In this document: one piece after another, positions 1 through 64,000 of the stretch
Layout: each line of letters opens with the position of its first letter
Numbering within the stretch: position 1 is the first letter of the stretch
Assembly: GCF_030406385.1 (NCBI RefSeq)
Contig: NZ_JAUEPM010000002.1
Location: forward strand, 186,001 to 250,000
Direction of reading: 5' to 3'
DNA length: 64,000 nucleotides
Origin: Microbacterium oryzae
GTDB lineage: Bacteria > Actinomycetota > Actinomycetes > Actinomycetales > Microbacteriaceae
Made by a program: the position numbers and the translations under genes
The notes under the pieces: generated by a model
What the model was told of the DNA's origin: nothing
Database searches by the model: none
Seen by the model: only the letters and a program-made list of their open reading frames with translations

Positions 1-228
1 CAGCTGCCGCAGCGCCTCGCTCACGTTCGGGCGCTTCAGGCCCAGGCTCGTCCCGATCTCGGTCGGGGACGAACCAGGGCGGTGATGCAGATGGCGCAGG
101 ACCATCCGCCCCGTCGCGGTGAGCGTGATGACCTCGCCATCCTCCGAGAGGTGCAGCTCGATCTCCCTCGCGAGGGACAGGACGGCATCGGCGAGGTCGG
201 CGAGCTGCGCGTCGGTCGCTGCGGGCAT
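1..228 (-). CDS. MarR-family transcriptional regulator (partial, C-terminus outside window)
   Basis: The ATG at 228 on the minus strand opens a frame that runs off the left edge (76 codons seen). The visible protein begins MPAATDAQLADLADAVLSLA and contains a winged-helix stretch (TATGRMVLRHLHHRPGSSPT, then EIGTSLGLKRPNVSEALRQL), the usual MarR helix-turn-helix with its recognition helix around residues 60-76. It is divergent from the MFS exporter at 288, the common arrangement of a MarR repressor with the drug pump it controls. A palindrome lies between the two starts. The effector is unknown, and the dimerisation helices and wing lie outside the window. Confidence 0.75.
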   Translation of the reverse strand, partial: MPAATDAQLADLADAVLSLAREIELHLSEDGEVITLTATGRMVLRHLHHRPGSSPTEIGTSLGLKRPNVSEALRQL

Positions 229-259
229 GGGCGAGAGTCTACGACCACGGCTAATATTG

Positions 260-273
260 TTATGTACGCATAA
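260..273. promoter_or_regulatory. Candidate MarR operator (TTATG-N4-CATAA) in divergent promoter
   Basis: TTATGTACGCATAA has perfect 5-base inverted arms around four bases and lies between the marR start (228) and the exporter start (288). A possible -10 box, TAATAT at 252-257, is just upstream. A repressor bound here could block both genes. The sequence is seen; the role is inferred. Confidence 0.45.
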
Positions 274-287
274 ACACTGGAGTGAGC

Positions 288-1505
288 ATGACCACGGGAA
301 CGATCGCACAGCCCTCCGTCCGAGCCGGGCGGGAGGGGAAGATCGGCGTCGGGCTCCTGCTCGTTCTGGCGCTGCTGTCGGCCGTCGCGCCGTTCGCGAC
401 CGACCTCTATCTGCCGGCGTTCCCGACGATGGCCGCCGATCTCGCCGCGGACGCCAGCGGGATCCAGCTCACGCTCACGGGATTCCTCGTCGGGGTGGCG
501 GCGGGCCAGCTCGTCTTCGGTCCGCTCTCCGACCGCTTCGGCCGCCGCGGGCCGCTCCTCATCGGCGCCGCCGCGCTCGTGCTCTCGAGCGTCGTCGCCG
601 TCCTCGCCCCCACACTGGAGGTGCTCGTCGCGGCTCGCGTGGTGCAGGGGCTCGCCGGAGCGGCGGGCATGGTGCTCGGGCGGGCGATCATCGCCGATCT
701 CGCGATCGGCGCCGCCGCCGCGCGCGCGTTCAGCCTGATGATGATCGTCGGCGGGGTCGCTCCCGTCGTCGCGCCGCTCGTCGGCGGGTTCATATCGGGC
801 CCGCTGGGGTGGCGCGGCGTGCTCGCCGTCGTCCTCGGGATCGCCGTGGTCATGCTCGTGGCCGTCGTCCTGGTCGTGCGCGAGACGCACCCGGCCTCGG
901 CGCGCGCACGGCGAACGGAGGGAGCGGATGGCGGTAGGCGCGCACTCCGGAGCCGCGAGTACCTCGGCTATGCGTTCGCGTTCGCGTTCGCCTTCGCGGT
1001 CATGATGGCCTACATCTCCGCGTCCCCGTTCCTCTATCAGTCGATGCTGGGGCTCGATGAGGTGCAGTACGGCCTCCTCTTCGGAGCCAACGCGCTCGCG
1101 CTCATGGTCACCAGCGCGCTGTCCGCGAACCTCGCGGCGCGGGTCGCTCCGCGTCGGCTTCTTGGGTGGGGCCTCTCGGGCACTCTCGTCGGCTCGGTCC
1201 TCTTCTTCGTCATCGCTGTGACCGGTGCGCCGGTCTGGCTGCTCGCCGGGGCGGTCTTCCTCGCGATCGCCGCGCTCGGGCTCGTGCTGGGCAACGCCAC
1301 CGCGCTCGCCCAGGGGGCGGCGCCGGCGGCGGCGGGTACGGCCTCTGCGCTGCTGGGGGCGCTGCAGTTCGGCCTCGCGGCGCTCGTGTCGCCCCTCGTC
1401 GGGCTCGGCGGCGAGACGACCGCGGTGCCGTGCGGCCTCGTGATGGCGCTGTCGGCTGCCATCGCGCTGGTGGCCTTCGGCGTCTCCGCCAGGCGGCGCG
1501 GCTGA
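288..1505 (+). CDS. Bcr/CflA-type multidrug MFS exporter
   Basis: A 405-residue major facilitator protein with about 12 hydrophobic segments and little else. The early stretch PFATDLYLPAFPTMAADL matches the start of the Bcr/CflA (DHA1) drug exporters, and the loop after helix 2 carries GPLSDRFGRRGPL, the MFS signature. It probably exports a drug or other small hydrophobic compound using the proton gradient. An in-frame GTG at 282 exists, but CTGGAG at 277-282 is correctly spaced only for the ATG at 288. The divergent MarR gene probably represses it. Substrate cannot be read from sequence. Confidence 0.85.
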   Translation: MTTGTIAQPSVRAGREGKIGVGLLLVLALLSAVAPFATDLYLPAFPTMAADLAADASGIQLTLTGFLVGVAAGQLVFGPLSDRFGRRGPLLIGAAALVLSSVVAVLAPTLEVLVAARVVQGLAGAAGMVLGRAIIADLAIGAAAARAFSLMMIVGGVAPVVAPLVGGFISGPLGWRGVLAVVLGIAVVMLVAVVLVVRETHPASARARRTEGADGGRRALRSREYLGYAFAFAFAFAVMMAYISASPFLYQSMLGLDEVQYGLLFGANALALMVTSALSANLAARVAPRRLLGWGLSGTLVGSVLFFVIAVTGAPVWLLAGAVFLAIAALGLVLGNATALAQGAAPAAAGTASALLGALQFGLAALVSPLVGLGGETTAVPCGLVMALSAAIALVAFGVSARRRG

Positions 1506-1643
1506 GAGCACGCCTTACCCCCGTGGAAAGAATCGGCCTTCTTGCGCTCTCCAGGCATCGTAAGCAGGGCGATCATCGCGCATAACCTGTCATCACGAAG
1601 GATGTGGGCGCAGCTGCCCGCCGGATCGAAGGAGAACCCCAGC

Positions 1644-3125
1644 GTGAGCCAGCAGTTCGAAGCCCGCCGTGCCGAGTGGATCGCGCGGGAGGAGCTCGCC
1701 GAGCGGATGATCCCGCTGATCGGGCGCCTGTACCGCGAGCTGGGAGTGGTCACGTCCATCCACGGTCGCCGCCTGCTGAACATCTCGCCGGTCGAGATCC
1801 TGCGCACGCACCGCGACACCCGCGAGCACGGCGGCGACGCGCTGCGTCCGGAGAAGACCTTCGCCGTGCTCGAGGCGCTGGAAGCGCTCCGCCCCGGCCC
1901 CGCCTCGGTCGACGTCGCGCGTCTCGTCGCGCGGTTCGACGCCCGCGACGGCTCCTACGGCACGACGGGCCTCGTGGACTTCCTCCGCGAGGAGCTGGCC
2001 CCCGTGCTCGAGGCGCGCGAGGCGAAGCCGACGGACGTCGTCCTCTACGGCTTCGGGCGGATCGGGCGTCTGCTGGCGCGGATCCTCGTCGCCCACCAGG
2101 GTGACGGCTCGGGCCTCAGGCTGCGGGCCGTGGTCGTGCGCCGCGGCTCCGAGAACGACCTCCTCAAGCGCGCGAGCCTGCTGCGCCGTGACTCCGTGCA
2201 CGGCCCCTTCGCCGGCGCCATCGAGGTCGATGAGGAGAACGGCACCCTTCTCGCCAACGGCACGCTCATCCAGTTCATCTACGCGAACGACCCCGCCGAG
2301 GTCGACTACACCCGCTATGGCATCGAGGACGCCATCGTCGTCGACAACACCGGACGCTGGCGCGACGAGGAGGGCCTCGGACAGCACCTCCGCGCCCGCG
2401 GCGTCTCGCGGGTGCTCCTCACGGCACCCGGCAAGGGCGCGATCAAGAACATCGTCTCCGGGATCAACAGCGACGACATCTCGGCCGACGACGTCATCCT
2501 GTCGGCGGCTTCGTGCACGACGAATGCGATCACCCCGGTGCTCGCGGCCGTCGACGAGGCGTTCGGCATCCGTCACGGCCACGTCGAGACCGTGCACTCC
2601 TACACCAACGACCAGAACCTCATCGACAACTTCCACAAGGGCGACCGACGCGGGCGCTCCGCGGCGCTCAACATGGTCATCGCCGAGACCGGGGCCGCGA
2701 AGGCCGTCGCCAAGGCCCTGCCGCAGCTGGCCGGTCGCCTCTCGGGCAGCGCCATCCGCGTTCCGACCCCGGATGTCTCGCTGGCCATCCTCAACCTGCA
2801 GCTCGCTCGGCCGACGACGAAGGACGAGATCAACGCGTTCCTGCGGCAGACCTCGCTCACCTCGCCCCTGCGTCAGCAGATCGACTACGTCGAGTCGCCC
2901 GAGGTGGTCTCGACGGACTTCGTGGGCAGCAACCGCGCCGGCATCGTCGACGGCCTCGCCACGATCGCGGGCGAGGAGAGCGTCGTGCTCTACGTCTGGT
3001 ACGACAACGAGTACGGATACTCGTGCCAGGTGGTGCGCGTGCTGGAGAAGATGGCGAACGTGCACCCGACGATCCTCCCGGTGCGCGAGCCGGTCGTGCT
3101 GGGCGCGGAGCCGGTTCCGGTCTGA
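1644..3125 (+). CDS. Glyceraldehyde-3-phosphate dehydrogenase, long GapB-like form
   Basis: A 493-residue protein, much longer than classical GAPDH (about 335). Residues 1-125 are an extra N-terminal region, as in corynebacterial GapB. The Rossmann motif GFGRIGRLLARIL starts near residue 136. ASCTTNAITP holds the catalytic Cys at residue 291, followed by HSYTNDQNLID and, near the C-terminus, WYDNEYGYSCQVVR. Family knowledge suggests oxidation of glyceraldehyde-3-phosphate, or the reverse reaction in gluconeogenesis, possibly with NADP. The GTG at 1644 is chosen because AAGGAG lies at 1629-1634; the frame is open further upstream (ATG at 1542) but without a good ribosome site. It converges with gntR, with only three bases between the two stops. 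Confidence 0.9.
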   Translation: MSQQFEARRAEWIAREELAERMIPLIGRLYRELGVVTSIHGRRLLNISPVEILRTHRDTREHGGDALRPEKTFAVLEALEALRPGPASVDVARLVARFDARDGSYGTTGLVDFLREELAPVLEAREAKPTDVVLYGFGRIGRLLARILVAHQGDGSGLRLRAVVVRRGSENDLLKRASLLRRDSVHGPFAGAIEVDEENGTLLANGTLIQFIYANDPAEVDYTRYGIEDAIVVDNTGRWRDEEGLGQHLRARGVSRVLLTAPGKGAIKNIVSGINSDDISADDVILSAASCTTNAITPVLAAVDEAFGIRHGHVETVHSYTNDQNLIDNFHKGDRRGRSAALNMVIAETGAAKAVAKALPQLAGRLSGSAIRVPTPDVSLAILNLQLARPTTKDEINAFLRQTSLTSPLRQQIDYVESPEVVSTDFVGSNRAGIVDGLATIAGEESVVLYVWYDNEYGYSCQVVRVLEKMANVHPTILPVREPVVLGAEPVPV

Positions 3126-3128
3126 CTC

Positions 3129-3887
3129 CTACTTCGCGACGAGCGTGGTCTCGAAGCTGTACATGTCGGGCCGGTAGCAGTGGTGCCCGAACTCGACCGC
3201 GCGTCCTGACGAGTCGTAGGCGACGCGCTCCATCGTGAGCAGCGGTCCGCCCTTGTCGACGTCGAGCAGCTCCGCCTCGTCGCCGTGCTCGCGCCGCGCG
3301 CCGATGCGCTGCTTGGCGACCCGGATGGTCACGCCGCGCGACCGCAGGATCTGGTACAGCCCCTGCTCCTCGAGGAGCTCGAGGGAGATGTCGGCGAAAT
3401 CGCCGGGCAGCCAGTTCTCCAGCAGCGCGACCGGCACGCCGTCGGTGCTGCGCTGGCGGCGGAGGTACAGCGCCTCCGCGCCGACCGGCACGCCGAGCTG
3501 CTCGGCGACGTCGGCGGGCGCCGCGCGGAGGTCGCGCGTGAGCACGCGCGTCGTGGGCGCGTGCTGCGTGTTCTGCAGGTCCTCGTAGAGGCTCGTGAGC
3601 TCGACCTGCCGCGTGACCTGACCCTGCACAACCTGCGTGCCGATCCCGCGGCGGCGGACGAGAAGGCCCTTATCGACGAGCTCCTGGATGGCGCGGCGCA
3701 CGGTCGGGCGCGACAGCCCGAGGCGGTGGCCGATCTCGATCTCGTTCTCGAGACGCGCGCCCGCAGGGATGGTCCCGTTGCGGATGGCCGCCTCGAGTCG
3801 GCTGGACACCTGGAAGTAGAGGGGCACCGGGCCCGTCCGCTCGAGATCGGCGAACAGTTCGTCTGGCCACACTGCCGGCTCTGCCAT
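3129..3887 (-). CDS. GntR-family (HutC/UTRA) repressor, probable regulator of the inositol locus
   Basis: A 252-residue regulator. Residues 15-85 form a GntR winged helix (GPVPLYFQVSSRLEAAIRNG, RLGLSRPTVRRAIQELVDKG) and residues about 100-245 a UTRA ligand-binding domain, ending VEFGHHCYRPDMYSFETTLV. The ATG at 3887 is preceded by AAGGAG eight bases upstream; the frame extends further but with no better start. It is divergent from iolC. The palindromes at 3920-3931 and 3994-4005 lie in the shared promoter, and similar ones recur at other promoters of the locus, so it is the best candidate for the local repressor. The inducer is probably an inositol catabolite, but that is inference. Confidence 0.85.
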   Translation of the reverse strand: MAEPAVWPDELFADLERTGPVPLYFQVSSRLEAAIRNGTIPAGARLENEIEIGHRLGLSRPTVRRAIQELVDKGLLVRRRGIGTQVVQGQVTRQVELTSLYEDLQNTQHAPTTRVLTRDLRAAPADVAEQLGVPVGAEALYLRRQRSTDGVPVALLENWLPGDFADISLELLEEQGLYQILRSRGVTIRVAKQRIGARREHGDEAELLDVDKGGPLLTMERVAYDSSGRAVEFGHHCYRPDMYSFETTLVAK

Positions 3888-3919
3888 GAGGGCGCTCCTT
3901 CTCGGCCGTCGCTCGGCCT

Positions 3920-3931
3920 TTGTCGGGACAA
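3920..3931. promoter_or_regulatory. Candidate GntR operator at the gntR promoter
   Basis: TTGTCGGGACAA is a perfect inverted repeat (TTGTC/GACAA, two-base spacer), 33 bases upstream of the gntR start. It suggests autoregulation. A further half site, TTGTC, lies at 3950-3954. Confidence 0.6.
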
Positions 3932-3993
3932 CGTTACTAGGCGCAGTCTTTGTCATGTCGGATTTCCCCTTGCGCGACGACCTGCTTGTGATA

Positions 3994-4005
3994 TTGTCAT
4001 GACAT
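3994..4005. promoter_or_regulatory. Candidate GntR operator overlapping the iolC promoter
   Basis: TTGTCATGACAT contains the perfect 10-base palindrome TGTCATGACA (3995-4004). It overlaps a plausible -10 box (TATTGT, 3992-3997), which sits 16 bases after a -35-like TTGCGC (3970-3975). Binding here would block transcription of iolC and the genes after it. Confidence 0.6.
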
Positions 4006-4047
4006 AGACGAAAGCCGGGCGGAGCCGCCCAGTCAGGACAACGGAGC

Positions 4048-4998
4048 ATGACGATGAGCAACTCACCCGACGTTCTTGCGATCGGCCGCCTCGGCGTCGA
4101 CATCTACCCGCTTCAGGACGGTGTCGGACTCGAGAAGGTCGAGACGTTCGGCAAGTACCTCGGCGGAACCGCCGGGAACGTCTCCGTCGCGGCAGCCCGC
4201 TACGGGCACCGCTCCGCGCTCGTCTCCCGGGTGGGAGACGACCCCTTCGGTCGCTACCTCCTCGGGGAGCTGACTCGCCTCGGCGTCGACAACCGCTACG
4301 TGGCGACCGACCCGACGTTGAACACCCCGGTGACGTTCTGCGAGATCTTCCCGCCGGACGACTTCCCGCTCTACTTCTACCGTGAGCCCAAGGCGCCGGA
4401 CATGAACGTCGACGCGGCGCAGATCGACCTCGACGCGGTGCGCGACGCCCGCATCTTCTGGTTCACCACGACCGGCCTCAGCGAGGAGCCGAGCCGGGAG
4501 GCGCACCACACCGCCCTCGCCGCTCGCGAGCGTCGGACGCACACCATCCTCGACCTCGACTACCGCCCGATGTTCTGGGAGGACCCGATGCTTGCGACCG
4601 AGCAGATCGGGCAGGTGCTCGACAAGGTCACGGTCGCCGTCGGCAACCGCGAGGAGTGCCAGGTCGCGGTCGGCGAGACCGAGCCGCAGCGCGCGGCCGA
4701 CGCGCTCCTCGAGCGCGGCGTGGAGCTCGCCATCGTCAAGCAGGGCCCCAAGGGCGTGCTGGCGAAGACTCGCGACGAGGTCGTCGAGGTGCCGGTGCAC
4801 GCGGTCGAGGTGATCAACGGGCTCGGCGCCGGCGACGCCTTCGGCGGGGCCCTCTGCCACGGCCTCCTCGAAGGATGGGGCCTGGAGCGCACGCTGCGCT
4901 TCGCGAACGTCGCCGGAGCCGTCGTCGCGTCGCGTCGGGAGTGCTCCACCGCCATGCCCACGGCCGAAGAGGTCGAGAACCTGCTGCAGGGAGCCTGA
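4048..4998 (+). CDS. iolC: 5-dehydro-2-deoxygluconokinase (IolC)
   Basis: A 316-residue PfkB-family kinase that should phosphorylate 2-deoxy-5-keto-gluconate with ATP, the step before aldol cleavage in inositol breakdown. The N-terminal GRLGVDIYPLQDGVGLE and GGTAGNVSVAAARYG are PfkB substrate-site motifs. GAGDAFGG starts near residue 260, with the catalytic Asp at 263. Many proteobacterial IolC proteins carry a fused DUF2090 aldolase domain; here the kinase is alone and a separate aldolase gene follows one base after the stop. First gene of the operon, downstream of the candidate GntR operator. Confidence 0.93.
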   Translation: MTMSNSPDVLAIGRLGVDIYPLQDGVGLEKVETFGKYLGGTAGNVSVAAARYGHRSALVSRVGDDPFGRYLLGELTRLGVDNRYVATDPTLNTPVTFCEIFPPDDFPLYFYREPKAPDMNVDAAQIDLDAVRDARIFWFTTTGLSEEPSREAHHTALAARERRTHTILDLDYRPMFWEDPMLATEQIGQVLDKVTVAVGNREECQVAVGETEPQRAADALLERGVELAIVKQGPKGVLAKTRDEVVEVPVHAVEVINGLGAGDAFGGALCHGLLEGWGLERTLRFANVAGAVVASRRECSTAMPTAEEVENLLQGA

Positions 4999-4999
4999 G

Positions 5000-5905
5000 A
5001 TGACCGCACTCACCGAGGCCGACTTCGAGCGCCTGCGCGATATCCGCGCGCACCGCCCGCACGAGATCGGCGAGGCGTTCTCGTCGCGCCGTCGTCGCGA
5101 CGTGCTGCAGGGCGACGGCCGCCTGTTCATCATCGCGGCCGACCACCCCGCCCGTGGGGCCCTCGCCGTCGGCAGCGAAGCCACCGCCATGGCGAACCGC
5201 TACACGCTGCTCGAGCGCCTCGCTACCGCTCTCAGCCACCCCGGTGTGGACGGCGTGCTCGGCACCCCGGACATCATCGACGACCTCGCGGCCCTCGGCC
5301 TCCTCGACGACAAGGTCGTCGTGGGCTCGATGAACCGCGGCGGCCTGCGCGGCGCCTCGTTCGAGATGGACGACCGGTACGGCGCGTACGACGTGCCGAC
5401 CATGAGCGCCAAGGGCATCGACTTCGCCAAGACGCTCATTCGCGTGAACCTCGACGACCCGGGCACCGCGCCCACCCTCGAGGCCACGGCGAAGGCTGTC
5501 AACGAGGCCGCCGCCGCGCGGCTGCCGATCATGCTCGAGCCGTTCATGAGCCGCTGGCGTGACGGCCGGATCGTGAACGACCTCTCGACCGACGCCGTGA
5601 TCCTGTCGGTGGCGATCGCGTCGGGCCTCGGCGCGGACAGCTCCTACACGTGGATGAAGCTTCCCGTCGTCGACGACATGGAGCGCGTCATGGCCGCGAC
5701 CACCATGCCCACGCTGCTGCTCGGCGGCGACTCCGGCGCCGACCCCGACGAGACCTTCGCCGCGTGGGAGGGCGCTCTCGCTCTGCCCGGCGTCAAGGGC
5801 CTCACCGTCGGCCGCACCCTCCTCTACCCGCCCGACGGCGACGTCGCCGCGGCCGTCGACACGGCGGCCCGCCTGGTGCACCCCGCACTCCCCGCCGCCG
5901 TCTGA
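5000..5905 (+). CDS. Cgl0158-family aldolase, probable 5-dehydro-2-deoxyphosphogluconate aldolase
   Basis: A 301-residue (beta/alpha)8 protein of the Cgl0158/class I aldolase type. Visible landmarks are LFIIAADHPARGALAVG near residue 45, GSMNRGGLRGASFEMDDRYG around 110 and a C-terminal VKGLTVGRTLLYP. In this gene order it should cleave the product of IolC into dihydroxyacetone phosphate and malonate semialdehyde, the IolJ role; no classical class II IolJ is seen in the window. It starts one base after the iolC stop, with CAGGGAG upstream, so the two are surely cotranscribed. The exact reaction is inferred from position and family. Confidence 0.82.
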   Translation: MTALTEADFERLRDIRAHRPHEIGEAFSSRRRRDVLQGDGRLFIIAADHPARGALAVGSEATAMANRYTLLERLATALSHPGVDGVLGTPDIIDDLAALGLLDDKVVVGSMNRGGLRGASFEMDDRYGAYDVPTMSAKGIDFAKTLIRVNLDDPGTAPTLEATAKAVNEAAAARLPIMLEPFMSRWRDGRIVNDLSTDAVILSVAIASGLGADSSYTWMKLPVVDDMERVMAATTMPTLLLGGDSGADPDETFAAWEGALALPGVKGLTVGRTLLYPPDGDVAAAVDTAARLVHPALPAAV

Positions 5906-5937
5906 CGCATCCGCCCCACATCATCGAAGGACACCTC

Positions 5938-7446
5938 ATGACCAACACCATCGGACACTGGATCGACGGCGCGCACCGCGCCTCGCGCTCGGGCCGCACC
6001 GCACCGGTCTACAACCCCGCCACGGGAGCGCAGAGCGCTGAGCTCTCCCTCGCCGACGAGGCCGAGATCGAGGAGGCCCTCGCCTCCGCGCAGCGCGGCT
6101 TCGAGGTCTGGAGCCGCCTGTCGATGGCGAAGCGCCAGAACGTCATGTTCGCGTTCCGCGAGCTGCTGAACGCGCGCAAGAAGGAGCTCGCGGCCATCAT
6201 CACCGCCGAGCACGGCAAGGTCGTCTCCGACGCGATGGGCGAGATCCTCCGCGGCCAGGAGGTCGTGGAGCTCGCCACGGGATTCCCGCACCTCATCAAG
6301 GGCGCCTTCAGCGAGAACGCGTCCACCGGCATCGACGTGTACTCGATCAAGCAGCCGCTGGGCGTGGTGGGCATCATCAGCCCGTTCAACTTCCCCGCGA
6401 TGGTTCCGATGTGGTTCTTCCCCGTCGCGATCGCGGCCGGCAACTCGGTCATCCTCAAGCCCAGCGAGAAGGACCCCTCCGCCGCGCTGTGGCTGGCGGA
6501 GCTGTGGAAGGAGGCCGGTCTTCCCGACGGCGTCTTCACGGTGCTCCAGGGCGACAAGCTCGCCGTGGACGGCCTGCTGACCGACCCGCGCGTGCAGTCG
6601 ATCTCGTTCGTCGGCTCCACTCCGATCGCGCAGTACATCTACGAGACGGCCTCCAAGCACGGCAAGCGCGTGCAGGCCCTCGGCGGCGCGAAGAACCACA
6701 TGCTGGTCCTCCCCGACGCCGACCTCGACCTCGTCGCAGATCAGGCCGTGAACGCGGGCTACGGTGCGGCCGGCGAGCGCTGCATGGCGGTCTCCGTCGT
6801 GCTGGCCGTCGAGCCGGTCGCCGACGAGCTCATCGCGAAGATCTCCGAGCGCATCGCCAACCTCCGCATCGGCAACGGCGCGGGCGTCGACGGCGTCGAG
6901 CCCGATATGGGGCCCCTCATCACGGCGCAGCACCGCGACAAGGTGGCCGGATACGTCGACATCGCCGAGGCGGATGGCGCGAAGATCGTCGTCGACGGGC
7001 GCGACTTCCGTGTCGACGGACACGAGGACGGGTTCTTCTTCGGCCCGACCCTCATCGACGACCTCCCGACCACGTCGCGTGCGTACCAGGAGGAGATCTT
7101 CGGTCCCGTGCTGCAGGTCATCCGCGTGGAGAGCTTCCAGGAGGGTGTCGACCTGATCAACTCCGGTCAGTTCGGCAACGGCACCGCGATCTTCACCAAC
7201 GACGGGGGAGCGGCCCGCCGCTTCCAGCACGAGATCCAGGTCGGCATGATCGGCATCAACGTGCCGATCCCCGTGCCGGTCGCCTACCACTCCTTCGGCG
7301 GCTGGAAGGCCTCGCTCTTCGGCGACGCCAAGGCCTACGGTGTGCACGGGTTCGATTTCTTCACGCGCGAGAAGGCCATCACGAGCCGCTGGCTCGACCC
7401 CGCCACGCACGGCGGCATCAACCTGGGCTTCCCCCAGAACGACTAG
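5938..7446 (+). CDS. iolA: (Methyl)malonate-semialdehyde dehydrogenase, CoA-acylating (IolA/MmsA)
   Basis: A 502-residue aldehyde dehydrogenase that converts malonate semialdehyde to acetyl-CoA and CO2 with NAD and CoA, the last step of the inositol route. GAAGERCMAVS holds the catalytic Cys at residue 282. LGGAKNHMLVLPDAD shows Asn where hydrolytic ALDHs have the catalytic Glu, the mark of the MMSDH subfamily. GIISPFNFPAMVPMWFFP is the nucleotide-fold region. Start at ATG 5938, with GAAGGA at 5925-5930; the frame is open upstream through the aldolase gene but that part is a shadow. A long inverted repeat follows the stop. Confidence 0.93.
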   Translation: MTNTIGHWIDGAHRASRSGRTAPVYNPATGAQSAELSLADEAEIEEALASAQRGFEVWSRLSMAKRQNVMFAFRELLNARKKELAAIITAEHGKVVSDAMGEILRGQEVVELATGFPHLIKGAFSENASTGIDVYSIKQPLGVVGIISPFNFPAMVPMWFFPVAIAAGNSVILKPSEKDPSAALWLAELWKEAGLPDGVFTVLQGDKLAVDGLLTDPRVQSISFVGSTPIAQYIYETASKHGKRVQALGGAKNHMLVLPDADLDLVADQAVNAGYGAAGERCMAVSVVLAVEPVADELIAKISERIANLRIGNGAGVDGVEPDMGPLITAQHRDKVAGYVDIAEADGAKIVVDGRDFRVDGHEDGFFFGPTLIDDLPTTSRAYQEEIFGPVLQVIRVESFQEGVDLINSGQFGNGTAIFTNDGGAARRFQHEIQVGMIGINVPIPVPVAYHSFGGWKASLFGDAKAYGVHGFDFFTREKAITSRWLDPATHGGINLGFPQND

Positions 7447-7485
7447 GACCGAGGCGAGCGGAGCGAGCGGCCTCTGGTCGTTCAG

Positions 7486-7566
7486 CGAGCGAGGAACGAG
7501 CGAGACGAAACGCGGCGACCGTGTCTCGAGATCGGATCACGGCGTTTCGTCTCGCTTCGCTCGCTC
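7486..7566. repeat. Imperfect inverted repeat (REP-like) between iolA and iolB
   Basis: The left arm (about 7486-7513) ends AGCGAGACGAAACGC; the right arm (7542-7566) begins GCGTTTCGTCTCGCTTCG. The arms pair over about 25 bases with a small bulge, around a 28-base loop. It looks like a dispersed intergenic palindrome rather than a terminator, since the operon continues. It could stabilise the upstream mRNA or attenuate iolB. Confidence 0.6.
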
Positions 7567-7606
7567 AACCTCCGGCGGAACCGATTCATCAAGGAGAGAC
7601 ACGCAC

Positions 7607-8509
7607 ATGACCGAACAGCGCTGGTTCCACACCCGGGGCGCACTCGCGCGCGACGGCTGGGAGACCGTCGTCGACGGGTCGATCGAGGGATGGGTCCACA
7701 CCGGACTGCGCGTCGCGCGGCTGGCGGCGGGGCAGGAGCTCTCGCTCGAAGCCGGCGTCGAGAAGCTCGTCGTGCCGCTGTCGGGCTCGTTCGCTCTCCG
7801 TGTCAGCGAGGGCGGGGCCGATGGCGAGATCGCCCTCGCCGGTCGTCCGTCGGTGTTCCACGGCCCGACCGACGTGGCGTACCTCTCCAGCGCGGCCACG
7901 GCCGTCCTCAGCGGCGAAGGCCGCGTGGCGGTGGCGACCTCGCCCACCGACGAGGTCTTCCCGACCCGCGTCATCCCGGCGGCGGACACTCCGGTCGAGC
8001 TGCGCGGCGCGGGGGCGTCGAGCCGGCAGGTGCACAACTTCGGCACGCCGCAGGCGCTCGACGCCGCCCGGTTCATCGTCTGCGAGGTGATCACCCCGGC
8101 GGAGAACTGGTCGTCGTACCCGCCGCACAAGCACGACGAGCACAAGCCAGGACACGAGTCGCGCCTCGAGGAGATCTACTACTTCGAGACCGCGCCGTCG
8201 CGCGTAGGCGGCGAGAAGGGCACGCAGCAGGCGTCCTTCGGCATGTTCAGCACGTACTCGTCGCCGGCGGGCGCGATCGACATCAACGCGCAGGTGCGCA
8301 CGGGCGATGTCGCCCTCGTCCCGTTCGGCTACCACGGCCCCGCTGTGGCGGCGCCCGGATACGACCTCTACTACCTCAACGTGATGGCGGGCCCCGATGC
8401 GGAGCGCGCCTGGCTCATCAGCGACGACCCCGGACACGCCTGGGTGCGCGAGACCTGGGAGGGCCAGGAGTTCGACTCCCGCCTCCCCTACGAGAACAAG
8501 GAAGGCTGA
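7607..8509 (+). CDS. iolB: 5-deoxy-glucuronate isomerase (IolB)
   Basis: A 300-residue cupin-type isomerase that turns 5-deoxy-glucuronate, the product of IolD, into 2-deoxy-5-keto-gluconate for IolC. The C-terminal domain carries the family motif with metal ligands: YPPHKHDEH, then LEEIYYFE, and later VPFGYHGPAVAAPGYDLYYL. Length fits the family (about 270-300). AAGGAG at 7591-7596 is well placed for the ATG at 7607. It lies after the intergenic inverted repeat and just before iolD. Confidence 0.92.
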   Translation: MTEQRWFHTRGALARDGWETVVDGSIEGWVHTGLRVARLAAGQELSLEAGVEKLVVPLSGSFALRVSEGGADGEIALAGRPSVFHGPTDVAYLSSAATAVLSGEGRVAVATSPTDEVFPTRVIPAADTPVELRGAGASSRQVHNFGTPQALDAARFIVCEVITPAENWSSYPPHKHDEHKPGHESRLEEIYYFETAPSRVGGEKGTQQASFGMFSTYSSPAGAIDINAQVRTGDVALVPFGYHGPAVAAPGYDLYYLNVMAGPDAERAWLISDDPGHAWVRETWEGQEFDSRLPYENKEG

Positions 8510-8512
8510 CCC

Positions 8513-10426
8513 ATGGGCGGCACCAAGCGGATGACCGTGAGCCAGGCGCTCGTCGAGTTCCTGGCGCATCAGTGGACGGTCGACGGCGATCACCGTGAGC
8601 GGACGATCCCCGGCGTCTTCGGCATCTTCGGACACGGCAACGTGGCCGGCGTCGGCCAGGCGCTCAAGCAGTTCAACCACGAGCAGCCAGAGCTCATGCC
8701 GTACTACCAGGCCCGCAACGAGCAGGCGATGGTGCACCAGGCCGTCGGCTACGCGCGCATGCACCGCCGCCTCGGTACCTACGCCGCCGCCGCGTCCGTC
8801 GGCCCTGGCGCCGCGAACATGCTCACCGGCGCAGCGCTCGCCACCGCCAACCGGCTGCCGGCGCTGCTGCTGCCGAGCGACACGTTCGCCACCCGCGTGG
8901 CCGACCCCGTGCTGCAGCAGCTCGAGCACCCGCACGACCTCGGCATCCAGGTGACCGACGCCTTCCGCCCGGTCTCGCGCTTCTTCGACCGCGTGCAGCG
9001 CCCCGAGCAGCTGTTCTCCATCGCGCTCGCCGCGATGCGCGTGCTCACCGACCCCGCGGAGACGGGCGCCGTGACGATCGCCCTCCCCGAGGATGTGCAG
9101 GCGGAGGCGCTCGACGTGCCGCTGGAGTTCCTGCAGGACCGCGAGTGGCGCATCCGACGGCCCCGGCCGGATCGCGACGCGTTCGCCCAGGCCGTGCGGG
9201 CCATCCGCGCCGCCAAGCGCCCCTTCCTCGTCGCCGGCGGCGGCGTGCTCTACTCCGAGGCGGAGCGGGAGCTGCGCGCGTTCGTCGAGGCCACGGGCAT
9301 CCCCGTGGGCACCTCGCAGGCCGGCGGCGGCGTGCTCAACTGGGACCACCCGCAGAACCTCGGTGGCGTCGGCGCGACCGGCACGCTCGCCGCCAACCGC
9401 CTCGCGGCGGAGGCCGACGTCGTGATCGGCATCGGCACGCGCTACAGCGACTTCACCACGGCATCGCGCACGGCGTTCCAGAACCCCGACGTGACGTTCG
9501 TCAACATCAACGTCGCGGCGTTCGACGCCTACAAGCACGGCACGCAGCTGCCCGTCATCGCCGACGCTCGCGAGGCGCTCGACGAGCTGATCGCCGCGCT
9601 GCCCGACCTCCGCGTCGACGGCGGCTACGCCGAGCGGATCGCCCGCGAGAAGGCGGAGTGGGACGCGACGGTCGACGAGGCGTTCGCGCCGTCCGGCCTC
9701 GCGCTGCCGGGTCAGCCCGAGATCATCGGCGCGGTGCAGGAGGCCAGCGACCCGCAGGACGTCGTGGTGCAGGCGGCCGGCTCGCTCCCCGGCGACCTCC
9801 ACAAGCTGTGGCGCGTCCGGGACCCGCTGGGCTACCACGTCGAGTACGCGTTCTCGTGCATGGGCTACGAGATCGCCGGCGGCATCGGCGTCAAGCGCGG
9901 CGCGGCCGAGTCCGGCTCCGAGCGCGACGTCATCGTCATGGTGGGCGACGGCTCGTACCTCATGCTCAACACCGAGCTCGTCACCGCCGTGGCTGAGGGC
10001 ATCAAGATCATCGTCGTCCTCATCCAGAACCACGGCTACGCCTCCATCGGGCATCTGTCCGAGACGGTCGGCTCCGAGCGCTTCGGCACGAAGTACCGCG
10101 CCTACGATCCGCAGGCGCGCAACTTCCAGGGCGAGGACGTGCTCCCCGTGGACCTCGCGATGAACGCGCGCAGCTACGGCCTCGATGTCATCGAGATCGA
10201 GCCGACCGAGTCGGCCGTCGACGACCTGCGCGCCGCGATGGCGCAGGCGAAGGCGTCCGACCGCTCCACGGTCATCCACATCAACAGCGATCCGCACATC
10301 TACGCTCCCGACGGAGCGGGGTGGTGGGACGTGCCGGTCGCTCAGGTGTCCACGCTCGACTCCACCCAGGACGCGCGCGCTGAGTACGAGGAGCAGGCGA
10401 AGCTGCAGAAGCCGCTCCTCGGCTGA
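8513..10426 (+). CDS. iolD: 3D-(3,5/4)-trihydroxycyclohexane-1,2-dione hydrolase (IolD)
   Basis: A 637-residue thiamine-diphosphate enzyme that opens the ring of trihydroxycyclohexanedione to give 5-deoxy-glucuronate. The cofactor-activating Glu is at residue 70 in YQARNEQAMVHQAVGYAR. The ThDP/Mg2+ motif starts at VGDGSYLMLNTEL (first Gly of GDG at 478) and ends with IQNHGYASIGHLS. The early GVFGIFGHGNVAG is typical of IolD. Only three bases separate it from iolB, and an AAGGAAGG-like site overlaps the iolB end. Length is normal for the family. Confidence 0.94.
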   Translation: MGGTKRMTVSQALVEFLAHQWTVDGDHRERTIPGVFGIFGHGNVAGVGQALKQFNHEQPELMPYYQARNEQAMVHQAVGYARMHRRLGTYAAAASVGPGAANMLTGAALATANRLPALLLPSDTFATRVADPVLQQLEHPHDLGIQVTDAFRPVSRFFDRVQRPEQLFSIALAAMRVLTDPAETGAVTIALPEDVQAEALDVPLEFLQDREWRIRRPRPDRDAFAQAVRAIRAAKRPFLVAGGGVLYSEAERELRAFVEATGIPVGTSQAGGGVLNWDHPQNLGGVGATGTLAANRLAAEADVVIGIGTRYSDFTTASRTAFQNPDVTFVNINVAAFDAYKHGTQLPVIADAREALDELIAALPDLRVDGGYAERIAREKAEWDATVDEAFAPSGLALPGQPEIIGAVQEASDPQDVVVQAAGSLPGDLHKLWRVRDPLGYHVEYAFSCMGYEIAGGIGVKRGAAESGSERDVIVMVGDGSYLMLNTELVTAVAEGIKIIVVLIQNHGYASIGHLSETVGSERFGTKYRAYDPQARNFQGEDVLPVDLAMNARSYGLDVIEIEPTESAVDDLRAAMAQAKASDRSTVIHINSDPHIYAPDGAGWWDVPVAQVSTLDSTQDARAEYEEQAKLQKPLLG

Positions 10427-10439
10427 ACTGCATGTATGT

Positions 10440-10451
10440 TTGTCAAGACAA
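10440..10451. promoter_or_regulatory. Candidate GntR operator before the iolE-like gene
   Basis: TTGTCAAGACAA is a perfect TTGTC/GACAA inverted repeat in the only sizeable gap between iolD and the next genes, 26 bases upstream of the ATG at 10477. A -10-like TATGTT (10434-10439) adjoins it. It implies an internal, repressible promoter. Confidence 0.6.
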
Positions 10452-10476
10452 TTAGTCGATCAATGAAGAGGACACG

Positions 10477-11382
10477 ATGAGCACCGGACTCCGCATCGGC
10501 ACCGCACCCGACTCGTGGGGTGTGTGGTACCCCGAGCACCCGCGCCAGATCCCCTGGGATCGCTTCCTGGACGAGGTCCAGAAGGCGGGCTACAACTGGA
10601 TCGAGCTGGGCCCGTACGGCTACCTGCCGACCGACCCGAACCAGCTGCAGGACGAGCTCGCCAAGCGCGACCTCAAGCTGTCGGCGGGCACCGTGTTCAC
10701 CGGGTTCCACAAGGGCGAGGAGCAGTGGCAGCGTGCCTGGGACCAGGCCGTCCAGGTCGCCGGTCTCGCGGCGGCCGTCGGCGCCGAGCACATCGTCGTC
10801 ATCCCCGACCTGTGGCGCTCCGACCTCACCGGCGAGGCGCTCGAGGCGCGCACCCTCGACGCCGAGCAGTGGGACAAGCTCGCCAAGGGCCAGGACCGGC
10901 TCGGCAAGGCGCTGCTGGAGGAGTACGGCGTCAAGCAGCAGTTCCATTCGCACGCCGACAGCCACGTCGGCACGCGGAGCGAGGTCGTGCGCCTGCTCGA
11001 GCTCACCGATCCGCGGTACCTCAACCTCTGCCTGGACACCGGCCACTACGCGTATTACGGCGGCGACAATCTGCGTCTCATCCAGGAGCACCCCGAGCGC
11101 ATCGGGTACCTGCACCTCAAGCAGATCGACCCCGAGTACCGCTTCGAGGTGCTGAAGAACGACATCCCGTTCGCGGACTCCGCGATCGACGTCATGGTGG
11201 AGCCGCCCGCCGGCATCCCCGAGTTCGGACCGATCATCGAGGCTGTCGCGGCCATCGACCCGGAGATCTTCGCGATCGTCGAGCAGGACATGCCCGGCGT
11301 CGACATCGACCTCCCGCTCGGCATCGCCACCCGCACCCGGCAGCACATCTTCGGCTGCACGTCCTTCGCACGCACCCGTTGA
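10477..11382 (+). CDS. IolE-like inosose dehydratase (TIM-barrel isomerase/epimerase family)
   Basis: A 301-residue AP endonuclease-2/xylose-isomerase-like TIM barrel. It opens with RIGTAPDSWGVWYPEHPRQI and carries QFHSHADSHVGT near residue 150 and CLDTGHYAYYGGD near residue 188, the usual metal-binding His, Asp and Glu surroundings. Every other inositol step has a gene here, so this is the best candidate for dehydration of 2-keto-myo-inositol to the dione used by IolD. Three TIM-barrel paralogues occur in the locus, so the assignment rests on similarity plus position. It has its own candidate operator and promoter upstream. Confidence 0.75.
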   Translation: MSTGLRIGTAPDSWGVWYPEHPRQIPWDRFLDEVQKAGYNWIELGPYGYLPTDPNQLQDELAKRDLKLSAGTVFTGFHKGEEQWQRAWDQAVQVAGLAAAVGAEHIVVIPDLWRSDLTGEALEARTLDAEQWDKLAKGQDRLGKALLEEYGVKQQFHSHADSHVGTRSEVVRLLELTDPRYLNLCLDTGHYAYYGGDNLRLIQEHPERIGYLHLKQIDPEYRFEVLKNDIPFADSAIDVMVEPPAGIPEFGPIIEAVAAIDPEIFAIVEQDMPGVDIDLPLGIATRTRQHIFGCTSFARTR

Positions 11383-11408
11383 CGCCCCCGTCAGAACCAG
11401 GAGACATC

Positions 11409-12422
11409 ATGAGCCAGGACCTCCGCATCGGCGTCGTCGGCGCCGGCATGATGGGCGCAGACCACATCGCCCGCATCACCCACCGCATCAGCGGCGCCTT
11501 CGTCTCGGCGATCATCGAGCCCGACGCCGCCCGCGCGGCGGCCGCTGCCGACAACGCTCCGGGCGCGCAGACGTTCTCGCGCATCGAGGACGCGATCGAG
11601 GCCGGCGCCGTCGACGCCGTGCTCATCGCCACGCCCGGTCAGTTCCACCAGCCCGTGCTCGAGCCCGCGCTCGCGGCTCGCCTGCCGATCCTGTGCGAGA
11701 AGCCGCTCACGCAGGATTCCGCGACGTCGGCGCAGATCCTCGAGATCGAGCAGAGGCTCGACCGCCCGCACATCCAGGTCGGCTTCATGCGCCGCTTCGA
11801 CGCCGAGTACGAGCAGCTCCGCCAGCTCATCGTCTCGGGTGAGGCCGGCGAGCTGCTCATGCTCCGCGGCGTGCACCGCAACCCGAGCGTGCCCGAGAGC
11901 TACGTGCAGAACATGCTCATCACGGACTCCGTCGTGCATGAGTTCGACGTCGTGCCGTGGCTCGCGGGCTCGCCCATCAAGACCGTCGAGGTCAAGTACC
12001 CGCGTCGCAACGACCTCTCGCCCGAGCGTCTGCGCGAGCCGATCCTCGTGCTCATGGAGCTCGAGAACGGCGTGCACGTCGACGTCGAGATGAACGTGAG
12101 CGTGCAGTTCGGCTACCAGGTCGGCACCGAGGCCGTGTTCCAGCAGGGCGTGGCCCGCATCGGCCAGCCGTCGGGGCTCCAGCTGTGGCAGGCCGGCCGC
12201 GTGTCGACGGCCGAGCACCAGAGCTTCACGACGCGCTTCGCCGCGGCCTACGACAACGAGATCCAGCGCTGGGTCGACGCCGTCCGTGATGGCCGTCTCG
12301 TCGACGGACCGAACGCATGGGACGGCTACCTCGTCGCCCTCGCGTGCGAGGCCGGCGTGCGCGCCCTCGACGGCGGCATCCACACGGTCGACGCCGCCGA
12401 GCGCCCCGCCTTCTACGCCTGA
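11409..12422 (+). CDS. iolG: Inositol 2-dehydrogenase (IolG, Gfo/Idh/MocA family)
   Basis: A 337-residue NAD-dependent dehydrogenase, first enzyme of the pathway (myo-inositol to 2-keto-myo-inositol). The N-terminal IGVVGAGMMGADHIARI is the Rossmann motif. CEKPLTQ gives the catalytic Lys at residue 98, and ITDSVVHEFDVVPWL gives Asp 173 and His 177, matching the spacing of Lys/Asp/His in Bacillus IolG. FMRRFDAEY is also conserved. Start at ATG 11409, with CAGGAG upstream. It follows the iolE-like gene by 26 bases. Confidence 0.9.
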   Translation: MSQDLRIGVVGAGMMGADHIARITHRISGAFVSAIIEPDAARAAAAADNAPGAQTFSRIEDAIEAGAVDAVLIATPGQFHQPVLEPALAARLPILCEKPLTQDSATSAQILEIEQRLDRPHIQVGFMRRFDAEYEQLRQLIVSGEAGELLMLRGVHRNPSVPESYVQNMLITDSVVHEFDVVPWLAGSPIKTVEVKYPRRNDLSPERLREPILVLMELENGVHVDVEMNVSVQFGYQVGTEAVFQQGVARIGQPSGLQLWQAGRVSTAEHQSFTTRFAAAYDNEIQRWVDAVRDGRLVDGPNAWDGYLVALACEAGVRALDGGIHTVDAAERPAFYA

Positions 12423-12457
12423 CCGGCCGCAGACATCCGCTTCGAAGGAGAACACCG

Positions 12458-13324
12458 ATGGTGCGCATCGCCCTCGACCCCACGCCGTACAACGACTCCG
12501 TCCACCTGCTGGACTTTCCGGACCTCGTGGCCCGGCTGGGGTACGAGTACCTCCAGCTGACCCCGAACCCGGACTTCGGTCGCCACTTCCACCACCCCAA
12601 GGTGGACTCCGCGATGATCCGCACACTGCGCAAGCGCGCGTCGGACGCCGGCGTGACGATCACCTCGGTCCTGCCGGTGCAGCGGTTCTCGTGGCCGGAG
12701 GAGCCGCAGCGTGAGGCGGGCGTGCGCAACATGAAGCGGTACATCCGGGTGGCTGCCGAGCTCGGCGCTCCCGTGGTGAACACCGAGTTCTCCGGCCGTC
12801 CTGAACGCGAGGAGGACTCCGAGGCCGCGTTCTACCGGTCGATGGAGGAGCTCCTCCCCGTGCTCGAGCAGGAGGGCGTCACGCTCAACATCGACCCGCA
12901 CCCCGACGACTTCGTCGAGGACGGGCTCGAGGCGTGGCGCATCATCCGGGCGCTCGACACCCCGCGGGTGGGCTTCGTGTACGTCGCCGCGCACACCTTC
13001 CACTACGGGGACCGCGCGGCCACGCTGCTGCCGGAGGTGGGGGAGCGGCTGGGCGCCGTATACGCGGCCGACTCGTTCGACCACCACCGCTCGCACGGCC
13101 TGCGGTACATCTCCAACCCTCCCGGCAACGCGGCGCGGGTGCACCAGCACCTCAACATCGGCGACGGCGATGTGGACTGGTCGGAGCTGTTCGGCACCCT
13201 GAAGCAGATCGGCTACTTCGATCGCGAAGACGCCCTCATCGTGTCGAACGTGTTCGCCGAGGACGAGAACGCCGACGCATCGGCGCACCACCAGCTGCAG
13301 AGGCTGCGCGAGCTCGTCGGATGA
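12458..13324 (+). CDS. IolH-like sugar-phosphate isomerase/epimerase (TIM barrel)
   Basis: A 288-residue TIM-barrel protein starting VRIALDPTPYNDSVHLLDFP. LVARLGYEYLQLTPNPDF, NTEFSGRPEREEDSEAAFYR and TLNIDPHPDDFVEDGLEAWR resemble IolH, an inositol-operon protein without a firmly proven reaction. A metal-site His/Asp cluster occurs in AADSFDHHRSHGLRYISNPP. GAAGGAG at 12444-12450 supports the ATG at 12458; the frame is open upstream but overlaps iolG. Its stop overlaps the ATG of the SDR gene by four bases, so the two are translationally coupled. Confidence 0.75.
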   Translation: MVRIALDPTPYNDSVHLLDFPDLVARLGYEYLQLTPNPDFGRHFHHPKVDSAMIRTLRKRASDAGVTITSVLPVQRFSWPEEPQREAGVRNMKRYIRVAAELGAPVVNTEFSGRPEREEDSEAAFYRSMEELLPVLEQEGVTLNIDPHPDDFVEDGLEAWRIIRALDTPRVGFVYVAAHTFHYGDRAATLLPEVGERLGAVYAADSFDHHRSHGLRYISNPPGNAARVHQHLNIGDGDVDWSELFGTLKQIGYFDREDALIVSNVFAEDENADASAHHQLQRLRELVG

Positions 13325-14097
13325 CCTGGGCGCGCTACCCGTACGACGGCACCCGGGTGCTCGTCACGGGAGCGGGCACCGGGATCGGCGCGGCGATCGC
13401 ACGCGCGTTCCTCGAGCAGGGAGCGCGGGTGGCCCTCATCGGGCGTACCCGCGCGACCCTCGAGGAGACCGCGGCGGTCGCCCGTTCGCGCGCACTCGTG
13501 GTGGTGGCGGATGTCGCCACGCATGACGGCGTGTCGGACGCGGTCGCCGAGGTGCTCGCGACGTGGGGCGGCCTCGACGTGGTCGTCGCCAACGCCGGTC
13601 TCAGCGAGCACGGGGCCGTCTCCGACCTCGACGACGCGTCGTGGGAGCGCATGCGCTCGCTGAACCTCGACGGGACGCTGTTCCTCGCGCGGGCGAGCAT
13701 GCCGCACCTGCGTGACGCGCGCGGCACGTTCCTCGCCATCACGTCGATCGCGGGGCTCGGCGGCGACTGGGCGCAGCCCGGGTACAGCGCGACGAAGGCC
13801 GCCGTGAACGCGCTCGTGCAGACGATGGCGATCGACGAGGGCCGCTCCGGCGTCCGGGTCAACGCCATCGCACCCGGCTTCACACGCACTGCCCAGACGG
13901 CCGAGCGCCTGGACGATCCCCGCTTCCATGCGCGCCTCGTCGACCGGCTCGCGCTCGACCGCGCGGCGGAGCCCGCCGAGGTCGCCGCCGCCGCGCTGTT
14001 CCTCGCGAGCCCCGATGCGTCCTACATCACCGGGGTGATCCTCCCCGTCGACGGCGGCACCACCGCATCGATCGGGACGCCGCGCCCACCCGCCTGA
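13321..14097 (+). CDS. SDR-family oxidoreductase
   Basis: A 258-residue classical short-chain dehydrogenase. VLVTGAGTGIGAAIARAF is the NAD(P)-binding motif (residues 13-30), VVVANAG the NAG motif, and ITSIAGLGGDWAQPGYSATK the Ser-Tyr-Lys catalytic set. The C-terminus ASYITGVILPVDGG is the usual SDR end. It overlaps the IolH-like gene in an ATGA. The substrate is unknown; the locus suggests a polyol or inositol-derived ketone, perhaps interconversion of inositol stereoisomers together with the isomerases on either side. Confidence 0.8.
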   Translation: MTWARYPYDGTRVLVTGAGTGIGAAIARAFLEQGARVALIGRTRATLEETAAVARSRALVVVADVATHDGVSDAVAEVLATWGGLDVVVANAGLSEHGAVSDLDDASWERMRSLNLDGTLFLARASMPHLRDARGTFLAITSIAGLGGDWAQPGYSATKAAVNALVQTMAIDEGRSGVRVNAIAPGFTRTAQTAERLDDPRFHARLVDRLALDRAAEPAEVAAAALFLASPDASYITGVILPVDGGTTASIGTPRPPA

Positions 14098-14126
14098 CCA
14101 GACTCGAACACGACGAAGGACCATCC

Positions 14127-15011
14127 ATGACCAAGCTCTCCATGAACGTCACGACGACCTTTTACGGCAACGTCGTCAACGACATCGCCGTCGCGAAGGC
14201 CGCCGGATACGGGGGCATCGAGCTGCAGAGCCCGAAGCTGTACCGCTATCTCGACGCGGGGTACGCCGTGGACACGCTGCCGCCGCTGCTCGACGGGCTC
14301 GAGGTGACCGGCATCGGCGCGGTCCTCGACCTCGAGCGGCAGGGCGACGCGCGTGCCGACTTCCTCGCCGAGGTCGAGCGGATGGCCGACATCGCCGTGG
14401 TCGTGGGAGCGCCGATCCTGCAGCTGTGCACGGGACCCGTGGACTGGGAGGTCGTGAAGGACTTCCGCGCGGGGCGGCTCACCGCAGAGGACCTGCGTTA
14501 CCGCGGCACGCTGGGCCTGTCGGAGAGCGACGCCCTGGACGCGGCGGCGTCGAACGTGCGCGAGGCCGCCGACATCGTCGCCGACCGCGGGCTGGACCTC
14601 TACCTCGAGCCGCTGGCGTGGTCGAACCTCAACCGGCACCGCCACTCGCTGGAGATCATCGAGCGGGCGGGCCGCGACAACGTCGGCATCGCGCTCGACA
14701 CGTGGCACTACTGGACGACGGGCGACACGCTCGAGGAGGTCGCCGCGACGCCGAAGGAGCTCATCAAGGCCGCGCACATCTCGGATGGGCTGAGCCTCGA
14801 TCGCGAGAGGGACGTCCCGGATCAGAGTGTGCACCGCAATGTGATGATCGGCGGCGGGGCCATCCCGCTGCAGGAGTGGGTCGACGCGATCAAGTCGACC
14901 GGCTACGACGGATGGTGGGTATCGGAGATGTTCTCCGACAAGGCCAACGAGCACGACTTCCTCGAGGTGGCCACGACCATCCGCGGCCTGCTCCACATCC
15001 TCGTCTCCTGA
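14127..15011 (+). CDS. Sugar phosphate isomerase/epimerase (TIM barrel), IolI/IolE-like
   Basis: A 294-residue TIM barrel of the xylose-isomerase-like superfamily. Metal-site motifs are LYLEPLAWSNLNRHRHSLEI, VGIALDTWHYWTTGD and WWVSEMFSDKANEHDF. It could interconvert inososes (IolI role) or be a second dehydratase acting on another inositol isomer. It lies between the SDR and a second Gfo/Idh gene, which together look like a side branch of the inositol pathway. ATG 14127 follows GAAGGA at 14115-14120. Function assigned at superfamily level only. Confidence 0.7.
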   Translation: MTKLSMNVTTTFYGNVVNDIAVAKAAGYGGIELQSPKLYRYLDAGYAVDTLPPLLDGLEVTGIGAVLDLERQGDARADFLAEVERMADIAVVVGAPILQLCTGPVDWEVVKDFRAGRLTAEDLRYRGTLGLSESDALDAAASNVREAADIVADRGLDLYLEPLAWSNLNRHRHSLEIIERAGRDNVGIALDTWHYWTTGDTLEEVAATPKELIKAAHISDGLSLDRERDVPDQSVHRNVMIGGGAIPLQEWVDAIKSTGYDGWWVSEMFSDKANEHDFLEVATTIRGLLHILVS

Positions 15012-15022
15012 GAGGCTCGACC

Positions 15023-16024
15023 ATGCAGCGCTTCGCCCTCATCGGCGCCGGATTCATCGGGTCGGTCCACGCCCAGAGCCTCGCCGCCCATCCGGATGTC
15101 GACTTCCGGTTCGTCTACGACGTCGACTTCGGCCGCGCCGAGGCACTCGCCGCGCGGCATGGCGCTCGTGCCGCCCGCACGATCGCCGACGCCTTCGACC
15201 CCGCTCAGGTGGACGCGGTCTTCATCGCGTCCTCCACCGACACGCACGCGGAGAACCTGCGTCGCGCCGCGGATGCGGGCCTCGCCGCGCTCGTGGAGAA
15301 GCCCATCGACCTCGACCTCGCTCGCGCGGCGGAGACCGTCGCGTATGTCGAGCGGGCGGGCATCCCCGTCATGGTCGACTTCAACCGGCGCTTCGACCGC
15401 GATCACGCCGAGCTCAAGCGCCTCGTCGACGAGGGGGAGGTGGGCGAGGTCGCGCTCGTGCAGCTCACCTCGCGCGGGCCCGCGCTGCCGCCTTTGGACT
15501 ACCTCAAGGTCTCCGGCGGACAGATGCGCGACCAGACCGTGCACTTCTTCGACCTCGCGCGGTGGATCAGCGGGCTCGACCCTGTCGAGGTCTTCGTCGC
15601 GGGATCGGCGCTCGCCGACCCGCGCGTGGCGGAGATCGGCGACGTCGACACGTCGGCCGCCACCCTGCGGCTCTCGAGCGGCGCGCTCGTGCAGATCGAC
15701 AGCGTGCGGCACACCGGCTACGGATACGACGAGCGCATCGAGGTGCTGGGCTCCGCGGGGATGGCCGAATCCGGCCGTATGCGCGCGGGCGGCGTCACGC
15801 GCTTCCGGGGCGCGCACGCGACATCGGACGGTCTGCACGCGGGGTGGTTCGAGCGCGTGCAGCCGACGTACGCCGCCGCGCTGGGCGCGTTCGTGTCGGC
15901 GCTGGAGACGTCGGGGCCCATGCCCGCGACGCTGCGCGACGGGCTCGCGGCGCAGGCCGTCGCCGAGGCCGCAGCGCGCTCGCTCGTCACCGGCCGCGCG
16001 GAGCCCATCGACCTCGCGCTCTGA
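15023..16024 (+). CDS. Second Gfo/Idh/MocA dehydrogenase, inositol-dehydrogenase-like
   Basis: A 333-residue NAD(P)-dependent dehydrogenase. FALIGAGFIGSVHAQSLAAH is the Rossmann motif, VEKPIDLD gives Lys 93, and MRDQTVHFFDLARWI gives Asp 170 and His 174, so the inositol dehydrogenase catalytic triad is intact. It is clearly diverged from the IolG at 11409, so a different substrate is likely, such as scyllo- or D-chiro-inositol or an inosose. It is the last gene of the rightward operon and ends at a long hairpin shared with the convergent ABC transporter genes. Confidence 0.8.
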   Translation: MQRFALIGAGFIGSVHAQSLAAHPDVDFRFVYDVDFGRAEALAARHGARAARTIADAFDPAQVDAVFIASSTDTHAENLRRAADAGLAALVEKPIDLDLARAAETVAYVERAGIPVMVDFNRRFDRDHAELKRLVDEGEVGEVALVQLTSRGPALPPLDYLKVSGGQMRDQTVHFFDLARWISGLDPVEVFVAGSALADPRVAEIGDVDTSAATLRLSSGALVQIDSVRHTGYGYDERIEVLGSAGMAESGRMRAGGVTRFRGAHATSDGLHAGWFERVQPTYAAALGAFVSALETSGPMPATLRDGLAAQAVAEAAARSLVTGRAEPIDLAL

Positions 16025-16030
16025 CCCGCA

Positions 16031-16074
16031 CGCGAGAACGGCCGCAGCTCCGAGGAGCTGCGGCCGTTCTCGCG
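16031..16074. terminator. Bidirectional terminator hairpin between convergent operons
   Basis: A perfect 20-21 bp inverted repeat: the left arm (16031-16051) starts CGCGAGAACGGCC and the right arm (16054-16074) ends GGCCGTTCTCGCG, around a minimal loop. It sits between stops at 16024 and 16081 and can end transcription from both sides. No clear T-run follows. Confidence 0.8.
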
Positions 16075-16080
16075 TCGGGA

Positions 16081-16935
16081 TCAGCGACGACGACGGGGAG
16101 CGGTGTTCTCCTCGACCGTGCGGATGGCCTCGGTGCGGCCGCCGAACTCCTTGAGCTCGTGGCTGAGCTCGGCGAGCTCGTCGCCGCCCGCCATCTGCCG
16201 CGTGAGCTCGTCGAGGGTGACCTCGTCGCGCGTGCGGTCGAGGACCGCCTGCCCGAGCTTGAGGATGACGAAGTGGTCGCCGACGAGGTAGGCGTGGTGC
16301 GGATTGTGGGTGATGAAGACCACGCCGAGACCCGCGTCGCGCGCCGCGGCGACGTACTTCAGCACGACGCCCGACTGCTTGACGCCGAGGGCGGCCGTCG
16401 GCTCGTCGAGGATGAGCACCTTCGCTCCGAAGTACACGGCACGCGCGATCGCCACGCACTGGCGCTGTCCGCCCGAGAGCGTGCCGATCGGCTGGTCGAG
16501 GTCCTTCACGACGATGCCCATCTTGCGCAGCTCGGCGTCCGCGATGGCCTTCATGTCGCGGATGCGCATGCCGGCCAGCGGGAACTTCGACCCGACGAGC
16601 TCCGAGCCGAGGAAGAAGTTCCGCCACACCTCCATGAGGCCCACGACGGCGAGGTCCTGATACACCGTCGCGATGCCCTGCGCGAGCGCTTCGCGGGGCG
16701 AGCTGAACGAGGCCTCCTCGCCGTTCACGATCAGGCGCCCCTCCGTGTGCGGGTGGAGGCCGGCCATGATCTTGATGAGCGTGGACTTGCCGGCGCCGTT
16801 GTCGCCGAGCACGCAGGCGACCTCGCCCGCGTTGACCGTCAGGTTGATGCCCTTGAGCGCGCGGATGGCGCCGTAGCTCTTCCCGACGTCCTGCATCTGG
16901 ATGAGCGGCTTGTGGGTCTGCAGAGTCTCCGACAT
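16081..16935 (-). CDS. Sugar ABC transporter ATP-binding protein (CUT2, single domain)
   Basis: A 284-residue ATPase for a ribose/inositol-type (CUT2) importer. Walker A is GDNGAGKST at residues 44-52, the signature is TLSGGQRQCVAIARAV, Walker B is VLILDEPTAAL, and the switch His lies in FITHNPHHAYLVG. Classical RbsA/MglA proteins have two ATPase halves in about 500 residues; this one has a single half, as in the FrcA type. It is the last gene of the leftward operon, with five bases between it and the permease gene. The ribosome site is weak, so coupling to permease translation is likely. Confidence 0.88.
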   Translation of the reverse strand: MSETLQTHKPLIQMQDVGKSYGAIRALKGINLTVNAGEVACVLGDNGAGKSTLIKIMAGLHPHTEGRLIVNGEEASFSSPREALAQGIATVYQDLAVVGLMEVWRNFFLGSELVGSKFPLAGMRIRDMKAIADAELRKMGIVVKDLDQPIGTLSGGQRQCVAIARAVYFGAKVLILDEPTAALGVKQSGVVLKYVAAARDAGLGVVFITHNPHHAYLVGDHFVILKLGQAVLDRTRDEVTLDELTRQMAGGDELAELSHELKEFGGRTEAIRTVEENTAPRRRR

Positions 16936-16940
16936 GGCGA

Positions 16941-18005
16941 TCAGCCCACCTTCCTGGTCGTGGAGAGCTTCTTGACGTAGAGGTTCACGAGCACGGCGAG
17001 CACGAGCATGACGCCGAGGAACGCGCGGAACCAGTTCGGGTCCCACCCGGCGTAGACGATGCCGAGAGAGGTCATGCCGAAGATGAAGGCGCCGATCGCG
17101 ACGCCGATCGCGTTGCCGAAGCCGCCGGTGAGGAGCGTGCCGCCCACCACCGCGGCGATGATGTAGAGGAACTCGTTGCCCACGCCGTTTCCCGCCTGCA
17201 GCGTGTTGAAGCGGTAGAGCGTGTGCATGCCGACGAACCAGCCGAGGAACGACACCGTGATGAACAGGCCGATCTTCACGCGGACGACGGGAACGCCGAC
17301 AGCGCGGGCGGAGGCGTCGTTGCCGCCGACGGCGTAGATCCAGTTGCCGATGCGGGTGCGCTGCAGGACCCACGCGGCCAGGGCCACGAGGACGAGCCAG
17401 TAGATGACGCTGTTCCAGATGGTGACGCCGCCGATGCGGAACGATCCGGCGAAGACGGCGTGCATGATGCCGTAGCCGTCCATCTGCGAGATGTTCGGGC
17501 TCGCCACCGCGCCGGTCACGAGCTTCGTCACGCCGAGGTTGACACCCTGCAGGATGAAGAACGAGCCGAGCGTGATGAGGAAGCTGGGGATGCCCGTGCG
17601 CATCACCAGGTAGCCGTTGACGAAGCCGACCACGAGGCAGAAGACGAGCGACACGATCGCGCCGACGATGAGGTTGATGCCGAGGTAGTACGAGAAGAGG
17701 GCGTTGAAGAGCCCGGCGCTCGTGACGATGACGCCGGCGGAGAGGTCGAACTCGCCGCCGATCATCAGCAGCCCCACTGCGACGGCGACGATGCCGATCG
17801 TGGAGGCCTGGTACAGCACGGTGAAGAGCGCGTCGGGCGACCGGAACGATGGCGCCACGACGAGGAAGAAGATGAAGATGAGCACGGCGGCGACGGCCGC
17901 GCCGACCTCCGGACGCGCGAGCAGGCGGTTGGACCAGCCGAGCTTCACGCGGTTCGAGGACTCATGCGGCGCGCTGACCGGCGCCTGCGTGGTGGCCTGA
18001 CTCAT
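16941..18005 (-). CDS. Sugar ABC transporter permease (CUT2, RbsC/FrcC-like)
   Basis: A 354-residue membrane protein with about nine to ten hydrophobic helices. GIVAVAVGLLMIGGEFDLSA and GIPSFLITLGSFFILQGVN are typical of branched-chain/CUT2 permeases, and GGTLLTGGFGNAIGVAIGAF is the conserved C-terminal segment. It forms the membrane channel of the importer with its neighbours. ATG at 18005, preceded by AGGAG. Position beside the inositol enzymes suggests inositol as substrate. Confidence 0.9.
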   Translation of the reverse strand: MSQATTQAPVSAPHESSNRVKLGWSNRLLARPEVGAAVAAVLIFIFFLVVAPSFRSPDALFTVLYQASTIGIVAVAVGLLMIGGEFDLSAGVIVTSAGLFNALFSYYLGINLIVGAIVSLVFCLVVGFVNGYLVMRTGIPSFLITLGSFFILQGVNLGVTKLVTGAVASPNISQMDGYGIMHAVFAGSFRIGGVTIWNSVIYWLVLVALAAWVLQRTRIGNWIYAVGGNDASARAVGVPVVRVKIGLFITVSFLGWFVGMHTLYRFNTLQAGNGVGNEFLYIIAAVVGGTLLTGGFGNAIGVAIGAFIFGMTSLGIVYAGWDPNWFRAFLGVMLVLAVLVNLYVKKLSTTRKVG

Positions 18006-18034
18006 GAGGAACTCCTAAGGGTAGGGGCGACGGC

Positions 18035-18064
18035 GAGCGGGGGCGCCCGAAGGCGTCCCCGCTC
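18035..18064 (-). other. Intra-operon hairpin between binding-protein and permease genes
   Basis: GAGCGGGGGCGCC and GGCGTCCCCGCTC form a 13-bp stem (one G-T step) around a CGAA loop, directly after the binding-protein stop. Such hairpins often protect the binding-protein mRNA and lower permease expression. Confidence 0.55.
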
Positions 18065-18077
18065 GTCCGGCGAGAGA

Positions 18078-19067
18078 TCAGCGCGTGTTGTTCTGAGCGA
18101 ACGGGAGGATGACGTCGATGTTCGACTGGTCGACGAACGAGGGGCCGGTGAGGACGGGCTGGCCGCCGCCGATGTCGTTGCCGTTCTTCAGGTTCAGGTA
18201 GAGCGACGTGACCGCGAGGTAGCCCTGCATGTAGGGCTGCTGGTCGATCGAGAACTCGATCTCGCCGTCCTTGATCGCCTGAGCGGCGTCGGCGTTGAGG
18301 TCGAAGGTGATGAGCTTCGCCTCGCTGCCCGACTGCTCCATCGCGTCGAGCGCGTCCATCGCGATGGGGGCGCCGAGCGTGACGATGTAGTCGATCGACG
18401 GGTCCTGCTGCAGCTTCGCCTGGAGGCTGGCGACGACCGCGGAGTCGTCAGCGCCGTTCACCTGGATGTTCTCGGTGGCGGGCACCGCTTCCTTCACTCC
18501 CGCGCAGCGCGCCTCGAGGGCGACCGAGCCGGCGGCCTGGATCACGCAGAGCGGGTGCTCGCCGCCGTCCTCGGCGATCCGCTCACCGGCGGTGTGGCCG
18601 GCGAGGTTCTCGTCCGAGCCGAAGTACATCAGCGCGCCGAGATCCTGGTACTGGTCGATTCCGGAGTTGAAGCCGACGATCGGGATGCCCGCCTCACCCG
18701 CCGCCGCGACCGACGACGCCAGCGCGTCGGGGGTGGCGAGGGTGGTGGCGATGCCGTCGACGTTCGAGTCGATCGCGGTCTGGATCAGCTGCGCCTGCTT
18801 GTCGGCGGCGGGGTCGTTCGAGTACTGCAGCTTCGCGCCGGTGTCCTTCGCGGCCTGCTCGGCACCCGCGCGGATCTTGTCCCAGAACGTGTCGCCGGGC
18901 GTCTCGTGGGTGACCATGGCGATGGTGTAGCCCGAGTCGCCGCCGCCGCCACCGGAGTCGTCTCCGCCGGACTCCGGCTGTGCGCCGCCGCCGCTGCAGG
19001 CCGTGAGGGCGAACACGGCGACCAGTGCGCCGGCGCCGAGGATCTTTCGGGGGGTGATGAGCCTCAT
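18078..19067 (-). CDS. Sugar ABC transporter substrate-binding lipoprotein (CUT2, inositol-type)
   Basis: A 329-residue periplasmic-binding-protein-like lipoprotein. A basic start and hydrophobic stretch end in the lipobox LTAC with Cys 24, followed by a Gly/Ser-rich linker. The mature part starts YTIAMVTHETPGDTFWDKIR and carries QAQLIQTAIDSNVDGIATTL and ITFDLNADAAQAIKDGEIEF, typical of type-I sugar-binding proteins. It should capture inositol or a related polyol outside the membrane. First gene of the leftward operon; candidate operators lie at 19178-19197. Confidence 0.9.
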   Translation of the reverse strand: MRLITPRKILGAGALVAVFALTACSGGGAQPESGGDDSGGGGGDSGYTIAMVTHETPGDTFWDKIRAGAEQAAKDTGAKLQYSNDPAADKQAQLIQTAIDSNVDGIATTLATPDALASSVAAAGEAGIPIVGFNSGIDQYQDLGALMYFGSDENLAGHTAGERIAEDGGEHPLCVIQAAGSVALEARCAGVKEAVPATENIQVNGADDSAVVASLQAKLQQDPSIDYIVTLGAPIAMDALDAMEQSGSEAKLITFDLNADAAQAIKDGEIEFSIDQQPYMQGYLAVTSLYLNLKNGNDIGGGQPVLTGPSFVDQSNIDVILPFAQNNTR

Positions 19068-19177
19068 GGTGGTCCTTCCAGGGATACGTCGAGGGCAGCT
19101 TCGCCCTGCGACCGACCGTCACCGCTTCGACGCGGTGGAGATAAGAGTGAGGGCAAGCCCAACGCGCTGTCAAATTT

Positions 19178-19197
19178 TTGTCTTGACATTGTGTCAA
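19178..19197. promoter_or_regulatory. Candidate GntR operator in the divergent transporter promoter
   Basis: TTGTCTTGACAT (19178-19189) matches the local TTGTC-NN-GACAA motif with one mismatch. It overlaps a second palindrome, TTGACA-TTG-TGTCAA (19183-19197), which also contains a -35-like TTGACA. The site lies between the ABC and MFS inositol transporter genes, so it may control one or both. Confidence 0.5.
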
Positions 19198-19255
19198 TTC
19201 CGTTACCAATGGCCTCGATGCCTCGACGGCGCAACGCTAAGGACAGTATGTCTAT

Positions 19256-19267
19256 TTGACGTGACAA
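19256..19267. promoter_or_regulatory. Candidate GntR operator close to the MFS transporter
   Basis: TTGACGTGACAA differs at one base from the TTGTC-NN-GACAA motif. It overlaps a -35-like TTGACG and is followed by a -10-like GATATG (19282-19287). It lies 68 bases upstream of the transporter ATG. Confidence 0.4.
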
Positions 19268-19334
19268 AGTTTTGATGTCAGGATATGGCGCAAGCGAGCG
19301 CCGGTCGGGCGGCGCGTCGGACGAAGGAGTCAAC

Positions 19335-20789
19335 ATGGCAAGTGCACACTCGGAGGGCTCGAGTACGAGCCTTCCTCCGCTCACCGGAGGACCGCATCGC
19401 AAGCGGCTGGGGCTTGTCGCCCTCATCGCCACCTTCGGCGGCCTGCTCTTCGGCTACGACACCGGCGTGATCAACGGGGCACTGGTTCCGATGTCGGAGG
19501 AGCTCGGGCTCAACGCCTTCACCGAAGGCGTCGCGACCAGCTCGCTCATCTTCGCCGCCGCGATCGGCGCGATGTTCGGCGGTCGGCTGTCGGATGGCTG
19601 GGGCCGCCGGAAGACGATCATCCTGCTGGCGGTGCTCTTCTTCGTCGGCACGCTGTTCGTCGTCTTCACGCCGAACCTCGCCGTTCTGGTCGTCGGTCGC
19701 GTGATCCTCGGCCTCGCGGTCGGCGGCGCGTCCACCGTCGTACCGGTCTTCCTCGCCGAGCTCGCGCCGTACGAGATCCGCGGCTCGCTCGCCGGCCGCA
19801 ACGAGCTCATGATCGTGACCGGTCAGCTGGCCGCGTTCATCATCAACGCCGTCATCGGCAATCTCTACGCCGGCGCCGACCATGTCTGGCGCATCATGTT
19901 CGCCATCTGCGCCATCCCGGCCATCGCGCTCTTCTTCGGCATGCTGCGCATGCCCGAGTCCCCGCGCTGGCTGCTGGAGAAGGGCCGCAACGCCGACGCG
20001 CTGGCCGTGCTCAAGACCGTGCGCTCCGAGGACCGCGCGAAGGCCGAGGTCGCCGATCTCGAGCGGATCGCCGCCGAGGAGAGGGCGGAGGGCCAGCTCG
20101 GCTGGCGCGCCATCCTCAGCAACAAGAACCTCTCGCGCATCCTGCTCGTCGGAATCGGGCTCGGCGTCGCGCAGCAGCTCACCGGCATCAACTCGATCAT
20201 GTACTTCGGCAACACCGTGCTCACCGAGTCGGGGTTCGAGCAGGGCGCGGCGCTCATCGCCAACATCGCCCCGGGCGTCATCGCGGTCGTCGGCGGCATC
20301 ATCGCCCTCGCCATGATGGACCGGCTCGACCGTCGGAAGACGTTCGCGATCGGCCTCACGCTCACCACGTCGTGCCACCTGCTCATCGGCGTCGCCTCGA
20401 TGGTCCTGCCCGCCGGCAACCCGCTCCGCCCCTGGGTGATCCTCTTCCTCGTGGTGGCGTTCGTCGGCTCGATGCAGACGTTCCTCAACATCGCGGTGTG
20501 GGTCTACCTGTCGGAGATCTTCCCGCTGCACATGCGCGGCGTCGGCATGGGCATCTCGGTGTTCATGCTGTGGATCGTCAACGGCTTCCTGTCGCTGTAC
20601 TTCCTCTCGCTCGTGGACGCGGTCGGCATCACCGGCACGTTCTTCCTCTTCGCCGCAGTCGGCGCGCTCGCGCTCATCTTCGTCATCACTCAGGTGCCGG
20701 AGACTCGCGGGCGCACCCTCGAGGCGCTCGAGGAGGATGTCACCACCGGCGCCATCTACACGGTGCGCGGGCGCTCGCCGCGTCGCTGA
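19335..20789 (+). CDS. Sugar/inositol MFS symporter (IolT-like)
   Basis: A 484-residue member of the sugar porter family with 12 predicted helices. GGLLFGYDTGVINGALVPM in helix 1 and DGWGRRKTI after helix 2 are family signatures. PESPRWLLEKGR follows helix 6, QQLTGINSIMYFG marks helix 7, and the C-terminus has PETRGRTLEALEED. The closest family idea is the proton-coupled myo-inositol transporter IolT. AAGGAG at 19324-19329 fixes the start. It is divergent from the ABC importer, so the locus has two uptake routes, probably a high-affinity ATP-driven one and a secondary one. Confidence 0.87.
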   Translation: MASAHSEGSSTSLPPLTGGPHRKRLGLVALIATFGGLLFGYDTGVINGALVPMSEELGLNAFTEGVATSSLIFAAAIGAMFGGRLSDGWGRRKTIILLAVLFFVGTLFVVFTPNLAVLVVGRVILGLAVGGASTVVPVFLAELAPYEIRGSLAGRNELMIVTGQLAAFIINAVIGNLYAGADHVWRIMFAICAIPAIALFFGMLRMPESPRWLLEKGRNADALAVLKTVRSEDRAKAEVADLERIAAEERAEGQLGWRAILSNKNLSRILLVGIGLGVAQQLTGINSIMYFGNTVLTESGFEQGAALIANIAPGVIAVVGGIIALAMMDRLDRRKTFAIGLTLTTSCHLLIGVASMVLPAGNPLRPWVILFLVVAFVGSMQTFLNIAVWVYLSEIFPLHMRGVGMGISVFMLWIVNGFLSLYFLSLVDAVGITGTFFLFAAVGALALIFVITQVPETRGRTLEALEEDVTTGAIYTVRGRSPRR

Positions 20790-20796
20790 CGCTCGC

Positions 20797-20838
20797 AGCA
20801 GAAGGGGCCCGGTCCGCGCGGATCGGGCCCCTTCTGCT
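20797..20838 (+). terminator. Terminator hairpin after the MFS symporter
   Basis: AGCAGAAGGGGCCCGGTCC pairs with GGATCGGGCCCCTTCTGCT (19 bp, one G-U) around GCGC. It begins eight bases after the stop at 20789. There is no T-run. Confidence 0.75.
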
Positions 20839-21010
20839 GTGCTCAGCGGGTGATGGAGCGCCGCTCGGCGTCGGCCGTCGCGCCGCGTGTCAGCTCGCGG
20901 CGAGGCGCCAGGGTGTCTTCCGCCCCGACTCCATGCGGTCAGCGCTTGACCGGACCGAGAAGCGCATGACAGAATGTCCTTACAAATAAACTCTTCGTCA
21001 GGAGCTCGCC

Positions 21011-21406
21011 ATGCCCCTCGTCCGCATCGACCACAGCGACGCCCGCACGAATCCCACGGAGATCGCCACGGCCATCCATGACGCGATCGTGTCGGTCTAC
21101 GGCATCCCCGAGCGCGACCGCTTCCAGGTGATCACGTCGCGCCCCGCCACCACGATCATCGCCGAGGACGCCGGCCTCGGCTTCGAACGCACCGACCCGG
21201 TGATCATCCAGATCTTCACGCAGCGCGGCCGTGCGACCGAGCAGAAGCAGCGCCTGTACGCCGCCATCGCCGACGCGCTGGAGCCGGTCGGGGTCGCCCC
21301 GCAGGACGTCTTCATCGGCTACGTCGAGAACGGCGCCGAGGACTGGAGCTTCGGGTTCGGGCGCGCGCAGTATCTGACGGGGGAGCTCGCCGTCCCCGGC
21401 GCATGA
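21011..21406 (+). CDS. Tautomerase-superfamily protein, malonate-semialdehyde-decarboxylase-like
   Basis: A 131-residue tautomerase protein. After Met removal Pro becomes the N-terminal base (PLVRIDHSDARTNP). Numbering from that Pro, Asp 35 (in PERDRFQ), Arg 71 and Arg 73 (in TQRGRATEQKQR) line up with Asp 37, Arg 73 and Arg 75 that I recall for malonate semialdehyde decarboxylase. The C-terminal EDWSFGFGRAQYLTGEL is also characteristic of that group. It lies just outside the inositol locus, whose aldolase yields malonate semialdehyde, so it may decarboxylate excess product to acetaldehyde. Family placement is good; the physiological role is inference. Confidence 0.75.
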   Translation: MPLVRIDHSDARTNPTEIATAIHDAIVSVYGIPERDRFQVITSRPATTIIAEDAGLGFERTDPVIIQIFTQRGRATEQKQRLYAAIADALEPVGVAPQDVFIGYVENGAEDWSFGFGRAQYLTGELAVPGA

Positions 21407-21459
21407 TCGCCGCTCGCCCCGCGCTCGGCCGCGCCGCTAGTGTGGATGGGGGAGGTGCG

Positions 21460-22029
21460 GTGGGACGGAACGCCGATGCGATCGAGGAGGGTCTCGCGAT
21501 CGCGCATGCCGCCGCGCGACTCGCGGTGAAGAACAGGATCCTCGTCAGCACGATCTCGCTGGACGAGGCGTTCGACGCGTCCCACTTCCTTCCCGCGGCT
21601 CGTGAGGCGATCGCCTCGCTCGCGGATGAGTCGGAGCAGGCTGCGGAGGAGATCTCACGCCTGCGCAAGGCGGCCTGGGGTCGGCACACGCAGTCCCGCG
21701 GCACGCACGACTACCGCGATCGAGACGTGCGCAATCTCCGCCGTCGCGCCAAGCAGTACGTCGGGGTTGCGAAGGCGCTGCGCGCGGAGCTCGAGGATGA
21801 GGCGCATCTCCTCGCACTTGTCGAGCAGTCGCGCGAGGCGGCGTGGGGCGACATCGCCTCCACCCTCGACAACCGGCTCCGCGTCGAAGCCATGCGGCCT
21901 GACCAGGACCCCAACTACGCCTCGATGCGGGAGGCGCGGATGCAGGCGCTGCGCCTCGTGGACCTGCAGAAGCTCGCAGTCGAGACCAAGGAGCGCCGCA
22001 GCGAGACCGAGCCCGCTGACGCCGACTGA
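21460..22029 (+). CDS. Conserved Microbacteriaceae protein of unknown function
   Basis: A 189-residue charged, mainly helical protein beginning MGRNADAIEEGLAIAHAAAR, with DYRDRDVRNLRRRAKQYVGV in the middle and a Glu/Lys-rich tail. No catalytic motif or membrane segment is evident; a coiled-coil-like fold is likely. The GTG at 21460 is preferred because GGGGGAGG precedes it closely. An upstream ATG at 21403 overlaps the tautomerase stop and would add 19 low-complexity residues. I recall related proteins carrying the label asparagine synthase, which nothing here supports. Confidence 0.65.
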   Translation: MGRNADAIEEGLAIAHAAARLAVKNRILVSTISLDEAFDASHFLPAAREAIASLADESEQAAEEISRLRKAAWGRHTQSRGTHDYRDRDVRNLRRRAKQYVGVAKALRAELEDEAHLLALVEQSREAAWGDIASTLDNRLRVEAMRPDQDPNYASMREARMQALRLVDLQKLAVETKERRSETEPADAD

Positions 22030-22116
22030 GCGCGACGCGCCCGGGGTGCCCGCCTCGATTTGTGAGTGCCCGCGACTGCGTTGTATGCTCATACGGTTGC
22101 CGCGGCAACGGAGATT

Positions 22117-22189
22117 GCGCCCGTAGCTCAATGGATAGAGCATCTGACTACGGATCAGAAGGTTAGGGGTTCGAGTCCCTTCGGGCGCA
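22117..22189 (+). tRNA. tRNA-Arg (anticodon ACG)
   Basis: A full cloverleaf of 73 bases. The acceptor stem is GCGCCCG/CGGGCGC with discriminator A. The D-arm is GCTC...GAGC. The anticodon stem TCTGA/TCAGA holds loop CTACGGA, giving anticodon ACG. The T-arm contains GGTTCGAGTCC. CCA is not encoded. A strong hairpin terminator follows at once. Confidence 0.97.
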
Positions 22190-22197
22190 CATCACGA

Positions 22198-22231
22198 CAG
22201 AACGGCCCCCGCTTCGGCGGGGGCCGTTCTG
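22198..22231. terminator. Terminator hairpin between tRNA-Arg and the AGCS symporter gene
   Basis: CAGAACGGCCCCCGC pairs perfectly with GCGGGGGCCGTTCTG around a TTCG tetraloop. It lies between the tRNA end (22189) and the convergent symporter stop (22240), so it can serve both strands. Confidence 0.85.
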
Positions 22232-22239
22232 CGTTCCGA

Positions 22240-23709
22240 TCAGCGGCGCTCGCGCACGGCCTCGCCCGCGCGCCACTCCTCCCAGCCCGGGTCGCCCGCC
22301 ATGAAGCGCTCGATCTCGTCCTGAGAGGCGGTGAGCTTCGGGTCGTGCTTGAGGTACGCCCGCGTCTCGCGCGCGACCAGGCCGGAGAGGATGAGCAGCC
22401 CGATGAGGTTCGGCAGCGCCATGAGGCCGTTCATCACGTCGGAGAACGCCCACACCACGCCGAGCTGCGTCGTGCAGCCGATGAACACCACGAGCGAGAA
22501 GACGATGCGGAAGGGAAGCACAGCCCGCCGCCCCAGGAGCTTCTCGACGTTGCGCTCGCCGTAGTACGACCATCCGAGGATCGTCGAGAACGCGAACATG
22601 ACCAGCGCGAGGGTGACCACCCAGTGGCCCCACTCGCCGGGCAGGCCGTGGGTGAACGCCTCGCCCGTCATGAGCGACGCCTCGATCTGCGCGCCGGCGT
22701 CGTCGGTGAGCTGGTATGCGCCGGTGGTGATGATCACGAGGCCGGTCATCGAGACGACGATGATGGTGTCGATGAACGTCTGGGTCATCGACACGAGGCC
22801 CTGGCGCACCGGGTGACTCGTCTGCGCGGCGGCCGCAGCGATCGCCGCCGAGCCCATGCCCGACTCGTTCGAGAAGATGCCGCGCGCGACGCCGAACTGG
22901 ATGGCGACGATGATGACGGACCCGGCGAACCCGCCGGCGGCCGCGCTGCCGGTGAAGGCGTCGTGGAAGATCGTCGCGAAGGCCGCGGGCACGTCGGCGA
23001 TGTTGGCGATGAGGATGTAGAGCGCGCCGATGACGTAGAAGACGATCATGATCGGCACGAAGCCGGCGGTGACCCGTCCGATCGACTTGATGCCGCCCAC
23101 GAGCACCGCGAGCGCGATGATCGTGAGCACGACGCCGGTCGCCCAGGTCGGGATCGAGAAGCTGCGCTCGAGATTCGCCGCGACCGAGTTGCCCTGCGTC
23201 ATGTTGCCGATGCCGAAGCACGCGAAGATCGTGAAGATCGTGAAGGCGAACGCGAGCACCTTGCCGAATCCGTTGCGGATGCCGCGCTCGAGGTACTGCT
23301 GCGGCCCGCCGTTGCGCTCGCCGGCTGCGTCGGTGGTGCGGTAGCGGACGCCGAGGAACGACTCCGAGTACTTCGACGCCATGCCGAGGAGGCCGGTCAC
23401 CCACATCCAGAACAGAGCGCCGGGGCCGCCGATGCCGATGGCGGTCGCGACGCCGACGATGTTCCCTGTGCCGACGGTGGCCGCCAGCGCGGTGGTCAGC
23501 GCCTGGAACTGCGAGATGTCGCCCTCGGCGCCGCGGTCCTTCCGGCGCAGGATCCCGAGGCTCAGCGCCGGACCGAGGCGCACGAACTGCAGGCCGCCCA
23601 ACCGGATGGTGAGGTACAGCCCGGTGCCGAGGAGAAGGGGGATGAGGAGCCACGGTCCCCAGATGATGCTGCTGAGCTGTTCGAGGAACGCCTGGATCGT
23701 GTCGAGCAT
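22240..23709 (-). CDS. Sodium:alanine symporter (AGCS family)
   Basis: A 489-residue membrane protein with about 11 helices. GTGNIVGVATAIGIGGPGAL near residue 95 is the hallmark AGCS motif, and FGVARGIFSNESGMGSAAIA is the second conserved block. Such proteins take up alanine or glycine with sodium. ATG at 23709; an AAGG lies upstream and no better start is seen, as the longer frame has no supporting site. The hydrophilic tail (FMAGDPGWEEWRAGEAVRER) is cytoplasmic. It converges on the tRNA-Arg terminator. Confidence 0.9.
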   Translation of the reverse strand: MLDTIQAFLEQLSSIIWGPWLLIPLLLGTGLYLTIRLGGLQFVRLGPALSLGILRRKDRGAEGDISQFQALTTALAATVGTGNIVGVATAIGIGGPGALFWMWVTGLLGMASKYSESFLGVRYRTTDAAGERNGGPQQYLERGIRNGFGKVLAFAFTIFTIFACFGIGNMTQGNSVAANLERSFSIPTWATGVVLTIIALAVLVGGIKSIGRVTAGFVPIMIVFYVIGALYILIANIADVPAAFATIFHDAFTGSAAAGGFAGSVIIVAIQFGVARGIFSNESGMGSAAIAAAAAQTSHPVRQGLVSMTQTFIDTIIVVSMTGLVIITTGAYQLTDDAGAQIEASLMTGEAFTHGLPGEWGHWVVTLALVMFAFSTILGWSYYGERNVEKLLGRRAVLPFRIVFSLVVFIGCTTQLGVVWAFSDVMNGLMALPNLIGLLILSGLVARETRAYLKHDPKLTASQDEIERFMAGDPGWEEWRAGEAVRERR

Positions 23710-23878
23710 TCGTCTGCCTTTCCTGCCTGCGCGCCGTCGCGCTCCGCTTTTCCGGCAGAGTCTATGAGCACGGCCGGGCCTGCGTGGCACAGCCGTGCGG
23801 CGTGGTCAACCTCCCCGGGTACTCCCGGAGATTCGGGCAGGATGGTCGAGACGTGCTCGCGACGACAGGAGACCTGCG

Positions 23879-25036
23879 ATGTTCGGAAGGCAGCGGCCTC
23901 GCACACAGGCCACGCAAGCGGTGACGATGAACTCCGCGCACACGCCGCGGCGCCTCTGGTCGGACGGGTTCGGCACGCTGGCGACCCGGTCCATCCAGCT
24001 CATCGCGGTCGTCATCCTCACGGCGGGATTGGTGGTGACCTTCCGCGCGCTGTCGCTGGTGTTCATCCCCGTGCTCCTCGCGCTCATCTTCGCGTGCGCC
24101 TTCGAGCCGCTCATGGCGCGGCTGCGGCCCCGGCTGCGTCCGACGCTGTCGACCGTCATCGTGCTGCTCGCGATCGTGCTCGTCGTGGGCGGGCTCGGCT
24201 GGGCCATGGTCTCCGCCGTCCGCAACCAGTGGGACGACCTGTACGAGCAGGCGCAAGCCGGCGTGCAGCAGGTGATCGCCTGGGTGCAGACGCTGCCGTT
24301 CGCCCCGGATCAGGACCAGATCGACGAGTGGCTCGCGACCGTCACCGACTTCATCACGAGCGCGCAGTTCGGCCAGACCGTGGGCTCCGGCGCGGTCGCC
24401 GGCGTCGGCGCACTGGCGAACTTCGTCACCGGCTTCGTGCTGCTGGTGGTCGTGCTGTTCTTCTTCCTCAAGGACGGCCCGGGGCTCTGGCGCTTCCTCA
24501 CCCGCCCCTTCGAGGGCAAGTGGTACGCGCGCGTGCGCCGGGCCGGTTCGAAGACCGTCGATACGTTCGGCGCCTACCTCCGCGGCACCGCGGCCGTGGC
24601 GGCCGTGGACGCCATCGGCATCGGCATCGGCCTGCTCATCCTCGGGGTGCCGCTGGCGTTCCCGCTGACGATCCTCGTGTTCCTGCTCGCCTTCATCCCG
24701 ATCGTCGGCGCGACGGTCGCCGGCATCCTCGCCGCGCTCGTGGCGCTGGTCGCCAACGGTCCGGTGGTGGCCCTCATCGTCATCGGCATCGTGGTGGTCG
24801 TGAACCAGCTGGAGGGCAACTTCCTGCAGCCGCTCCTGATGGGGCGCGCGCTCAAGCTGCACTCGCTTGTCGTGCTGATCGCCTTGACCGTCGGCACCGT
24901 CCTCGGCGGCATCCTGGGCGCCGTGCTCGCCGCGCCGTTCGCGGCCGTCGTCTGGGGCATCGTGCAGGTGTGGGATGGGCCGGAGACTCCCGCGCGCTGG
25001 GCCCGCGACAACAAGAAGCCCGCCGTCACGATCTGA
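23879..25036 (+). CDS. AI-2E family transporter (PerM-like membrane protein)
   Basis: A 385-residue protein of the AI-2E/UPF0118 family with about eight helices in the usual pattern: paired N-terminal helices, a long soluble region (residues about 115-165, QWDDLYEQAQAGVQQVIAWV), then a helical core. LLAFIPIVGATVAGILAALV and VVNQLEGNFLQPLLMGRALK are family signatures. Members have been linked to autoinducer-2 export or sodium/proton exchange, so the transported species is uncertain. Start at ATG 23879, with CAGGAG at 23866-23871. Confidence 0.85.
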   Translation: MFGRQRPRTQATQAVTMNSAHTPRRLWSDGFGTLATRSIQLIAVVILTAGLVVTFRALSLVFIPVLLALIFACAFEPLMARLRPRLRPTLSTVIVLLAIVLVVGGLGWAMVSAVRNQWDDLYEQAQAGVQQVIAWVQTLPFAPDQDQIDEWLATVTDFITSAQFGQTVGSGAVAGVGALANFVTGFVLLVVVLFFFLKDGPGLWRFLTRPFEGKWYARVRRAGSKTVDTFGAYLRGTAAVAAVDAIGIGIGLLILGVPLAFPLTILVFLLAFIPIVGATVAGILAALVALVANGPVVALIVIGIVVVVNQLEGNFLQPLLMGRALKLHSLVVLIALTVGTVLGGILGAVLAAPFAAVVWGIVQVWDGPETPARWARDNKKPAVTI

Positions 25037-25085
25037 CGGCGGGCTCCTCGGGGCCGAGCGGAATCGACGCGGGGGCGTGCGGCGA

Positions 25086-26729
25086 TCAGCCGCCGAGCGC
25101 GGCGGTGACGACCGCGCGGGCCTCCTCCTGCACCTGGCGCAGGTGCTCCTCGCCGCGCAGCGACTCCGCGTACAGCTTGTAGACGTCCTCGGTGCCCGAC
25201 GGGCGCGCGGCGAACCACGCGTGCTCTGTCTGGACCTTGAGGCCGCCGATCGCCGCGCCGTTGCCCGGCGCGTGCGAGAGCTTCGCGGTGATGGCCTCGC
25301 CCGCGAGCTCGGACGCGGAGACATCGTCGGGGGAGAGGGCCTTCAGGGCTGCCTTCTGCTCCGTGGAGGCGGGCGCGTCCACGCGCTGGTAGGCGGATGA
25401 GCCGTACTCGGCTTCGAGCTCCGCGTAGCGCTGCGAGGGGGTCTTGCCGGTGACGGCGAGGATCTCCGCGGCCAGCAGGCAGAGGAGGATGCCGTCCTTG
25501 TCGGTGGTCCAGACGGTGCCGTCCATGCGGAGGAACGACGCACCGGCGGACTCCTCGCCGCCGAACGCGACGGAGCCGTCCAGGAGGCCGGGGACGAACC
25601 ACTTGAAGCCGACCGGCACCTCGAGCAGGTTGCGGCCGAGGGCGGCGGTGACCTTGTCGATCATCATCGACGAGACGAGGGTCTTCCCGACGGCTGCCTC
25701 CGGCGACCATCCGGGCCGGTGCGAGAAGAGGTAGTCGATCGCGACGGCGAGGTAGTGGTTGGGGTTCATGAGCCCCGCGTCGGGCGTGACGATGCCGTGC
25801 CGGTCGGAGTCCGCGTCGTTGCCGGTGAGGATGTCGTACTCCGCGCGCTTGGCGACGAGCGACGCCATCGCCGAGGGAGAGGACGGGTCCATGCGGATCT
25901 TCTCGTCCCAATCCAGCGTCATGAAGCGCCAGGTCGGGTCGACGTCGGGGTTCACGACCGTGAGGTCGAGGCCGTGCATCTCGGCGATGAGCGCCCAGTA
26001 CTCGACCGAGGCGCCGCCGAGCGGATCGGCCCCGATGCGCACGCCGGCCTTGCGGATGGCCTCGATGTCGATGATCGAGGCGAGGTCGCGCACGTAGGCC
26101 TCGCGGAAGTCGTACTGCCCCAGCGTCTCGGCGTCGAGGTCGGCGAACCGCACGCGCTTGACGGCGTCGAGGCCGTCGGCGATGAGGGCGTTGGCACGGT
26201 CGGCGATCCAGCCGGTGGCGTCGGTGTCGGCGGGGCCGCCGTGGGGCGGGTTGTACTTGAAGCCGCCGTCGGCGGGCGGGTTGTGGCTGGGGGTCACCAC
26301 GATGCCGTCGGCGCGGCCGGGGTCGTCGATCGCGCGGCCGCGGTTGTGCGCGAGGATCGCGTGGCTGAGGGCGGGAGTCGGCACCCACGAGTCGCGCGAG
26401 TCGACGCGCACGTCGATGCCGTTCGCGACGAGCACCTCGATGGCACTGCGCTCGGCCGGCAGCGAGAGGCCGTGGGTGTCGCGCCCGAGGAAGAGCGGGC
26501 CGGCGATGCCCTGCTCGGTGCGGTAGTCCACGATCGCCTGCGTGGTGGCGAGGATGTGGTTCTCGTTGAAGCTCGTGTTGAGGCTCGACCCGCGGTGACC
26601 GCTCGTGCCGAATGCCACCTGCTGCGCGGGGATCGAGGGATCCGGCTGGCGGTCGTAGTAGGCGGAGATCAGCTCGTCGACATCGATGAGGTCGGATGCT
26701 TCTGCGGGGAGTCCGGCACGGCTCGTCAT
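25086..26729 (-). CDS. pgm: Phosphoglucomutase (alpha-D-glucose phosphate-specific)
   Basis: A 547-residue phosphohexomutase interconverting glucose-1- and glucose-6-phosphate. [20 protein letters not shown] is the N-terminal signature. [13 protein letters not shown] holds the phosphorylated Ser at residue 148. [13 protein letters not shown] is the Mg2+ loop, [10 protein letters not shown] the sugar-binding loop, and [12 protein letters not shown] the phosphate-binding loop in domain 4. ATG at 26729 is preceded six bases earlier by CAGACT, a -10-like box, so the mRNA may be leaderless. Divergent from pheA. Confidence 0.95.
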
Positions 26730-26797
26730 AGGGCAAGTCTGCCCCGTCTGCGCCCTTCGTGCACAGCATCGCGTCTCGGACGCGCCGGTGCGCCCTC

Positions 26798-26803
26798 TAG
26801 GCT
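26798..26803 (+). promoter_or_regulatory. -10 box of a probable leaderless promoter for pheA
   Basis: TAGGCT ends seven bases before the ATG at 26811, leaving no room for a ribosome-binding site. This is the layout of actinobacterial leaderless promoters. Confidence 0.55.
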
Positions 26804-26810
26804 GATCGTC

Positions 26811-27779
26811 ATGTCGACGGAAGCCCCCGAACGCCGGACGTACAGCTACCTCGGCCCGGCTGGCACCTTCACGGAGGCCGCGCTGGCCCAGGTGCCCGAG
26901 GCGCGGGGGCAGATCTGGCGCCCGGTGAGCAACGTCGGTCAGGCTCTGTCGGACGTCGTGTCCGGCCGCAGCGACGCCGCGATGATCGCGATCGAGAACT
27001 CCGTCGAGGGCGGCGTCTCCAGCGCGCAGGATGCGCTGGCGACCACGCCGAACCTCCGCATCGTGGGCGAGTACCTCGTGCCGGTGCGATTCTGGCTGGT
27101 CGGCCATCCGGGGGCGACCCTGCGCGACATCCGTGCGGATGGCGTGGCCGGCATCGCCGCGCATCCGGTCGCGTACGCGCAGTGCCTGACGTGGCTGGGC
27201 GAGAACCTGCCGGCGCACGAGCACGTCGTGGCCTCGAGCAACGTCGCCAGCGCGATCGGCATGCTCGACGGCACCCTCCCCGCGCGGGCGGCGATCGTCG
27301 CGCCGGGTGTGGCCCTGCATCACGACGTCGAGGTGCTGGCGGAGGACATCGGCGACAACCAGCAGGCGGTCACGCGATTCGTGCTCGTGACGAGCACCGT
27401 CGCGCCGGCCGCGCCGACCGGCGCCGATAAGACCTCGCTCGTGGCCGAGCTGCCGAAGGACGAGCCGGGCGCGCTGCTGGAACTGCTCGAGCAGTTCTCC
27501 ACGCGCGGCATCAACCTCAGCCTGCTGGAGTCGCGCCCGGTGGGCGACGAGCTCGGCCGGTACCGCTTCGTCATCGACGCGGATGGCCACGTGTTCGACG
27601 AGCGGATGGCCGATGCGCTCATGGGGTTGCGTCGCTTCAGCCCGAACGTGGTCTTCCTGGGCTCGTACCCCCGGGCCGACCGGCAGGTCGTGCACTACCC
27701 GGAGCGCTACGGCGACGAGGCCTTCGTCGAGGCGCGCGACTGGCTGCGCGCGCTCGTGGCCGGCGAGCCGGAGGCGTAG
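26811..27779 (+). CDS. pheA: Prephenate dehydratase (monofunctional, with ACT domain)
   Basis: A 322-residue enzyme turning prephenate into phenylpyruvate for phenylalanine synthesis. The start [15 protein letters not shown] is the family motif, followed by [20 protein letters not shown]. The region [12 protein letters not shown] contains the conserved catalytic Thr-Arg-Phe. Residues about 205-285 form a regulatory ACT domain ([30 protein letters not shown]) that normally binds phenylalanine. There is no chorismate mutase domain, as usual for actinobacteria. The gene appears leaderless. Confidence 0.94.
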
Positions 27780-27811
27780 CCTCGAGCCGCCAGTTCGCCG
27801 GTCGAGCGGGC

Positions 27812-28864
27812 TCAGCCGAGCTCGGCGGCCAGCCGCTCGATCGTCTCCAGGCGAGCAGGGGCGGCGTCGAGGGGGTCCGCCTCGTACGAGCCGGCTGCGG
27901 GGGAGATCATGACCTCGTCGACGCCGTGCTGCGCGCCGAAGGCCCGCAGCTCCGCCGCGACGGAGGCGGCGGTGCCGACGAACCAGCGCGCGCGGCCCTG
28001 CTGCACGAGAGAGTCCTCGAGCGGGTCGGATGGCGCGGCCAGCACCTCGTCGATGGTCTCGATCGGGCGCATCGGCTTGTTCGTGCGCAGGCGCGCGAAC
28101 TGGCGCAGCTGGGGGAGCGCGCGGCGCTCGGCCTCCTCCTGCGTCTCGGCGACGACCACGTTGGCCGTGATGAACGACTTCGGCGCATCGAGCCACGCGC
28201 TCGGCCGGAACTGGTTGCGGTAGAGCGCCATCGCCCGCTCGAGGCCCTCGCCCGCGAAGTGGTTGGCGAACACGTACGGCAGCCCCATGCTCGCGGCCAG
28301 CTGCGCGGAGTAGTCGCTCGAGCCGAGCAGCCACACCTCGGGGGTGCCGGCCGCGGCGGGGGTGGCGTGCACCTGGTACTCGCCGCCGGAGGTGAAGCGC
28401 ACCGTCGCGCCCTCGGGGCTCATGATCGAGAGGATGTCGGCCACGTTGTCGGGGAAGCGCTCTGCTTCGCTTGTCGTGCCGGATCGACGCAGCAGCTGCG
28501 TGATCACCGGGTCGCTGCCGGGGGCGCGACCCAGACCGAGGTCGATGCGGCCCGGCGCGAGCGCCTCGAGGGCCGCGAACTGCTCGGCGACGATGAGGGG
28601 CGAGTGATTGGGGAGCATGACGCCCCCCGACCCGATGCGGATGCGGGAGGTGCGGGCGGCCGCGGCGGCGATGAGGACGGGCGGCGTGGTCGACGCCACG
28701 GCCGGCATGTTGTGGTGCTCGGCGAACCAGTACCGACGCAGGCCGAGCTCGTCGGCGAGCTGGGCCATCCGCAGCGACGCCGTGATCGCCTGGGAGCTGG
28801 ACTGTCCCGTGCGCACGGACACGAGATCGAGGACGGACAGGGCGGGAGCAGGTGCGTCGGACAT
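27812..28864 (-). CDS. LLM-class flavin-dependent oxidoreductase (luciferase-like)
   Basis: A 350-residue F420/FMN-type TIM barrel. [40 protein letters not shown] and [15 protein letters not shown] are the motifs of the widespread MsnO8/YhbW-like alkanal-monooxygenase group. The natural substrate is unknown. Two adjacent start codons exist (GTG 28867, ATG 28864); the ATG is chosen, though neither has a clear ribosome site. It is divergent from the antiporter gene and unrelated in sequence type to the LLM gene at 48640. Confidence 0.82.
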
Positions 28865-28909
28865 CACTCACGCCAACAGGGCGAGGCTGTCGCCTATTCC
28901 GAGCGCCGA

Positions 28910-28915
28910 TAGCCT
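28910..28915 (+). promoter_or_regulatory. -10 box of a probable leaderless promoter for the CPA1 antiporter
   Basis: TAGCCT ends six bases before the ATG at 28922, with no ribosome site between. Confidence 0.45.
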
Positions 28916-28921
28916 GGCGGT

Positions 28922-30739
28922 ATGGGCGCCGAGATTTTCGTGATTCTCGTCTGTTCGGTCGCCGTGGCGGCCTTCGCGCGATGGCGGGGATGGCCGGCGC
29001 CACTGGTCGTGACAGGTGTCGCCCTCATCGCGTCGCTGCTGCCGTTCGTGCCGTCGGTCGAGATCGACGGCCACCTGCTGCTGAACCTCACGCTGCCGCC
29101 GCTGCTCTACTCGGCGGCGCTGGAGGTGTCGTACGTCAGCTTCAAGCGGTCGCTGCCGCATATCCGCCGACTGGGGATCGGGCTGGTGCTCACCACCGCC
29201 GCAGCAGTGGGGCTCGTCGCCTGGCTCATGATGCCCGAGCTCACGGTCGCCGGCGCGCTGCTCCTCGGCGCGATCGTGGGCCCGCCGGACGCCGTGTCGG
29301 CGGCGGCGATCGCGCGGAAGCTGGGCCTCCCGCGTCGCGTGATGACGGTGATGTCGGGGGAGAGCCTCATCAACGACGCCACGTCGCTGACCCTGGTGCG
29401 CGTCTTCGCCGCGATCGTGGCGGGAGCCACCGTGACGATCTGGGACGGTCTGACCGAGTTCGCGCTCGCCGTCGTCGTCGGCGTCGCGATCGGCCTGGTC
29501 TTCGGCATCGTGCTGCATCAGCTCCGCCTGCGGATCAGCGACCCCGTGGTCACGGGCACCGTCGGCCTCCTCGTGCCGTTCGGTGCCTACGCGATCGCGG
29601 AGGAGCTGCACGGCTCGGGAGTGCTGGCCGTGGTCGCCATGGGGCTCTACGTCGGCTACAACGCTCCGAAGACCAGCTACGCGACGCGGCAGCAGGATGG
29701 TCCGCTGTGGTCGTCGATGGACTTCCTGCTAGAGAGCTTCGTCTTCGCCTACATCGGCCTCCAGCTTCCCGATGTCGTGGCCGAGCTCGGCGACGTGTCG
29801 GGCACCCGGACCCTCCTGCTGGCGTTGACGGTGTTCGCCGTCGTCCTCGTGATCCGTCCGGTGTTCGTCTACGCGAGCTACGCCTGGGGGCAGGCGTGGC
29901 AGCGCGTGCGCCTCGTCCGCTGGAAACACGCCGCGGAGGAGTACCGGCGGAGCCCGGACAGCCGCCGGGCGCGGATGGTGCGCAAGCAGCGCGCGCGTCT
30001 CGAGAAGCGCGGTCGCCCCATCACCGAGCGGACCATCCGCCAGCGCATCGTCGAGCCGCCGATGTCGGTGCGCGAGCGGGCCGTGGTGTCGTGGGCCGGG
30101 ATGCGCGGCGTGGTGACGCTGGCGATGGCGGCGGCCCTTCCCGACCTCACGGACGGCGGCATGTCCACGGGAAACGTGGAGGTGCTGATCGTGTGCGCGT
30201 TCGTCATCACGGTCGGCACGCTCCTGCTGCAGGGGCTCACTCTCGCCCCGCTCATCCGCCTGCTCGGGGTGAACGCCGACGCGCAGCGCGCATCGGACGC
30301 GCGTCAGCTCGAGGCGGTTCGAGGTCTCTGCGCCGATGCCGGGCGTGACTATCTGCAGGAGCGGCAGCGGGAGTGGGTGGCGCTCTACGGCGAGGACTCG
30401 CTGCAGAAATTCGACAAGGTCGCGCGGTCGCTCCTGCGGGTGGAGAAGAACGCGGACAAGGCGGAGCGCGCGCTCGACGCGGCGGAGGAGGCGAAGCCGA
30501 TCGTCAAGCGGCCGAGCTACGAGAGCGTGCGAGACCTGTCGAAGGGATGGCTCGAGGTGCGTCGCCGGGTGCTGCTCGAGGAGCGCGACAAGGGCAATCT
30601 CAGCGAGGAGGTCATGCGGGAGCTCATCACCGCGATGGACGCCGAGGAGCTCGCACTCGACACTCGCGGAAACCTGCGGCCACCGGCGCCGGATACTCCG
30701 CAGCGGGCCGGCCGCATCAGGCCAGAGCTCTCCCGCTGA
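28922..30739 (+). CDS. CPA1-family Na+/H+ antiporter
   Basis: A 605-residue protein: residues 1-430 are a 12-helix cation/proton antiporter core and about 430-605 a charged cytoplasmic tail. [38 protein letters not shown] and [14 protein letters not shown] are CPA1 motifs, the last containing the ion-binding Asn-Asp pair. [17 protein letters not shown] is the conserved helix-10 arginine region. It should exchange Na+ or K+ for protons and help hold cytoplasmic pH. The last 23 bases overlap the convergent SDR gene. Confidence 0.88.
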
Positions 30740-31502
30740 TGCGGAGCGCGGCGCGGCGCGGCAGCAGGCGGACGACGCCGGCGGCCAGCGCGTTGAGGCG
30801 TCCGGACACGACGCTCGGGGCACCGGCCGGCGCATCCAGGGCGCTGAGCGCGCGTCGGACGACCTCGTCGACGCTCTGCTGCCGGCGGAACGCCGCCGCC
30901 CGCGTGCCGATCTCGTCGAAGAACTCGGTGCGCGTCGGGCCGGGGCTGATGGCCAGCACGCGCGCCCCGCTGCCGCGGGTCTCCTCCGCGATCGCCTCCG
31001 TGAAGCTGAGGACGAAGGCCTTGCTCGCCCCGTAGGCGGCCATCCCCGGACACGGCTGGTACGCGGCGGTGCTCGCGACGTTCACGAGCGCACCGCGGGC
31101 CGCGAGGATGTCGGGCAGGAACTCACGGGTGAGCGCCGCCAGCGCGCCGACGTTCGTGCGCACCATCGCGTCGAGGCGCTCCGGGTCGGCCTCCGCCAGG
31201 GCGCCGCGCATGCCGAAGCCGGCGTTGTTGACGAGGCCGTCGATGCGCACGCCGTCCGCCTCGAGCCGCTCGCGCAGCGCCGTGGCGGCGTCAGCGGCGG
31301 CGAGGTCGAGCGGCACGACCCGCACCCGCACGCGGTGATCGCGCTCGAGACGGTCGGCCAGCTCACGCAGGCGGTCCTTCCGACGCGCGACGAGCACGAG
31401 GTCGCTGCCGCGGGCGGCGAGCTGCGCGGCGAACTCCGCGCCGAGACCCGAGCTCGCGCCGGTGATGAGGACGTTCTGCAGCTGTCGTGGGGAGCTGGTC
31501 AT
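30717..31502 (-). CDS. SDR-family oxidoreductase (DltE/YqjQ-like)
   Basis: A 261-residue short-chain dehydrogenase. VLITGASSGLGAEFAAQLAA binds the cofactor; DGLVNNAGFGMRGAL and NVASTAAYQPCPGMAAYGAS with the following Lys give the Ser-Tyr-Lys catalytic set. Its Arg-rich stretch after the first fold (VARRKDRLRELADRL) suggests NADP. Substrate unknown. A TACGGT box lies six bases before the ATG at 31502, another probable leaderless start. The 3' end overlaps the antiporter gene tail-to-tail. Confidence 0.82.
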   Translation of the reverse strand: MTSSPRQLQNVLITGASSGLGAEFAAQLAARGSDLVLVARRKDRLRELADRLERDHRVRVRVVPLDLAAADAATALRERLEADGVRIDGLVNNAGFGMRGALAEADPERLDAMVRTNVGALAALTREFLPDILAARGALVNVASTAAYQPCPGMAAYGASKAFVLSFTEAIAEETRGSGARVLAISPGPTRTEFFDEIGTRAAAFRRQQSVDEVVRRALSALDAPAGAPSVVSGRLNALAAGVVRLLPRRAALRISGRALA

Positions 31503-31584
31503 GTGCCCACCGTAGACACTCCGGCAACGACGAGGGCGGCCATCCGATCGGATGGCCGCCCTCGCCTGAGCGCGTGCGGCTGCG

Positions 31585-32991
31585 TCAGCTGCGCGCAGCG
31601 ACCGCTGCGGCGCCCTCGTGCTCGGCGTCCTCGCGCTCGGACTCGTCGATGAAGGGCAGACCCTCGCGCGGCGCGTCGTAGAGGTCGCGGTCGAGGATGC
31701 CCTCGCGCTTGGCGACGATGGCGGGGATGAGCGCCTGGCCGGCGACGTTGACCGCGGTGCGGCCCATGTCGAGGATCGGATCGATCGCAAGCAGCAGGCC
31801 GACGCCCTCGAGCGGCAGGCCGAGGGTCGACAGGGTCAGCGTGAGCATGACCGTCGCGCCCGTGGTGCCGGCGGTGGCGGCGGAGCCGACGACCGAGACG
31901 ACGACGATGAGGACGTACTGGATGAGCGACAGCTGGATGTCGAAGAACTGAGCCACGAAGATCGCGGCGATCGCCGGGTAGATCGCGGCGCAGCCATCCA
32001 TCTTCGTCGTCGAGCCGAACGGGACGGCGAACGACGCGTACTCGCGGGGGACGCCGAAGTTGCGCTCGGCCACGCGCTGCGTGAGGGGGAGTGTGCCGAT
32101 CGACGAGCGGCTGACGAAGCCGAGCTGCACGACGGGCCACACGCCCGTGAAGAACTGCCTGATCGAGAGGCCGTGGGCCTTCACGAGGATCGGGTAAACG
32201 ACGAACAGCACGAGCGCGAGGCCGATGTAGATCGCCAGCGCGAACCAGGCGAGCGAGGTGAGGCGCTCCCAGCCGTACTCGATGACGGCGTTGCCGATGA
32301 GGCCGAGCGTGCCGATGGGGGCGATGCGGATGATCCACCACACCACCCGCTGGATGACCTTCAGCAGCGACTCCGTGAAGGCGAGGAACGGCTCGGCCTT
32401 GCGGCCGGCGCGGAGGGCGGCGATGCCGACGACCGCGGCGACCACGATGATCTGCAGGATGTTGAAGCTGACGCTCGAGGAGACGCTGCCGTCGTCGGCG
32501 ACGTTCGTGGAGACGCCGAGGCCGAGGAAGTTCTGCGGCACGAGGCCGAGCAGGAAGTCCCACCAGGAGCCGACGTGCGAGGGCTCGGAGGCCTCCAGGC
32601 CGGCGCCGGCGCGGTTGCCCGGCTGCAGGACGAGACCGAGGGTGATGCCGATGCTCACCGCGATGAACGCGGTGATGGCGAACCACAGGATGGTCTGACC
32701 CGCGAGGCGGGCGGCGTTCTGCACGCGGCGGAGATTCGAGATGCTCGCGACGATCGCGGTGAAGACGAGCGGGACGACCGCCGTCCGCAGGATCGTGACG
32801 TACGAGCTGCCGATCGTGTCGAGGGTCGCGGCGAGGCCGTTGGGCTCTCCGTCGGCGGATGCGCCGATCGCGCGGCCGATCAGGCCGAGCACGATGCCCA
32901 GGATGAGGGCGGCGACGATCTGGAAGCCGAACGAGGTGTAGAAGGGGCGCTTCGCCTTTGCGGGGCGGGCCGTCGTGGTGCTGCTGCTCAT
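31585..32991 (-). CDS. Dicarboxylate/amino acid:cation symporter (DAACS family)
   Basis: A 468-residue glutamate/aspartate/dicarboxylate symporter with eight helices and two re-entrant loops. SRSSIGTLPLTQRVAERNFG holds the HP1 serine-rich tip, GSTTKMDGCAAIYP corresponds to the NMDG sodium-binding motif (here KMDG), and ATAGTTGATVMLTLTLSTLG is HP2. LAIDPILDMGRTAVNVAGQA is helix 8, with substrate-binding Asp, Arg and Asn positions. It imports C4-dicarboxylates or acidic amino acids. AGGAG lies just before the ATG at 32991. Lys in place of Asn in the NMDG motif is a possible specificity difference. Confidence 0.88.
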   Translation of the reverse strand: MSSSTTTARPAKAKRPFYTSFGFQIVAALILGIVLGLIGRAIGASADGEPNGLAATLDTIGSSYVTILRTAVVPLVFTAIVASISNLRRVQNAARLAGQTILWFAITAFIAVSIGITLGLVLQPGNRAGAGLEASEPSHVGSWWDFLLGLVPQNFLGLGVSTNVADDGSVSSSVSFNILQIIVVAAVVGIAALRAGRKAEPFLAFTESLLKVIQRVVWWIIRIAPIGTLGLIGNAVIEYGWERLTSLAWFALAIYIGLALVLFVVYPILVKAHGLSIRQFFTGVWPVVQLGFVSRSSIGTLPLTQRVAERNFGVPREYASFAVPFGSTTKMDGCAAIYPAIAAIFVAQFFDIQLSLIQYVLIVVVSVVGSAATAGTTGATVMLTLTLSTLGLPLEGVGLLLAIDPILDMGRTAVNVAGQALIPAIVAKREGILDRDLYDAPREGLPFIDESEREDAEHEGAAAVAARS

Positions 32992-33325
32992 GGTCTCCTG
33001 TGGCGGCGGGGATCTCCCGCCGGGCACGAGCGTCTACTTTAGATGCGCCGGAATATGGGAAGGGCGGCTGCGACGGAAGAAGTCCGCGTGTGACGGCGTG
33101 TGTCCGGCGTCTGGTCGTTCAGGCGCTCGAGACTGCGCGGTAGCTCGTGGGTCGCGCATCTGCTCTGACACAACGTGCGGCGAATGCTGTCCGAGAGCGG
33201 TGACGATGCGTCGGAGTGCAGCCGGGGCCTGCGGCGCCGGGGCCCCGTCAGCCGACCGTGTGGCGATCGTCGCGCACGACGCTCGGGAGCTGCGGAGCCG
33301 CATGCGCGAACACTGCCGCCGACCA
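32992..33325. other. Intergenic stretch without a recognised gene
   Basis: This 334-base gap separates two leftward genes. Near its left end is a small hairpin (GGCGGG 33005-33010 / CCCGCC 33016-33021) in the 5' leader of the symporter gene and a possible -10 box for it, TAAAGT (complement of 33036-33041). The rest has scattered GC-rich inverted repeats and no frame with credible coding features. Confidence 0.5.
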
Positions 33326-33559
33326 TCACCGGTCCGCGCGTACCAGCAGGTCGCCGATCTCGCAGTCGAGCGCCTGACATACGGCGATCAGAGTCGAGAA
33401 GCGGATGGCCCGGGCCCGGTCGTTCTTGAGGACCGACAGATTGACGATGCTGACGCCGACGATCTCGCTCAGGCGGGTGAGCGTCATGCCGCGCTCGGCG
33501 AGCAGCTCGTCGAGACGGCAGTGGACCCCGGTCCACTCGTCATCGGTCGCGGGCGTCAC
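33326..33559 (-). CDS. Small XRE/Cro-CI-type helix-turn-helix regulator
   Basis: A 77-residue protein that is almost only a DNA-binding domain: RLDELLAERGMTLTRLSEIV, then GVSIVNLSVLKNDRARAIRF and TLIAVCQALDCEIGDLLV. This is the short YozG-type HTH that commonly accompanies DUF2975 membrane proteins. The GTG at 33559 overlaps the stop of the upstream DUF2975 gene in a GTGA, so it is translationally coupled. The pairing suggests the membrane protein senses something and the HTH protein regulates, perhaps its own operon. Confidence 0.82.
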   Translation of the reverse strand: MTPATDDEWTGVHCRLDELLAERGMTLTRLSEIVGVSIVNLSVLKNDRARAIRFSTLIAVCQALDCEIGDLLVRADR

Positions 33560-34284
33560 ACCAGTCCTTCCGTGTCGCGCTGCAGCTGAGCTCCGTGGCG
33601 GAAGATCGCCGCGAGTGCCGCGAGGAGAAGCGCCGCGCCGAGCGGCCACAGCGTGGATTGGACGTAGAAGAACTCCGGGTAGCCGGCGTCTCCCCGGCCG
33701 ATCAGGCCGCGGAGGATCGCGGTCTGGCCGATCGATGAGAGGACGTCGGAGCCGAGGCCGGTGACCGCGACGACCACCGCGCCGATGTACATCGAGCGGG
33801 TGGTGAGGGCGTGGAACGGGCGCCCAGCGGCCGCTTGGAACGACGAGATCGCGACGATCACGAATGGCGTGAGCAGCGCCGCTGTCGACAGGACCTGGGT
33901 CCCCACGACGATCCAGCGCATCCAGGCGGCAGGGGAGGAGACCGTCGCGCGCGCGTGGTCGTACGACAGGCACGCGAGTGTCGGCTCCACGGGGCGATCG
34001 GCGGTTCCAGAGAAGCACCCCGTTGGCATCGAGTATGGGCCCACGCTGCTCGTGGAGAACTCGATCCACGAACTCGAGAACGTCGTGATCACCTGCAGGG
34101 CGAGAACGAACATCGAGATCACGACGAACCACGACGACAGGATCAGCACGACGTCCAGCACGGCCGACCGACTGCCGCTCCGCTTCGCTCGCCAGAAGAT
34201 GAATGCCACCACGATGGCGATCACGCCGAGGACGGCTGCCGCCATCCACAGGGCCGCGCCCGGATTCTCTCCACCTGCGGTCAT
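33556..34284 (-). CDS. DUF2975-type membrane protein
   Basis: A 242-residue protein with four clear membrane segments (near residues 10-30, 42-66, 125-150 and 165-190, plus a final hydrophobic stretch) and an extracytoplasmic loop with two Cys (TGCFSG and LACLSYDHA) that could form a disulfide. It ends FRHGAQLQRDTEGLV, a tail typical of DUF2975 proteins. Its ATG overlaps the stop of the gene before it by one base. Function is unknown. Confidence 0.7.
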   Translation of the reverse strand: MTAGGENPGAALWMAAAVLGVIAIVVAFIFWRAKRSGSRSAVLDVVLILSSWFVVISMFVLALQVITTFSSSWIEFSTSSVGPYSMPTGCFSGTADRPVEPTLACLSYDHARATVSSPAAWMRWIVVGTQVLSTAALLTPFVIVAISSFQAAAGRPFHALTTRSMYIGAVVVAVTGLGSDVLSSIGQTAILRGLIGRGDAGYPEFFYVQSTLWPLGAALLLAALAAIFRHGAQLQRDTEGLV

Positions 34285-34910
34285 CACACGAGTCCTTCCG
34301 TGTCCCGCTGGATGCGGGAGCCGATCGCGAAGGCGCCCGCCACGAGCGCGAGAATGAAGCTCCATCCGATCGGCGCGAGGTCCAGGTCCAGCAGGAATGG
34401 CCAGAGGATGGTCGTGAGCTCGGGAGTGCGCGCGGCGAGGTCCTCGACGACGAGGGCTCGACCGAAGGCGCCGCACGCCTGAGAGGCGATCCCGCCGACG
34501 AGGACGAGGCCGGCGATGGCGGCGAGAGCCGTCGCGATCATCCGGCGGAAGGGGCGCCCGCGCATGAGCGCCAGCGCGAGCACGGAGGCGACGACGCAGA
34601 CTCCGATCGTCGCGAGCGCAGGCAGGGCGCCCTCGAGAAGCAGCAGCCAGCGGGCGCCCGCCGGAGGATCGGCGAGCACGACATCCGCTGCCGCACCTCG
34701 CGCGTCGACGATGCCGGCGACGCCGTCAAGCTGAGCGATGTCGGCCTGCTGCAGCGGCAGTCGCACCTGCGGCGCATCGGCGAAGACGGACAACGCGCCG
34801 GTCACGATGGCGACGACGGCGCCGACCGCGACGGAGACCGCCCCGGTAGCGATGACGCCGAGCGCGACCGCATCACCGCGAGAGACCGGATGGCCGGGAG
34901 AGAGTGACAT
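34284..34910 (-). CDS. DUF2975-like membrane protein, tandem paralogue
   Basis: A 208-residue membrane protein with about four helices (near 15-45, 88-115, 125-150 and 180-200). It ends IGSRIQRDTEGLV, the same tail as its neighbour at 33556, so the two look like an ancient tandem duplication. First gene of a three-gene leftward operon, with GGAGG ten bases before the ATG at 34910. Two direct TTATCG copies occur upstream on this strand (within 34930-34965) and might be a binding site for the small HTH protein. Confidence 0.65.
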   Translation of the reverse strand: MSLSPGHPVSRGDAVALGVIATGAVSVAVGAVVAIVTGALSVFADAPQVRLPLQQADIAQLDGVAGIVDARGAAADVVLADPPAGARWLLLLEGALPALATIGVCVVASVLALALMRGRPFRRMIATALAAIAGLVLVGGIASQACGAFGRALVVEDLAARTPELTTILWPFLLDLDLAPIGWSFILALVAGAFAIGSRIQRDTEGLV

Positions 34911-35061
34911 GGAAGCCTCCTTTCTTCGCGATTAACGATAACAACGACAATCGATAAGAGAAGAGGTGCCCAGTCGCGTTCGTGATCGTTTCGTTATATG
35001 GAGGGCGCGAGAGCTCTCGCTCTCCCGTTCGAATGTCGGTGGTCCGCGGGATGATGAGTTC

Positions 35062-36408
35062 ATGAGCCAACGAAGGCCACGATTCGAAGAGCGCCTCACC
35101 TACGAGGCCACTCCGGAGGAGACCCGCGTCCTCGGCAATGTCGTCGAATCACTCCTCCACTACCGGCGCGTGATGGCCTCGATCGCGGGGGCGGAAGCGC
35201 AAGCGCTCGCCATCGCCGCCGGGATCGCACGAGATCAGATGTCGCGGTCCGGGTCGAGCTCGGAGTACGCCTTCCCCTATCGTGCGATCGCCGCCGAGAT
35301 CGGCGCGGCGCTCCACGAGCCCTCGGGGTCGATCGAGCGGCGGATGGCCGATGCCGAGGTGCTGACGAAGCGGCTGCCCGCGGTCCGGGAGGCGCTCACC
35401 GAGGGGCGGATCACCCGAAAGCACGCCGAGATCATCCAGGAGTACGCCGGGTTCGTCGACGAGCAGGCGCTGCCGCAGTACACGGCGCTCACCGTCGCGT
35501 TCGCCGAGGATGCGACGCAGCATCAGCTGCGGGTCTTCGCGAAGCAGCTCGCTGAGCGGCTTGGGGTGCTGACCCGCGAGACCCGCCAGCGCGTCGCGCG
35601 GCGACAGCACGGCGTCTGGGCGCGCGACCTGCCTGATGGGAACGGCGAGCTCGTCATCCGGCACAGCGCCGAGGTCATCCGCGCGATCAAGGACCGGGCC
35701 GATGCGCAGGCGAAGGCGTTCGCGAAGAAGATCCGGCGGCAGAACCACGCCGAGCGCGTGCGGGCCGAGGCGGATGGCGTGCCTCCGCAGCTGGACGACC
35801 GCAACCGGGACCAGATCCGAGCCGACATCGTCGCCGACGAGCTGCTCACGGCCGCCCCCACCGTCCACGTCGTGGAGCGGGAGGGGACGCCGAACCTCCT
35901 CGCCGGGATCCGGGGCACGATCGCCATCACGATCCCCGTCACCACGCTCGCCGGACTCGACGACGAGCCGGCTTTCCTGCACGGATACGGCCCGCTCGAC
36001 CCCGACATCGCCCGGCGCTTCGCGAAGCAGGCGCCGGGGTGGGAGCGGGTGTTCCAGGATCCCGACACCGCCGCGCTTCTGACCGTCGATCATTACGAGC
36101 CGACCGCGGCCATCCGCCGGCTGATCGATGTGCGCGACGAGGTGTGCCGCTTCCCGTCCTGCGATCAGCTCGCACAGCACTGCGAGAAGGATCACACCGT
36201 CGAGTACGCCAGGGGTGGGCCGACGAGGGCCTCGAATCTGGCGGCCCTCTGTCGGCCGCACCACATGCTCCGACATCAGACCGCCTGGCATCCGAGACAG
36301 GTGTCGCCGGGAGTGATCGAGTGGACCAGCCCGGCCGGACGGAAGTATCGCGAGGTTCCGCTGCCGCAGCGCCGCAAGCGTGCCGTCGATCAGATGCCGC
36401 CGTTCTGA
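35062..36408 (+). CDS. DUF222 and HNH-endonuclease-domain protein
   Basis: A 448-residue protein of a group that is highly expanded in actinobacteria. Residues about 30-300 are the DUF222 region. The C-terminus has a Cys-x4-Cys/His zinc site (VCRFPSCDQLAQHCEKDH) leading into the HNH motif EKDHTVEYARGGPTRASNLA and CRPHHMLRHQ. The HNH residues look intact, so nuclease activity is possible, but the true role of the family is unclear; some relatives sit in mobile or intein-like elements. ATG 35062 is used; the upstream part of the frame lacks sequence support. It stands alone between the DUF2975 operon and clpC. Confidence 0.85.
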   Translation: MSQRRPRFEERLTYEATPEETRVLGNVVESLLHYRRVMASIAGAEAQALAIAAGIARDQMSRSGSSSEYAFPYRAIAAEIGAALHEPSGSIERRMADAEVLTKRLPAVREALTEGRITRKHAEIIQEYAGFVDEQALPQYTALTVAFAEDATQHQLRVFAKQLAERLGVLTRETRQRVARRQHGVWARDLPDGNGELVIRHSAEVIRAIKDRADAQAKAFAKKIRRQNHAERVRAEADGVPPQLDDRNRDQIRADIVADELLTAAPTVHVVEREGTPNLLAGIRGTIAITIPVTTLAGLDDEPAFLHGYGPLDPDIARRFAKQAPGWERVFQDPDTAALLTVDHYEPTAAIRRLIDVRDEVCRFPSCDQLAQHCEKDHTVEYARGGPTRASNLAALCRPHHMLRHQTAWHPRQVSPGVIEWTSPAGRKYREVPLPQRRKRAVDQMPPF

Positions 36409-36525
36409 GCGCTATGCCCAGGGCGAACACGAGCACCGGCCAGGCCTTCCCTGGTTACGGTGGAACCACGGCGCGCCGACCGTCCTTTGTCGACGCGTCC
36501 TCGGCCTTCGGCCCAGAGGAGTGAC

Positions 36526-39051
<2,526 letters not shown>

Positions 39052-39063
39052 CGCTCGTCGTAT

Positions 39064-39101
39064 CGACAAGGGGCGGGGCCTTCGGGCTCCGCCCTTTGTC
39101 G
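39064..39101 (+). terminator. Terminator hairpin after clpC
   Basis: CGACAAGGGGCGGGGCC pairs with GGCTCCGCCCTTTGTCG (17 bp with two G-U pairs) around TTCG, 12 bases after the clpC stop. Confidence 0.75.
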
Positions 39102-39164
39102 TATGCCCGCTCGCCCGGCTCGCCCCGCTCGCTCGCGTCCAGGAGAGGCAGAGGTAGCCCGTCC

Positions 39165-39170
39165 TAGGCT
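39165..39170 (+). promoter_or_regulatory. -10 box of a probable leaderless promoter for the ArgA-like gene
   Basis: TAGGCT ends six bases before the ATG at 39177. The GGGAG in between touches the ATG and is too close to act as a ribosome site. Confidence 0.5.
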
Positions 39171-39176
39171 GGGAGC

Positions 39177-39680
39177 ATGACGGAGTTCACCCTGCGCCCG
39201 GCACGAGCAGCCGATATGGAGCGGGTGCACCGGATGCTTCAGCCGCTGGTCGAACGGCGCATCCTCCTCGGCAAGGACCTCGTCGTGCTCTACGAGGCGA
39301 CGCCCGAGTTCCTCGTCGCCGTGGATGGCGCGGGTCAGGTCATCGGCTGCGGCGCCCTCCACGTGATGTGGGAGGACCTGGGCGAGGTCCGCACCCTCCT
39401 CGTCGCCGACGAGTGGATCCACCACGGCGTCGGCCGAGCCATCGTCGAAGGGCTTGAACGGAATGCCCGCGAGCTCGGACTCTCGCGCCTGTTCTGCCTC
39501 ACCTTCGAGGTCGATTTCTTCCGCCGTCGCGGCTTCGAGCCCATCGGCGAGCAGGTCGTCTCGCCCGACGTGTACTCGCAGCTCGTCCGCAGCCGCGACG
39601 AGGGCATCGCCGAGTTCCTGGATCTCGCGCACGTGAAGCCCAACACGCTCGGCAATACCCGGATGCTCAAGCACCTCTGA
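39177..39680 (+). CDS. GNAT N-acetyltransferase, amino-acid N-acetyltransferase (ArgA) type
   Basis: A 167-residue acetyltransferase. RPARAADMERVHRMLQPLVE opens the fold, IGCGALHVMWEDLGEVRTLL and HHGVGRAIVEGLERNARELG form the acetyl-CoA pyrophosphate loop region, and FCLTFEVDFFRRRGFEPIGE closes it. This matches the short actinobacterial N-acetylglutamate synthase (stand-alone GNAT, as in mycobacteria), the first step of arginine synthesis. It ends 12 bases before the next gene. The assignment is by family pattern; substrate not provable here. Confidence 0.82.
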   Translation: MTEFTLRPARAADMERVHRMLQPLVERRILLGKDLVVLYEATPEFLVAVDGAGQVIGCGALHVMWEDLGEVRTLLVADEWIHHGVGRAIVEGLERNARELGLSRLFCLTFEVDFFRRRGFEPIGEQVVSPDVYSQLVRSRDEGIAEFLDLAHVKPNTLGNTRMLKHL

Positions 39681-39692
39681 GAGGATGCCCGC

Positions 39693-40337
39693 GTGAGTCA
39701 GCGACGCCGCCCCAGTCCCGCCGTCTACCGACGCCGGCGCCTTATGGTGCTCCTGCTCGCCCTCCTCATCGTCGGCAGCCTCGTCTGGCTCGCCGTCGCG
39801 CAGCCGTGGCGCGGCGCGAGCGAGGCCGCGCCCGACACGGAGAACCCTGGTGCCTCCGCGACGGCGGCTCCCGCGGTGACCGAGCCGGCGCCATCCGCTG
39901 AACCCACGCCGACCGGCGCGCCCACGCCGCAGCCCTGCGACCCGAAGGACCTCGAGGTGACGGGGATCGCGGACCAGAGCGAGTACGCGGCTGATCAGGA
40001 TCCGCGCTTCTCGATCGAGCTCACCAACAGCGGCGATGCCGAATGCCTGCTGAATGTCGGGACCACGACGCAGCGCTTCACGGTCATGAGCGGCGCCGAC
40101 ACGTGGTGGAAGTCGACCGACTGCCAGAGCGAGCCCAGCGACATGGAGGTCACCCTCGACGCGGGGCAGACCGTGACGAGCGCGGAGCCCGTCGTCTGGG
40201 ACCGCACCCGCTCCAGCGTCGACACCTGCGACAGCGACAGTCGCCCGGCTGCCCCCGCATCCGGCGCGTCGTACCACCTTCAGGTCGAGATCGGCGGCGT
40301 GGCGGCCGCCGAGACCACGCAGTTCGTCCTCAACTGA
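39693..40337 (+). CDS. Membrane-anchored secreted protein of unknown function
   Basis: A 214-residue protein with a basic N-terminus, one membrane helix (LMVLLLALLIVGSLVWLAV, residues 17-35), a Pro/Ala/Thr linker (about 45-80) and an exported domain with four Cys (CDPKDL, AECLLN, STDCQSE, VDTCDSD), probably two disulfides. The strand pattern YAADQDPRFSIELTNSGDAE suggests an immunoglobulin-like beta fold as in DUF4232-like proteins. GTG start at 39693, with GAGAGGA upstream. Function unknown; probably cotranscribed with the ArgA-like gene. Confidence 0.75.
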   Translation: MSQRRRPSPAVYRRRRLMVLLLALLIVGSLVWLAVAQPWRGASEAAPDTENPGASATAAPAVTEPAPSAEPTPTGAPTPQPCDPKDLEVTGIADQSEYAADQDPRFSIELTNSGDAECLLNVGTTTQRFTVMSGADTWWKSTDCQSEPSDMEVTLDAGQTVTSAEPVVWDRTRSSVDTCDSDSRPAAPASGASYHLQVEIGGVAAAETTQFVLN

Positions 40338-40593
40338 CGAACCAGCTTCCGACACGCCCGGCGATCGTGTCCCCCGAAGGGGGGACAGACGGTATTAGGC
40401 GGACAGCGTACAGTTGTATCAACTCCAGTGCACCCAGGGCCGTCCCCAGCGGCTCGTCGCATATCGTGTCCCCAGCACGGCGGCTGCACCGGAGGGACTC
40501 GGACCCCTCGCACCTCTCGGAATACCAGAGGCGGGGGGTCCCTCATTCTCTGCGCAGGGTGTTCGCGGATCGGCCGGTCCGTAGGCTGGAGCC
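40338..40593 (+). other. Structured intergenic region, possible small RNA or leader
   Basis: Several inverted repeats occur here: GTCCCCC/GGGGGAC (40369-40386), and a larger stem in which GGACCCC (40501-40507) pairs with GGGGTCC (40535-40541), enclosing CCTCT/AGAGG. A competing pairing, GAGGGAC (40492-40498) with GTCCCTC (40538-40544), would exclude the larger stem. Mutually exclusive stems suggest a regulatory RNA, but no known class is recognised. Confidence 0.3.
40582..40587 (+). promoter_or_regulatory. -10 box of a probable leaderless promoter for the gene at 40594
   Basis: TAGGCT ends six bases before the ATG at 40594, with no separate ribosome site. Confidence 0.5.
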
Positions 40594-41007
40594 ATGGCCT
40601 CTGCGAAGCGAAAGAAGTCCGTCGCCGCGGATCCCTCGGCATTCCGCTCCGAAGCCCTCGCCCGGGCGCTCGAGAAGCAGGACATGGCGGCGGTCGCCCT
40701 GGCCCTCCGCAACGGCAACACGGTCGTGCCGCTGCTGTCACCCGGGCCGAAGGACGACCCGCTCGACGGCGGCGAGGTCTGGACCTACCGTGACCAGAGC
40801 ACGGGTCAGGTCGCACTGCTGCTCTTCAGCGACGCGCGGCACAAGCCCGGCAACCTCCCGCCGCAGGTCGGGGTGTACTCGCCCGCCTGGCTGCGGGCCT
40901 TCCTGACCCAGCACCGCACGGCGATCACCACCGTGTTCCTCGACATCGCCGGCCCTCACCCCATGCAGGCCGCGCCGGGCGACCTGCTCGCCGCGCTCGA
41001 CGCCTGA
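40594..41007 (+). CDS. Conserved hypothetical protein, SseB-like
   Basis: A 137-residue soluble protein. A basic start (MASAKRKKSVAADPSAF) is followed by EALARALEKQDMAAVALALR, NTVVPLLSPGPKDDP and GQVALLLFSDARHKPGNLPP. The order helix, VPLL strand, then a strand with LLLFSDA recalls the SseB N-terminal domain, but the match is weak and no active site is visible. It converges with radA, with 12 bases between the stops. Function unknown. Confidence 0.65.
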   Translation: MASAKRKKSVAADPSAFRSEALARALEKQDMAAVALALRNGNTVVPLLSPGPKDDPLDGGEVWTYRDQSTGQVALLLFSDARHKPGNLPPQVGVYSPAWLRAFLTQHRTAITTVFLDIAGPHPMQAAPGDLLAALDA

Positions 41008-41019
41008 GCGGTCGGCCGC

Positions 41020-42378
41020 TCAGAAGTCCGCGTACCCCGTGTGCTGCGGCACCAGGTGCAGGGCGCGGATGTCGTTGAGCGCCGACGAGAGCTTTCCCGA
41101 CCGGTCGTCGACCACGCGCGTGTAGCCGAGCCGCGCGGCCTCCGCGCGGCGCTGCGCGCCCTGCGTCACCGGACGCACGTCGCCGGAGAGGCTGAGCTCT
41201 CCCACCGCCGCGACATTGCGTGCGATGGCGTGGTTCCGCACCGCGCCCGCCACGGCGATCGCGATCGCGAGGTCGGATGCGGGCTCCGTGAACCGCACGC
41301 CGCCCACCGTGGACACGTACACGTCGAGGTCGCTCGTCTTGATGCCGGCCCGGCGCTCGAGCACCGCCAGCACCATCGCCACGCGAGACGGATCCACACC
41401 GTGCACCACGCGGCGCGGGTTGTTCGCCTGCGTGGGCACGGTCAGCGCCTGCACCTCGACCGGCAGCGCACGGCGCCCCTCGAGCGCGATGGAGATGCAC
41501 GTGCCGGGCTCAGGGCTGCCGTGCGAGAGGAAGAGCGCGCTGGGGTCCGGGACCTCGACGATGCCGTCGCCGGCCATCTCGAAGCAGCCCACCTCGTCGG
41601 CCGCCCCGAAGCGGTTCTTCAGCGCGCGGATGAACCGCAGGCTCGTCTGCCTGTCGCCCTCGAAGTGGCACACCACGTCGACGAGGTGCTCGAGCAGCCG
41701 TGGCCCGGCGACCTGCCCGTCCTTGGTGACGTGGCCGACGAGGATGACCGGCAGGTCGCGCTCCTTCGCGATGCGGATGAGCGTGGATGCCACCTCCCGC
41801 ACCTGGCCCGGCATGCCGGCTGCGCCATCCGACAGGGAGGACGAGATCGTCTGCACGGAGTCGACGATGACGAGCGCGGGCTGCACCTCGTCGATGTGCC
41901 CGAGGATGCGCGCGAGGTCGGTCTCCGCGGCGAGGAACAGCTCGTCGTGCAGCGCCCCGGTCCGCTCCGCGCGCAGGCGCACCTGTCCCGGCGACTCCTC
42001 GGCGCTGACGTAGAGCACGCGACGCCCTTCGCGCGCGGACTGCGCGGCCACCTCGAGCAGGAGCGTGGATTTGCCGACTCCCGGCTCGCCGGAGAGCAGG
42101 ATGGCCGCCCCCGGCACGATGCCGCCGCCCAGCACGCGGTCGAACTCGCCCACGCCGCTCGCACGACGCGGCGTCTCCGCCGTGTCGATCGACGTGATGG
42201 GGCGTGCGGACGCGGTCGGGATCAGCGGCGCCACACGGCGCGCGCCGCCCGCGGGCGCGGTGGCCTCGACGACCGTGTTCCACTGCTGGCACTCGCCGCA
42301 ACGCCCCACCCACTTGGGCGACGTCCATCCGCACTCTGAGCAGACGTACGCCGGAGCGGGAGCGCGTTTGGTAGCCAT
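41020..42378 (-). CDS. radA: DNA repair protein RadA
   Basis: A 452-residue RecA-like helicase that helps process recombination intermediates. The N-terminal zinc finger has Cys 13, 16, 27 and 30 (VCSECGWTSPKWVGRCGEC). Walker A is GEPGVGKST near residue 98, and the RadA-specific KNRFG motif occurs in RALKNRFGAADEVG. The C-terminal third is the Lon-like domain (VYVSTVGGVRFTEPASDLAI). Start at ATG 42378; TACGCT (42391-42386 on this strand) ends seven bases before it, consistent with leaderless translation. Confidence 0.96.
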   Translation of the reverse strand: MATKRAPAPAYVCSECGWTSPKWVGRCGECQQWNTVVEATAPAGGARRVAPLIPTASARPITSIDTAETPRRASGVGEFDRVLGGGIVPGAAILLSGEPGVGKSTLLLEVAAQSAREGRRVLYVSAEESPGQVRLRAERTGALHDELFLAAETDLARILGHIDEVQPALVIVDSVQTISSSLSDGAAGMPGQVREVASTLIRIAKERDLPVILVGHVTKDGQVAGPRLLEHLVDVVCHFEGDRQTSLRFIRALKNRFGAADEVGCFEMAGDGIVEVPDPSALFLSHGSPEPGTCISIALEGRRALPVEVQALTVPTQANNPRRVVHGVDPSRVAMVLAVLERRAGIKTSDLDVYVSTVGGVRFTEPASDLAIAIAVAGAVRNHAIARNVAAVGELSLSGDVRPVTQGAQRRAEAARLGYTRVVDDRSGKLSSALNDIRALHLVPQHTGYADF

Positions 42379-42385
42379 GATCCCC

Positions 42386-42391
42386 AGCGTA
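42386..42391 (-). promoter_or_regulatory. -10 box of a probable leaderless promoter for radA
   Basis: On the minus strand TACGCT ends seven bases before the radA ATG (42378); the bases between are GGGGATC, giving no credible ribosome site. Confidence 0.5.
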
Positions 42392-42418
42392 GGCGGGGGT
42401 TCCGACATCGCCCTCGGG

Positions 42419-43372
42419 TCAGCCGCGCAGCTGCTCCTCGATGTCGGCGAGGGCGGTGGCGGACGCGCGCAGCGACGCGAGCTCGCGCTCGTCGAACGAT
42501 GTCTCGCGGATGGCCGTGGCCCCGTTCGCGGAGACGACCGACGGCACCGAGAGGGCGACCCCGGCCATCCCGTGGAAATCGGACAGCACGGTCGACACCG
42601 GCAGGATGGCGTGCTCGTCGCGCAGGACCGCCTCGACGATGCGCGTGGCCGAGAGCCCGATCGCGTAGTTCGTCGCGCCCTTGCCCTGGATCACGGTGTA
42701 GGCGGCGTTCCGCACGTCGGAGGCGATCTCCTCCAGCTCGTCCAGCGTGAGCCGGGCGCCGTTCTCCGGCTGCCAGTCGAGGATCGGGACCGGCCCGATG
42801 CGTGCGCTCGACCACAGCGGGAACTCCGAGTCCCCGTGCTCGCCCACGATGTGCGCGTGCACCGAGCTCGGGGTGACCCCGGTCCGCTGCGACAGCCGCC
42901 AGCGCAGGCGCGACGTGTCGAGCACCGTGCCCGATGCGAAGAGGCGCCGCGGCGGCAGCCCGGTCTGGGCGACCGCGAGCGAGGTCAGCACGTCGCACGG
43001 ATTCGAGACGACGATGTAGACCGCGTCGGGCGCGACCTCGAGCAGCTGCGGCAGCAGCGTCTCGAGGATCCGCGCGTTCGTCCCGATGAGGTCGAGCCGC
43101 GTCTGTCCTGGCCGCTGTGCGGCACCGGCCGTGATCACGACGACCTGCGCGCCGGCGACGACCGAGATGTCGCTGCCGCCCTCGATCGTGCTGGCGCCGG
43201 TGAACAGGGCGCCGTGCGCGAGGTCGAGCACCTCGGCGTCGACCTTCGCGGTGTTCACGTCGTAGAGGGCGACCTGGCGCGCGGCGCCGCGGATGAGGAG
43301 CGCGTACGCCGTGCTCGCTCCCACCGCCCCCGCGCCGATGACGGCGACCTTCGCGTTCTCGATCGCGGACAT
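42419..43372 (-). CDS. ldh: L-lactate dehydrogenase
   Basis: A 317-residue NAD-dependent enzyme converting pyruvate and L-lactate. VAVIGAGAVGASTAYALL binds NAD (Gly 13, 15, 18). In the mobile loop AAQRPGQTRLDLIGTN, Gln precedes the Pro-Gly, the residue that selects lactate over malate. HAHIVGEHGDSEFPLW holds the catalytic His. Length is normal. GAGGGG is seen six bases before the ATG at 43372. Divergent from the ABC operon at 43518. Confidence 0.93.
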   Translation of the reverse strand: MSAIENAKVAVIGAGAVGASTAYALLIRGAARQVALYDVNTAKVDAEVLDLAHGALFTGASTIEGGSDISVVAGAQVVVITAGAAQRPGQTRLDLIGTNARILETLLPQLLEVAPDAVYIVVSNPCDVLTSLAVAQTGLPPRRLFASGTVLDTSRLRWRLSQRTGVTPSSVHAHIVGEHGDSEFPLWSSARIGPVPILDWQPENGARLTLDELEEIASDVRNAAYTVIQGKGATNYAIGLSATRIVEAVLRDEHAILPVSTVLSDFHGMAGVALSVPSVVSANGATAIRETSFDERELASLRASATALADIEEQLRG

Positions 43373-43517
43373 GGAACCCCTCTCGCCGAACGGCCGGTGT
43401 CCGCCCAGTCTCTTTACGTTGCATGAAGCGCGCAAGCGCCGCGAGCGCCCGCCTGTGATGGACTCTTCTCATCGGCACACGAGGCCGGTGATCCCATCCC
43501 GTCCCAAGGAGACTCCC

Positions 43518-45167
43518 ATGTCCCGTATCCCTCGCGCGGCGCTCGCCGCGGCCTCCGTCGTCACGGCCGCCGCCCTTCTCGCCGGCTGCTCGGGCGGGTC
43601 CTCCTCGACGGGGTCGGCGCCGTCCGGCGAGCCCCAGGAGGGCGGCACGCTCACCTACCTCGAGCCGCAGACGTGGAACACGCTGTACCCGCCGGCCGCG
43701 GGCTTCTACCCGAACGGCGGCATCGTCGACAACATCGCCGATCGCCTGCTCTATCAGAATCCCGAGACGCTCGAGCTCGAGCCGTGGATCGCCGAGGACT
43801 GGCAGGTCAACGACGACGCGACCGAGTACACCTTCACCCTCCGTGAGGGCGTCACCTACTCCGACGGCTCGCCGCTGGACGCCGAGAACGTCGTGCGCAA
43901 CCTCGACCTGTTCGGCAAGGGCGACCCCGACCGCGCGCTCACGGTGTCGGAAGCCATCAACAACTACGACCGCGGCGAGGTCGTCGACGACCGCACGGTG
44001 AGGTTCCACTTCACGGCGCCGTCGCCGGGGTTCGCGCAGGCCGTCTCGACGATCAACTCCGGACTCGTCTCCAACGAGACCCTGGAGCGCACCGGGGAGG
44101 AGTTCGGTCCCGGCAACGCGACCGAGATCATCGGCAGCGGCCCGTTCGTGATCGCGGACGAGGAGATCGGCACGGAGATCTCCCTCGAGGTCCGCGAGGA
44201 CTACGACTGGGCGCCGCCCTCGCTCGAGCACCAGGGCCGCGCGTACCTCGACGGCATCGACTACCTCGTCGTCCCGGAGGACAGCGTGCGCGTCGGCACC
44301 GTCACCGCCCAGCAGGCGCATATCGCCCGCCAGGTGGAGGCGCCCGACGAGACGCAGTTCGACGCCGACGGGCTCTCGCTCCTCGCCGCCGCGACCAACG
44401 GCGTCAACAACGGCCTGAGCTTCCGCTTCCGCGACCCGATCCTCGAGGACATCGACGTGCGGAAGGCGCTCGTCGCCGGCATCGACCGCGAGCAGATCGT
44501 CGAGACGCTCTTCACCGACAGCTACCCGCTCGCCACCGGCGCGCTCGCCACGACCGCGCTCGGCTACACCGACACCTCCGAGTACTACCAGTACGACCCC
44601 GACAAGGCAGCCGAGCTGCTGGATGGCGCGGGCTGGGAGATCGGCTCGGACGGCGTCCGCGAGAAGGACGGTCAGAAGCTGTCCCTGACGTTCAACGAGG
44701 CCCTGCCGCAGCCGCGCTCGGCTGAGGTCGTCACGCTCATCCAGGAGCAGCTGGGGGAGCTCGGCATCGAGGTGAACCTGCTCCCCGGCGATCAGGCCGC
44801 GCAGGACGCCGCCCGCGTCGAGGTCGGCACGCTGCAGGTGTACCACTCCATGGTCGGCCGCGCCGACTTCGACGTGCTGAAGTCGCAGTACCACTCCGGC
44901 AACCGCAACACGCTGCTGAACGGCTACCCCGATGGCAGCATCGGCGACGAGGAGCTCGACCAGCTGCTGCAGCAGGTCGCATCCACGCCGACCGAGGAGG
45001 GCCGCGCCGAGGCGTCTGCCGCCGCGCAGCAGCGCATGGCCGAGCAGGCGTACATCCTGCCGATCTTCGAGGAACCGCAGGTGTTCGGCTTCGTCGACGC
45101 GGTGCAGGGCTTCCGCACGGAGTCGGTGGGCCGCCCGTGGTTCTACGACACCTGGCTGGCCCAGTAG
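43518..45167 (+). CDS. Peptide/nickel-type ABC transporter substrate-binding lipoprotein (KPN_01854-like)
   Basis: A 549-residue cluster C (DppA/OppA-type) binding lipoprotein. The signal peptide ends in LLAGCSGG with Cys 24. GGTLTYLEPQTWNTLYPPAA starts the mature fold; LEPWIAEDWQVNDDATEYTF and LREGVTYSDGSPLDAENVVR are the SBP_bac_5 signature. Gene order resembles the KPN_01854-type locus, in which this protein travels with an LLM monooxygenase and CMD/AhpD proteins. AAGGAG lies 7-8 bases before the ATG. It begins an eight-gene operon. Ligand unknown. Confidence 0.88.
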   Translation: MSRIPRAALAAASVVTAAALLAGCSGGSSSTGSAPSGEPQEGGTLTYLEPQTWNTLYPPAAGFYPNGGIVDNIADRLLYQNPETLELEPWIAEDWQVNDDATEYTFTLREGVTYSDGSPLDAENVVRNLDLFGKGDPDRALTVSEAINNYDRGEVVDDRTVRFHFTAPSPGFAQAVSTINSGLVSNETLERTGEEFGPGNATEIIGSGPFVIADEEIGTEISLEVREDYDWAPPSLEHQGRAYLDGIDYLVVPEDSVRVGTVTAQQAHIARQVEAPDETQFDADGLSLLAAATNGVNNGLSFRFRDPILEDIDVRKALVAGIDREQIVETLFTDSYPLATGALATTALGYTDTSEYYQYDPDKAAELLDGAGWEIGSDGVREKDGQKLSLTFNEALPQPRSAEVVTLIQEQLGELGIEVNLLPGDQAAQDAARVEVGTLQVYHSMVGRADFDVLKSQYHSGNRNTLLNGYPDGSIGDEELDQLLQQVASTPTEEGRAEASAAAQQRMAEQAYILPIFEEPQVFGFVDAVQGFRTESVGRPWFYDTWLAQ

Positions 45168-45174
45168 GCGCCGG

Positions 45175-46149
45175 ATGACCTACGTCCTGCGACGCGCCGG
45201 GCAGGCGCTGCTGGTGCTCGTGCTCGCCTACACGGCGGCGTACGTGCTCCTCGCGGCCCTGCCCGGCGACGCCGTGCTCGCCCGGTACGGCAACCCCGAT
45301 CTCGGCCTCACGCCCGAGCAGCTCGACGAGATCCGCGCCTCGTATGGCGCGGATCAGCCCCTCATGCTCCGCTACCTCGACTCCGCAGCGGGCTTCCTCC
45401 GCGGCGACTTCGGATTCTCCGTGCAGAGCGGAGCGGCGGTGTCCGACCTCATCGCCGCGAACCTGCCGTCGACCCTCCTCCTCGCGGTGCTGGGGCTTGG
45501 GGCGGCGATCTTCCTCGCCGTCACGATCGCGTTCACCGCGACCTACGGCAAGGGCGGATGGCTGCGCCGCGTCTTCCGCAACATCCCGCCGTTCTTCGTC
45601 TCGCTGCCGCTGTTCTGGGTCGGGATCATCCTCATCCAGGTCTTCTCGTTCCGGCTGCGGCTCATCCCCGCGATCGGGGCGAGCCCGGTCGAGTCGCTCA
45701 TCCTGCCCGTGGCCACCCTGGCCATCCCCATCGCCGCGCCGCTCGCGCAGGTGCTCATGCGCAGCATCGACGAGGTGCGGCACCGCCCGTTCGTCGCGGT
45801 CGTGCGCGCCCGCGGCGCCAGCACGTCGTGGCTGCTGTGGCGGAACGTCGCCCGCAACGCGCTGCTGCCCACGCTGACCATGGCTGGACTGCTGTTCGGC
45901 GAGCTCGTCGGCGGCGCGGTCGTCACCGAGACCGTCTTCGCTCGCAACGGCGTCGGGCAGCTGACCGCGCAGGCCGTCGCGAACCGCGACACCCCGGTGC
46001 TCCTCGCGGTCGTCGTCATCACGACGGTGACCTTCGTCGTCATCAACCTCGTCGTCGACCTGCTGTACCCCGTGCTCGACGCGCGGCTGCGGACGTCCAG
46101 CCGTGCCACCCGTTCGGCTCGGCCTGCTCGCAAGGGAGCCCTCCGATGA
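45175..46149 (+). CDS. ABC transporter permease (DppB/OppB-like)
   Basis: A 324-residue permease with six helices. The start MTYVLRRAGQALLVLVLAYT and the extracellular segment LPGDAVLARYGNPDLGLTPE, then LDEIRASYGADQPLMLRYLD, are standard DppB features. The coupling (EAA) loop is VVRARGASTSWLLWRNVARN. ATG at 45175, seven bases after the binding-protein stop. It pairs with the next permease to form the membrane channel. Confidence 0.9.
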   Translation: MTYVLRRAGQALLVLVLAYTAAYVLLAALPGDAVLARYGNPDLGLTPEQLDEIRASYGADQPLMLRYLDSAAGFLRGDFGFSVQSGAAVSDLIAANLPSTLLLAVLGLGAAIFLAVTIAFTATYGKGGWLRRVFRNIPPFFVSLPLFWVGIILIQVFSFRLRLIPAIGASPVESLILPVATLAIPIAAPLAQVLMRSIDEVRHRPFVAVVRARGASTSWLLWRNVARNALLPTLTMAGLLFGELVGGAVVTETVFARNGVGQLTAQAVANRDTPVLLAVVVITTVTFVVINLVVDLLYPVLDARLRTSSRATRSARPARKGALR

Positions 46150-46991
46150 GCACTCTCCTCGCTCCGACCCGCCCCTCCCGGACCCGGCTCGGCCGCGCGC
46201 TGCTGCGACCGGGCGTCCTCATCCCGGTGATCGTGCTCCTTCTCGCGCTGGCATGGGCGATCGCGCCGAACCTGTTCGCCCCGCTCAGCCCCACCGAGAG
46301 CGTGGGCCGCTCGCTGCAGGCACCGAGCGGTGCGCACTGGTTCGGCACCGACGCGACCGGGCGCGATGTCTTCACGCGGGTCGTCCACGGCGCCTCGCAC
46401 TCGATCAGCGGCGCGCTCATCGCGGTGCTCGTCGGGCTCGTCGTGGGCACCGCCATCGGCGTCACCGCGGGAGCGACCGGCGGCGTCGTCGACGACGTGC
46501 TCATGCGCGCGGTCGACGTGCTCCTGGCCATCCCCGCCCTGCTGCTGTCGCTGAGCGTGGTGATCCTGCTGGGCTTCGGCACCACGAACGCGGCCATCGC
46601 CGTCGGCGTGACGTCGATCGCGGTCTTCGCGCGGCTCGCGCGCGCGGAGGTCGTGAGCGTGCGCGTGAGCGAGTTCGTCGAGGCCGCGTACGGCTCCGGC
46701 GGCACCTTCCTCAGCGTGCTGTGGCGGCACATCCTGCCGAACTCCCTCACCCCCGTCATCGCGCTGGCCGCCCTGCAGCTCGGCTCGGCCATCCTGCAGA
46801 TCTCGACGCTGGGCTTCCTCGGCTACGGCGCCCCGCCGCCCACGCCGGAGTGGGGTCTGCTCATCGCGGAGGGGCGCGACTACGTCGCCACCGCGTGGTG
46901 GCTGACCGTGCTCCCCGGCGCGGTCGTCGTGATCGTCGTGCTGGCGACCAACCGCCTCAGCCAGGCGATCCGAGGAGGGGAGCCCGCATGA
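46146..46991 (+). CDS. ABC transporter permease (DppC/OppC-like)
   Basis: A 281-residue permease. SGAHWFGTDATGRDVFTRVV after helix 1 is the DppC signature, and the coupling loop is SEFVEAAYGSGGTFLSVLWR HILPN. LGYGAPPPTPEWGLLIAEGR is the conserved segment before the last helix. Its ATG overlaps the stop of the previous permease (ATGA), and its own stop overlaps the ATPase start in the same way. Confidence 0.9.
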   Translation: MSTLLAPTRPSRTRLGRALLRPGVLIPVIVLLLALAWAIAPNLFAPLSPTESVGRSLQAPSGAHWFGTDATGRDVFTRVVHGASHSISGALIAVLVGLVVGTAIGVTAGATGGVVDDVLMRAVDVLLAIPALLLSLSVVILLGFGTTNAAIAVGVTSIAVFARLARAEVVSVRVSEFVEAAYGSGGTFLSVLWRHILPNSLTPVIALAALQLGSAILQISTLGFLGYGAPPPTPEWGLLIAEGRDYVATAWWLTVLPGAVVVIVVLATNRLSQAIRGGEPA

Positions 46992-48643
46992 CCGGGCCGC
47001 TGCTGTCCATCCGCGACCTCGCCGTGCAGTACCGCACGGGCCACGGCCCGGTCGATGCCGTGCGCGGCGTCTCCTTCGACGTGCAGGCCGGCCAGGTCAC
47101 CGCGCTCGTGGGCGAGTCCGGATCGGGCAAGACCACCGTCGCGCAGTCGGTCATCGGCCTCCTCGCCTCCAACGGGCACGTCTCCGGCGGCAGCATCCGG
47201 CTGAACGAGCGCGCGTCGGGCGAGACCGAGCTGGTCGGGCTGAACGAGCGCGGATGGCGACGGCTGCGGGGGCGGTGCATCGGCCTGATCCCGCAGGACC
47301 CGGGCAATTCGCTCAACCCCGTCGCGACGATCGAGTCCAGCGTGTCGGAGGCCCTGCGCATCCACGGGTGGCGGGACCGGCGGAAGATCCACCAGCGGGT
47401 CATCGACCTGCTCGAGCGCGTGGACATCGACGACCCGGAGACGCGGGCGCGGCAGTACCCGCACGAGCTGTCGGGCGGCATGCGCCAGCGCGTGCTCATC
47501 GCGGCGGCGCTCGCGCTCGAGCCCGAGCTGATCATCGCCGACGAGCCGACCAGCGCCCTCGACGTCACCGTGCAGCGGACCGTCCTCGATCTGCTCGACC
47601 GGCTCCGCGAGGAGACCGGCACCGGCATCCTCTTCATCACGCACGACCTCGCCGTCGCCGCGGACCGCTCCGACGACATCGTCGTGATGCGCGGGGGAGA
47701 GGTGCAGGAGGAGGGGCCTTCGGCCACCGTGCTCACGGCGCCGCAGTCGCCCTACACGCGTACGCTCCTCGCCGACGCGCCCTCTCTCGCGCAGATCGTC
47801 GAGCGCACGCCGCCGGTCGTCGAGGCCGGCGCGCGTCCGGTCGTCGAGGTGGCGGGACTGCGGCAGGAGTTCTCGCGCGGCGCCGGGCGCGAGCCCCTCG
47901 TCGCGGTCGACGACGTCACGTTCGCGGTGCCGCGAGGCACCACCCACGCGCTCGTGGGGGAGTCGGGGTCGGGCAAGACCACGACCGGGCGCAGCATCGC
48001 GGGGTTCAACCGTCCGACCGCGGGGGCCATCCGCGTGGGCGACGTGGACGTGACCGCGCTGCGTTCTCCTCGGCAGTTCCGCCGCACGACGCAGCTCGTC
48101 TACCAGAACCCCTACGGATCGCTGGATCCGCGGCAGACGATCGCCGACATCCTCGCCGAGCCCCTGCAGAACTACCGCATCGGCGACCGTGCGGAGCGGG
48201 CCGACCGGGTCGCGCATCACCTCGAGCTCGTCTCGCTCGCCCCCGAGATCGGACGGCGCCGGCCGCGGGAGCTCTCCGGCGGGCAGCGGCAGCGCGTCGC
48301 GATCGCGCGGGCGCTCATCCTCGAGCCCGAGGTCGTCGTGCTCGATGAGGCGGTCTCGGCCCTCGACGTCACCGTGCAGGCGCAGATCCTGCGTCTGCTG
48401 GCCCGCCTGCAGAGCGAGCTGGGGCTGACGTACGTCTTCATCTCGCACGACCTCGCGGTCATCCGCCAGATCGCCGACACGGTGTCGGTGCTCCAGCGCG
48501 GCCGCCAGGTCGAGCTCGGCAGCGCGCGGCAGGTCTTCGACGACCCGCAGCACGCCTATACGCGGCAGCTGCTGGCGGCCATCCCCGGCGCATCGTTCAC
48601 CGGCGCGCCATCCGCCGGCACGTCATTCGGAGGAGAGGCATGA
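46988..48643 (+). CDS. Fused double ABC ATPase (DppD-DppF-like)
   Basis: A 551-residue protein carrying both ATPase halves of a dipeptide-type importer. Half 1 (residues 1-270) has Walker A GESGSGKTT near 39, signature LSGGMRQRVLIAAAL and Walker B LIIADEPTSAL. Half 2 (about 285-540) has Walker A GESGSGKTT near 326, [15 protein letters not shown] and VVVLDEAVSALDV. In that second Walker B an Ala follows the catalytic Glu where Pro is usual, a harmless-looking change. ATGA overlap with the permease gene, and again with the LLM gene. Confidence 0.93.
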   Translation: MTGPLLSIRDLAVQYRTGHGPVDAVRGVSFDVQAGQVTALVGESGSGKTTVAQSVIGLLASNGHVSGGSIRLNERASGETELVGLNERGWRRLRGRCIGLIPQDPGNSLNPVATIESSVSEALRIHGWRDRRKIHQRVIDLLERVDIDDPETRARQYPHELSGGMRQRVLIAAALALEPELIIADEPTSALDVTVQRTVLDLLDRLREETGTGILFITHDLAVAADRSDDIVVMRGGEVQEEGPSATVLTAPQSPYTRTLLADAPSLAQIVERTPPVVEAGARPVVEVAGLRQEFSRGAGREPLVAVDDVTFAVPRGTTHALVGESGSGKTTTGRSIAGFNRPTAGAIRVGDVDVTALRSPRQFRRTTQLVYQNPYGSLDPRQTIADILAEPLQNYRIGDRAERADRVAHHLELVSLAPEIGRRRPRELSGGQRQRVAIARALILEPEVVVLDEAVSALDVTVQAQILRLLARLQSELGLTYVFISHDLAVIRQIADTVSVLQRGRQVELGSARQVFDDPQHAYTRQLLAAIPGASFTGAPSAGTSFGGEA

Positions 48644-49683
48644 CCCGGATCGGATTCTTCACGCGGCTGCTCGAGGACGCGCCGGCGGCAGACCGCTACC
48701 GGTTCGCGCTCGAGCAGATCGCGCAGGCCGAGGCGTCGGGCTTCGCCTCGGCCTGGGTCGCGCAGCATCACTTCGGCGAGCACGAGGGCGGGCTCCCGTC
48801 GCCGTTCGTGCTGCTCGCGGCCGCGGCGGAGCGGACCTCGCGCATCGAGCTCGGCACCGCCGTGCTCACGCTGCCGATCGACGACCCAGTGCGCTCGGCG
48901 GAGGACGCCGCCGTGCTCGACCAGCTGAGCGGCGGCCGCGTGCAGCTCGGCGTCGCCTCCGGCGGCACGCCCGCCTCGTTCGCGGCCTTCGGGCGGAACG
49001 CCGACCGGCGCCGCGAGATCTTCGCCGAGCACCTCGAGGTGTTCCTCGACGCACTCGAGGGGCGCGGCATCCGGGGCACCGAGTCGCGCGTCTACCCTGC
49101 CGCGGGCGACCTCTCCCGGCGCATCTGGCAGGCCACGTTCTCCGCCGACGGCGCTCGCCGTGCCGGCGAGCGCGGCGACGGACTCATGCTCTCGCGCACG
49201 CAGCCGCGACCGGAGGGCGCTCTCGACGCGCCGCTCCACGAGGTGCAGCTGCCGATCATCGAGGCCTACCGTGCCGCGCTGCCGGACAGCGCCGTGCCGC
49301 GCGTGCTGGCGTCACGCACCGCGCTCGTCGTCGACCCCGAGCACCGCACACGGGCGCTCGAGCTCGCGCAGGATGGCCTCGCCCGCCTCGCGCAGACGAT
49401 GTTCCGCGTCGACCCGGCCGGCATGGGCATCGACCAGCTCGCGCGGCTCACCGACACCCACGTCGGCACCGTCGACGAGGTCGTCGCCTCGCTCGCCGCC
49501 GACGAGACGCTGCCCGCGGCCACCGATGTGTCGTTCCAGGTGCACTCGATCGCAGCGACGCACGAGCTCACACTGCGCTCGCTCGAGCTGCTCGCGACCG
49601 AGGTCGCCCCGCGGCTGGGGCTCGCGACTTCCGCATCCACTACCGCCTCCGTTCCCGAACTCGTCACCGAAGGAGCCTCATGA
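48640..49683 (+). CDS. FMN-dependent luciferase-like monooxygenase (KPN_01858-like)
   Basis: A 347-residue LLM-class TIM barrel. It starts MTRIGFFTRLLEDAPAADRY, with SGFASAWVAQHHFGEHEGGL and QLGVASGGTPASFAAFGRNA as distinctive blocks and IWQATFSADGARRAGERGDG later. It matches my memory of the KPN_01858 monooxygenase family, which occurs only with this ABC transporter type. It would oxidise whatever the importer brings in, using reduced FMN. ATGA overlaps on both sides show tight coupling. Substrate unknown. Confidence 0.82.
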   Translation: MTRIGFFTRLLEDAPAADRYRFALEQIAQAEASGFASAWVAQHHFGEHEGGLPSPFVLLAAAAERTSRIELGTAVLTLPIDDPVRSAEDAAVLDQLSGGRVQLGVASGGTPASFAAFGRNADRRREIFAEHLEVFLDALEGRGIRGTESRVYPAAGDLSRRIWQATFSADGARRAGERGDGLMLSRTQPRPEGALDAPLHEVQLPIIEAYRAALPDSAVPRVLASRTALVVDPEHRTRALELAQDGLARLAQTMFRVDPAGMGIDQLARLTDTHVGTVDEVVASLAADETLPAATDVSFQVHSIAATHELTLRSLELLATEVAPRLGLATSASTTASVPELVTEGAS

Positions 49684-50306
49684 GCCAGAACGCGGACATC
49701 ATCGACCTGCTCGCGGGAGTCGCCCCGGGCAGCGCGCTCTCGGCCATCCGCGACCAGCGCGCGCAGGCTCGAGAGAACGCGCAGCGCAGCTTCGAGGCGC
49801 TGCTGGAGCCGGCCGACCCCGGCACCTTCCCGCACGCGGAGCGCTATGCGGTCGCCGCCTTCACCGCGCGCCTGCACGGCTTCGGCGAGGCCACCGCGTT
49901 CTACGCGGATCTGCTCGGCGATGAGGCGCCCGAGCTCGTCGACGCGGTCGATGCGTCGGCGGCGGATGGCGCCACGCGCGGCCCGTACGGCGCCTACCGT
50001 GAGGAGGGGCTGCGGGGCGAGAGTACCGAGGGCCTGCGCTGGACCGCCGATGCCGCCGCGCTCGGCGAGCGCCTCGCGGCCGCGCTCACCCACACGCACC
50101 TGCTCGTCTTCCGGCCGCGCGAGGCCCGGCCCACGGCCATCCGCTCGCTCGTCGATGCCGGCTGGAGTGCAGACGACATCGTCTCGCTGTCGCAGCTCGT
50201 CTCGTTCCTCACCTTCCAGCTGCGTGCGGCGTGGGGACTGCGCGTGCTGGCGCGCAACACGAACGACACGGCATCGACCGACTCACGCGAAGGGACCGCA
50301 GCATGA
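49680..50306 (+). CDS. CMD-domain protein without catalytic cysteines (Avi_7170-like)
   Basis: A 208-residue helical protein of the carboxymuconolactone decarboxylase/AhpD superfamily. AERYAVAAFTARLHGFGEAT and DAGWSADDIVSLSQLVSFLT are the CMD-type helices, the latter where CxxC partners would dock. No Cys occurs anywhere in the protein, so it cannot act as a thiol peroxidase by itself. It resembles the Avi_7170 family, always next to an Avi_7169-type protein, as here. Possibly a structural partner for that protein. ATGA overlaps on both sides. Confidence 0.75.
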   Translation: MSQNADIIDLLAGVAPGSALSAIRDQRAQARENAQRSFEALLEPADPGTFPHAERYAVAAFTARLHGFGEATAFYADLLGDEAPELVDAVDASAADGATRGPYGAYREEGLRGESTEGLRWTADAAALGERLAAALTHTHLLVFRPREARPTAIRSLVDAGWSADDIVSLSQLVSFLTFQLRAAWGLRVLARNTNDTASTDSREGTAA

Positions 50307-50920
50307 CCGAGCTCGTCACCGAGTACCCCGACCTCGCCCGGCCCGAGGCGTTCACGCAGCAGGGGCTCGGCTGGGTGCCGTGGCTGCTGCCGATCGCCGA
50401 GGCCGACCTGACCGACGAGCAGCGCGACGCGCTCATCGAGCCCGCGCGCGCGAAGATGCCGTACTTCCGGCTGCTCGCGCGCGACCCCGACGCGCTGCGG
50501 GCGCGGACGCTCACCGACCGCGACATCTTCTTCAACGTCACGAGCGGCGTCGGGCGGGCGGAGCGCGAGCTCGCGGCCGCCGCCACCTCGCGGCACAACG
50601 GCTGCGTCTACTGCGCGCACGTGCACGCCGCGGCGGCCACCCGCGAGTCCAGTCGCGAGGCCGACGTGCAGCGCCTGCTCGACGAGGGCGTCGGCGCCGA
50701 CCTGGGCGATGAGGTCTGGAACGCCGTCGCGGCGTCGTCCGTCGCGCTCGCGGAGACGCCGCTGGCGTTCGGCGATGCCGACGTGCAGCGGCTGCGGGAC
50801 GCCGGTCTCGACGACGCCGACATCGTCGACGTGATCAACGGCGCGGCCTTCTTCAACTGGGCGAACCGCCTCATGCTGTCGCTGGGCGAGCCCGAGGTCC
50901 CGGCCCGGCGGCGAAGGTGA
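50303..50920 (+). CDS. Alkylhydroperoxidase-domain protein with CxxC (Avi_7169-like)
   Basis: A 205-residue AhpD-like protein. ATSRHNGCVYCAHVHAAAAT carries the CxxC-xx-H active-site motif near residues 108-115, so reversible thiol chemistry is possible. LDDADIVDVINGAAFFNWAN is the conserved C-terminal helix pair. With the Cys-less CMD protein just upstream it may form a mixed complex that protects from peroxide made by the flavin monooxygenase or acts on its product. ATG 50303 overlaps the previous stop. Confidence 0.78.
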   Translation: MTELVTEYPDLARPEAFTQQGLGWVPWLLPIAEADLTDEQRDALIEPARAKMPYFRLLARDPDALRARTLTDRDIFFNVTSGVGRAERELAAAATSRHNGCVYCAHVHAAAATRESSREADVQRLLDEGVGADLGDEVWNAVAASSVALAETPLAFGDADVQRLRDAGLDDADIVDVINGAAFFNWANRLMLSLGEPEVPARRRR

Positions 50921-50922
50921 CC

Positions 50923-51570
50923 ATGGCCATCCCGCGCCTGCTCGACCACGTCGTCATCGCCGGGCCCGACCTCGCGGAGCTCATCCGGTGGTTCGCCGAG
51001 CGCACCGGCGTCACGGCCGCTCCGGGCGGCGTGCATCCGACGGGGACCGCGAATGCGCTCGTCGCGCTCACGGTCGGCGGGGAGCGCGGGCGGCAGTACC
51101 TCGAGCTCATCGGCCCCGACCCCGACCGCGCAGACCCGGCGCTGCCGACGACGTTCGGGATCGACGCACTCACGGCGCCGGTCGTGCGGACGTACGCCGT
51201 GCATCCGGATGACATCGACGCCACCGTGGCGGGCGCTCGCGAGCGCGGCTACGACCCGGGCGAGGTCAGCGACCTGTCACGACGCACGGCCGATGGCTCG
51301 CTGCTGCAGTGGCGGCTGACGCAGGGGGAGGGGCGGCGGCTCGACGTGCCGTTCCTCATCGACTGGGGCGCCACCGCCCATCCGGGGCTCGGCGACATCC
51401 CCGCCGTGGAGCTCGTGGCGTTCGAGCGGGTGGAGCCGGACCCCGCCGCGCTGCACGATGTGCTCGATGCACTCGCCCTCGGCGACGGCGTCGCACCGGT
51501 CGTCGAGGGCACGCCCGCCGGGTACCGGCTCACGCTGCAGCCGACGGAGGGGCGGGTCGCCGTCCTGTAG
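50923..51570 (+). CDS. VOC/glyoxalase-like domain protein
   Basis: A 215-residue protein of the glyoxalase-like (vicinal oxygen chelate) type: LLDHVVIAGPDLAELIRWFA at the start, YLELIGPDPDRADPALPTTF and IDWGATAHPGLGDIPAVELV, with metal-ligand candidates His 10 and Glu residues in the strands. The ATG at 50923 has AAGG at 50914-50917; a GTG at 50917 overlaps the upstream stop and fits the four-base overlap habit of this operon, so the start is uncertain by two codons. Last gene of the eight-gene operon; it may act on the product of the monooxygenase. Confidence 0.72.
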   Translation: MAIPRLLDHVVIAGPDLAELIRWFAERTGVTAAPGGVHPTGTANALVALTVGGERGRQYLELIGPDPDRADPALPTTFGIDALTAPVVRTYAVHPDDIDATVAGARERGYDPGEVSDLSRRTADGSLLQWRLTQGEGRRLDVPFLIDWGATAHPGLGDIPAVELVAFERVEPDPAALHDVLDALALGDGVAPVVEGTPAGYRLTLQPTEGRVAVL

Positions 51571-51660
51571 GAGCCCGGGGCGGGCGAGGTGGCGGCGGGC
51601 CTGCGCCGAGAGCGCGTCGGCGCTCCGAGACTGCGCGTGCGCTCACGGTCGCCGCGCCGA

Positions 51661-51699
51661 CGCTCCGAGACCGCATGCGCCGCACGCGGTCTCGGAGCG
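51661..51699. terminator. Hairpin between convergent genes with repeated CTCCGAGAC motif
   Basis: CGCTCCGAGACCGC pairs perfectly with GCGGTCTCGGAGCG around an 11-base loop. Further copies of the arm lie at 51621-51637 (same direction) and 51724-51733 (inverted), so alternative stems are possible. It sits between stops at 51570 and 51743 and may end transcription on both strands. Confidence 0.6.
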
Positions 51700-51742
51700 A
51701 GGACGCACCTTGCGAGCGACGGCGCGGTCTCGGCGCGACGCG

Positions 51743-52243
51743 CTACAGCTCGACGCTGCGGTTCGTGCCGACGTCGGGCCGACCGCCCGTCATCGCGGTC
51801 TTCACGATCTTGAACGCCGCGACGACACCCGGGTCATCCTGCGACCAGTACTCCGCCGACTCCGCGTGCACCTTGATGAGCGCGACGGTCGGGTCGTCCT
51901 TCCCGTCGGGGAACCACGCCGCCACCATCGACGACCAGTACTCGTCGACCTTGGCGCGGTCGTGCACGACCTCCGCCGCCCCGGCGATCGAGAGGTAGCC
52001 CTTGCCGCTCTCGAACGCGACATTGACCTGCGGGTTCCCGGCGATGTCGCGGACCTTGTCGCTCGGATCCTGCGTGAAGAACCACAGGTCGCCGTCGAAC
52101 TCCACGTCCTGCGCGGCGAGCGGACGGCTGTGCAGATGCCCCGCGTCGCTGATCGTCGTGAGCAGGCCGATCTTGGCCGCCTTCACGATGCGCTTGATGG
52201 TCTCGTGGTCCTCTTCGGTCGCATGCCGGATCTCGTTGTCCAT
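51743..52243 (-). CDS. Pyridoxamine-5'-phosphate-oxidase-like general stress protein
   Basis: A 166-residue split-barrel flavin-binding protein of the GS26 group. TIKRIVKAAKIGLLTTISDA, HLHSRPLAAQDVEFDGDLWF, FTQDPSDKVRDIAGNPQVNV and KGYLSIAGAAEVVHDRAKVD are the family blocks, and the C-terminus has VKVHAESAEYW. Members bind FMN, FAD or F420; the substrate is unclear. AAGGGAG precedes the ATG at 52243. Single gene, convergent with the ABC operon and divergent from the alpha-galactosidase. Confidence 0.85.
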   Translation of the reverse strand: MDNEIRHATEEDHETIKRIVKAAKIGLLTTISDAGHLHSRPLAAQDVEFDGDLWFFTQDPSDKVRDIAGNPQVNVAFESGKGYLSIAGAAEVVHDRAKVDEYWSSMVAAWFPDGKDDPTVALIKVHAESAEYWSQDDPGVVAAFKIVKTAMTGGRPDVGTNRSVEL

Positions 52244-52411
52244 GCTTCTCCCTTCGTGGTCCTCCGAGCCTAGGAACCCGCGCCGTGATGCGAACCGCCT
52301 TGACAGGTGCCGCAGCAGGCGACAGAGCGTGGCGAGCGCGCCGTGACGCAGGCGCACGAGGGCATGCTCGTCCCACGATTTGATGAACCGGGATGGCGCA
52401 GGGGAGTCTGT

Positions 52412-52443
52412 TCTCGACGACGACGACGACGACGCCGTCGAGA
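52412..52443 (+). repeat. (CGA)n repeat inside a hairpin just before the alpha-galactosidase ribosome site
   Basis: TCTCGACG (52412-52419) pairs with CGTCGAGA (52436-52443); the loop is made of a run of about six CGA/GAC units. The ribosome site GGAGG begins two bases later (52445). Slippage in the triplet run or folding of the hairpin could alter translation. Confidence 0.45.
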
Positions 52444-52456
52444 CGGAGGCCACCTC

Positions 52457-54622
52457 ATGACCCACAGCCCGATGACCCTGCCGGGAGTCCACGACGACGG
52501 CGGCCGTGCTCTCGTGCCGTCGGTGACGATCTTCCGCTCCGCCGGCGCGGCGCTCGTCGTCGCGTTCCGCGACGACGGGCTGCCGGAGGTGCTGCACTGG
52601 GGGAGCGACCCCGGGCCCGTCGATGCCGCGAGCCTCGCCGCTCTGGATGCCGCGGCGGCGCGGCAGGTGTCGGCGAGCGCCCTCGATGAGCCGTGGCCGC
52701 TGACCATCCTGCCGACCGAGCGCGACGGATGGCAGGGGAGGCCCGGCATCGCGGGTGCGATCGGCGGAGTCCCGCTCCTGCCGTCGTGGCGCGTCGCCGC
52801 CGTCGAGATCGACGACCGCGGCTTCTCTCTGCGCGCGGAGGCAGACGGCGTGCGCCTGCAGAGCTCGCTCCGCTTCGACGAGGCCGGCGTGCTGCTGGTG
52901 TCTCACACGCTGGTGAACACCGGCGACGAGGCGATCGCGCTCGCGGCGCTCGAGGCGACGCTGCCCTTGGCCGAGCGGGCGACCGAGCTGCTCGACTTCA
53001 GCGGCCGATGGACCCGCGAGCGCACGCCCCAGCGCCGTCCGATCGGGATGGGCAGCCACTCGCGCGAGTCGCGGCGCGGACGCACCGGGCACGACGCACC
53101 TCTCGTCGCCGTGGCCGGCACGCCCGGCTTCTCCGACCGGTGCGGAGAGGTGTGGGCCGTGCATCTGGCATGGAGCGCCGACGCGATCTACCGCACCGAC
53201 CGGCTCCCCGAGGGGCGCTCGGTGCTGGGCGCGGCCGAGCTCCTGCGCGCGGGGGAGATCGTTCTCGCGCCGGGTCAGTCGTTCGTCACACCCGACGCAT
53301 GGTTCATCTGGAGCGACGCCGGGTTGGATGGCCTCTCCGCGCGGGTGCACCAGACTCTGCGCGCGCGGGAGCGTCACCCGCGCAGCGACCGTCCGGTGGT
53401 CCTCAACACGTGGGAGGCGGTCTACTTCGCCCACGAGCTCGAGCCGCTCGTCGCGCTCGCGGATGCGGCGGCGGCCGTCGGCGTGGAGCGGTTCGTGCTG
53501 GATGACGGCTGGTTCCTCGGCCGTCGCGGCGACGACGCGGGGCTCGGGGACTGGGCCGTCGATCCGGAGGTGTGGCCGGAGGGTCTGCACGCCCTGGTGG
53601 ATCACGTCCGCGCGCGCGGCATGGGCTTCGGCCTCTGGGTCGAGCCCGAGATGGTCAATCCCGACTCAGAGCTCCACCGCAGCCATCCCGACTGGCTGCT
53701 GACGCCATCCGCTCGGTCGTGGCGGAATCAGCAGGTGCTGGATGTGGCACGCCCCGATGTCGCTGCCTGGCTGCTCGAGCGCCTGGACGCGCTGCTCACC
53801 GAGTACCCGATCGAGTACCTGAAGTGGGACCAGAACCGCGACCTGCTCGAGGCCGTGCACGCGGGGCGCCCGGGCGTCGACGCGCAGACGCGCGCGGTGT
53901 ACGCGCTCCTCGACGAGCTGCGCCGGCGCCATCCCGGGGTGGAGATCGAGTCGTGCTCGTCGGGCGGCGCGCGTGTGGACCTCGGCATCCTCGCGCGGAC
54001 GGATCGGGTCTGGGCATCCGACACGAACGACCCGATCGAGCGCGCCAGGATCCAGCGCTGGACGGAGCTGCTCCTGCCGCCCGAGCTCATCGGCAGCCAC
54101 GTGGGCCCCGCCCGCGCGCACACGACGCATCGGGTGACCGACCTGCGGTTCCGGATGGCCACGACGCTGTTCGCGTCGGCCGGGATCGAGACCGACATCA
54201 CGCGCTTCACCGAGGAGGAGCGTGCGGAGCTGACCGCCTGGATCACGGAGTACAAGCGCCTGCGGACGCTCATGCACACCGGCGAGCTCATGCATGCGGA
54301 GACCGAGGATGAGGGCACCGCACTCACCGGCGTCGTGTCGGCGGATGGCTCGCACGCGCTGTACCGTCTCACGCGCGAGGCGACAGGGGAGTGGGCGGTG
54401 CCGCCAGCGCTGCGGCTGCCCGGGCTCGACCCGCGGCGCACCTACCGCGTCGACGTGCTGCCGGCGCTCACGGCCGCGCGCTTCCTCGACGTCAAGCCGG
54501 TGCCGTGGGTGGCGGCGGGCGGCGTGACGCTGCCGGGCTCGCTGCTGACGACCGTGGGCGTGCGCGCTCCCCTGCTCGCGCCTGCGTCGGCCCTGGTGGT
54601 GGAGGCGGTGGCGATCGCGTGA
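52457..54622 (+). CDS. Alpha-galactosidase (GH36)
   Basis: A 721-residue glycoside hydrolase that removes terminal alpha-galactose from raffinose-type sugars or galactolipids. The N-terminal beta-domain (1-320) precedes the TIM barrel, with PVVLNTWEAVYFAHELEPLV, FVLDDGWFLGRR and LWVEPEMVNPDSEL. YLKWDQNRD gives the nucleophile Asp 458, and VWASDTNDPIERARI gives the acid/base Asp 522. No signal peptide is seen, so it is cytoplasmic. ATG 52457 with GGAGG at 52445-52449; the frame is open upstream, but the triplet repeat would encode an Arg run and that start lacks support. No transporter genes adjoin it. Confidence 0.93.
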   Translation: MTHSPMTLPGVHDDGGRALVPSVTIFRSAGAALVVAFRDDGLPEVLHWGSDPGPVDAASLAALDAAAARQVSASALDEPWPLTILPTERDGWQGRPGIAGAIGGVPLLPSWRVAAVEIDDRGFSLRAEADGVRLQSSLRFDEAGVLLVSHTLVNTGDEAIALAALEATLPLAERATELLDFSGRWTRERTPQRRPIGMGSHSRESRRGRTGHDAPLVAVAGTPGFSDRCGEVWAVHLAWSADAIYRTDRLPEGRSVLGAAELLRAGEIVLAPGQSFVTPDAWFIWSDAGLDGLSARVHQTLRARERHPRSDRPVVLNTWEAVYFAHELEPLVALADAAAAVGVERFVLDDGWFLGRRGDDAGLGDWAVDPEVWPEGLHALVDHVRARGMGFGLWVEPEMVNPDSELHRSHPDWLLTPSARSWRNQQVLDVARPDVAAWLLERLDALLTEYPIEYLKWDQNRDLLEAVHAGRPGVDAQTRAVYALLDELRRRHPGVEIESCSSGGARVDLGILARTDRVWASDTNDPIERARIQRWTELLLPPELIGSHVGPARAHTTHRVTDLRFRMATTLFASAGIETDITRFTEEERAELTAWITEYKRLRTLMHTGELMHAETEDEGTALTGVVSADGSHALYRLTREATGEWAVPPALRLPGLDPRRTYRVDVLPALTAARFLDVKPVPWVAAGGVTLPGSLLTTVGVRAPLLAPASALVVEAVAIA

Positions 54623-54697
54623 GCCCCGACGGTCCGGGGAAGCGCCGGGCGACGCGCCGATTCGCGTCTGGGTGGGAGTTGTCCTAAGCTTGTCCGC

Positions 54698-54788
54698 GGT
54701 GACGTGTCCGAGCGGCCGAAGGTGCAACTCTCGAAAAGTTGTGTAGGGTAACCCCCTACCGTGGGTTCAAATCCCACCGTCACCGCCA
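54698..54788 (+). tRNA. tRNA-Ser (anticodon CGA)
   Basis: Acceptor stem GGTGACG/CGTCACC with discriminator G and an encoded CCA (54786-54788). The anticodon stem AACT/AGTT holds loop CTCGAAA, giving anticodon CGA. A long variable arm (TGTAGGG...CCCTACC region) marks a class II tRNA, and the T-arm contains GGTTCAAATCC. TAAGCT at 54685-54690 is a likely -10 box. A terminator follows. Confidence 0.97.
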
Positions 54789-54790
54789 CT

Positions 54791-54826
54791 GAGAACCCCC
54801 GGTCTTCCGGGGGTTCTCTGCTTTTC
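54791..54826 (+). terminator. Rho-independent terminator after tRNA-Ser
   Basis: GAGAACCCCCGG pairs with CCGGGGGTTCTC around TCTT, followed by a short T-rich tail (TGCTTTTCC). Confidence 0.85.
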
Positions 54827-54837
54827 CGGATGCGCTC

Positions 54838-55494
54838 ATGCCCGCCGATGCATGGCATCCTCGGACGGTGATACACGAGGAACGCGGTGAGCCGAGCTTG
54901 GCGGCGGTCTGCGCCGTGGTGCGGCGGGATGTGACCGAGGGTCTGCTGCAGCTCTGGGGGCGGTCGACGGTCATCGACGAGCACGTCGGGCAGGCGGTGA
55001 TCGCTTCGGCGGTCTTCGAGGCGCTGCATGAGGCGGCTGGCCTCGATGAGGAGTTCCCGGAGGGCAATGCAGGTCTGCTGCACGTCTACGGGTACTGGTT
55101 CTCCGACGTCCTCACGCCGTTCGGCCGCAAGCGCGACAGATGGGTGGACGGCGCGCTCGCGGCGGCTCTCGGTCGCGACCGTCGTGCCTTCCACCTCGAC
55201 GCCGACGACGACACGTCGCTGCTGGAGCGGGTGACGGAGGCAACGCTGCCGGTGCTCCTCGATCCACCTCGGGCGGCCGTCTTGGTGGAGCAGCCCGTCG
55301 GCGACCACCTCACCAGGGTGGTCGTGCAGGCCTCTCCGGATGGACTCGGCTCAGCGCTCATCTACGGAGTCGACGGCGGAAGCGGCTTCCGGTTGATCAC
55401 CGCGTTCCCCGTGGCAGGCGACGGGCGAGAGGTCCTGGCGGACTTCTCGAGCTCCGCGCAGCTGCGCTGGAACGCCGCCTCGCGGCCGACGTAA
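54838..55494 (+). CDS. Conserved hypothetical protein
   Basis: A 218-residue soluble protein that I do not recognise. Notable blocks are VTEGLLQLWGRSTVIDEHVG, VYGYWFSDVLTPFGRKRDRW, and a Gly-rich end (LIYGVDGGSGFRLITAFPVA). There is no signal peptide or membrane segment. Several in-frame ATGs lie near the start and none has a clear ribosome site, so 54838 is provisional. Codon use matches its neighbours, so it is probably real. Confidence 0.6.
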   Translation: MPADAWHPRTVIHEERGEPSLAAVCAVVRRDVTEGLLQLWGRSTVIDEHVGQAVIASAVFEALHEAAGLDEEFPEGNAGLLHVYGYWFSDVLTPFGRKRDRWVDGALAAALGRDRRAFHLDADDDTSLLERVTEATLPVLLDPPRAAVLVEQPVGDHLTRVVVQASPDGLGSALIYGVDGGSGFRLITAFPVAGDGREVLADFSSSAQLRWNAASRPT

Positions 55495-55574
55495 CCAGAC
55501 GTTCACTCCCCGGATGACGATTCGTCCATATTGCGGCGTACGGTCGGACGCATCGTCCAGCATCGGGAGCGCGC

Positions 55575-56276
55575 ATGAGGCCCAGCATCATCTTCGACTT
55601 CGACGGCACCCTCGCCGTCGGATCCGGTCCCGTGCGCGCGTATGCGCAGCTGGTGGCTCTCACCGCCAGAGCGGGGTACCTGCAGCGGGTCGAGGCCGCA
55701 TTGCGCGCATTCGAGGACGGGGATACGACCTACCGCGACGGGTACGACGTGGTCGGATCGCTCGCCGCCGACGACGGCGTGGACGGCGCCGCGATGAGCG
55801 CCGCCTACCACGGCAGCCGTGACCTGCTGGGCAGTCCCCTCGCGCCCGTCTCAGCGATGCCCGATCTCCCTGGGTTCCTCGAGCGACTCTCCGGGCACGC
55901 GCGCCTCGTGCTCGCGACCAACGCGCCGGAGGCGGGGGTCGAACGAGTGCTCCAGGCATGGGGCGTTCGTGATCGCTTCGACGCCGTGCACGCGACGGTA
56001 GGGAAGCCGGCGGGCCTCGCGGCGGTCATCCGCGCTCTGCTCGAGGACGGACCCGTGCTCGCTGTGGGCGACATCTTCGACTTCGACCTCGCACCAGCGC
56101 AGGCCCTCGGCGCCGACACCGCGCTCGTCGGCGCGACGGCCGCGACCTCGCGCGCGTCGGTGACGATGCGCGGCGCCGACCTCGGCCACATCCGCGGCGA
56201 TATCGAGACCTGGGCCGCGACCGCGGCTTCCCGGAACCCCGCGCCCGAGGGCGCAGACCCCCTCATCGAAAGGTAG
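55575..56276 (+). CDS. HAD-family hydrolase (phosphatase)
   Basis: A 233-residue haloacid-dehalogenase-like phosphatase. Motif I is IIFDFDGTLAVG (nucleophile Asp 8, acid/base Asp 10), motif II lies in RLVLATNAPEAGVERVLQAW (Thr), motif III is the Lys in ATVGKPAGLAAVIRAL, and motif IV is AVGDIFDFDLAPAQALGADT. All catalytic residues look present. It opens the phosphonate-type transporter operon (nine bases before the binding-protein gene), which suggests it dephosphorylates the imported compound or its product. GGGAG lies eight bases before the ATG. Confidence 0.82.
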   Translation: MRPSIIFDFDGTLAVGSGPVRAYAQLVALTARAGYLQRVEAALRAFEDGDTTYRDGYDVVGSLAADDGVDGAAMSAAYHGSRDLLGSPLAPVSAMPDLPGFLERLSGHARLVLATNAPEAGVERVLQAWGVRDRFDAVHATVGKPAGLAAVIRALLEDGPVLAVGDIFDFDLAPAQALGADTALVGATAATSRASVTMRGADLGHIRGDIETWAATAASRNPAPEGADPLIER

Positions 56277-56285
56277 CTCCGAGCA

Positions 56286-57293
56286 ATGCGCACCCCTCTC
56301 ATCGCCACTGGCGCTCTCGCCGTGGCCTCGCTCGCTCTCGTCGGATGCAGCACCGGCTCCGGCGACTCCGCCTCCGCCGACGACTCGTGGCCTGAATCCA
56401 TGACCATCTCCCTCGTCCCCTCCGTGGAGGGAGAGGATCTCGCCGAGGCGCTGGATCCCCTCACGACATATCTGTCCGACGAGCTGGGCATCGACGTGGA
56501 GGGAGTGGTCGCGACCGACTACGCCGCCACGGTCGAAGCGCTGGGCGCCGACCAGGCGCAGGTCGTCATCACGGATGCCGGATCGCTCTACAATGCGATC
56601 GAGCAGTACGACGCCGACCTCATCCTGCGCGACGTGCGGTTCGGGACCACGTCCTACGCGTCCGTCGCCTACACGAACGATCCCGACACCTACTGCGACG
56701 ACGAGCCGGTCATGGCGACATACGACGCGAGTGGAGTGGAGCTCGCCTACTGCAACGGTCTGGAGAAGCCCGGCGAGAGTGCGACCGGCCGAGGACCGGC
56801 CGGCCTCGAGGCCTTCTCCGAGATCGGCGAAGGCACCAGGGTGGCGCTGCAGGCGGCCACCTCGCCTGCCGGCTACCAGTACCCGATGGTGGCCATGGAG
56901 GACGCCGGCATCGACACCGACGCCGACATCACCGAGATCCCGGTGGAAGGCAACAACAACGCGGTGCTCGCCGTGGCCAACGGAGACGCCGAGATCGGCT
57001 TCGCGTACTGGGACGCCCGCACCACCGTCCTCGAGGAGGCCCCGCAGGTCGCGGAGAATGTCGTCGCCTTCGCCTACACCGAGATGATCCCGAATGGAGG
57101 AGTCGCCGTAGCGTCGTCCCTGCCCGACGACCTCGTCGCCGAGCTCGCCGAGCTCATGGATGGATACGCCGAGTCATCCGAAGAGGCTGCGACGGTGATG
57201 TTCGACCTCGTCGGCCTGTCCGACTGGACGGACGAGACGGCTGAGGACGAGATCACGCGCTACGGCGAGATCCTGCAGCAGTTCGCCGGCTGA
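56286..57293 (+). CDS. Phosphonate-type ABC transporter substrate-binding lipoprotein (PhnD-like)
   Basis: A 335-residue PhnD/PtxB-like binding protein. The signal peptide ends LALVGCSTG with lipidated Cys 21. The mature start MTISLVPSVEGEDLAEALDP and LTTYLSDELGIDVEGVVATD are the usual PhnD opening; VEALGADQAQVVITDAGSLY and VEGNNNAVLAVANGDAEIGF follow. Possible ligands are phosphonates, phosphite, or phosphoesters. No C-P lyase or phosphite dehydrogenase is nearby. The start is at ATG 56286. Confidence 0.85.
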   Translation: MRTPLIATGALAVASLALVGCSTGSGDSASADDSWPESMTISLVPSVEGEDLAEALDPLTTYLSDELGIDVEGVVATDYAATVEALGADQAQVVITDAGSLYNAIEQYDADLILRDVRFGTTSYASVAYTNDPDTYCDDEPVMATYDASGVELAYCNGLEKPGESATGRGPAGLEAFSEIGEGTRVALQAATSPAGYQYPMVAMEDAGIDTDADITEIPVEGNNNAVLAVANGDAEIGFAYWDARTTVLEEAPQVAENVVAFAYTEMIPNGGVAVASSLPDDLVAELAELMDGYAESSEEAATVMFDLVGLSDWTDETAEDEITRYGEILQQFAG

Positions 57294-57317
57294 GACCGCG
57301 CACGAGGAGCACCACGC

Positions 57318-58145
57318 ATGCACATGGATGCACGCCGAGCGGGGGCCGGGCAGAGCCCGGCCTCCGCGTCGTGGCACATCGAGCTCGATCGGGTGTCGGT
57401 GACGTACCCGAACGGGACGCACGCGCTGCGCGACGTCTCGCTGCGCATCGAACCGGGGGAGATGGTCTCGATCGTAGGGCTGTCCGGCTCGGGCAAGTCC
57501 ACGCTGATCCGCACCATCAACGGTCTGGTGCGCGCGACGAGCGGCTCGGTCGAGGTCGGACCGTTCGCGATCGACGCGTTGAGCGGACGGCGACTGCGCG
57601 AGGCGCGCGGTCACATCGGCATGATCTTCCAGGGGTTCAATCTCGCTGAGCGCACCGACGTGTTCCACAACGTGCTCGTGGGTCGGTTCGCCCACACCTC
57701 CGCGCTGCGCTCGCTGCTCGGAGTGCCGACCGCTCACGACCGCGACCTCGCGCTTCGAGCCCTGGATGCGGTGGGGATGCTCGAGAAGGTCTGGACCCGC
57801 GCGGGGTCGCTCTCCGGCGGCCAGCAGCAGCGGGTCGCGATCGCGCGGGCGCTCAGCCAGGAGCCGAACGTGATGCTCGCGGATGAGCCCGTGGCGTCGC
57901 TCGACCCGCCCACGGCTCACGCGGTGATGGCGGACCTGCGACGCATCAACGCCGACCGCGGGCTCACCGTGCTTGTCAACCTCCATCTCATGGACCTCGC
58001 TCGCCAGTACACGACGCGGATGATCGGCTTGCGCGGGGGCGAGCTCGTCTACGACGGATTCGCTCACGAGGCGACCGACGCCGACTTCGAGCAGATCTAC
58101 GGGCGTCCGGTGCAGGCGCGCGACCGCCTCGAGGCCCGCGCATGA
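57318..58145 (+). CDS. Phosphonate-type ABC transporter ATP-binding protein (PhnC-like)
   Basis: A 275-residue ATPase. Walker A is GLSGSGKST near residue 55. The PhnC-typical block [20 protein letters not shown] and [14 protein letters not shown] follows. The signature is [15 protein letters not shown] and Walker [13 protein letters not shown], with the switch His in [12 protein letters not shown]. The ATG at 57318 has GAGGAG upstream; a second ATG at 57324 is also possible. It powers the two PhnE-like permeases that follow in ATGA overlaps. Confidence 0.88.
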
Positions 58146-58942
58146 GCTCCGAACTCCTCGTTCCGGAGCGGCCTCGGCACCACCTGCGCATGGTCGCCGG
58201 CGTCGGCGCGTTCGCGGCATTCACCGTGGCGGCGTGCTTGCCCGCGATCGGCGGCGTCGCGCTCGACTTCGGGTCGATCGTCGACAACTGGCGCAACGGG
58301 GCGGACAAGATGCTGCAGTTGCTGCAGCCGAACCTCGCGTTCGTGCCGCGCACGCTGGGGCCCATGCTCGAGACCCTGCAGATGGCACTGGTCGCCGCAG
58401 CAGTCTCGGCTCTCCTGTCGGTTCCCCTCACGCTGTGGGCCGCTCAGCCGACGAACCCGAACGGTCTCACTCGTCGCTCGGTCCGAGCCGTCGTCAACGT
58501 CGTGCGGGCGGTGCCCGACCTCGTCTACGCCACGGTCCTCGTGGCGATGGTCGGTGTCGGGGCCCTGCCCGGTGTGCTCACGCTGCTGCTGTTCGACATC
58601 GGCATCATGGTCAAGCTCGTCTCGGAGTCGATCGACGCCGCCGATCACCGCTACATGGAGGCGGGAAGGGCAGCCGGCGGCAGCCAAGGACAGATCAACC
58701 GCCTCACTGCGCTGCCTCAGACCCTGCCGCTGTTCGCGAACCAGTGGCTGTATGTGCTCGAACTCAACGTGCGCATCTCCGCCATCCTCGGCATCGTCGG
58801 GGCCGGTGGCGTGGGGAGGCTCCTCGACGAGCGCCGCGCGTTCTACGCCTACGCCGACGTGTCGGTGATCATCCTCGAGATCCTCGCCGTCGTCGTGCTC
58901 ATCGAGGTGCTCTCCAATCTGCTGCGACGGAGGCTCGTATGA
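58142..58942 (+). CDS. Phosphonate-type ABC transporter permease (PhnE-like, first copy)
   Basis: A 266-residue permease with about five to six helices. [20 protein letters not shown] opens the transporter fold, [20 protein letters not shown] is the PhnE signature, and the coupling loop is [40 protein letters not shown] is the conserved C-terminal block. Its start overlaps the ATPase stop, and its stop overlaps the next permease start, each by four bases. Confidence 0.87.
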
Positions 58943-59787
58943 CGGCCGCAGTCTTCGACCCCTCCGTCAACGTCACCGCGGCGCCGCCGCCGCGGCCGTC
59001 GAAGATCGGTCAGACGGTCGCGGCGGCCCTCGTCGGCGTCGTCATCCTCGCCGCGGGCGCAGGACTGCAGATCTCCTGGAACGCTGTCCCGCAGCTGCCG
59101 GCGAGGATCGCGGACTTCCTCGCGCTCATGTTCGCCTCCCCGGACTGGGGTCGGCTGCCGCGGGCCCTGCTGGAGACCTGGCGATCGATCTCGATGGCGT
59201 GGATCGGCGCCATCCTCTGCGTCGTCCTCGCGATCCCGCTCGGCATGCTGACGGCGCACGGAGTCGGCCCGGCGTGGCTGCGCGCGATCCTGCGGGCTCT
59301 CTTCGCCGTCATCCGCGCGGTTCCGGAGGTGGTCATCGCGCTCATCCTGCTCACCGTCACAGGACTCACTCCCTTCACGGGGGCACTGGCGCTCGGAATC
59401 GCGGGCATCGGCACCCAGGGCAAATGGGTGTACGAGGCGATCGAGTCGGCGCCGCAGGGCGCTTCCGAAGCCGTGCGGGCAGCGGGTGGCACGACGGCGC
59501 AGATCGTGCGCTGGGCGCTCTGGCCGGCGGTGGCGCCTGCGCTGATGTCGTTCGCGCTCTACCGCTTCGAGATCAACATCCGCACGTCCGCAGTCCTCGG
59601 CCTCGTCGGAGCGGGCGGCATCGGAAGCATGCTCTCGAACTACACGAACTTCCGCGAGTGGGATACTGTCGGCATGCTCCTCATCGTCGTCGTCATGGCG
59701 ACGATGATCATGGACGCCGTCTCCGGCGCGATCCGTCGTCGGATCATGGAGGGGAGCCGCGCTCGTGGCATGGCGCGGAGCAGCTGA
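58939..59787 (+). CDS. Phosphonate-type ABC transporter permease (PhnE-like, second copy)
   Basis: A 282-residue permease related to the preceding gene. GRLPRALLETWRSISMAWIG starts the channel region, VIRAVPEVVIALILLTVTGL is the PhnE motif, the coupling loop is SEAVRAAGGTTAQIVRWALW, and GLVGAGGIGSMLSNYTNFRE closes it. Two different permeases imply a heterodimeric channel. The stop overlaps the RpiR gene by 23 bases. Confidence 0.87.
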   Translation: MTAAVFDPSVNVTAAPPPRPSKIGQTVAAALVGVVILAAGAGLQISWNAVPQLPARIADFLALMFASPDWGRLPRALLETWRSISMAWIGAILCVVLAIPLGMLTAHGVGPAWLRAILRALFAVIRAVPEVVIALILLTVTGLTPFTGALALGIAGIGTQGKWVYEAIESAPQGASEAVRAAGGTTAQIVRWALWPAVAPALMSFALYRFEINIRTSAVLGLVGAGGIGSMLSNYTNFREWDTVGMLLIVVVMATMIMDAVSGAIRRRIMEGSRARGMARSS

Positions 59788-60631
59788 CGCTCCGGTGAGC
59801 GCGCGCGTGCTCTCGCTGCTGCCGTCCCTGCAGCGCACCGAGCAGCGCGTGGCGGAGGCGGTCGTCGCGGATCCGGGTGGGACGGTGGAGCGCACGGCTC
59901 AGGAGCTGGCCGATGCCATCGGCGTCGGCCGCACCACTGTCGTCCGCACCGCGCAGTCGCTCGGCTACGACGGCTATCCGCAGCTGCGGGTCGCGGTCGC
60001 CCAGGAGCTCGCGCTGCGGCGTTCGGCGCCCGCGCCCCAGGGGGCGGAGGATTCTCCCGTGGGCGAGATCAGGGCCTTCGCGGCACGATTCAGCGCGAAT
60101 CTCGGACACTCGATGTCGGCCCTGACCGACGAGGCGGTCGCCGCATTCCTGGAGACGCTCGACGAGGCCGAGCGGGTGCTCGTCGTCGGCAACGGCCTGT
60201 CCGGCCCGCTCGGGCTCGACCTCATGCTGCGTCTCAACGCCGCAGGACGACCGGCGGAGCAGCTGATGGATCCGGTGGCCCAGCAGATCTCGGCGCGCCA
60301 GCTGGGCTCGGCCTCTGCCTGCGTCGCGATCTCGGGCTCGGGGGCGAGCCGTGCGACGGTCGTGAGCATGCGTGCCGCGCGCGACAGCGGCGCGCGAGTG
60401 CTCGCCGTCACGTCCTTCGCCCGGTCGCCCGTCGCCGACGCGGCGGACGTGGTCCTCGTGATCCCGCCGGCGAACGACAGCTTCCATGACGAGCTGATCC
60501 ACACGTCACGGGCGGCGCTCATGCTCGTGAACGAACAGCTGGTGGATCTCCTGATCGCGCGCCGAGGTGGGCGCGGGCAGGATGCGCGGGCGGCGTCGCT
60601 GTCGGTGCTCGGCGGCTCCTTGCAGGAATGA
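59765..60631 (+). CDS. MurR/RpiR-family regulator with SIS domain
   Basis: A 288-residue regulator. Residues about 10-85 form the RpiR helix-turn-helix (QRTEQRVAEAVVADPGGTVE, IGVGRTTVVRTAQSLGYDGY). Residues 115-260 form a SIS sugar-phosphate-binding domain (RVLVVGNGLSGPLGLDLMLR, CVAISGSGASRATVVSMRAA). Family members respond to phosphorylated sugars, so the operon it ends may import a sugar phosphate or polyol phosphate rather than a simple phosphonate. GTG 59765 is chosen since GGAGGGGAG precedes it; GTG 59795 is an alternative. Confidence 0.85.
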   Translation: MAWRGAADAPVSARVLSLLPSLQRTEQRVAEAVVADPGGTVERTAQELADAIGVGRTTVVRTAQSLGYDGYPQLRVAVAQELALRRSAPAPQGAEDSPVGEIRAFAARFSANLGHSMSALTDEAVAAFLETLDEAERVLVVGNGLSGPLGLDLMLRLNAAGRPAEQLMDPVAQQISARQLGSASACVAISGSGASRATVVSMRAARDSGARVLAVTSFARSPVADAADVVLVIPPANDSFHDELIHTSRAALMLVNEQLVDLLIARRGGRGQDARAASLSVLGGSLQE

Positions 60632-60655
60632 TCCCCGCCTAGGTGTATGGAGTCA

Positions 60656-60769
60656 TCAGGCCGGTGACACGCGGGCTGCGGGCGTGAGTCCGTGGCTGGA
60701 GTGGGTTCGTTCAGTGTCGTAGTGCTCGATCCAGGGCGCAAGGGCGTCGGCTCGGGCTCGGCGCCGGGG
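60656..60769 (-). pseudogene. C-terminal remnant of an IS481-type transposase
   Basis: On the minus strand an in-frame stretch of 37 codons reads ALAPWIEHYDTERTHSSHGL followed by TPAARVSPA and a stop (60656-60658). This is the tail of an integrase-core transposase (WIEHYNT-R-H-S pattern, IS481/IS3 type). A stop codon (60770-60772) cuts the frame on its upstream side, and the rest of the transposase is missing. The next sequence is a different broken gene, so this is a deletion scar. Confidence 0.72.
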
Positions 60770-60772
60770 TCA

Positions 60773-61034
60773 GTGGCACAACGGCTGAGTTCGCTGTTCT
60801 GACTGCATGGAGCGCCGTGTCGGAACAGTGGACAACGGCGCAGGCCGCGTCAGCAGGTCTTGCGGGCGCTACTGCCGCCACAGCCATCGAAGCGCTCGGC
60901 GGCCACAAGGGCGCGCGACCGTACTCATCGAGGGTCCTTCCGGGGCAGTGGGCAGCGCAGCCGCGGCGTTCGCCCTCGCCGCGCGCGCTGCCGTCATCGG
61001 CACGGGTAGCCGAAGCAGCATCCCTTCCCGGTGA
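60773..61034 (+). pseudogene. Fragment of a zinc-independent quinone oxidoreductase/alcohol dehydrogenase, frameshifted
   Basis: One frame reads GTTAEFAVLTAWSAVSEQWT, then TAQAASAGLAGATAATAIEA; after about 60915 the similarity continues in another frame as TVLIEGPSGAVGSAAAAFAL and AARAAVIGTGS, the NADPH-binding motif of MDR-type quinone oxidoreductases, before a stop at 61032-61034. Both ends of the gene are missing. A frameshift plus truncation make it a pseudogene. Its left end directly abuts the transposase remnant. Confidence 0.68.
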
Positions 61035-61081
61035 TCGTCGCAACGCGTCCGGAGGCTGGCGGCTGTGGTGGTCGGTCGCTT

Positions 61082-61112
61082 GGCGGGATGCAGCTGACCA
61101 CCGCATCCCGCC
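61082..61112 (-). terminator. Hairpin downstream of the EthD-like gene
   Basis: GGCGGGATGC pairs with GCATCCCGCC around 11 bases, and flanking CGCTT/AAGCG can extend it with one bulge. It lies just past the stop (61122) of the leftward operon. Confidence 0.6.
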
Positions 61113-61121
61113 GAAGCGCCT

Positions 61122-61427
61122 TCAGGAGTGTTGGATGTCGGAGAAGAGGCCGGTGAAGGCGGCTCCTGAGCCGACGAGTCGCTGGAAGAACTCCCCTGCG
61201 GTCGGCGTGCTCACAGCGGCTGAGGCGGCCTCGTAGCTGTCGAAGTAGAGGTCGAGGGTTCGGTGGGCGGGGGTGGGTGTGCCGTCCTCCTTGGGCCAGA
61301 CCTTCGCCTCTTCGAGGCGCCGGAGTTCGGGGAGCTGGCGGGCGAATGCAGCGATGTCGGCGTACGCGGTCTCGAACCGCGCCATGTCGGCGGGGTTCTC
61401 GATGATGATGGTGATCTTCGTGGGCAT
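61122..61427 (-). CDS. EthD-family protein
   Basis: A 101-residue dimeric alpha-beta barrel protein starting MPTKITIIIENPADMARFET. RRLEEAKVWPKEDGTPTPAH and LDLYFDSYEAASAAVSTPTA, then GEFFQRLVGSGAAFTGLFSD, match EthD/TIGR02118-like proteins, small helpers found in catabolic clusters. The catalytic role is unclear. An AGAGAG sits upstream of the ATG at 61427. It lies 26 bases past the oxidoreductase gene and closes the leftward operon. Confidence 0.78.
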   Translation of the reverse strand: MPTKITIIIENPADMARFETAYADIAAFARQLPELRRLEEAKVWPKEDGTPTPAHRTLDLYFDSYEAASAAVSTPTAGEFFQRLVGSGAAFTGLFSDIQHS

Positions 61428-61453
61428 GGTGCTCTCTCTTTCTTGGGTGGTTG

Positions 61454-62869
61454 CTATTGCGCGGCCGGTCGGCCGTACGTCTCCAAAAGTCGCAACCAGA
61501 CCTCGCTGATGGTGGGGTAGGCAGGGACGGCGTGCCAGAGCCGGTCGATGGCGACCTCTCCGACGATGGCGATCGTGGCCGAGTGGACGAGTTCCGCGAC
61601 GTCCTGTCCGACGAAGGTCGCTCCGACGATCACTCGTCGGTCCTCGTCGACGACGAGCTTGGCTCGTCCGGCGTATCCATCGGCATGGAGCTTGGCCCCG
61701 CTCACCCATCCGAGGTCGTATTCCACGGTGCGGTAGCGGATGCCTTCGCGCCGTGCGCCGTCCTCGGTCAGCCCGACGGCAGCGACCTCGGGGTCGGTGA
61801 ACACGACACGAGGCACGGCCGAATGATCGGCGGAGGCGACGTGCTGACCCCACTTCTCGTCGGAGACAGTAGCGCCTACTGCTCGCGCCGCGATCGCCTC
61901 GCCTGCGGCACGCGCTTGGTACTTGCCCTGATGGGTGAGCAGAGCCCGCCCGTTGACGTCCCCGACGGCGTAGAGCCAGTCAGTGCCGACCGCCAGCATC
62001 GTGTCGTCGACCTCGATCGCACCGGTAGGAGGCAGCCCGACCGTCTCGAGCCCGAGGTCATCGGTGGCCGGTCGACGGCCGGTCGAAACCAGAAGCTCGT
62101 CAGCCACGACGGTGCTGCCGTCGGCCAGCTCGATTGTCACGCTCCCCTCGTGAGCTCGGTCGACCCGCACGGGGGTGGCGGCGGTGTCGACCGTGACGCC
62201 CTCGGTGACCAGCGCCGCGGCGACCAGCTCGCCGACGAAGGGTTCCTCGCGTTCGAGCAGTGGGTTACGCGATAGCAGGGTCACCTGCGAACCGAGGGAT
62301 GCGAAGGCGAATGCGAGCTCGGTGCCGGCGACCCCGCCGCCGATGATCGCCAAGCGCGGCGGTACATGCTCGGCGGACGTGGCCTCGCGGGTGCCCCACG
62401 GTGAGGCTGCGGCGAGTCCCGGAATCGCGGGCAGCACCGGAACGGATCCTGTAGCCACGGCGACCGCCCCGGCCGTGTAGAACCGGTCGCCCACGGCGAC
62501 TCGTCCCCGGCCCGTGATCCTCCCGCGACCGCGGATCAGATCGATGCCGGCGGATTCCAGCCAGGACACCTGGCCGTCATCGCTCCATCCGTCGGTGAAT
62601 GCCGTCCGTCGTGCAAGCACAGCGGCCGCATCGATGCCGCCCGTGATCGCGTCGCGAGCGCCAGCGAGGCGCTGCGCAGCGCGAAGGGCGTGGCCACTTC
62701 GCAGGAGCGCCTTGGACGGCATGCACGCCCAGTAGGAGCACTCCCCACCGACGAGTTCGGCCTCGATGATCGCGACGCGAGCGCCGCGCTGGGAGGCGTA
62801 GCCGGCGACATTCTCCCCGACGGGACCGGCGCCGATGACGATGAGGTCGTAGTCGGTCGTGCCGTTCAT
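61454..62869 (-). CDS. FAD-dependent pyridine nucleotide-disulfide oxidoreductase (MerA/Lpd-like)
   Basis: A 471-residue two-dinucleotide-fold flavoprotein. DLIVIGAGPVGENVAGYASQ binds FAD, and GGECSYWACMPSKALLRSG holds the redox pair Cys 44/Cys 49. LAIIGGGVAGTELAFAFASL binds NAD(P)H, LYAVGDVNGRALLTHQGKYQ is the second FAD contact, and the C-terminal HAVPAYPTISEVW supplies the His-Glu-type motif. It lacks an N-terminal heavy-metal domain and the C-terminal Cys pair of true mercuric reductases, so metal reduction is unlikely. The ATG overlaps the stop of the membrane-protein gene. Substrate unknown. Confidence 0.85.
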   Translation of the reverse strand: MNGTTDYDLIVIGAGPVGENVAGYASQRGARVAIIEAELVGGECSYWACMPSKALLRSGHALRAAQRLAGARDAITGGIDAAAVLARRTAFTDGWSDDGQVSWLESAGIDLIRGRGRITGRGRVAVGDRFYTAGAVAVATGSVPVLPAIPGLAAASPWGTREATSAEHVPPRLAIIGGGVAGTELAFAFASLGSQVTLLSRNPLLEREEPFVGELVAAALVTEGVTVDTAATPVRVDRAHEGSVTIELADGSTVVADELLVSTGRRPATDDLGLETVGLPPTGAIEVDDTMLAVGTDWLYAVGDVNGRALLTHQGKYQARAAGEAIAARAVGATVSDEKWGQHVASADHSAVPRVVFTDPEVAAVGLTEDGARREGIRYRTVEYDLGWVSGAKLHADGYAGRAKLVVDEDRRVIVGATFVGQDVAELVHSATIAIVGEVAIDRLWHAVPAYPTISEVWLRLLETYGRPAAQ

Positions 62870-63438
62870 GAGGTGACCCGCTTGCGCAGGATGCTCGTCA
62901 GGTGGATCGCGGAGATCAGGAAGAACACCGCGCCGAGAAGCGCGTATCCCGCGACTCCGGTGATCGCTCCGCTGCCCTGCAGTCCCTGGAAGAGGAATGC
63001 CGATCCGGCGAACACCGAGATCCCACCGGAGAGCATCTGCGGCACCTGTCCGCCGGCGCGACGGTTGCGGACGGCCGTGACCAGCTGCGGGATGCCCGCA
63101 CCGATGGCCCAGAGTCCCCAGACGACGAGCGCAGCCGATGCGGACACCGTGGAGGCCCATCCCAAGGCGATCGCGACCAGGATGCTGACGACGATGTTCA
63201 CCCACTCGGAAATCTTCGTTCGCTCGGAGTCCTTGTTCGACCGAAGCTGCCAGAACACGGCGGCCGCATCGAAGAGCGGGTAGATGATCAGCAGGGTCGT
63301 CAGGAACGGGCCCATCGATCCGCCGGTTGCGAACAGCAGCGCTGCCCATACGAGCGTGAAGCCGAACCTGGTGAAGTAGAGGCGGCGCAGTGCGGTGCCT
63401 GTAGCGGAGGAGGCGGTCGAGTCGACGGCGGTGGTCAT
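62866..63438 (-). CDS. Membrane protein of unknown function (DUF308/HdeD-like)
   Basis: A 190-residue protein with about six membrane segments: FTLVWAALLFATGG, PFLTTLLIIYPLFDAAAVFW, WVNIVVSILVAIALGWASTV, ALVVWGLWAIGAGIPQLVTA, MLSGGISVFAGSAFLFQGL and GYALLGAVFFLISAIHL. The size and Gly-rich helices recall DUF308 proteins. ATG 63438 has AAGGA at a good six-base distance; ATG 63444 would leave none. First gene of the leftward operon, divergent from the TetR gene. Confidence 0.7.
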   Translation of the reverse strand: MTTAVDSTASSATGTALRRLYFTRFGFTLVWAALLFATGGSMGPFLTTLLIIYPLFDAAAVFWQLRSNKDSERTKISEWVNIVVSILVAIALGWASTVSASAALVVWGLWAIGAGIPQLVTAVRNRRAGGQVPQMLSGGISVFAGSAFLFQGLQGSGAITGVAGYALLGAVFFLISAIHLTSILRKRVTS

Positions 63439-63464
63439 GGTCATTCCTTCAGGTCGAAATCTAG

Positions 63465-63502
63465 GTAGAGTTACTAGTACGTCTACATGGATGACCGTAG
63501 AC
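63465..63502. promoter_or_regulatory. Candidate TetR operators between the membrane-protein and TetR genes
   Basis: Three GTAGAN-type half sites alternate in orientation: GTAGAG (63465-63470), GTCTAC (63481-63486) and GTAGAC (63497-63502), each spaced by ten bases. The first pair encloses the perfect palindrome TACTAGTA (63472-63479). The overlapping dyads suit one or two TetR dimers controlling both directions. Confidence 0.55.
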
Positions 63503-63548
63503 TCATTCGGGAGGTCGCGCAAGCAGCGTCTCGAGATCGGAGCAACAG

Positions 63549-64000
63549 ATGGCGCCCGCCGCAGACACACGGTCGCGGATACTCGCAGCAGCGAACGAGC
63601 TGTTCTATGCGCAGGGCATCCGCGCGACCAGCGCCGACCGCATCATCGAGCAGGTGGGGATCACGAAGGTCACCTTCTACCGCCATTTCCGCACCAAGAG
63701 CGACCTGGTCGTCGCCTACCTAGAGGCGCAGGCTGCTGCGGAGAACGACTGGATGCTCAGCGTCATCGACCCCGGGGAACCCGCCGGGTCGTTGGCCGCA
63801 CTGGCCGCAGGCATCGGAGCGGCGAGCTGTCAGCCCGGCTTTCGCGGGTGCGCTTTCATCAACGCCGCCGCTGAGTTTCCGGATCCGGAGGACCCCGTTC
63901 GCCGGACCGTCGACGCGCACCGGGAACGAATGCTCCAGACCTTCGCTGAGATCGCCCTCGCAGGGGGTGTCAGCGACGTGCCGGCCAGCGCGAGACAGAT
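63549..64000 (+). CDS. TetR-family transcriptional regulator (partial, runs off the window)
   Basis: The ATG at 63549 (CGGAG just upstream) opens a frame to the right edge, about 150 codons. TRSRILAAANELFYAQGIRA, TSADRIIEQVGITKVTFYRH and FRTKSDLVVAYLE form the TetR helix-turn-helix (residues 8-55). The ligand domain begins with AGSLAALAAGIGAASCQPGF, RGCAFINAAAEFPDPEDPVR and is cut off. Probably represses itself and the divergent three-gene operon through the dyads at 63465-63502. Confidence 0.9.
   Translation, partial: MAPAADTRSRILAAANELFYAQGIRATSADRIIEQVGITKVTFYRHFRTKSDLVVAYLEAQAAAENDWMLSVIDPGEPAGSLAALAAGIGAASCQPGFRGCAFINAAAEFPDPEDPVRRTVDAHRERMLQTFAEIALAGGVSDVPASARQ

Follow-up and report, generated by a model that had tools for sequence, protein, structure and literature searches.

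The stretch of Microbacterium oryzae DNA analysed here (64,000 nucleotides, hereafter the window) carries a gene of the malonate semialdehyde decarboxylase (MSAD) group next to a set of genes for inositol breakdown, which raises the question of what an enzyme of this type does in such a setting. The best-known setting of MSADs, according to the relevant passages of PMC10606566, is the breakdown of the man-made compound 1,3-dichloropropene. The conserved membership of such genes in the Micrococcales inositol regulon points to a substrate that occurs in nature, to a regulator and to conditions of growth under which the enzymes can be studied. Taking all the evidence together, we consider it highly probable that the product of the window gene is a malonate semialdehyde decarboxylase of the FG41 type and that the gene belongs to the inositol regulon. 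The reaction that the enzyme very probably catalyses yields acetaldehyde from malonate semialdehyde, a reactive compound that arises when inositol is broken down.

Family, fold and active site of the tautomerase

The gene (21011-21406, plus strand) starts with ATG and encodes a protein of 131 amino acids that matched the Pfam family PF14552 (Tautomerase_2) with 87.6 bits (cut-off 28), the sole match to this family in the genome (3.09 Mb, 99.99% complete). The sequence-only reading had assigned the product to the MSAD group on the basis of an N-terminal Pro, an Asp, two Arg residues and a C-terminal WSFGFG block; all these residues are present, and the family match agrees with the assignment. 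In a sequence search of the PDB, the FG41 MSAD (3mjz) came first (152 bits, E 5.8e-44), and the MSAD of P. pavonaceae (2aag) gave 90 bits. An AlphaFold model of the monomer, based on 32 sequences, had a mean pLDDT of 83.3, with low confidence at residues 51-60 and 111-131. The leading structures in a Foldseek search with this model were 3mjz, which ranked first (TM 0.81, 57% identity), 3mlc and 2aag, the latter as the fourth hit, and the modelled beta-alpha-beta fold resembles that of the solved MSADs.

For the P. pavonaceae enzyme, the sections of PMC10606566 dealing with the active site list Pro1, Asp37, Arg73/Arg75, Trp114, Phe116, Phe123 and Leu128; the FG41 MSAD signature given there is Thr72, Gln73, Arg76 and Tyr123. 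The equivalents of the former in the window ORF are P2, D36, W112, F114 and L126 (ORF numbering), with the Arg73/Arg75 pair aligned with R72 and R74, and the FG41 signature is present in full as T70, Q71, R74 and Y121. Residues T70, Q71, G73, R74 and Y121 were invariant across 32 aligned rows. Position R72 was variable, being occupied by R, A, G or E among iol-linked relatives, with T as a further residue when the FG41-type rows are considered. In the 13 orthologues found in Microbacterium, the Pro (P2), Asp36, Arg72/Arg74 and the DWSFGFG block were invariant, except for F116, replaced by Tyr in one of them. The alignment indicates that the predicted active site is of the FG41 type and retains the Arg pair. 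Altogether, family, fold and site residues identify the window protein as a member of the PF14552 MSAD group.

The inositol gene set and its predicted operator

The adjoining inositol pathway, also recognised in the sequence-only reading, is real: the window contains iolC-J-A-B-D-E-G-H from position 4048, followed by an ABC transporter and a sugar porter. A GntR regulator of the HutC/UTRA type, the probable iol repressor (3129-3959, minus strand, start provisional; UTRA 132.9 bits, GntR 50.6 bits), precedes a series of plus-strand genes. These comprise iolC, for 5-dehydro-2-deoxygluconokinase (4048-4998; 68% to the annotated IolC of Clavibacter pCI3); a DeoC-like aldolase gene here called iolJ (5000-5905; 71% to a gene of the pCI3 iol locus annotated as deoxyribose-phosphate aldolase), whose product would presumably release malonate semialdehyde; iolA, for the CoA-acylating (methyl)malonate-semialdehyde dehydrogenase (5938-7446; TIGR01722 659.3 bits, cut-off 448.5); iolB (7607-8509; 67% to the annotated IolB of pCI3); iolD (8513-10426; 81% to the annotated IolD of pCI3), which served as the IolD probe; and iolE and iolG1 (10477-12422; ORFs and homology). 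Further along the same strand lie an iolH-like gene, an SDR gene, an iolI-like TIM-barrel gene (AP_endonuc_2) and a second Gfo/Idh/MocA-type dehydrogenase gene (12458-16024), named from Pfam in the case of the iolI-like ORF and by eye and homology for the others. The minus strand encodes an ABC sugar transporter of the inositol type (16084-19067), with permease and binding protein recognised by Pfam (BPD_transp_2 and Peripla_BP_4, respectively) and the ATPase by eye; the binding protein also resembles the rhizopine-binding family, with a score below the cut-off. The sugar porter (19335-20789, plus strand; Sugar_tr 339.9 bits; TIGR00879 331, cut-off 237.8) is a probable inositol transporter (iolT). 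The extra isomerase-like and dehydrogenase genes, together with the ABC transporter, suggest the use of other inositol isomers or derivatives.

On the other side of the MSAD gene, positions 21403-22029 contain a 208-aa ORF, the start of which may be GTG 21460, with no family match in Pfam or NCBIfam. Among the mapped Microbacterium genomes and the named loci, this ORF adjoins the MSAD gene only in close relatives (G032, G038/L042 and L050). No acetaldehyde-using gene was recognised among the genes flanking MSAD in the window (sugar porter, unmatched ORF and an amino-acid carrier). An ExaC-type acetaldehyde dehydrogenase is encoded elsewhere in the genome (930 bits, cut-off 900), and a genome search run with no positive control gave no match for AdhE.

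The sugar-porter and MSAD genes are separated by a strong hairpin (20790-20848, plus strand; -53.4 kcal/mol, z -7.8) that is terminator-like but lacks a T run, no T-tailed terminator being found. Given this hairpin, the MSAD gene probably forms a transcription unit of its own in this genome. Its promoter-like site (20946-20975, plus strand), a consensus match only, consists of -35 TTGACC, an 18-nt spacer and -10 CAGAAT preceded by TG; one such site was found, in comparison with 0.1 expected in shuffles. A probable iol operator, TGTC-CT-TACA (TGTCCTTACA, 20975-20984, plus strand), starts on the final base of the -10 element and corresponds to the palindrome TGTC-N2-GACA with one base changed. 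The sequence-only reading had seen in this promoter an everted motif, GACA-GAA-TGTC, echoing the local operator half sites. The motif exists (20968-20978, plus strand), overlapping the -10 element and the first operator half, but its register was misread, and the element that is conserved is TGTC-N2-GACA. The everted form GACA-N3-TGTC was found in 5 of 81 MSAD upstream regions (three at the position seen in the window and two elsewhere, the left half not being conserved), whereas 55 of these 81 had TGTC-N2-GACA with at most one mismatch, and the everted operator was dropped.

The conserved palindrome has the consensus TGTcAgGACAAA and lies 32-38 bp 5' of the start codon in many loci. In 85 MSAD upstream regions of 150 bp (L083, with 99 bp of upstream sequence, was excluded from the operator counts), it was exact in 25 and had at most one mismatch in 55. 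In the control, 300 random draws of segments from the same loci, coding DNA included, the exact form gave a mean of 0.6 (maximum 3) and the form with at most one mismatch a mean of 3.5 (maximum 10). The site was absent from 30 of the 85 upstream regions, a lack partly explained by genes located within operons, and the upstream scan found none in the five relatives unlinked to iol genes. Within the window, iol operator-like palindromes are present in the gntR-iolC region (TGTCGGGACA, 3919-3932, palindrome at 3921-3930), upstream of iolC (TGTCATGACA, 3993-4006, palindrome at 3995-4004), between iolD and iolE (TGTCAAGACA, 10439-10452, palindrome at 10441-10450) and between the divergent ABC-transporter and iolT genes (TGTCTTGACA, 19177-19188, palindrome at 19179-19188). 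These four are the only exact copies of TGTC-N2-GACA in the whole window, where 0.89 would be expected; 3 of 100 shuffles reached this count. Since the palindrome is common to the MSAD promoter and to iolC, iolE and iolT/ABC, the MSAD gene appears to be part of the iol regulon by virtue of a shared predicted operator. The protein that binds it would be the GntR/UTRA regulator encoded beside iolC; the IolR protein of C. glutamicum reportedly binds a similar motif. A full-text literature search for the motif string found no paper.

On this basis, the following scheme can be proposed. Inositol would be processed by IolG, IolE, IolD, IolB and IolC, and the DeoC-like aldolase would then release malonate semialdehyde, which IolA would convert with CoA and NAD into acetyl-CoA. 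The MSAD branch would convert the same compound into acetaldehyde and CO2, Pro1 acting as general acid and Arg74 and Asp36 holding the substrate, so that inositol carbon would be freed as acetaldehyde with no CoA or NAD used. Transcription would be controlled by the UTRA-type GntR repressor, bound to TGTC-N2-GACA over the promoter and released when an inositol intermediate accumulates, and the acetaldehyde could become acetate through the ExaC-type dehydrogenase encoded elsewhere in the genome. The likely use of the branch would be overflow or detoxification.

Linkage to inositol loci and alternative explanations

A sample of 198 Microbacterium genomes, drawn evenly from a larger group, gave 28 matches in the MSAD search, corresponding to the 13 orthologues (75-100% identity) and 15 distant homologues (at most 45%). 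Of the 198 genomes, 49 had an IolD match; in two of them (G033 and G068) the identity was only about 50%, and these were not scored as IolD-positive in the Fisher test, leaving 47. All 13 orthologue genomes were IolD-positive, in comparison with 34 of the 185 others (Fisher p 1.8e-9, a value to be taken only as a guide because the genomes are related). In 12 of the 13 genomes, the orthologue was separated from iolD by 0.1-22 kb on a single contig, and in the other (G019) the two were on different contigs. As a control, IolD was found in 2 of the 15 genomes with distant homologues, on other contigs. The maps placed the MSAD gene about 110 bp after the iolD match in G153, about 37 bp after an iolT-like match in G059, and after iolH, iolG or iolT in other Microbacterium genomes.

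IolA was present in all 13 orthologue genomes, which indicates that MSAD is a side branch and not a replacement for this enzyme. Two Pseudoclavibacter genomes (G595 and G597) with IolD and MSAD seemed to be devoid of IolA, but this candidate case of replacement was rejected as an assembly gap, since their contigs stop about 100 bp inside iolA and a third genome of the genus (G594, loci L145/L146) has two iolA copies that are 95% identical. The duplicate iolA probably breaks the assemblies of related genomes, mimicking iolA loss. A Gulosibacter iol locus lacking iolA (L062) was discarded as well, a 70% identical IolA homologue being located on another contig.

Beyond the genus, named genomes were scanned with the 13-row alignment, a query chosen by sequence and not by linkage, and the best 80 of 96 relatives were considered. 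Among these 80, 69 are in or close to an iol locus, and the gene order varies. Of the 69, 53 contain two or more of iolB, C, D, E and J in the flank (maximum 10 kb per side), six more have iolB as the sole one of these five genes (five Rothia and one Nesterenkonia), and ten more have iolD on the same contig at about 10-22 kb. Six relatives (L046, L049, L056, L083, L094 and L109) were unassignable, owing to short or separate contigs or to a genome outside the search, and five (L106, L108, L117, L119 and L121) were unlinked. These counts overstate independence because of the kinship of the loci, 28 of the 80 being from Curtobacterium. The order is iolT-MSAD-iolC in Zhihengliuella and MSAD-iolC-J-D-A in Paeniglutamicibacter. 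A class-wide search yielded 16 matches in 394 genomes, and linkage was checked for 14 of them (13 stretches of about 20 kb plus the window); four were linked (G000, G199, G471 and G422), all in the taxonomic order of the window, and outside this order none of the ten class-wide matches was linked. A survey of co-occurrence with iol loci had been named in the sequence-only reading, for which the lack of any association with inositol or beta-alanine catabolism was the adverse outcome; the reverse was found, a strong iol association both in the genus and among the best 80 relatives.

Relatives outside iol loci are informative on the substrate of MSAD, the substrates of the neighbouring enzymes being putative. 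In Pseudoclavibacter L119 and L121, a class-III aminotransferase gene is located immediately upstream of an FG41-type MSAD gene (L119:8512-10405 and L121:8232-10405); in L119, the upstream region also includes a more distant PucR regulator gene. The aminotransferase scored above the cut-off of NF004718, an unnamed NCBIfam family. The class-III family includes beta-alanine transaminases, and the pair is a candidate beta-alanine-type catabolic unit. In Cryobacterium algoricola (L106:8321-13263), iolA lies directly upstream of the MSAD gene, with a convergent AdhE gene downstream (1362 bits, cut-off 951), and IolD had no match in the genome; in L108, an AdhE gene lies 5.5 kb from the MSAD gene. 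In addition, a nitronate monooxygenase gene abuts or overlaps the MSAD-group gene in four loci treated as mycobacterial-type (L160:9710-11076 in G263, and likewise L161-L163), and one lies 1.4 kb from the MSAD-group gene of M. wolinskyi (L117/L155). The monooxygenase was identified in L160 by Pfam (PF03060) and in L161-L163 by 72-83% identity, with nothing above the cut-off in NCBIfam. The degradation of 3-nitropropionate proceeds via propionate-3-nitronate to malonic semialdehyde, according to PMC4777734, and the pair is a candidate module leading from 3-nitropropionate through malonate semialdehyde to acetaldehyde.

These contexts bear on the alternative that survives best, namely that the protein is a pathway tautomerase or hydratase for an inositol intermediate, such as the diketo product of IolE, with decarboxylation as a side activity. 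An enzyme of this kind would show the same iol linkage, and the tautomerase superfamily is described in parts of PMC5818174 as promiscuous, an unknown share of each subgroup perhaps not catalysing the reaction of the founder. On the other hand, the unlinked relatives adjoin candidate makers of malonate semialdehyde or users of acetaldehyde (class-III aminotransferase, nitronate monooxygenase, IolA and AdhE), with no inositol intermediate in common. Furthermore, the orthologue is missing from 34 of the 47 IolD-positive Microbacterium genomes, which argues that no essential step relies on MSAD, and we regard this alternative as unlikely. It is very improbable that the neighbourhood represents old synteny with no function: a strong hairpin does precede the window gene, which has a promoter-like site to itself, and many of the loci are related, but the pairing persists while gene order varies widely, the operator recurs at -32 to -38 in many loci, and tree tests (p 0.024 and 0.004) favour separate entry into iol loci. 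The hardest to credit is a xenobiotic enzyme from the end of a 3-chloroacrylate/1,3-dichloropropene path that lies beside iol genes by chance, for which FG41 MSAD as closest solved relative would speak and against which stand the iol linkage of 69 of the best 80 relatives in varied orders and the iol-type operator. The preferred reading is that of a malonate semialdehyde decarboxylase serving the inositol regulon.

Probable separate recruitment into inositol loci and comparison with known systems

Phylogenetic relationships were examined in a careful tree of 59 rows, from which 64 of the 123 rows of a quick tree were left out, including the ten most distant; L081 (a duplicate), L123 (same genome as L117) and L140 were omitted. 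The window protein fell in a 42-row clade with FG41 MSAD (support 100/97) and in a 39-row clade (95/82), and a lactobacillal MSAD-group protein was placed together with the P. pavonaceae enzyme. L127, the iol-linked gene of G422, clustered with L133-L135, of which the two examined were both unlinked. AU tests rejected a single clade of actinobacterial and lactobacillal iol-linked genes (p 0.024, with L. salivarius, a long branch, standing in for L. casei) and a single clade of the actinobacterial type and L127 (p 0.004); both tests constrained the whole derived clade, which was picked after the tree, and involve long branches, L137 among them. The label-change count was 5, with L135 provisionally taken as unlinked and L046 and L094 as linked, and this count is given no weight as evidence here. 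The separate tree positions of the lactobacillal, G422 and window types make separate recruitments of MSAD-group genes into iol sets likely. The G422 gene, with its different rooting, adjoins iolC in its iol locus (L159).

Many actinobacteria of soils and plants apparently have an MSAD gene among their inositol genes, and it seems to have joined them separately from the lactobacillal one. The idea of an MSAD branch in inositol breakdown is already known, with a precedent in the IolK protein of Lactobacillus. As far as our literature search shows, the conserved actinobacterial case, its predicted operator and the signs of separate recruitment are new; this search, which covered few subscription papers, found no description of an MSAD gene in actinobacterial iol loci. 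In the main text of PMC9430895, a 2022 survey of iol clusters, a word search found tautomerase, decarboxylase and iolK absent, and the branch may thus be overlooked in pathway reconstructions. We lean, with confidence only a little better than even, towards a broader view of MSAD-group enzymes as plug-in consumers of malonate semialdehyde. Taken as one joint claim, this view holds that they were recruited at least three times into inositol operons (the FG41 type in Micrococcales, the P. pavonaceae type in lactobacilli and a third type in G422), that the MSADs beside class-III aminotransferases and nitronate monooxygenases are further cases, and that the haloacrylate-degrading MSADs are late offshoots of this natural role.

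Among known systems, the MSAD of coryneform bacterium FG41 (3mjz; 57% identity in the structural match) shares with the window protein the T-Q-x-G-R and Tyr signature, Pro1, the Asp, the Trp and the Phe, and differs from it in having Ala at the place of Arg72. This enzyme was studied for haloacrylate breakdown; unlike it, the window gene sits in an iol regulon. The founder of the group, P. pavonaceae 170 MSAD (2aag), has Pro1, Asp37, Arg73, Arg75, Trp114, Phe116 and Leu128 in common with the window protein, but the two are only 36-37% identical and belong to separate clades, and the founder has Phe instead of Tyr at 123 and a one-residue-fewer difference before the Arg pair. IolA/MmsA consumes the same intermediate within the same gene set, but it belongs to the aldehyde dehydrogenase family and yields acetyl-CoA, not acetaldehyde.

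Like the window gene, the lactobacillal iolK belongs to the MSAD group and is part of an iol locus or regulon. In the iol operon of L. casei BL23, it was reportedly proposed by Yebra et al. in 2007 to give malonate semialdehyde a second outlet in addition to IolA. On a plasmid of Ligilactobacillus salivarius, iolA-B-C-D-G-G-E are present, and a gene of the MSAD group lies further along. This lactobacillal type (44% identity, S-R-K-R) goes with P. pavonaceae MSAD, unlike the window protein, and the regulator gene beside the lactobacillal iol operon is of the DeoR type, in contrast with the GntR/UTRA regulator of the window. IolK is named in a passage of PMC10606566 and placed in the L. casei operon in a section of PMC2530867. 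A shared iol-linked ancestor of both genes was not supported (AU p 0.024), and we therefore do not file the window gene as an IolK orthologue, although it would work like IolK.
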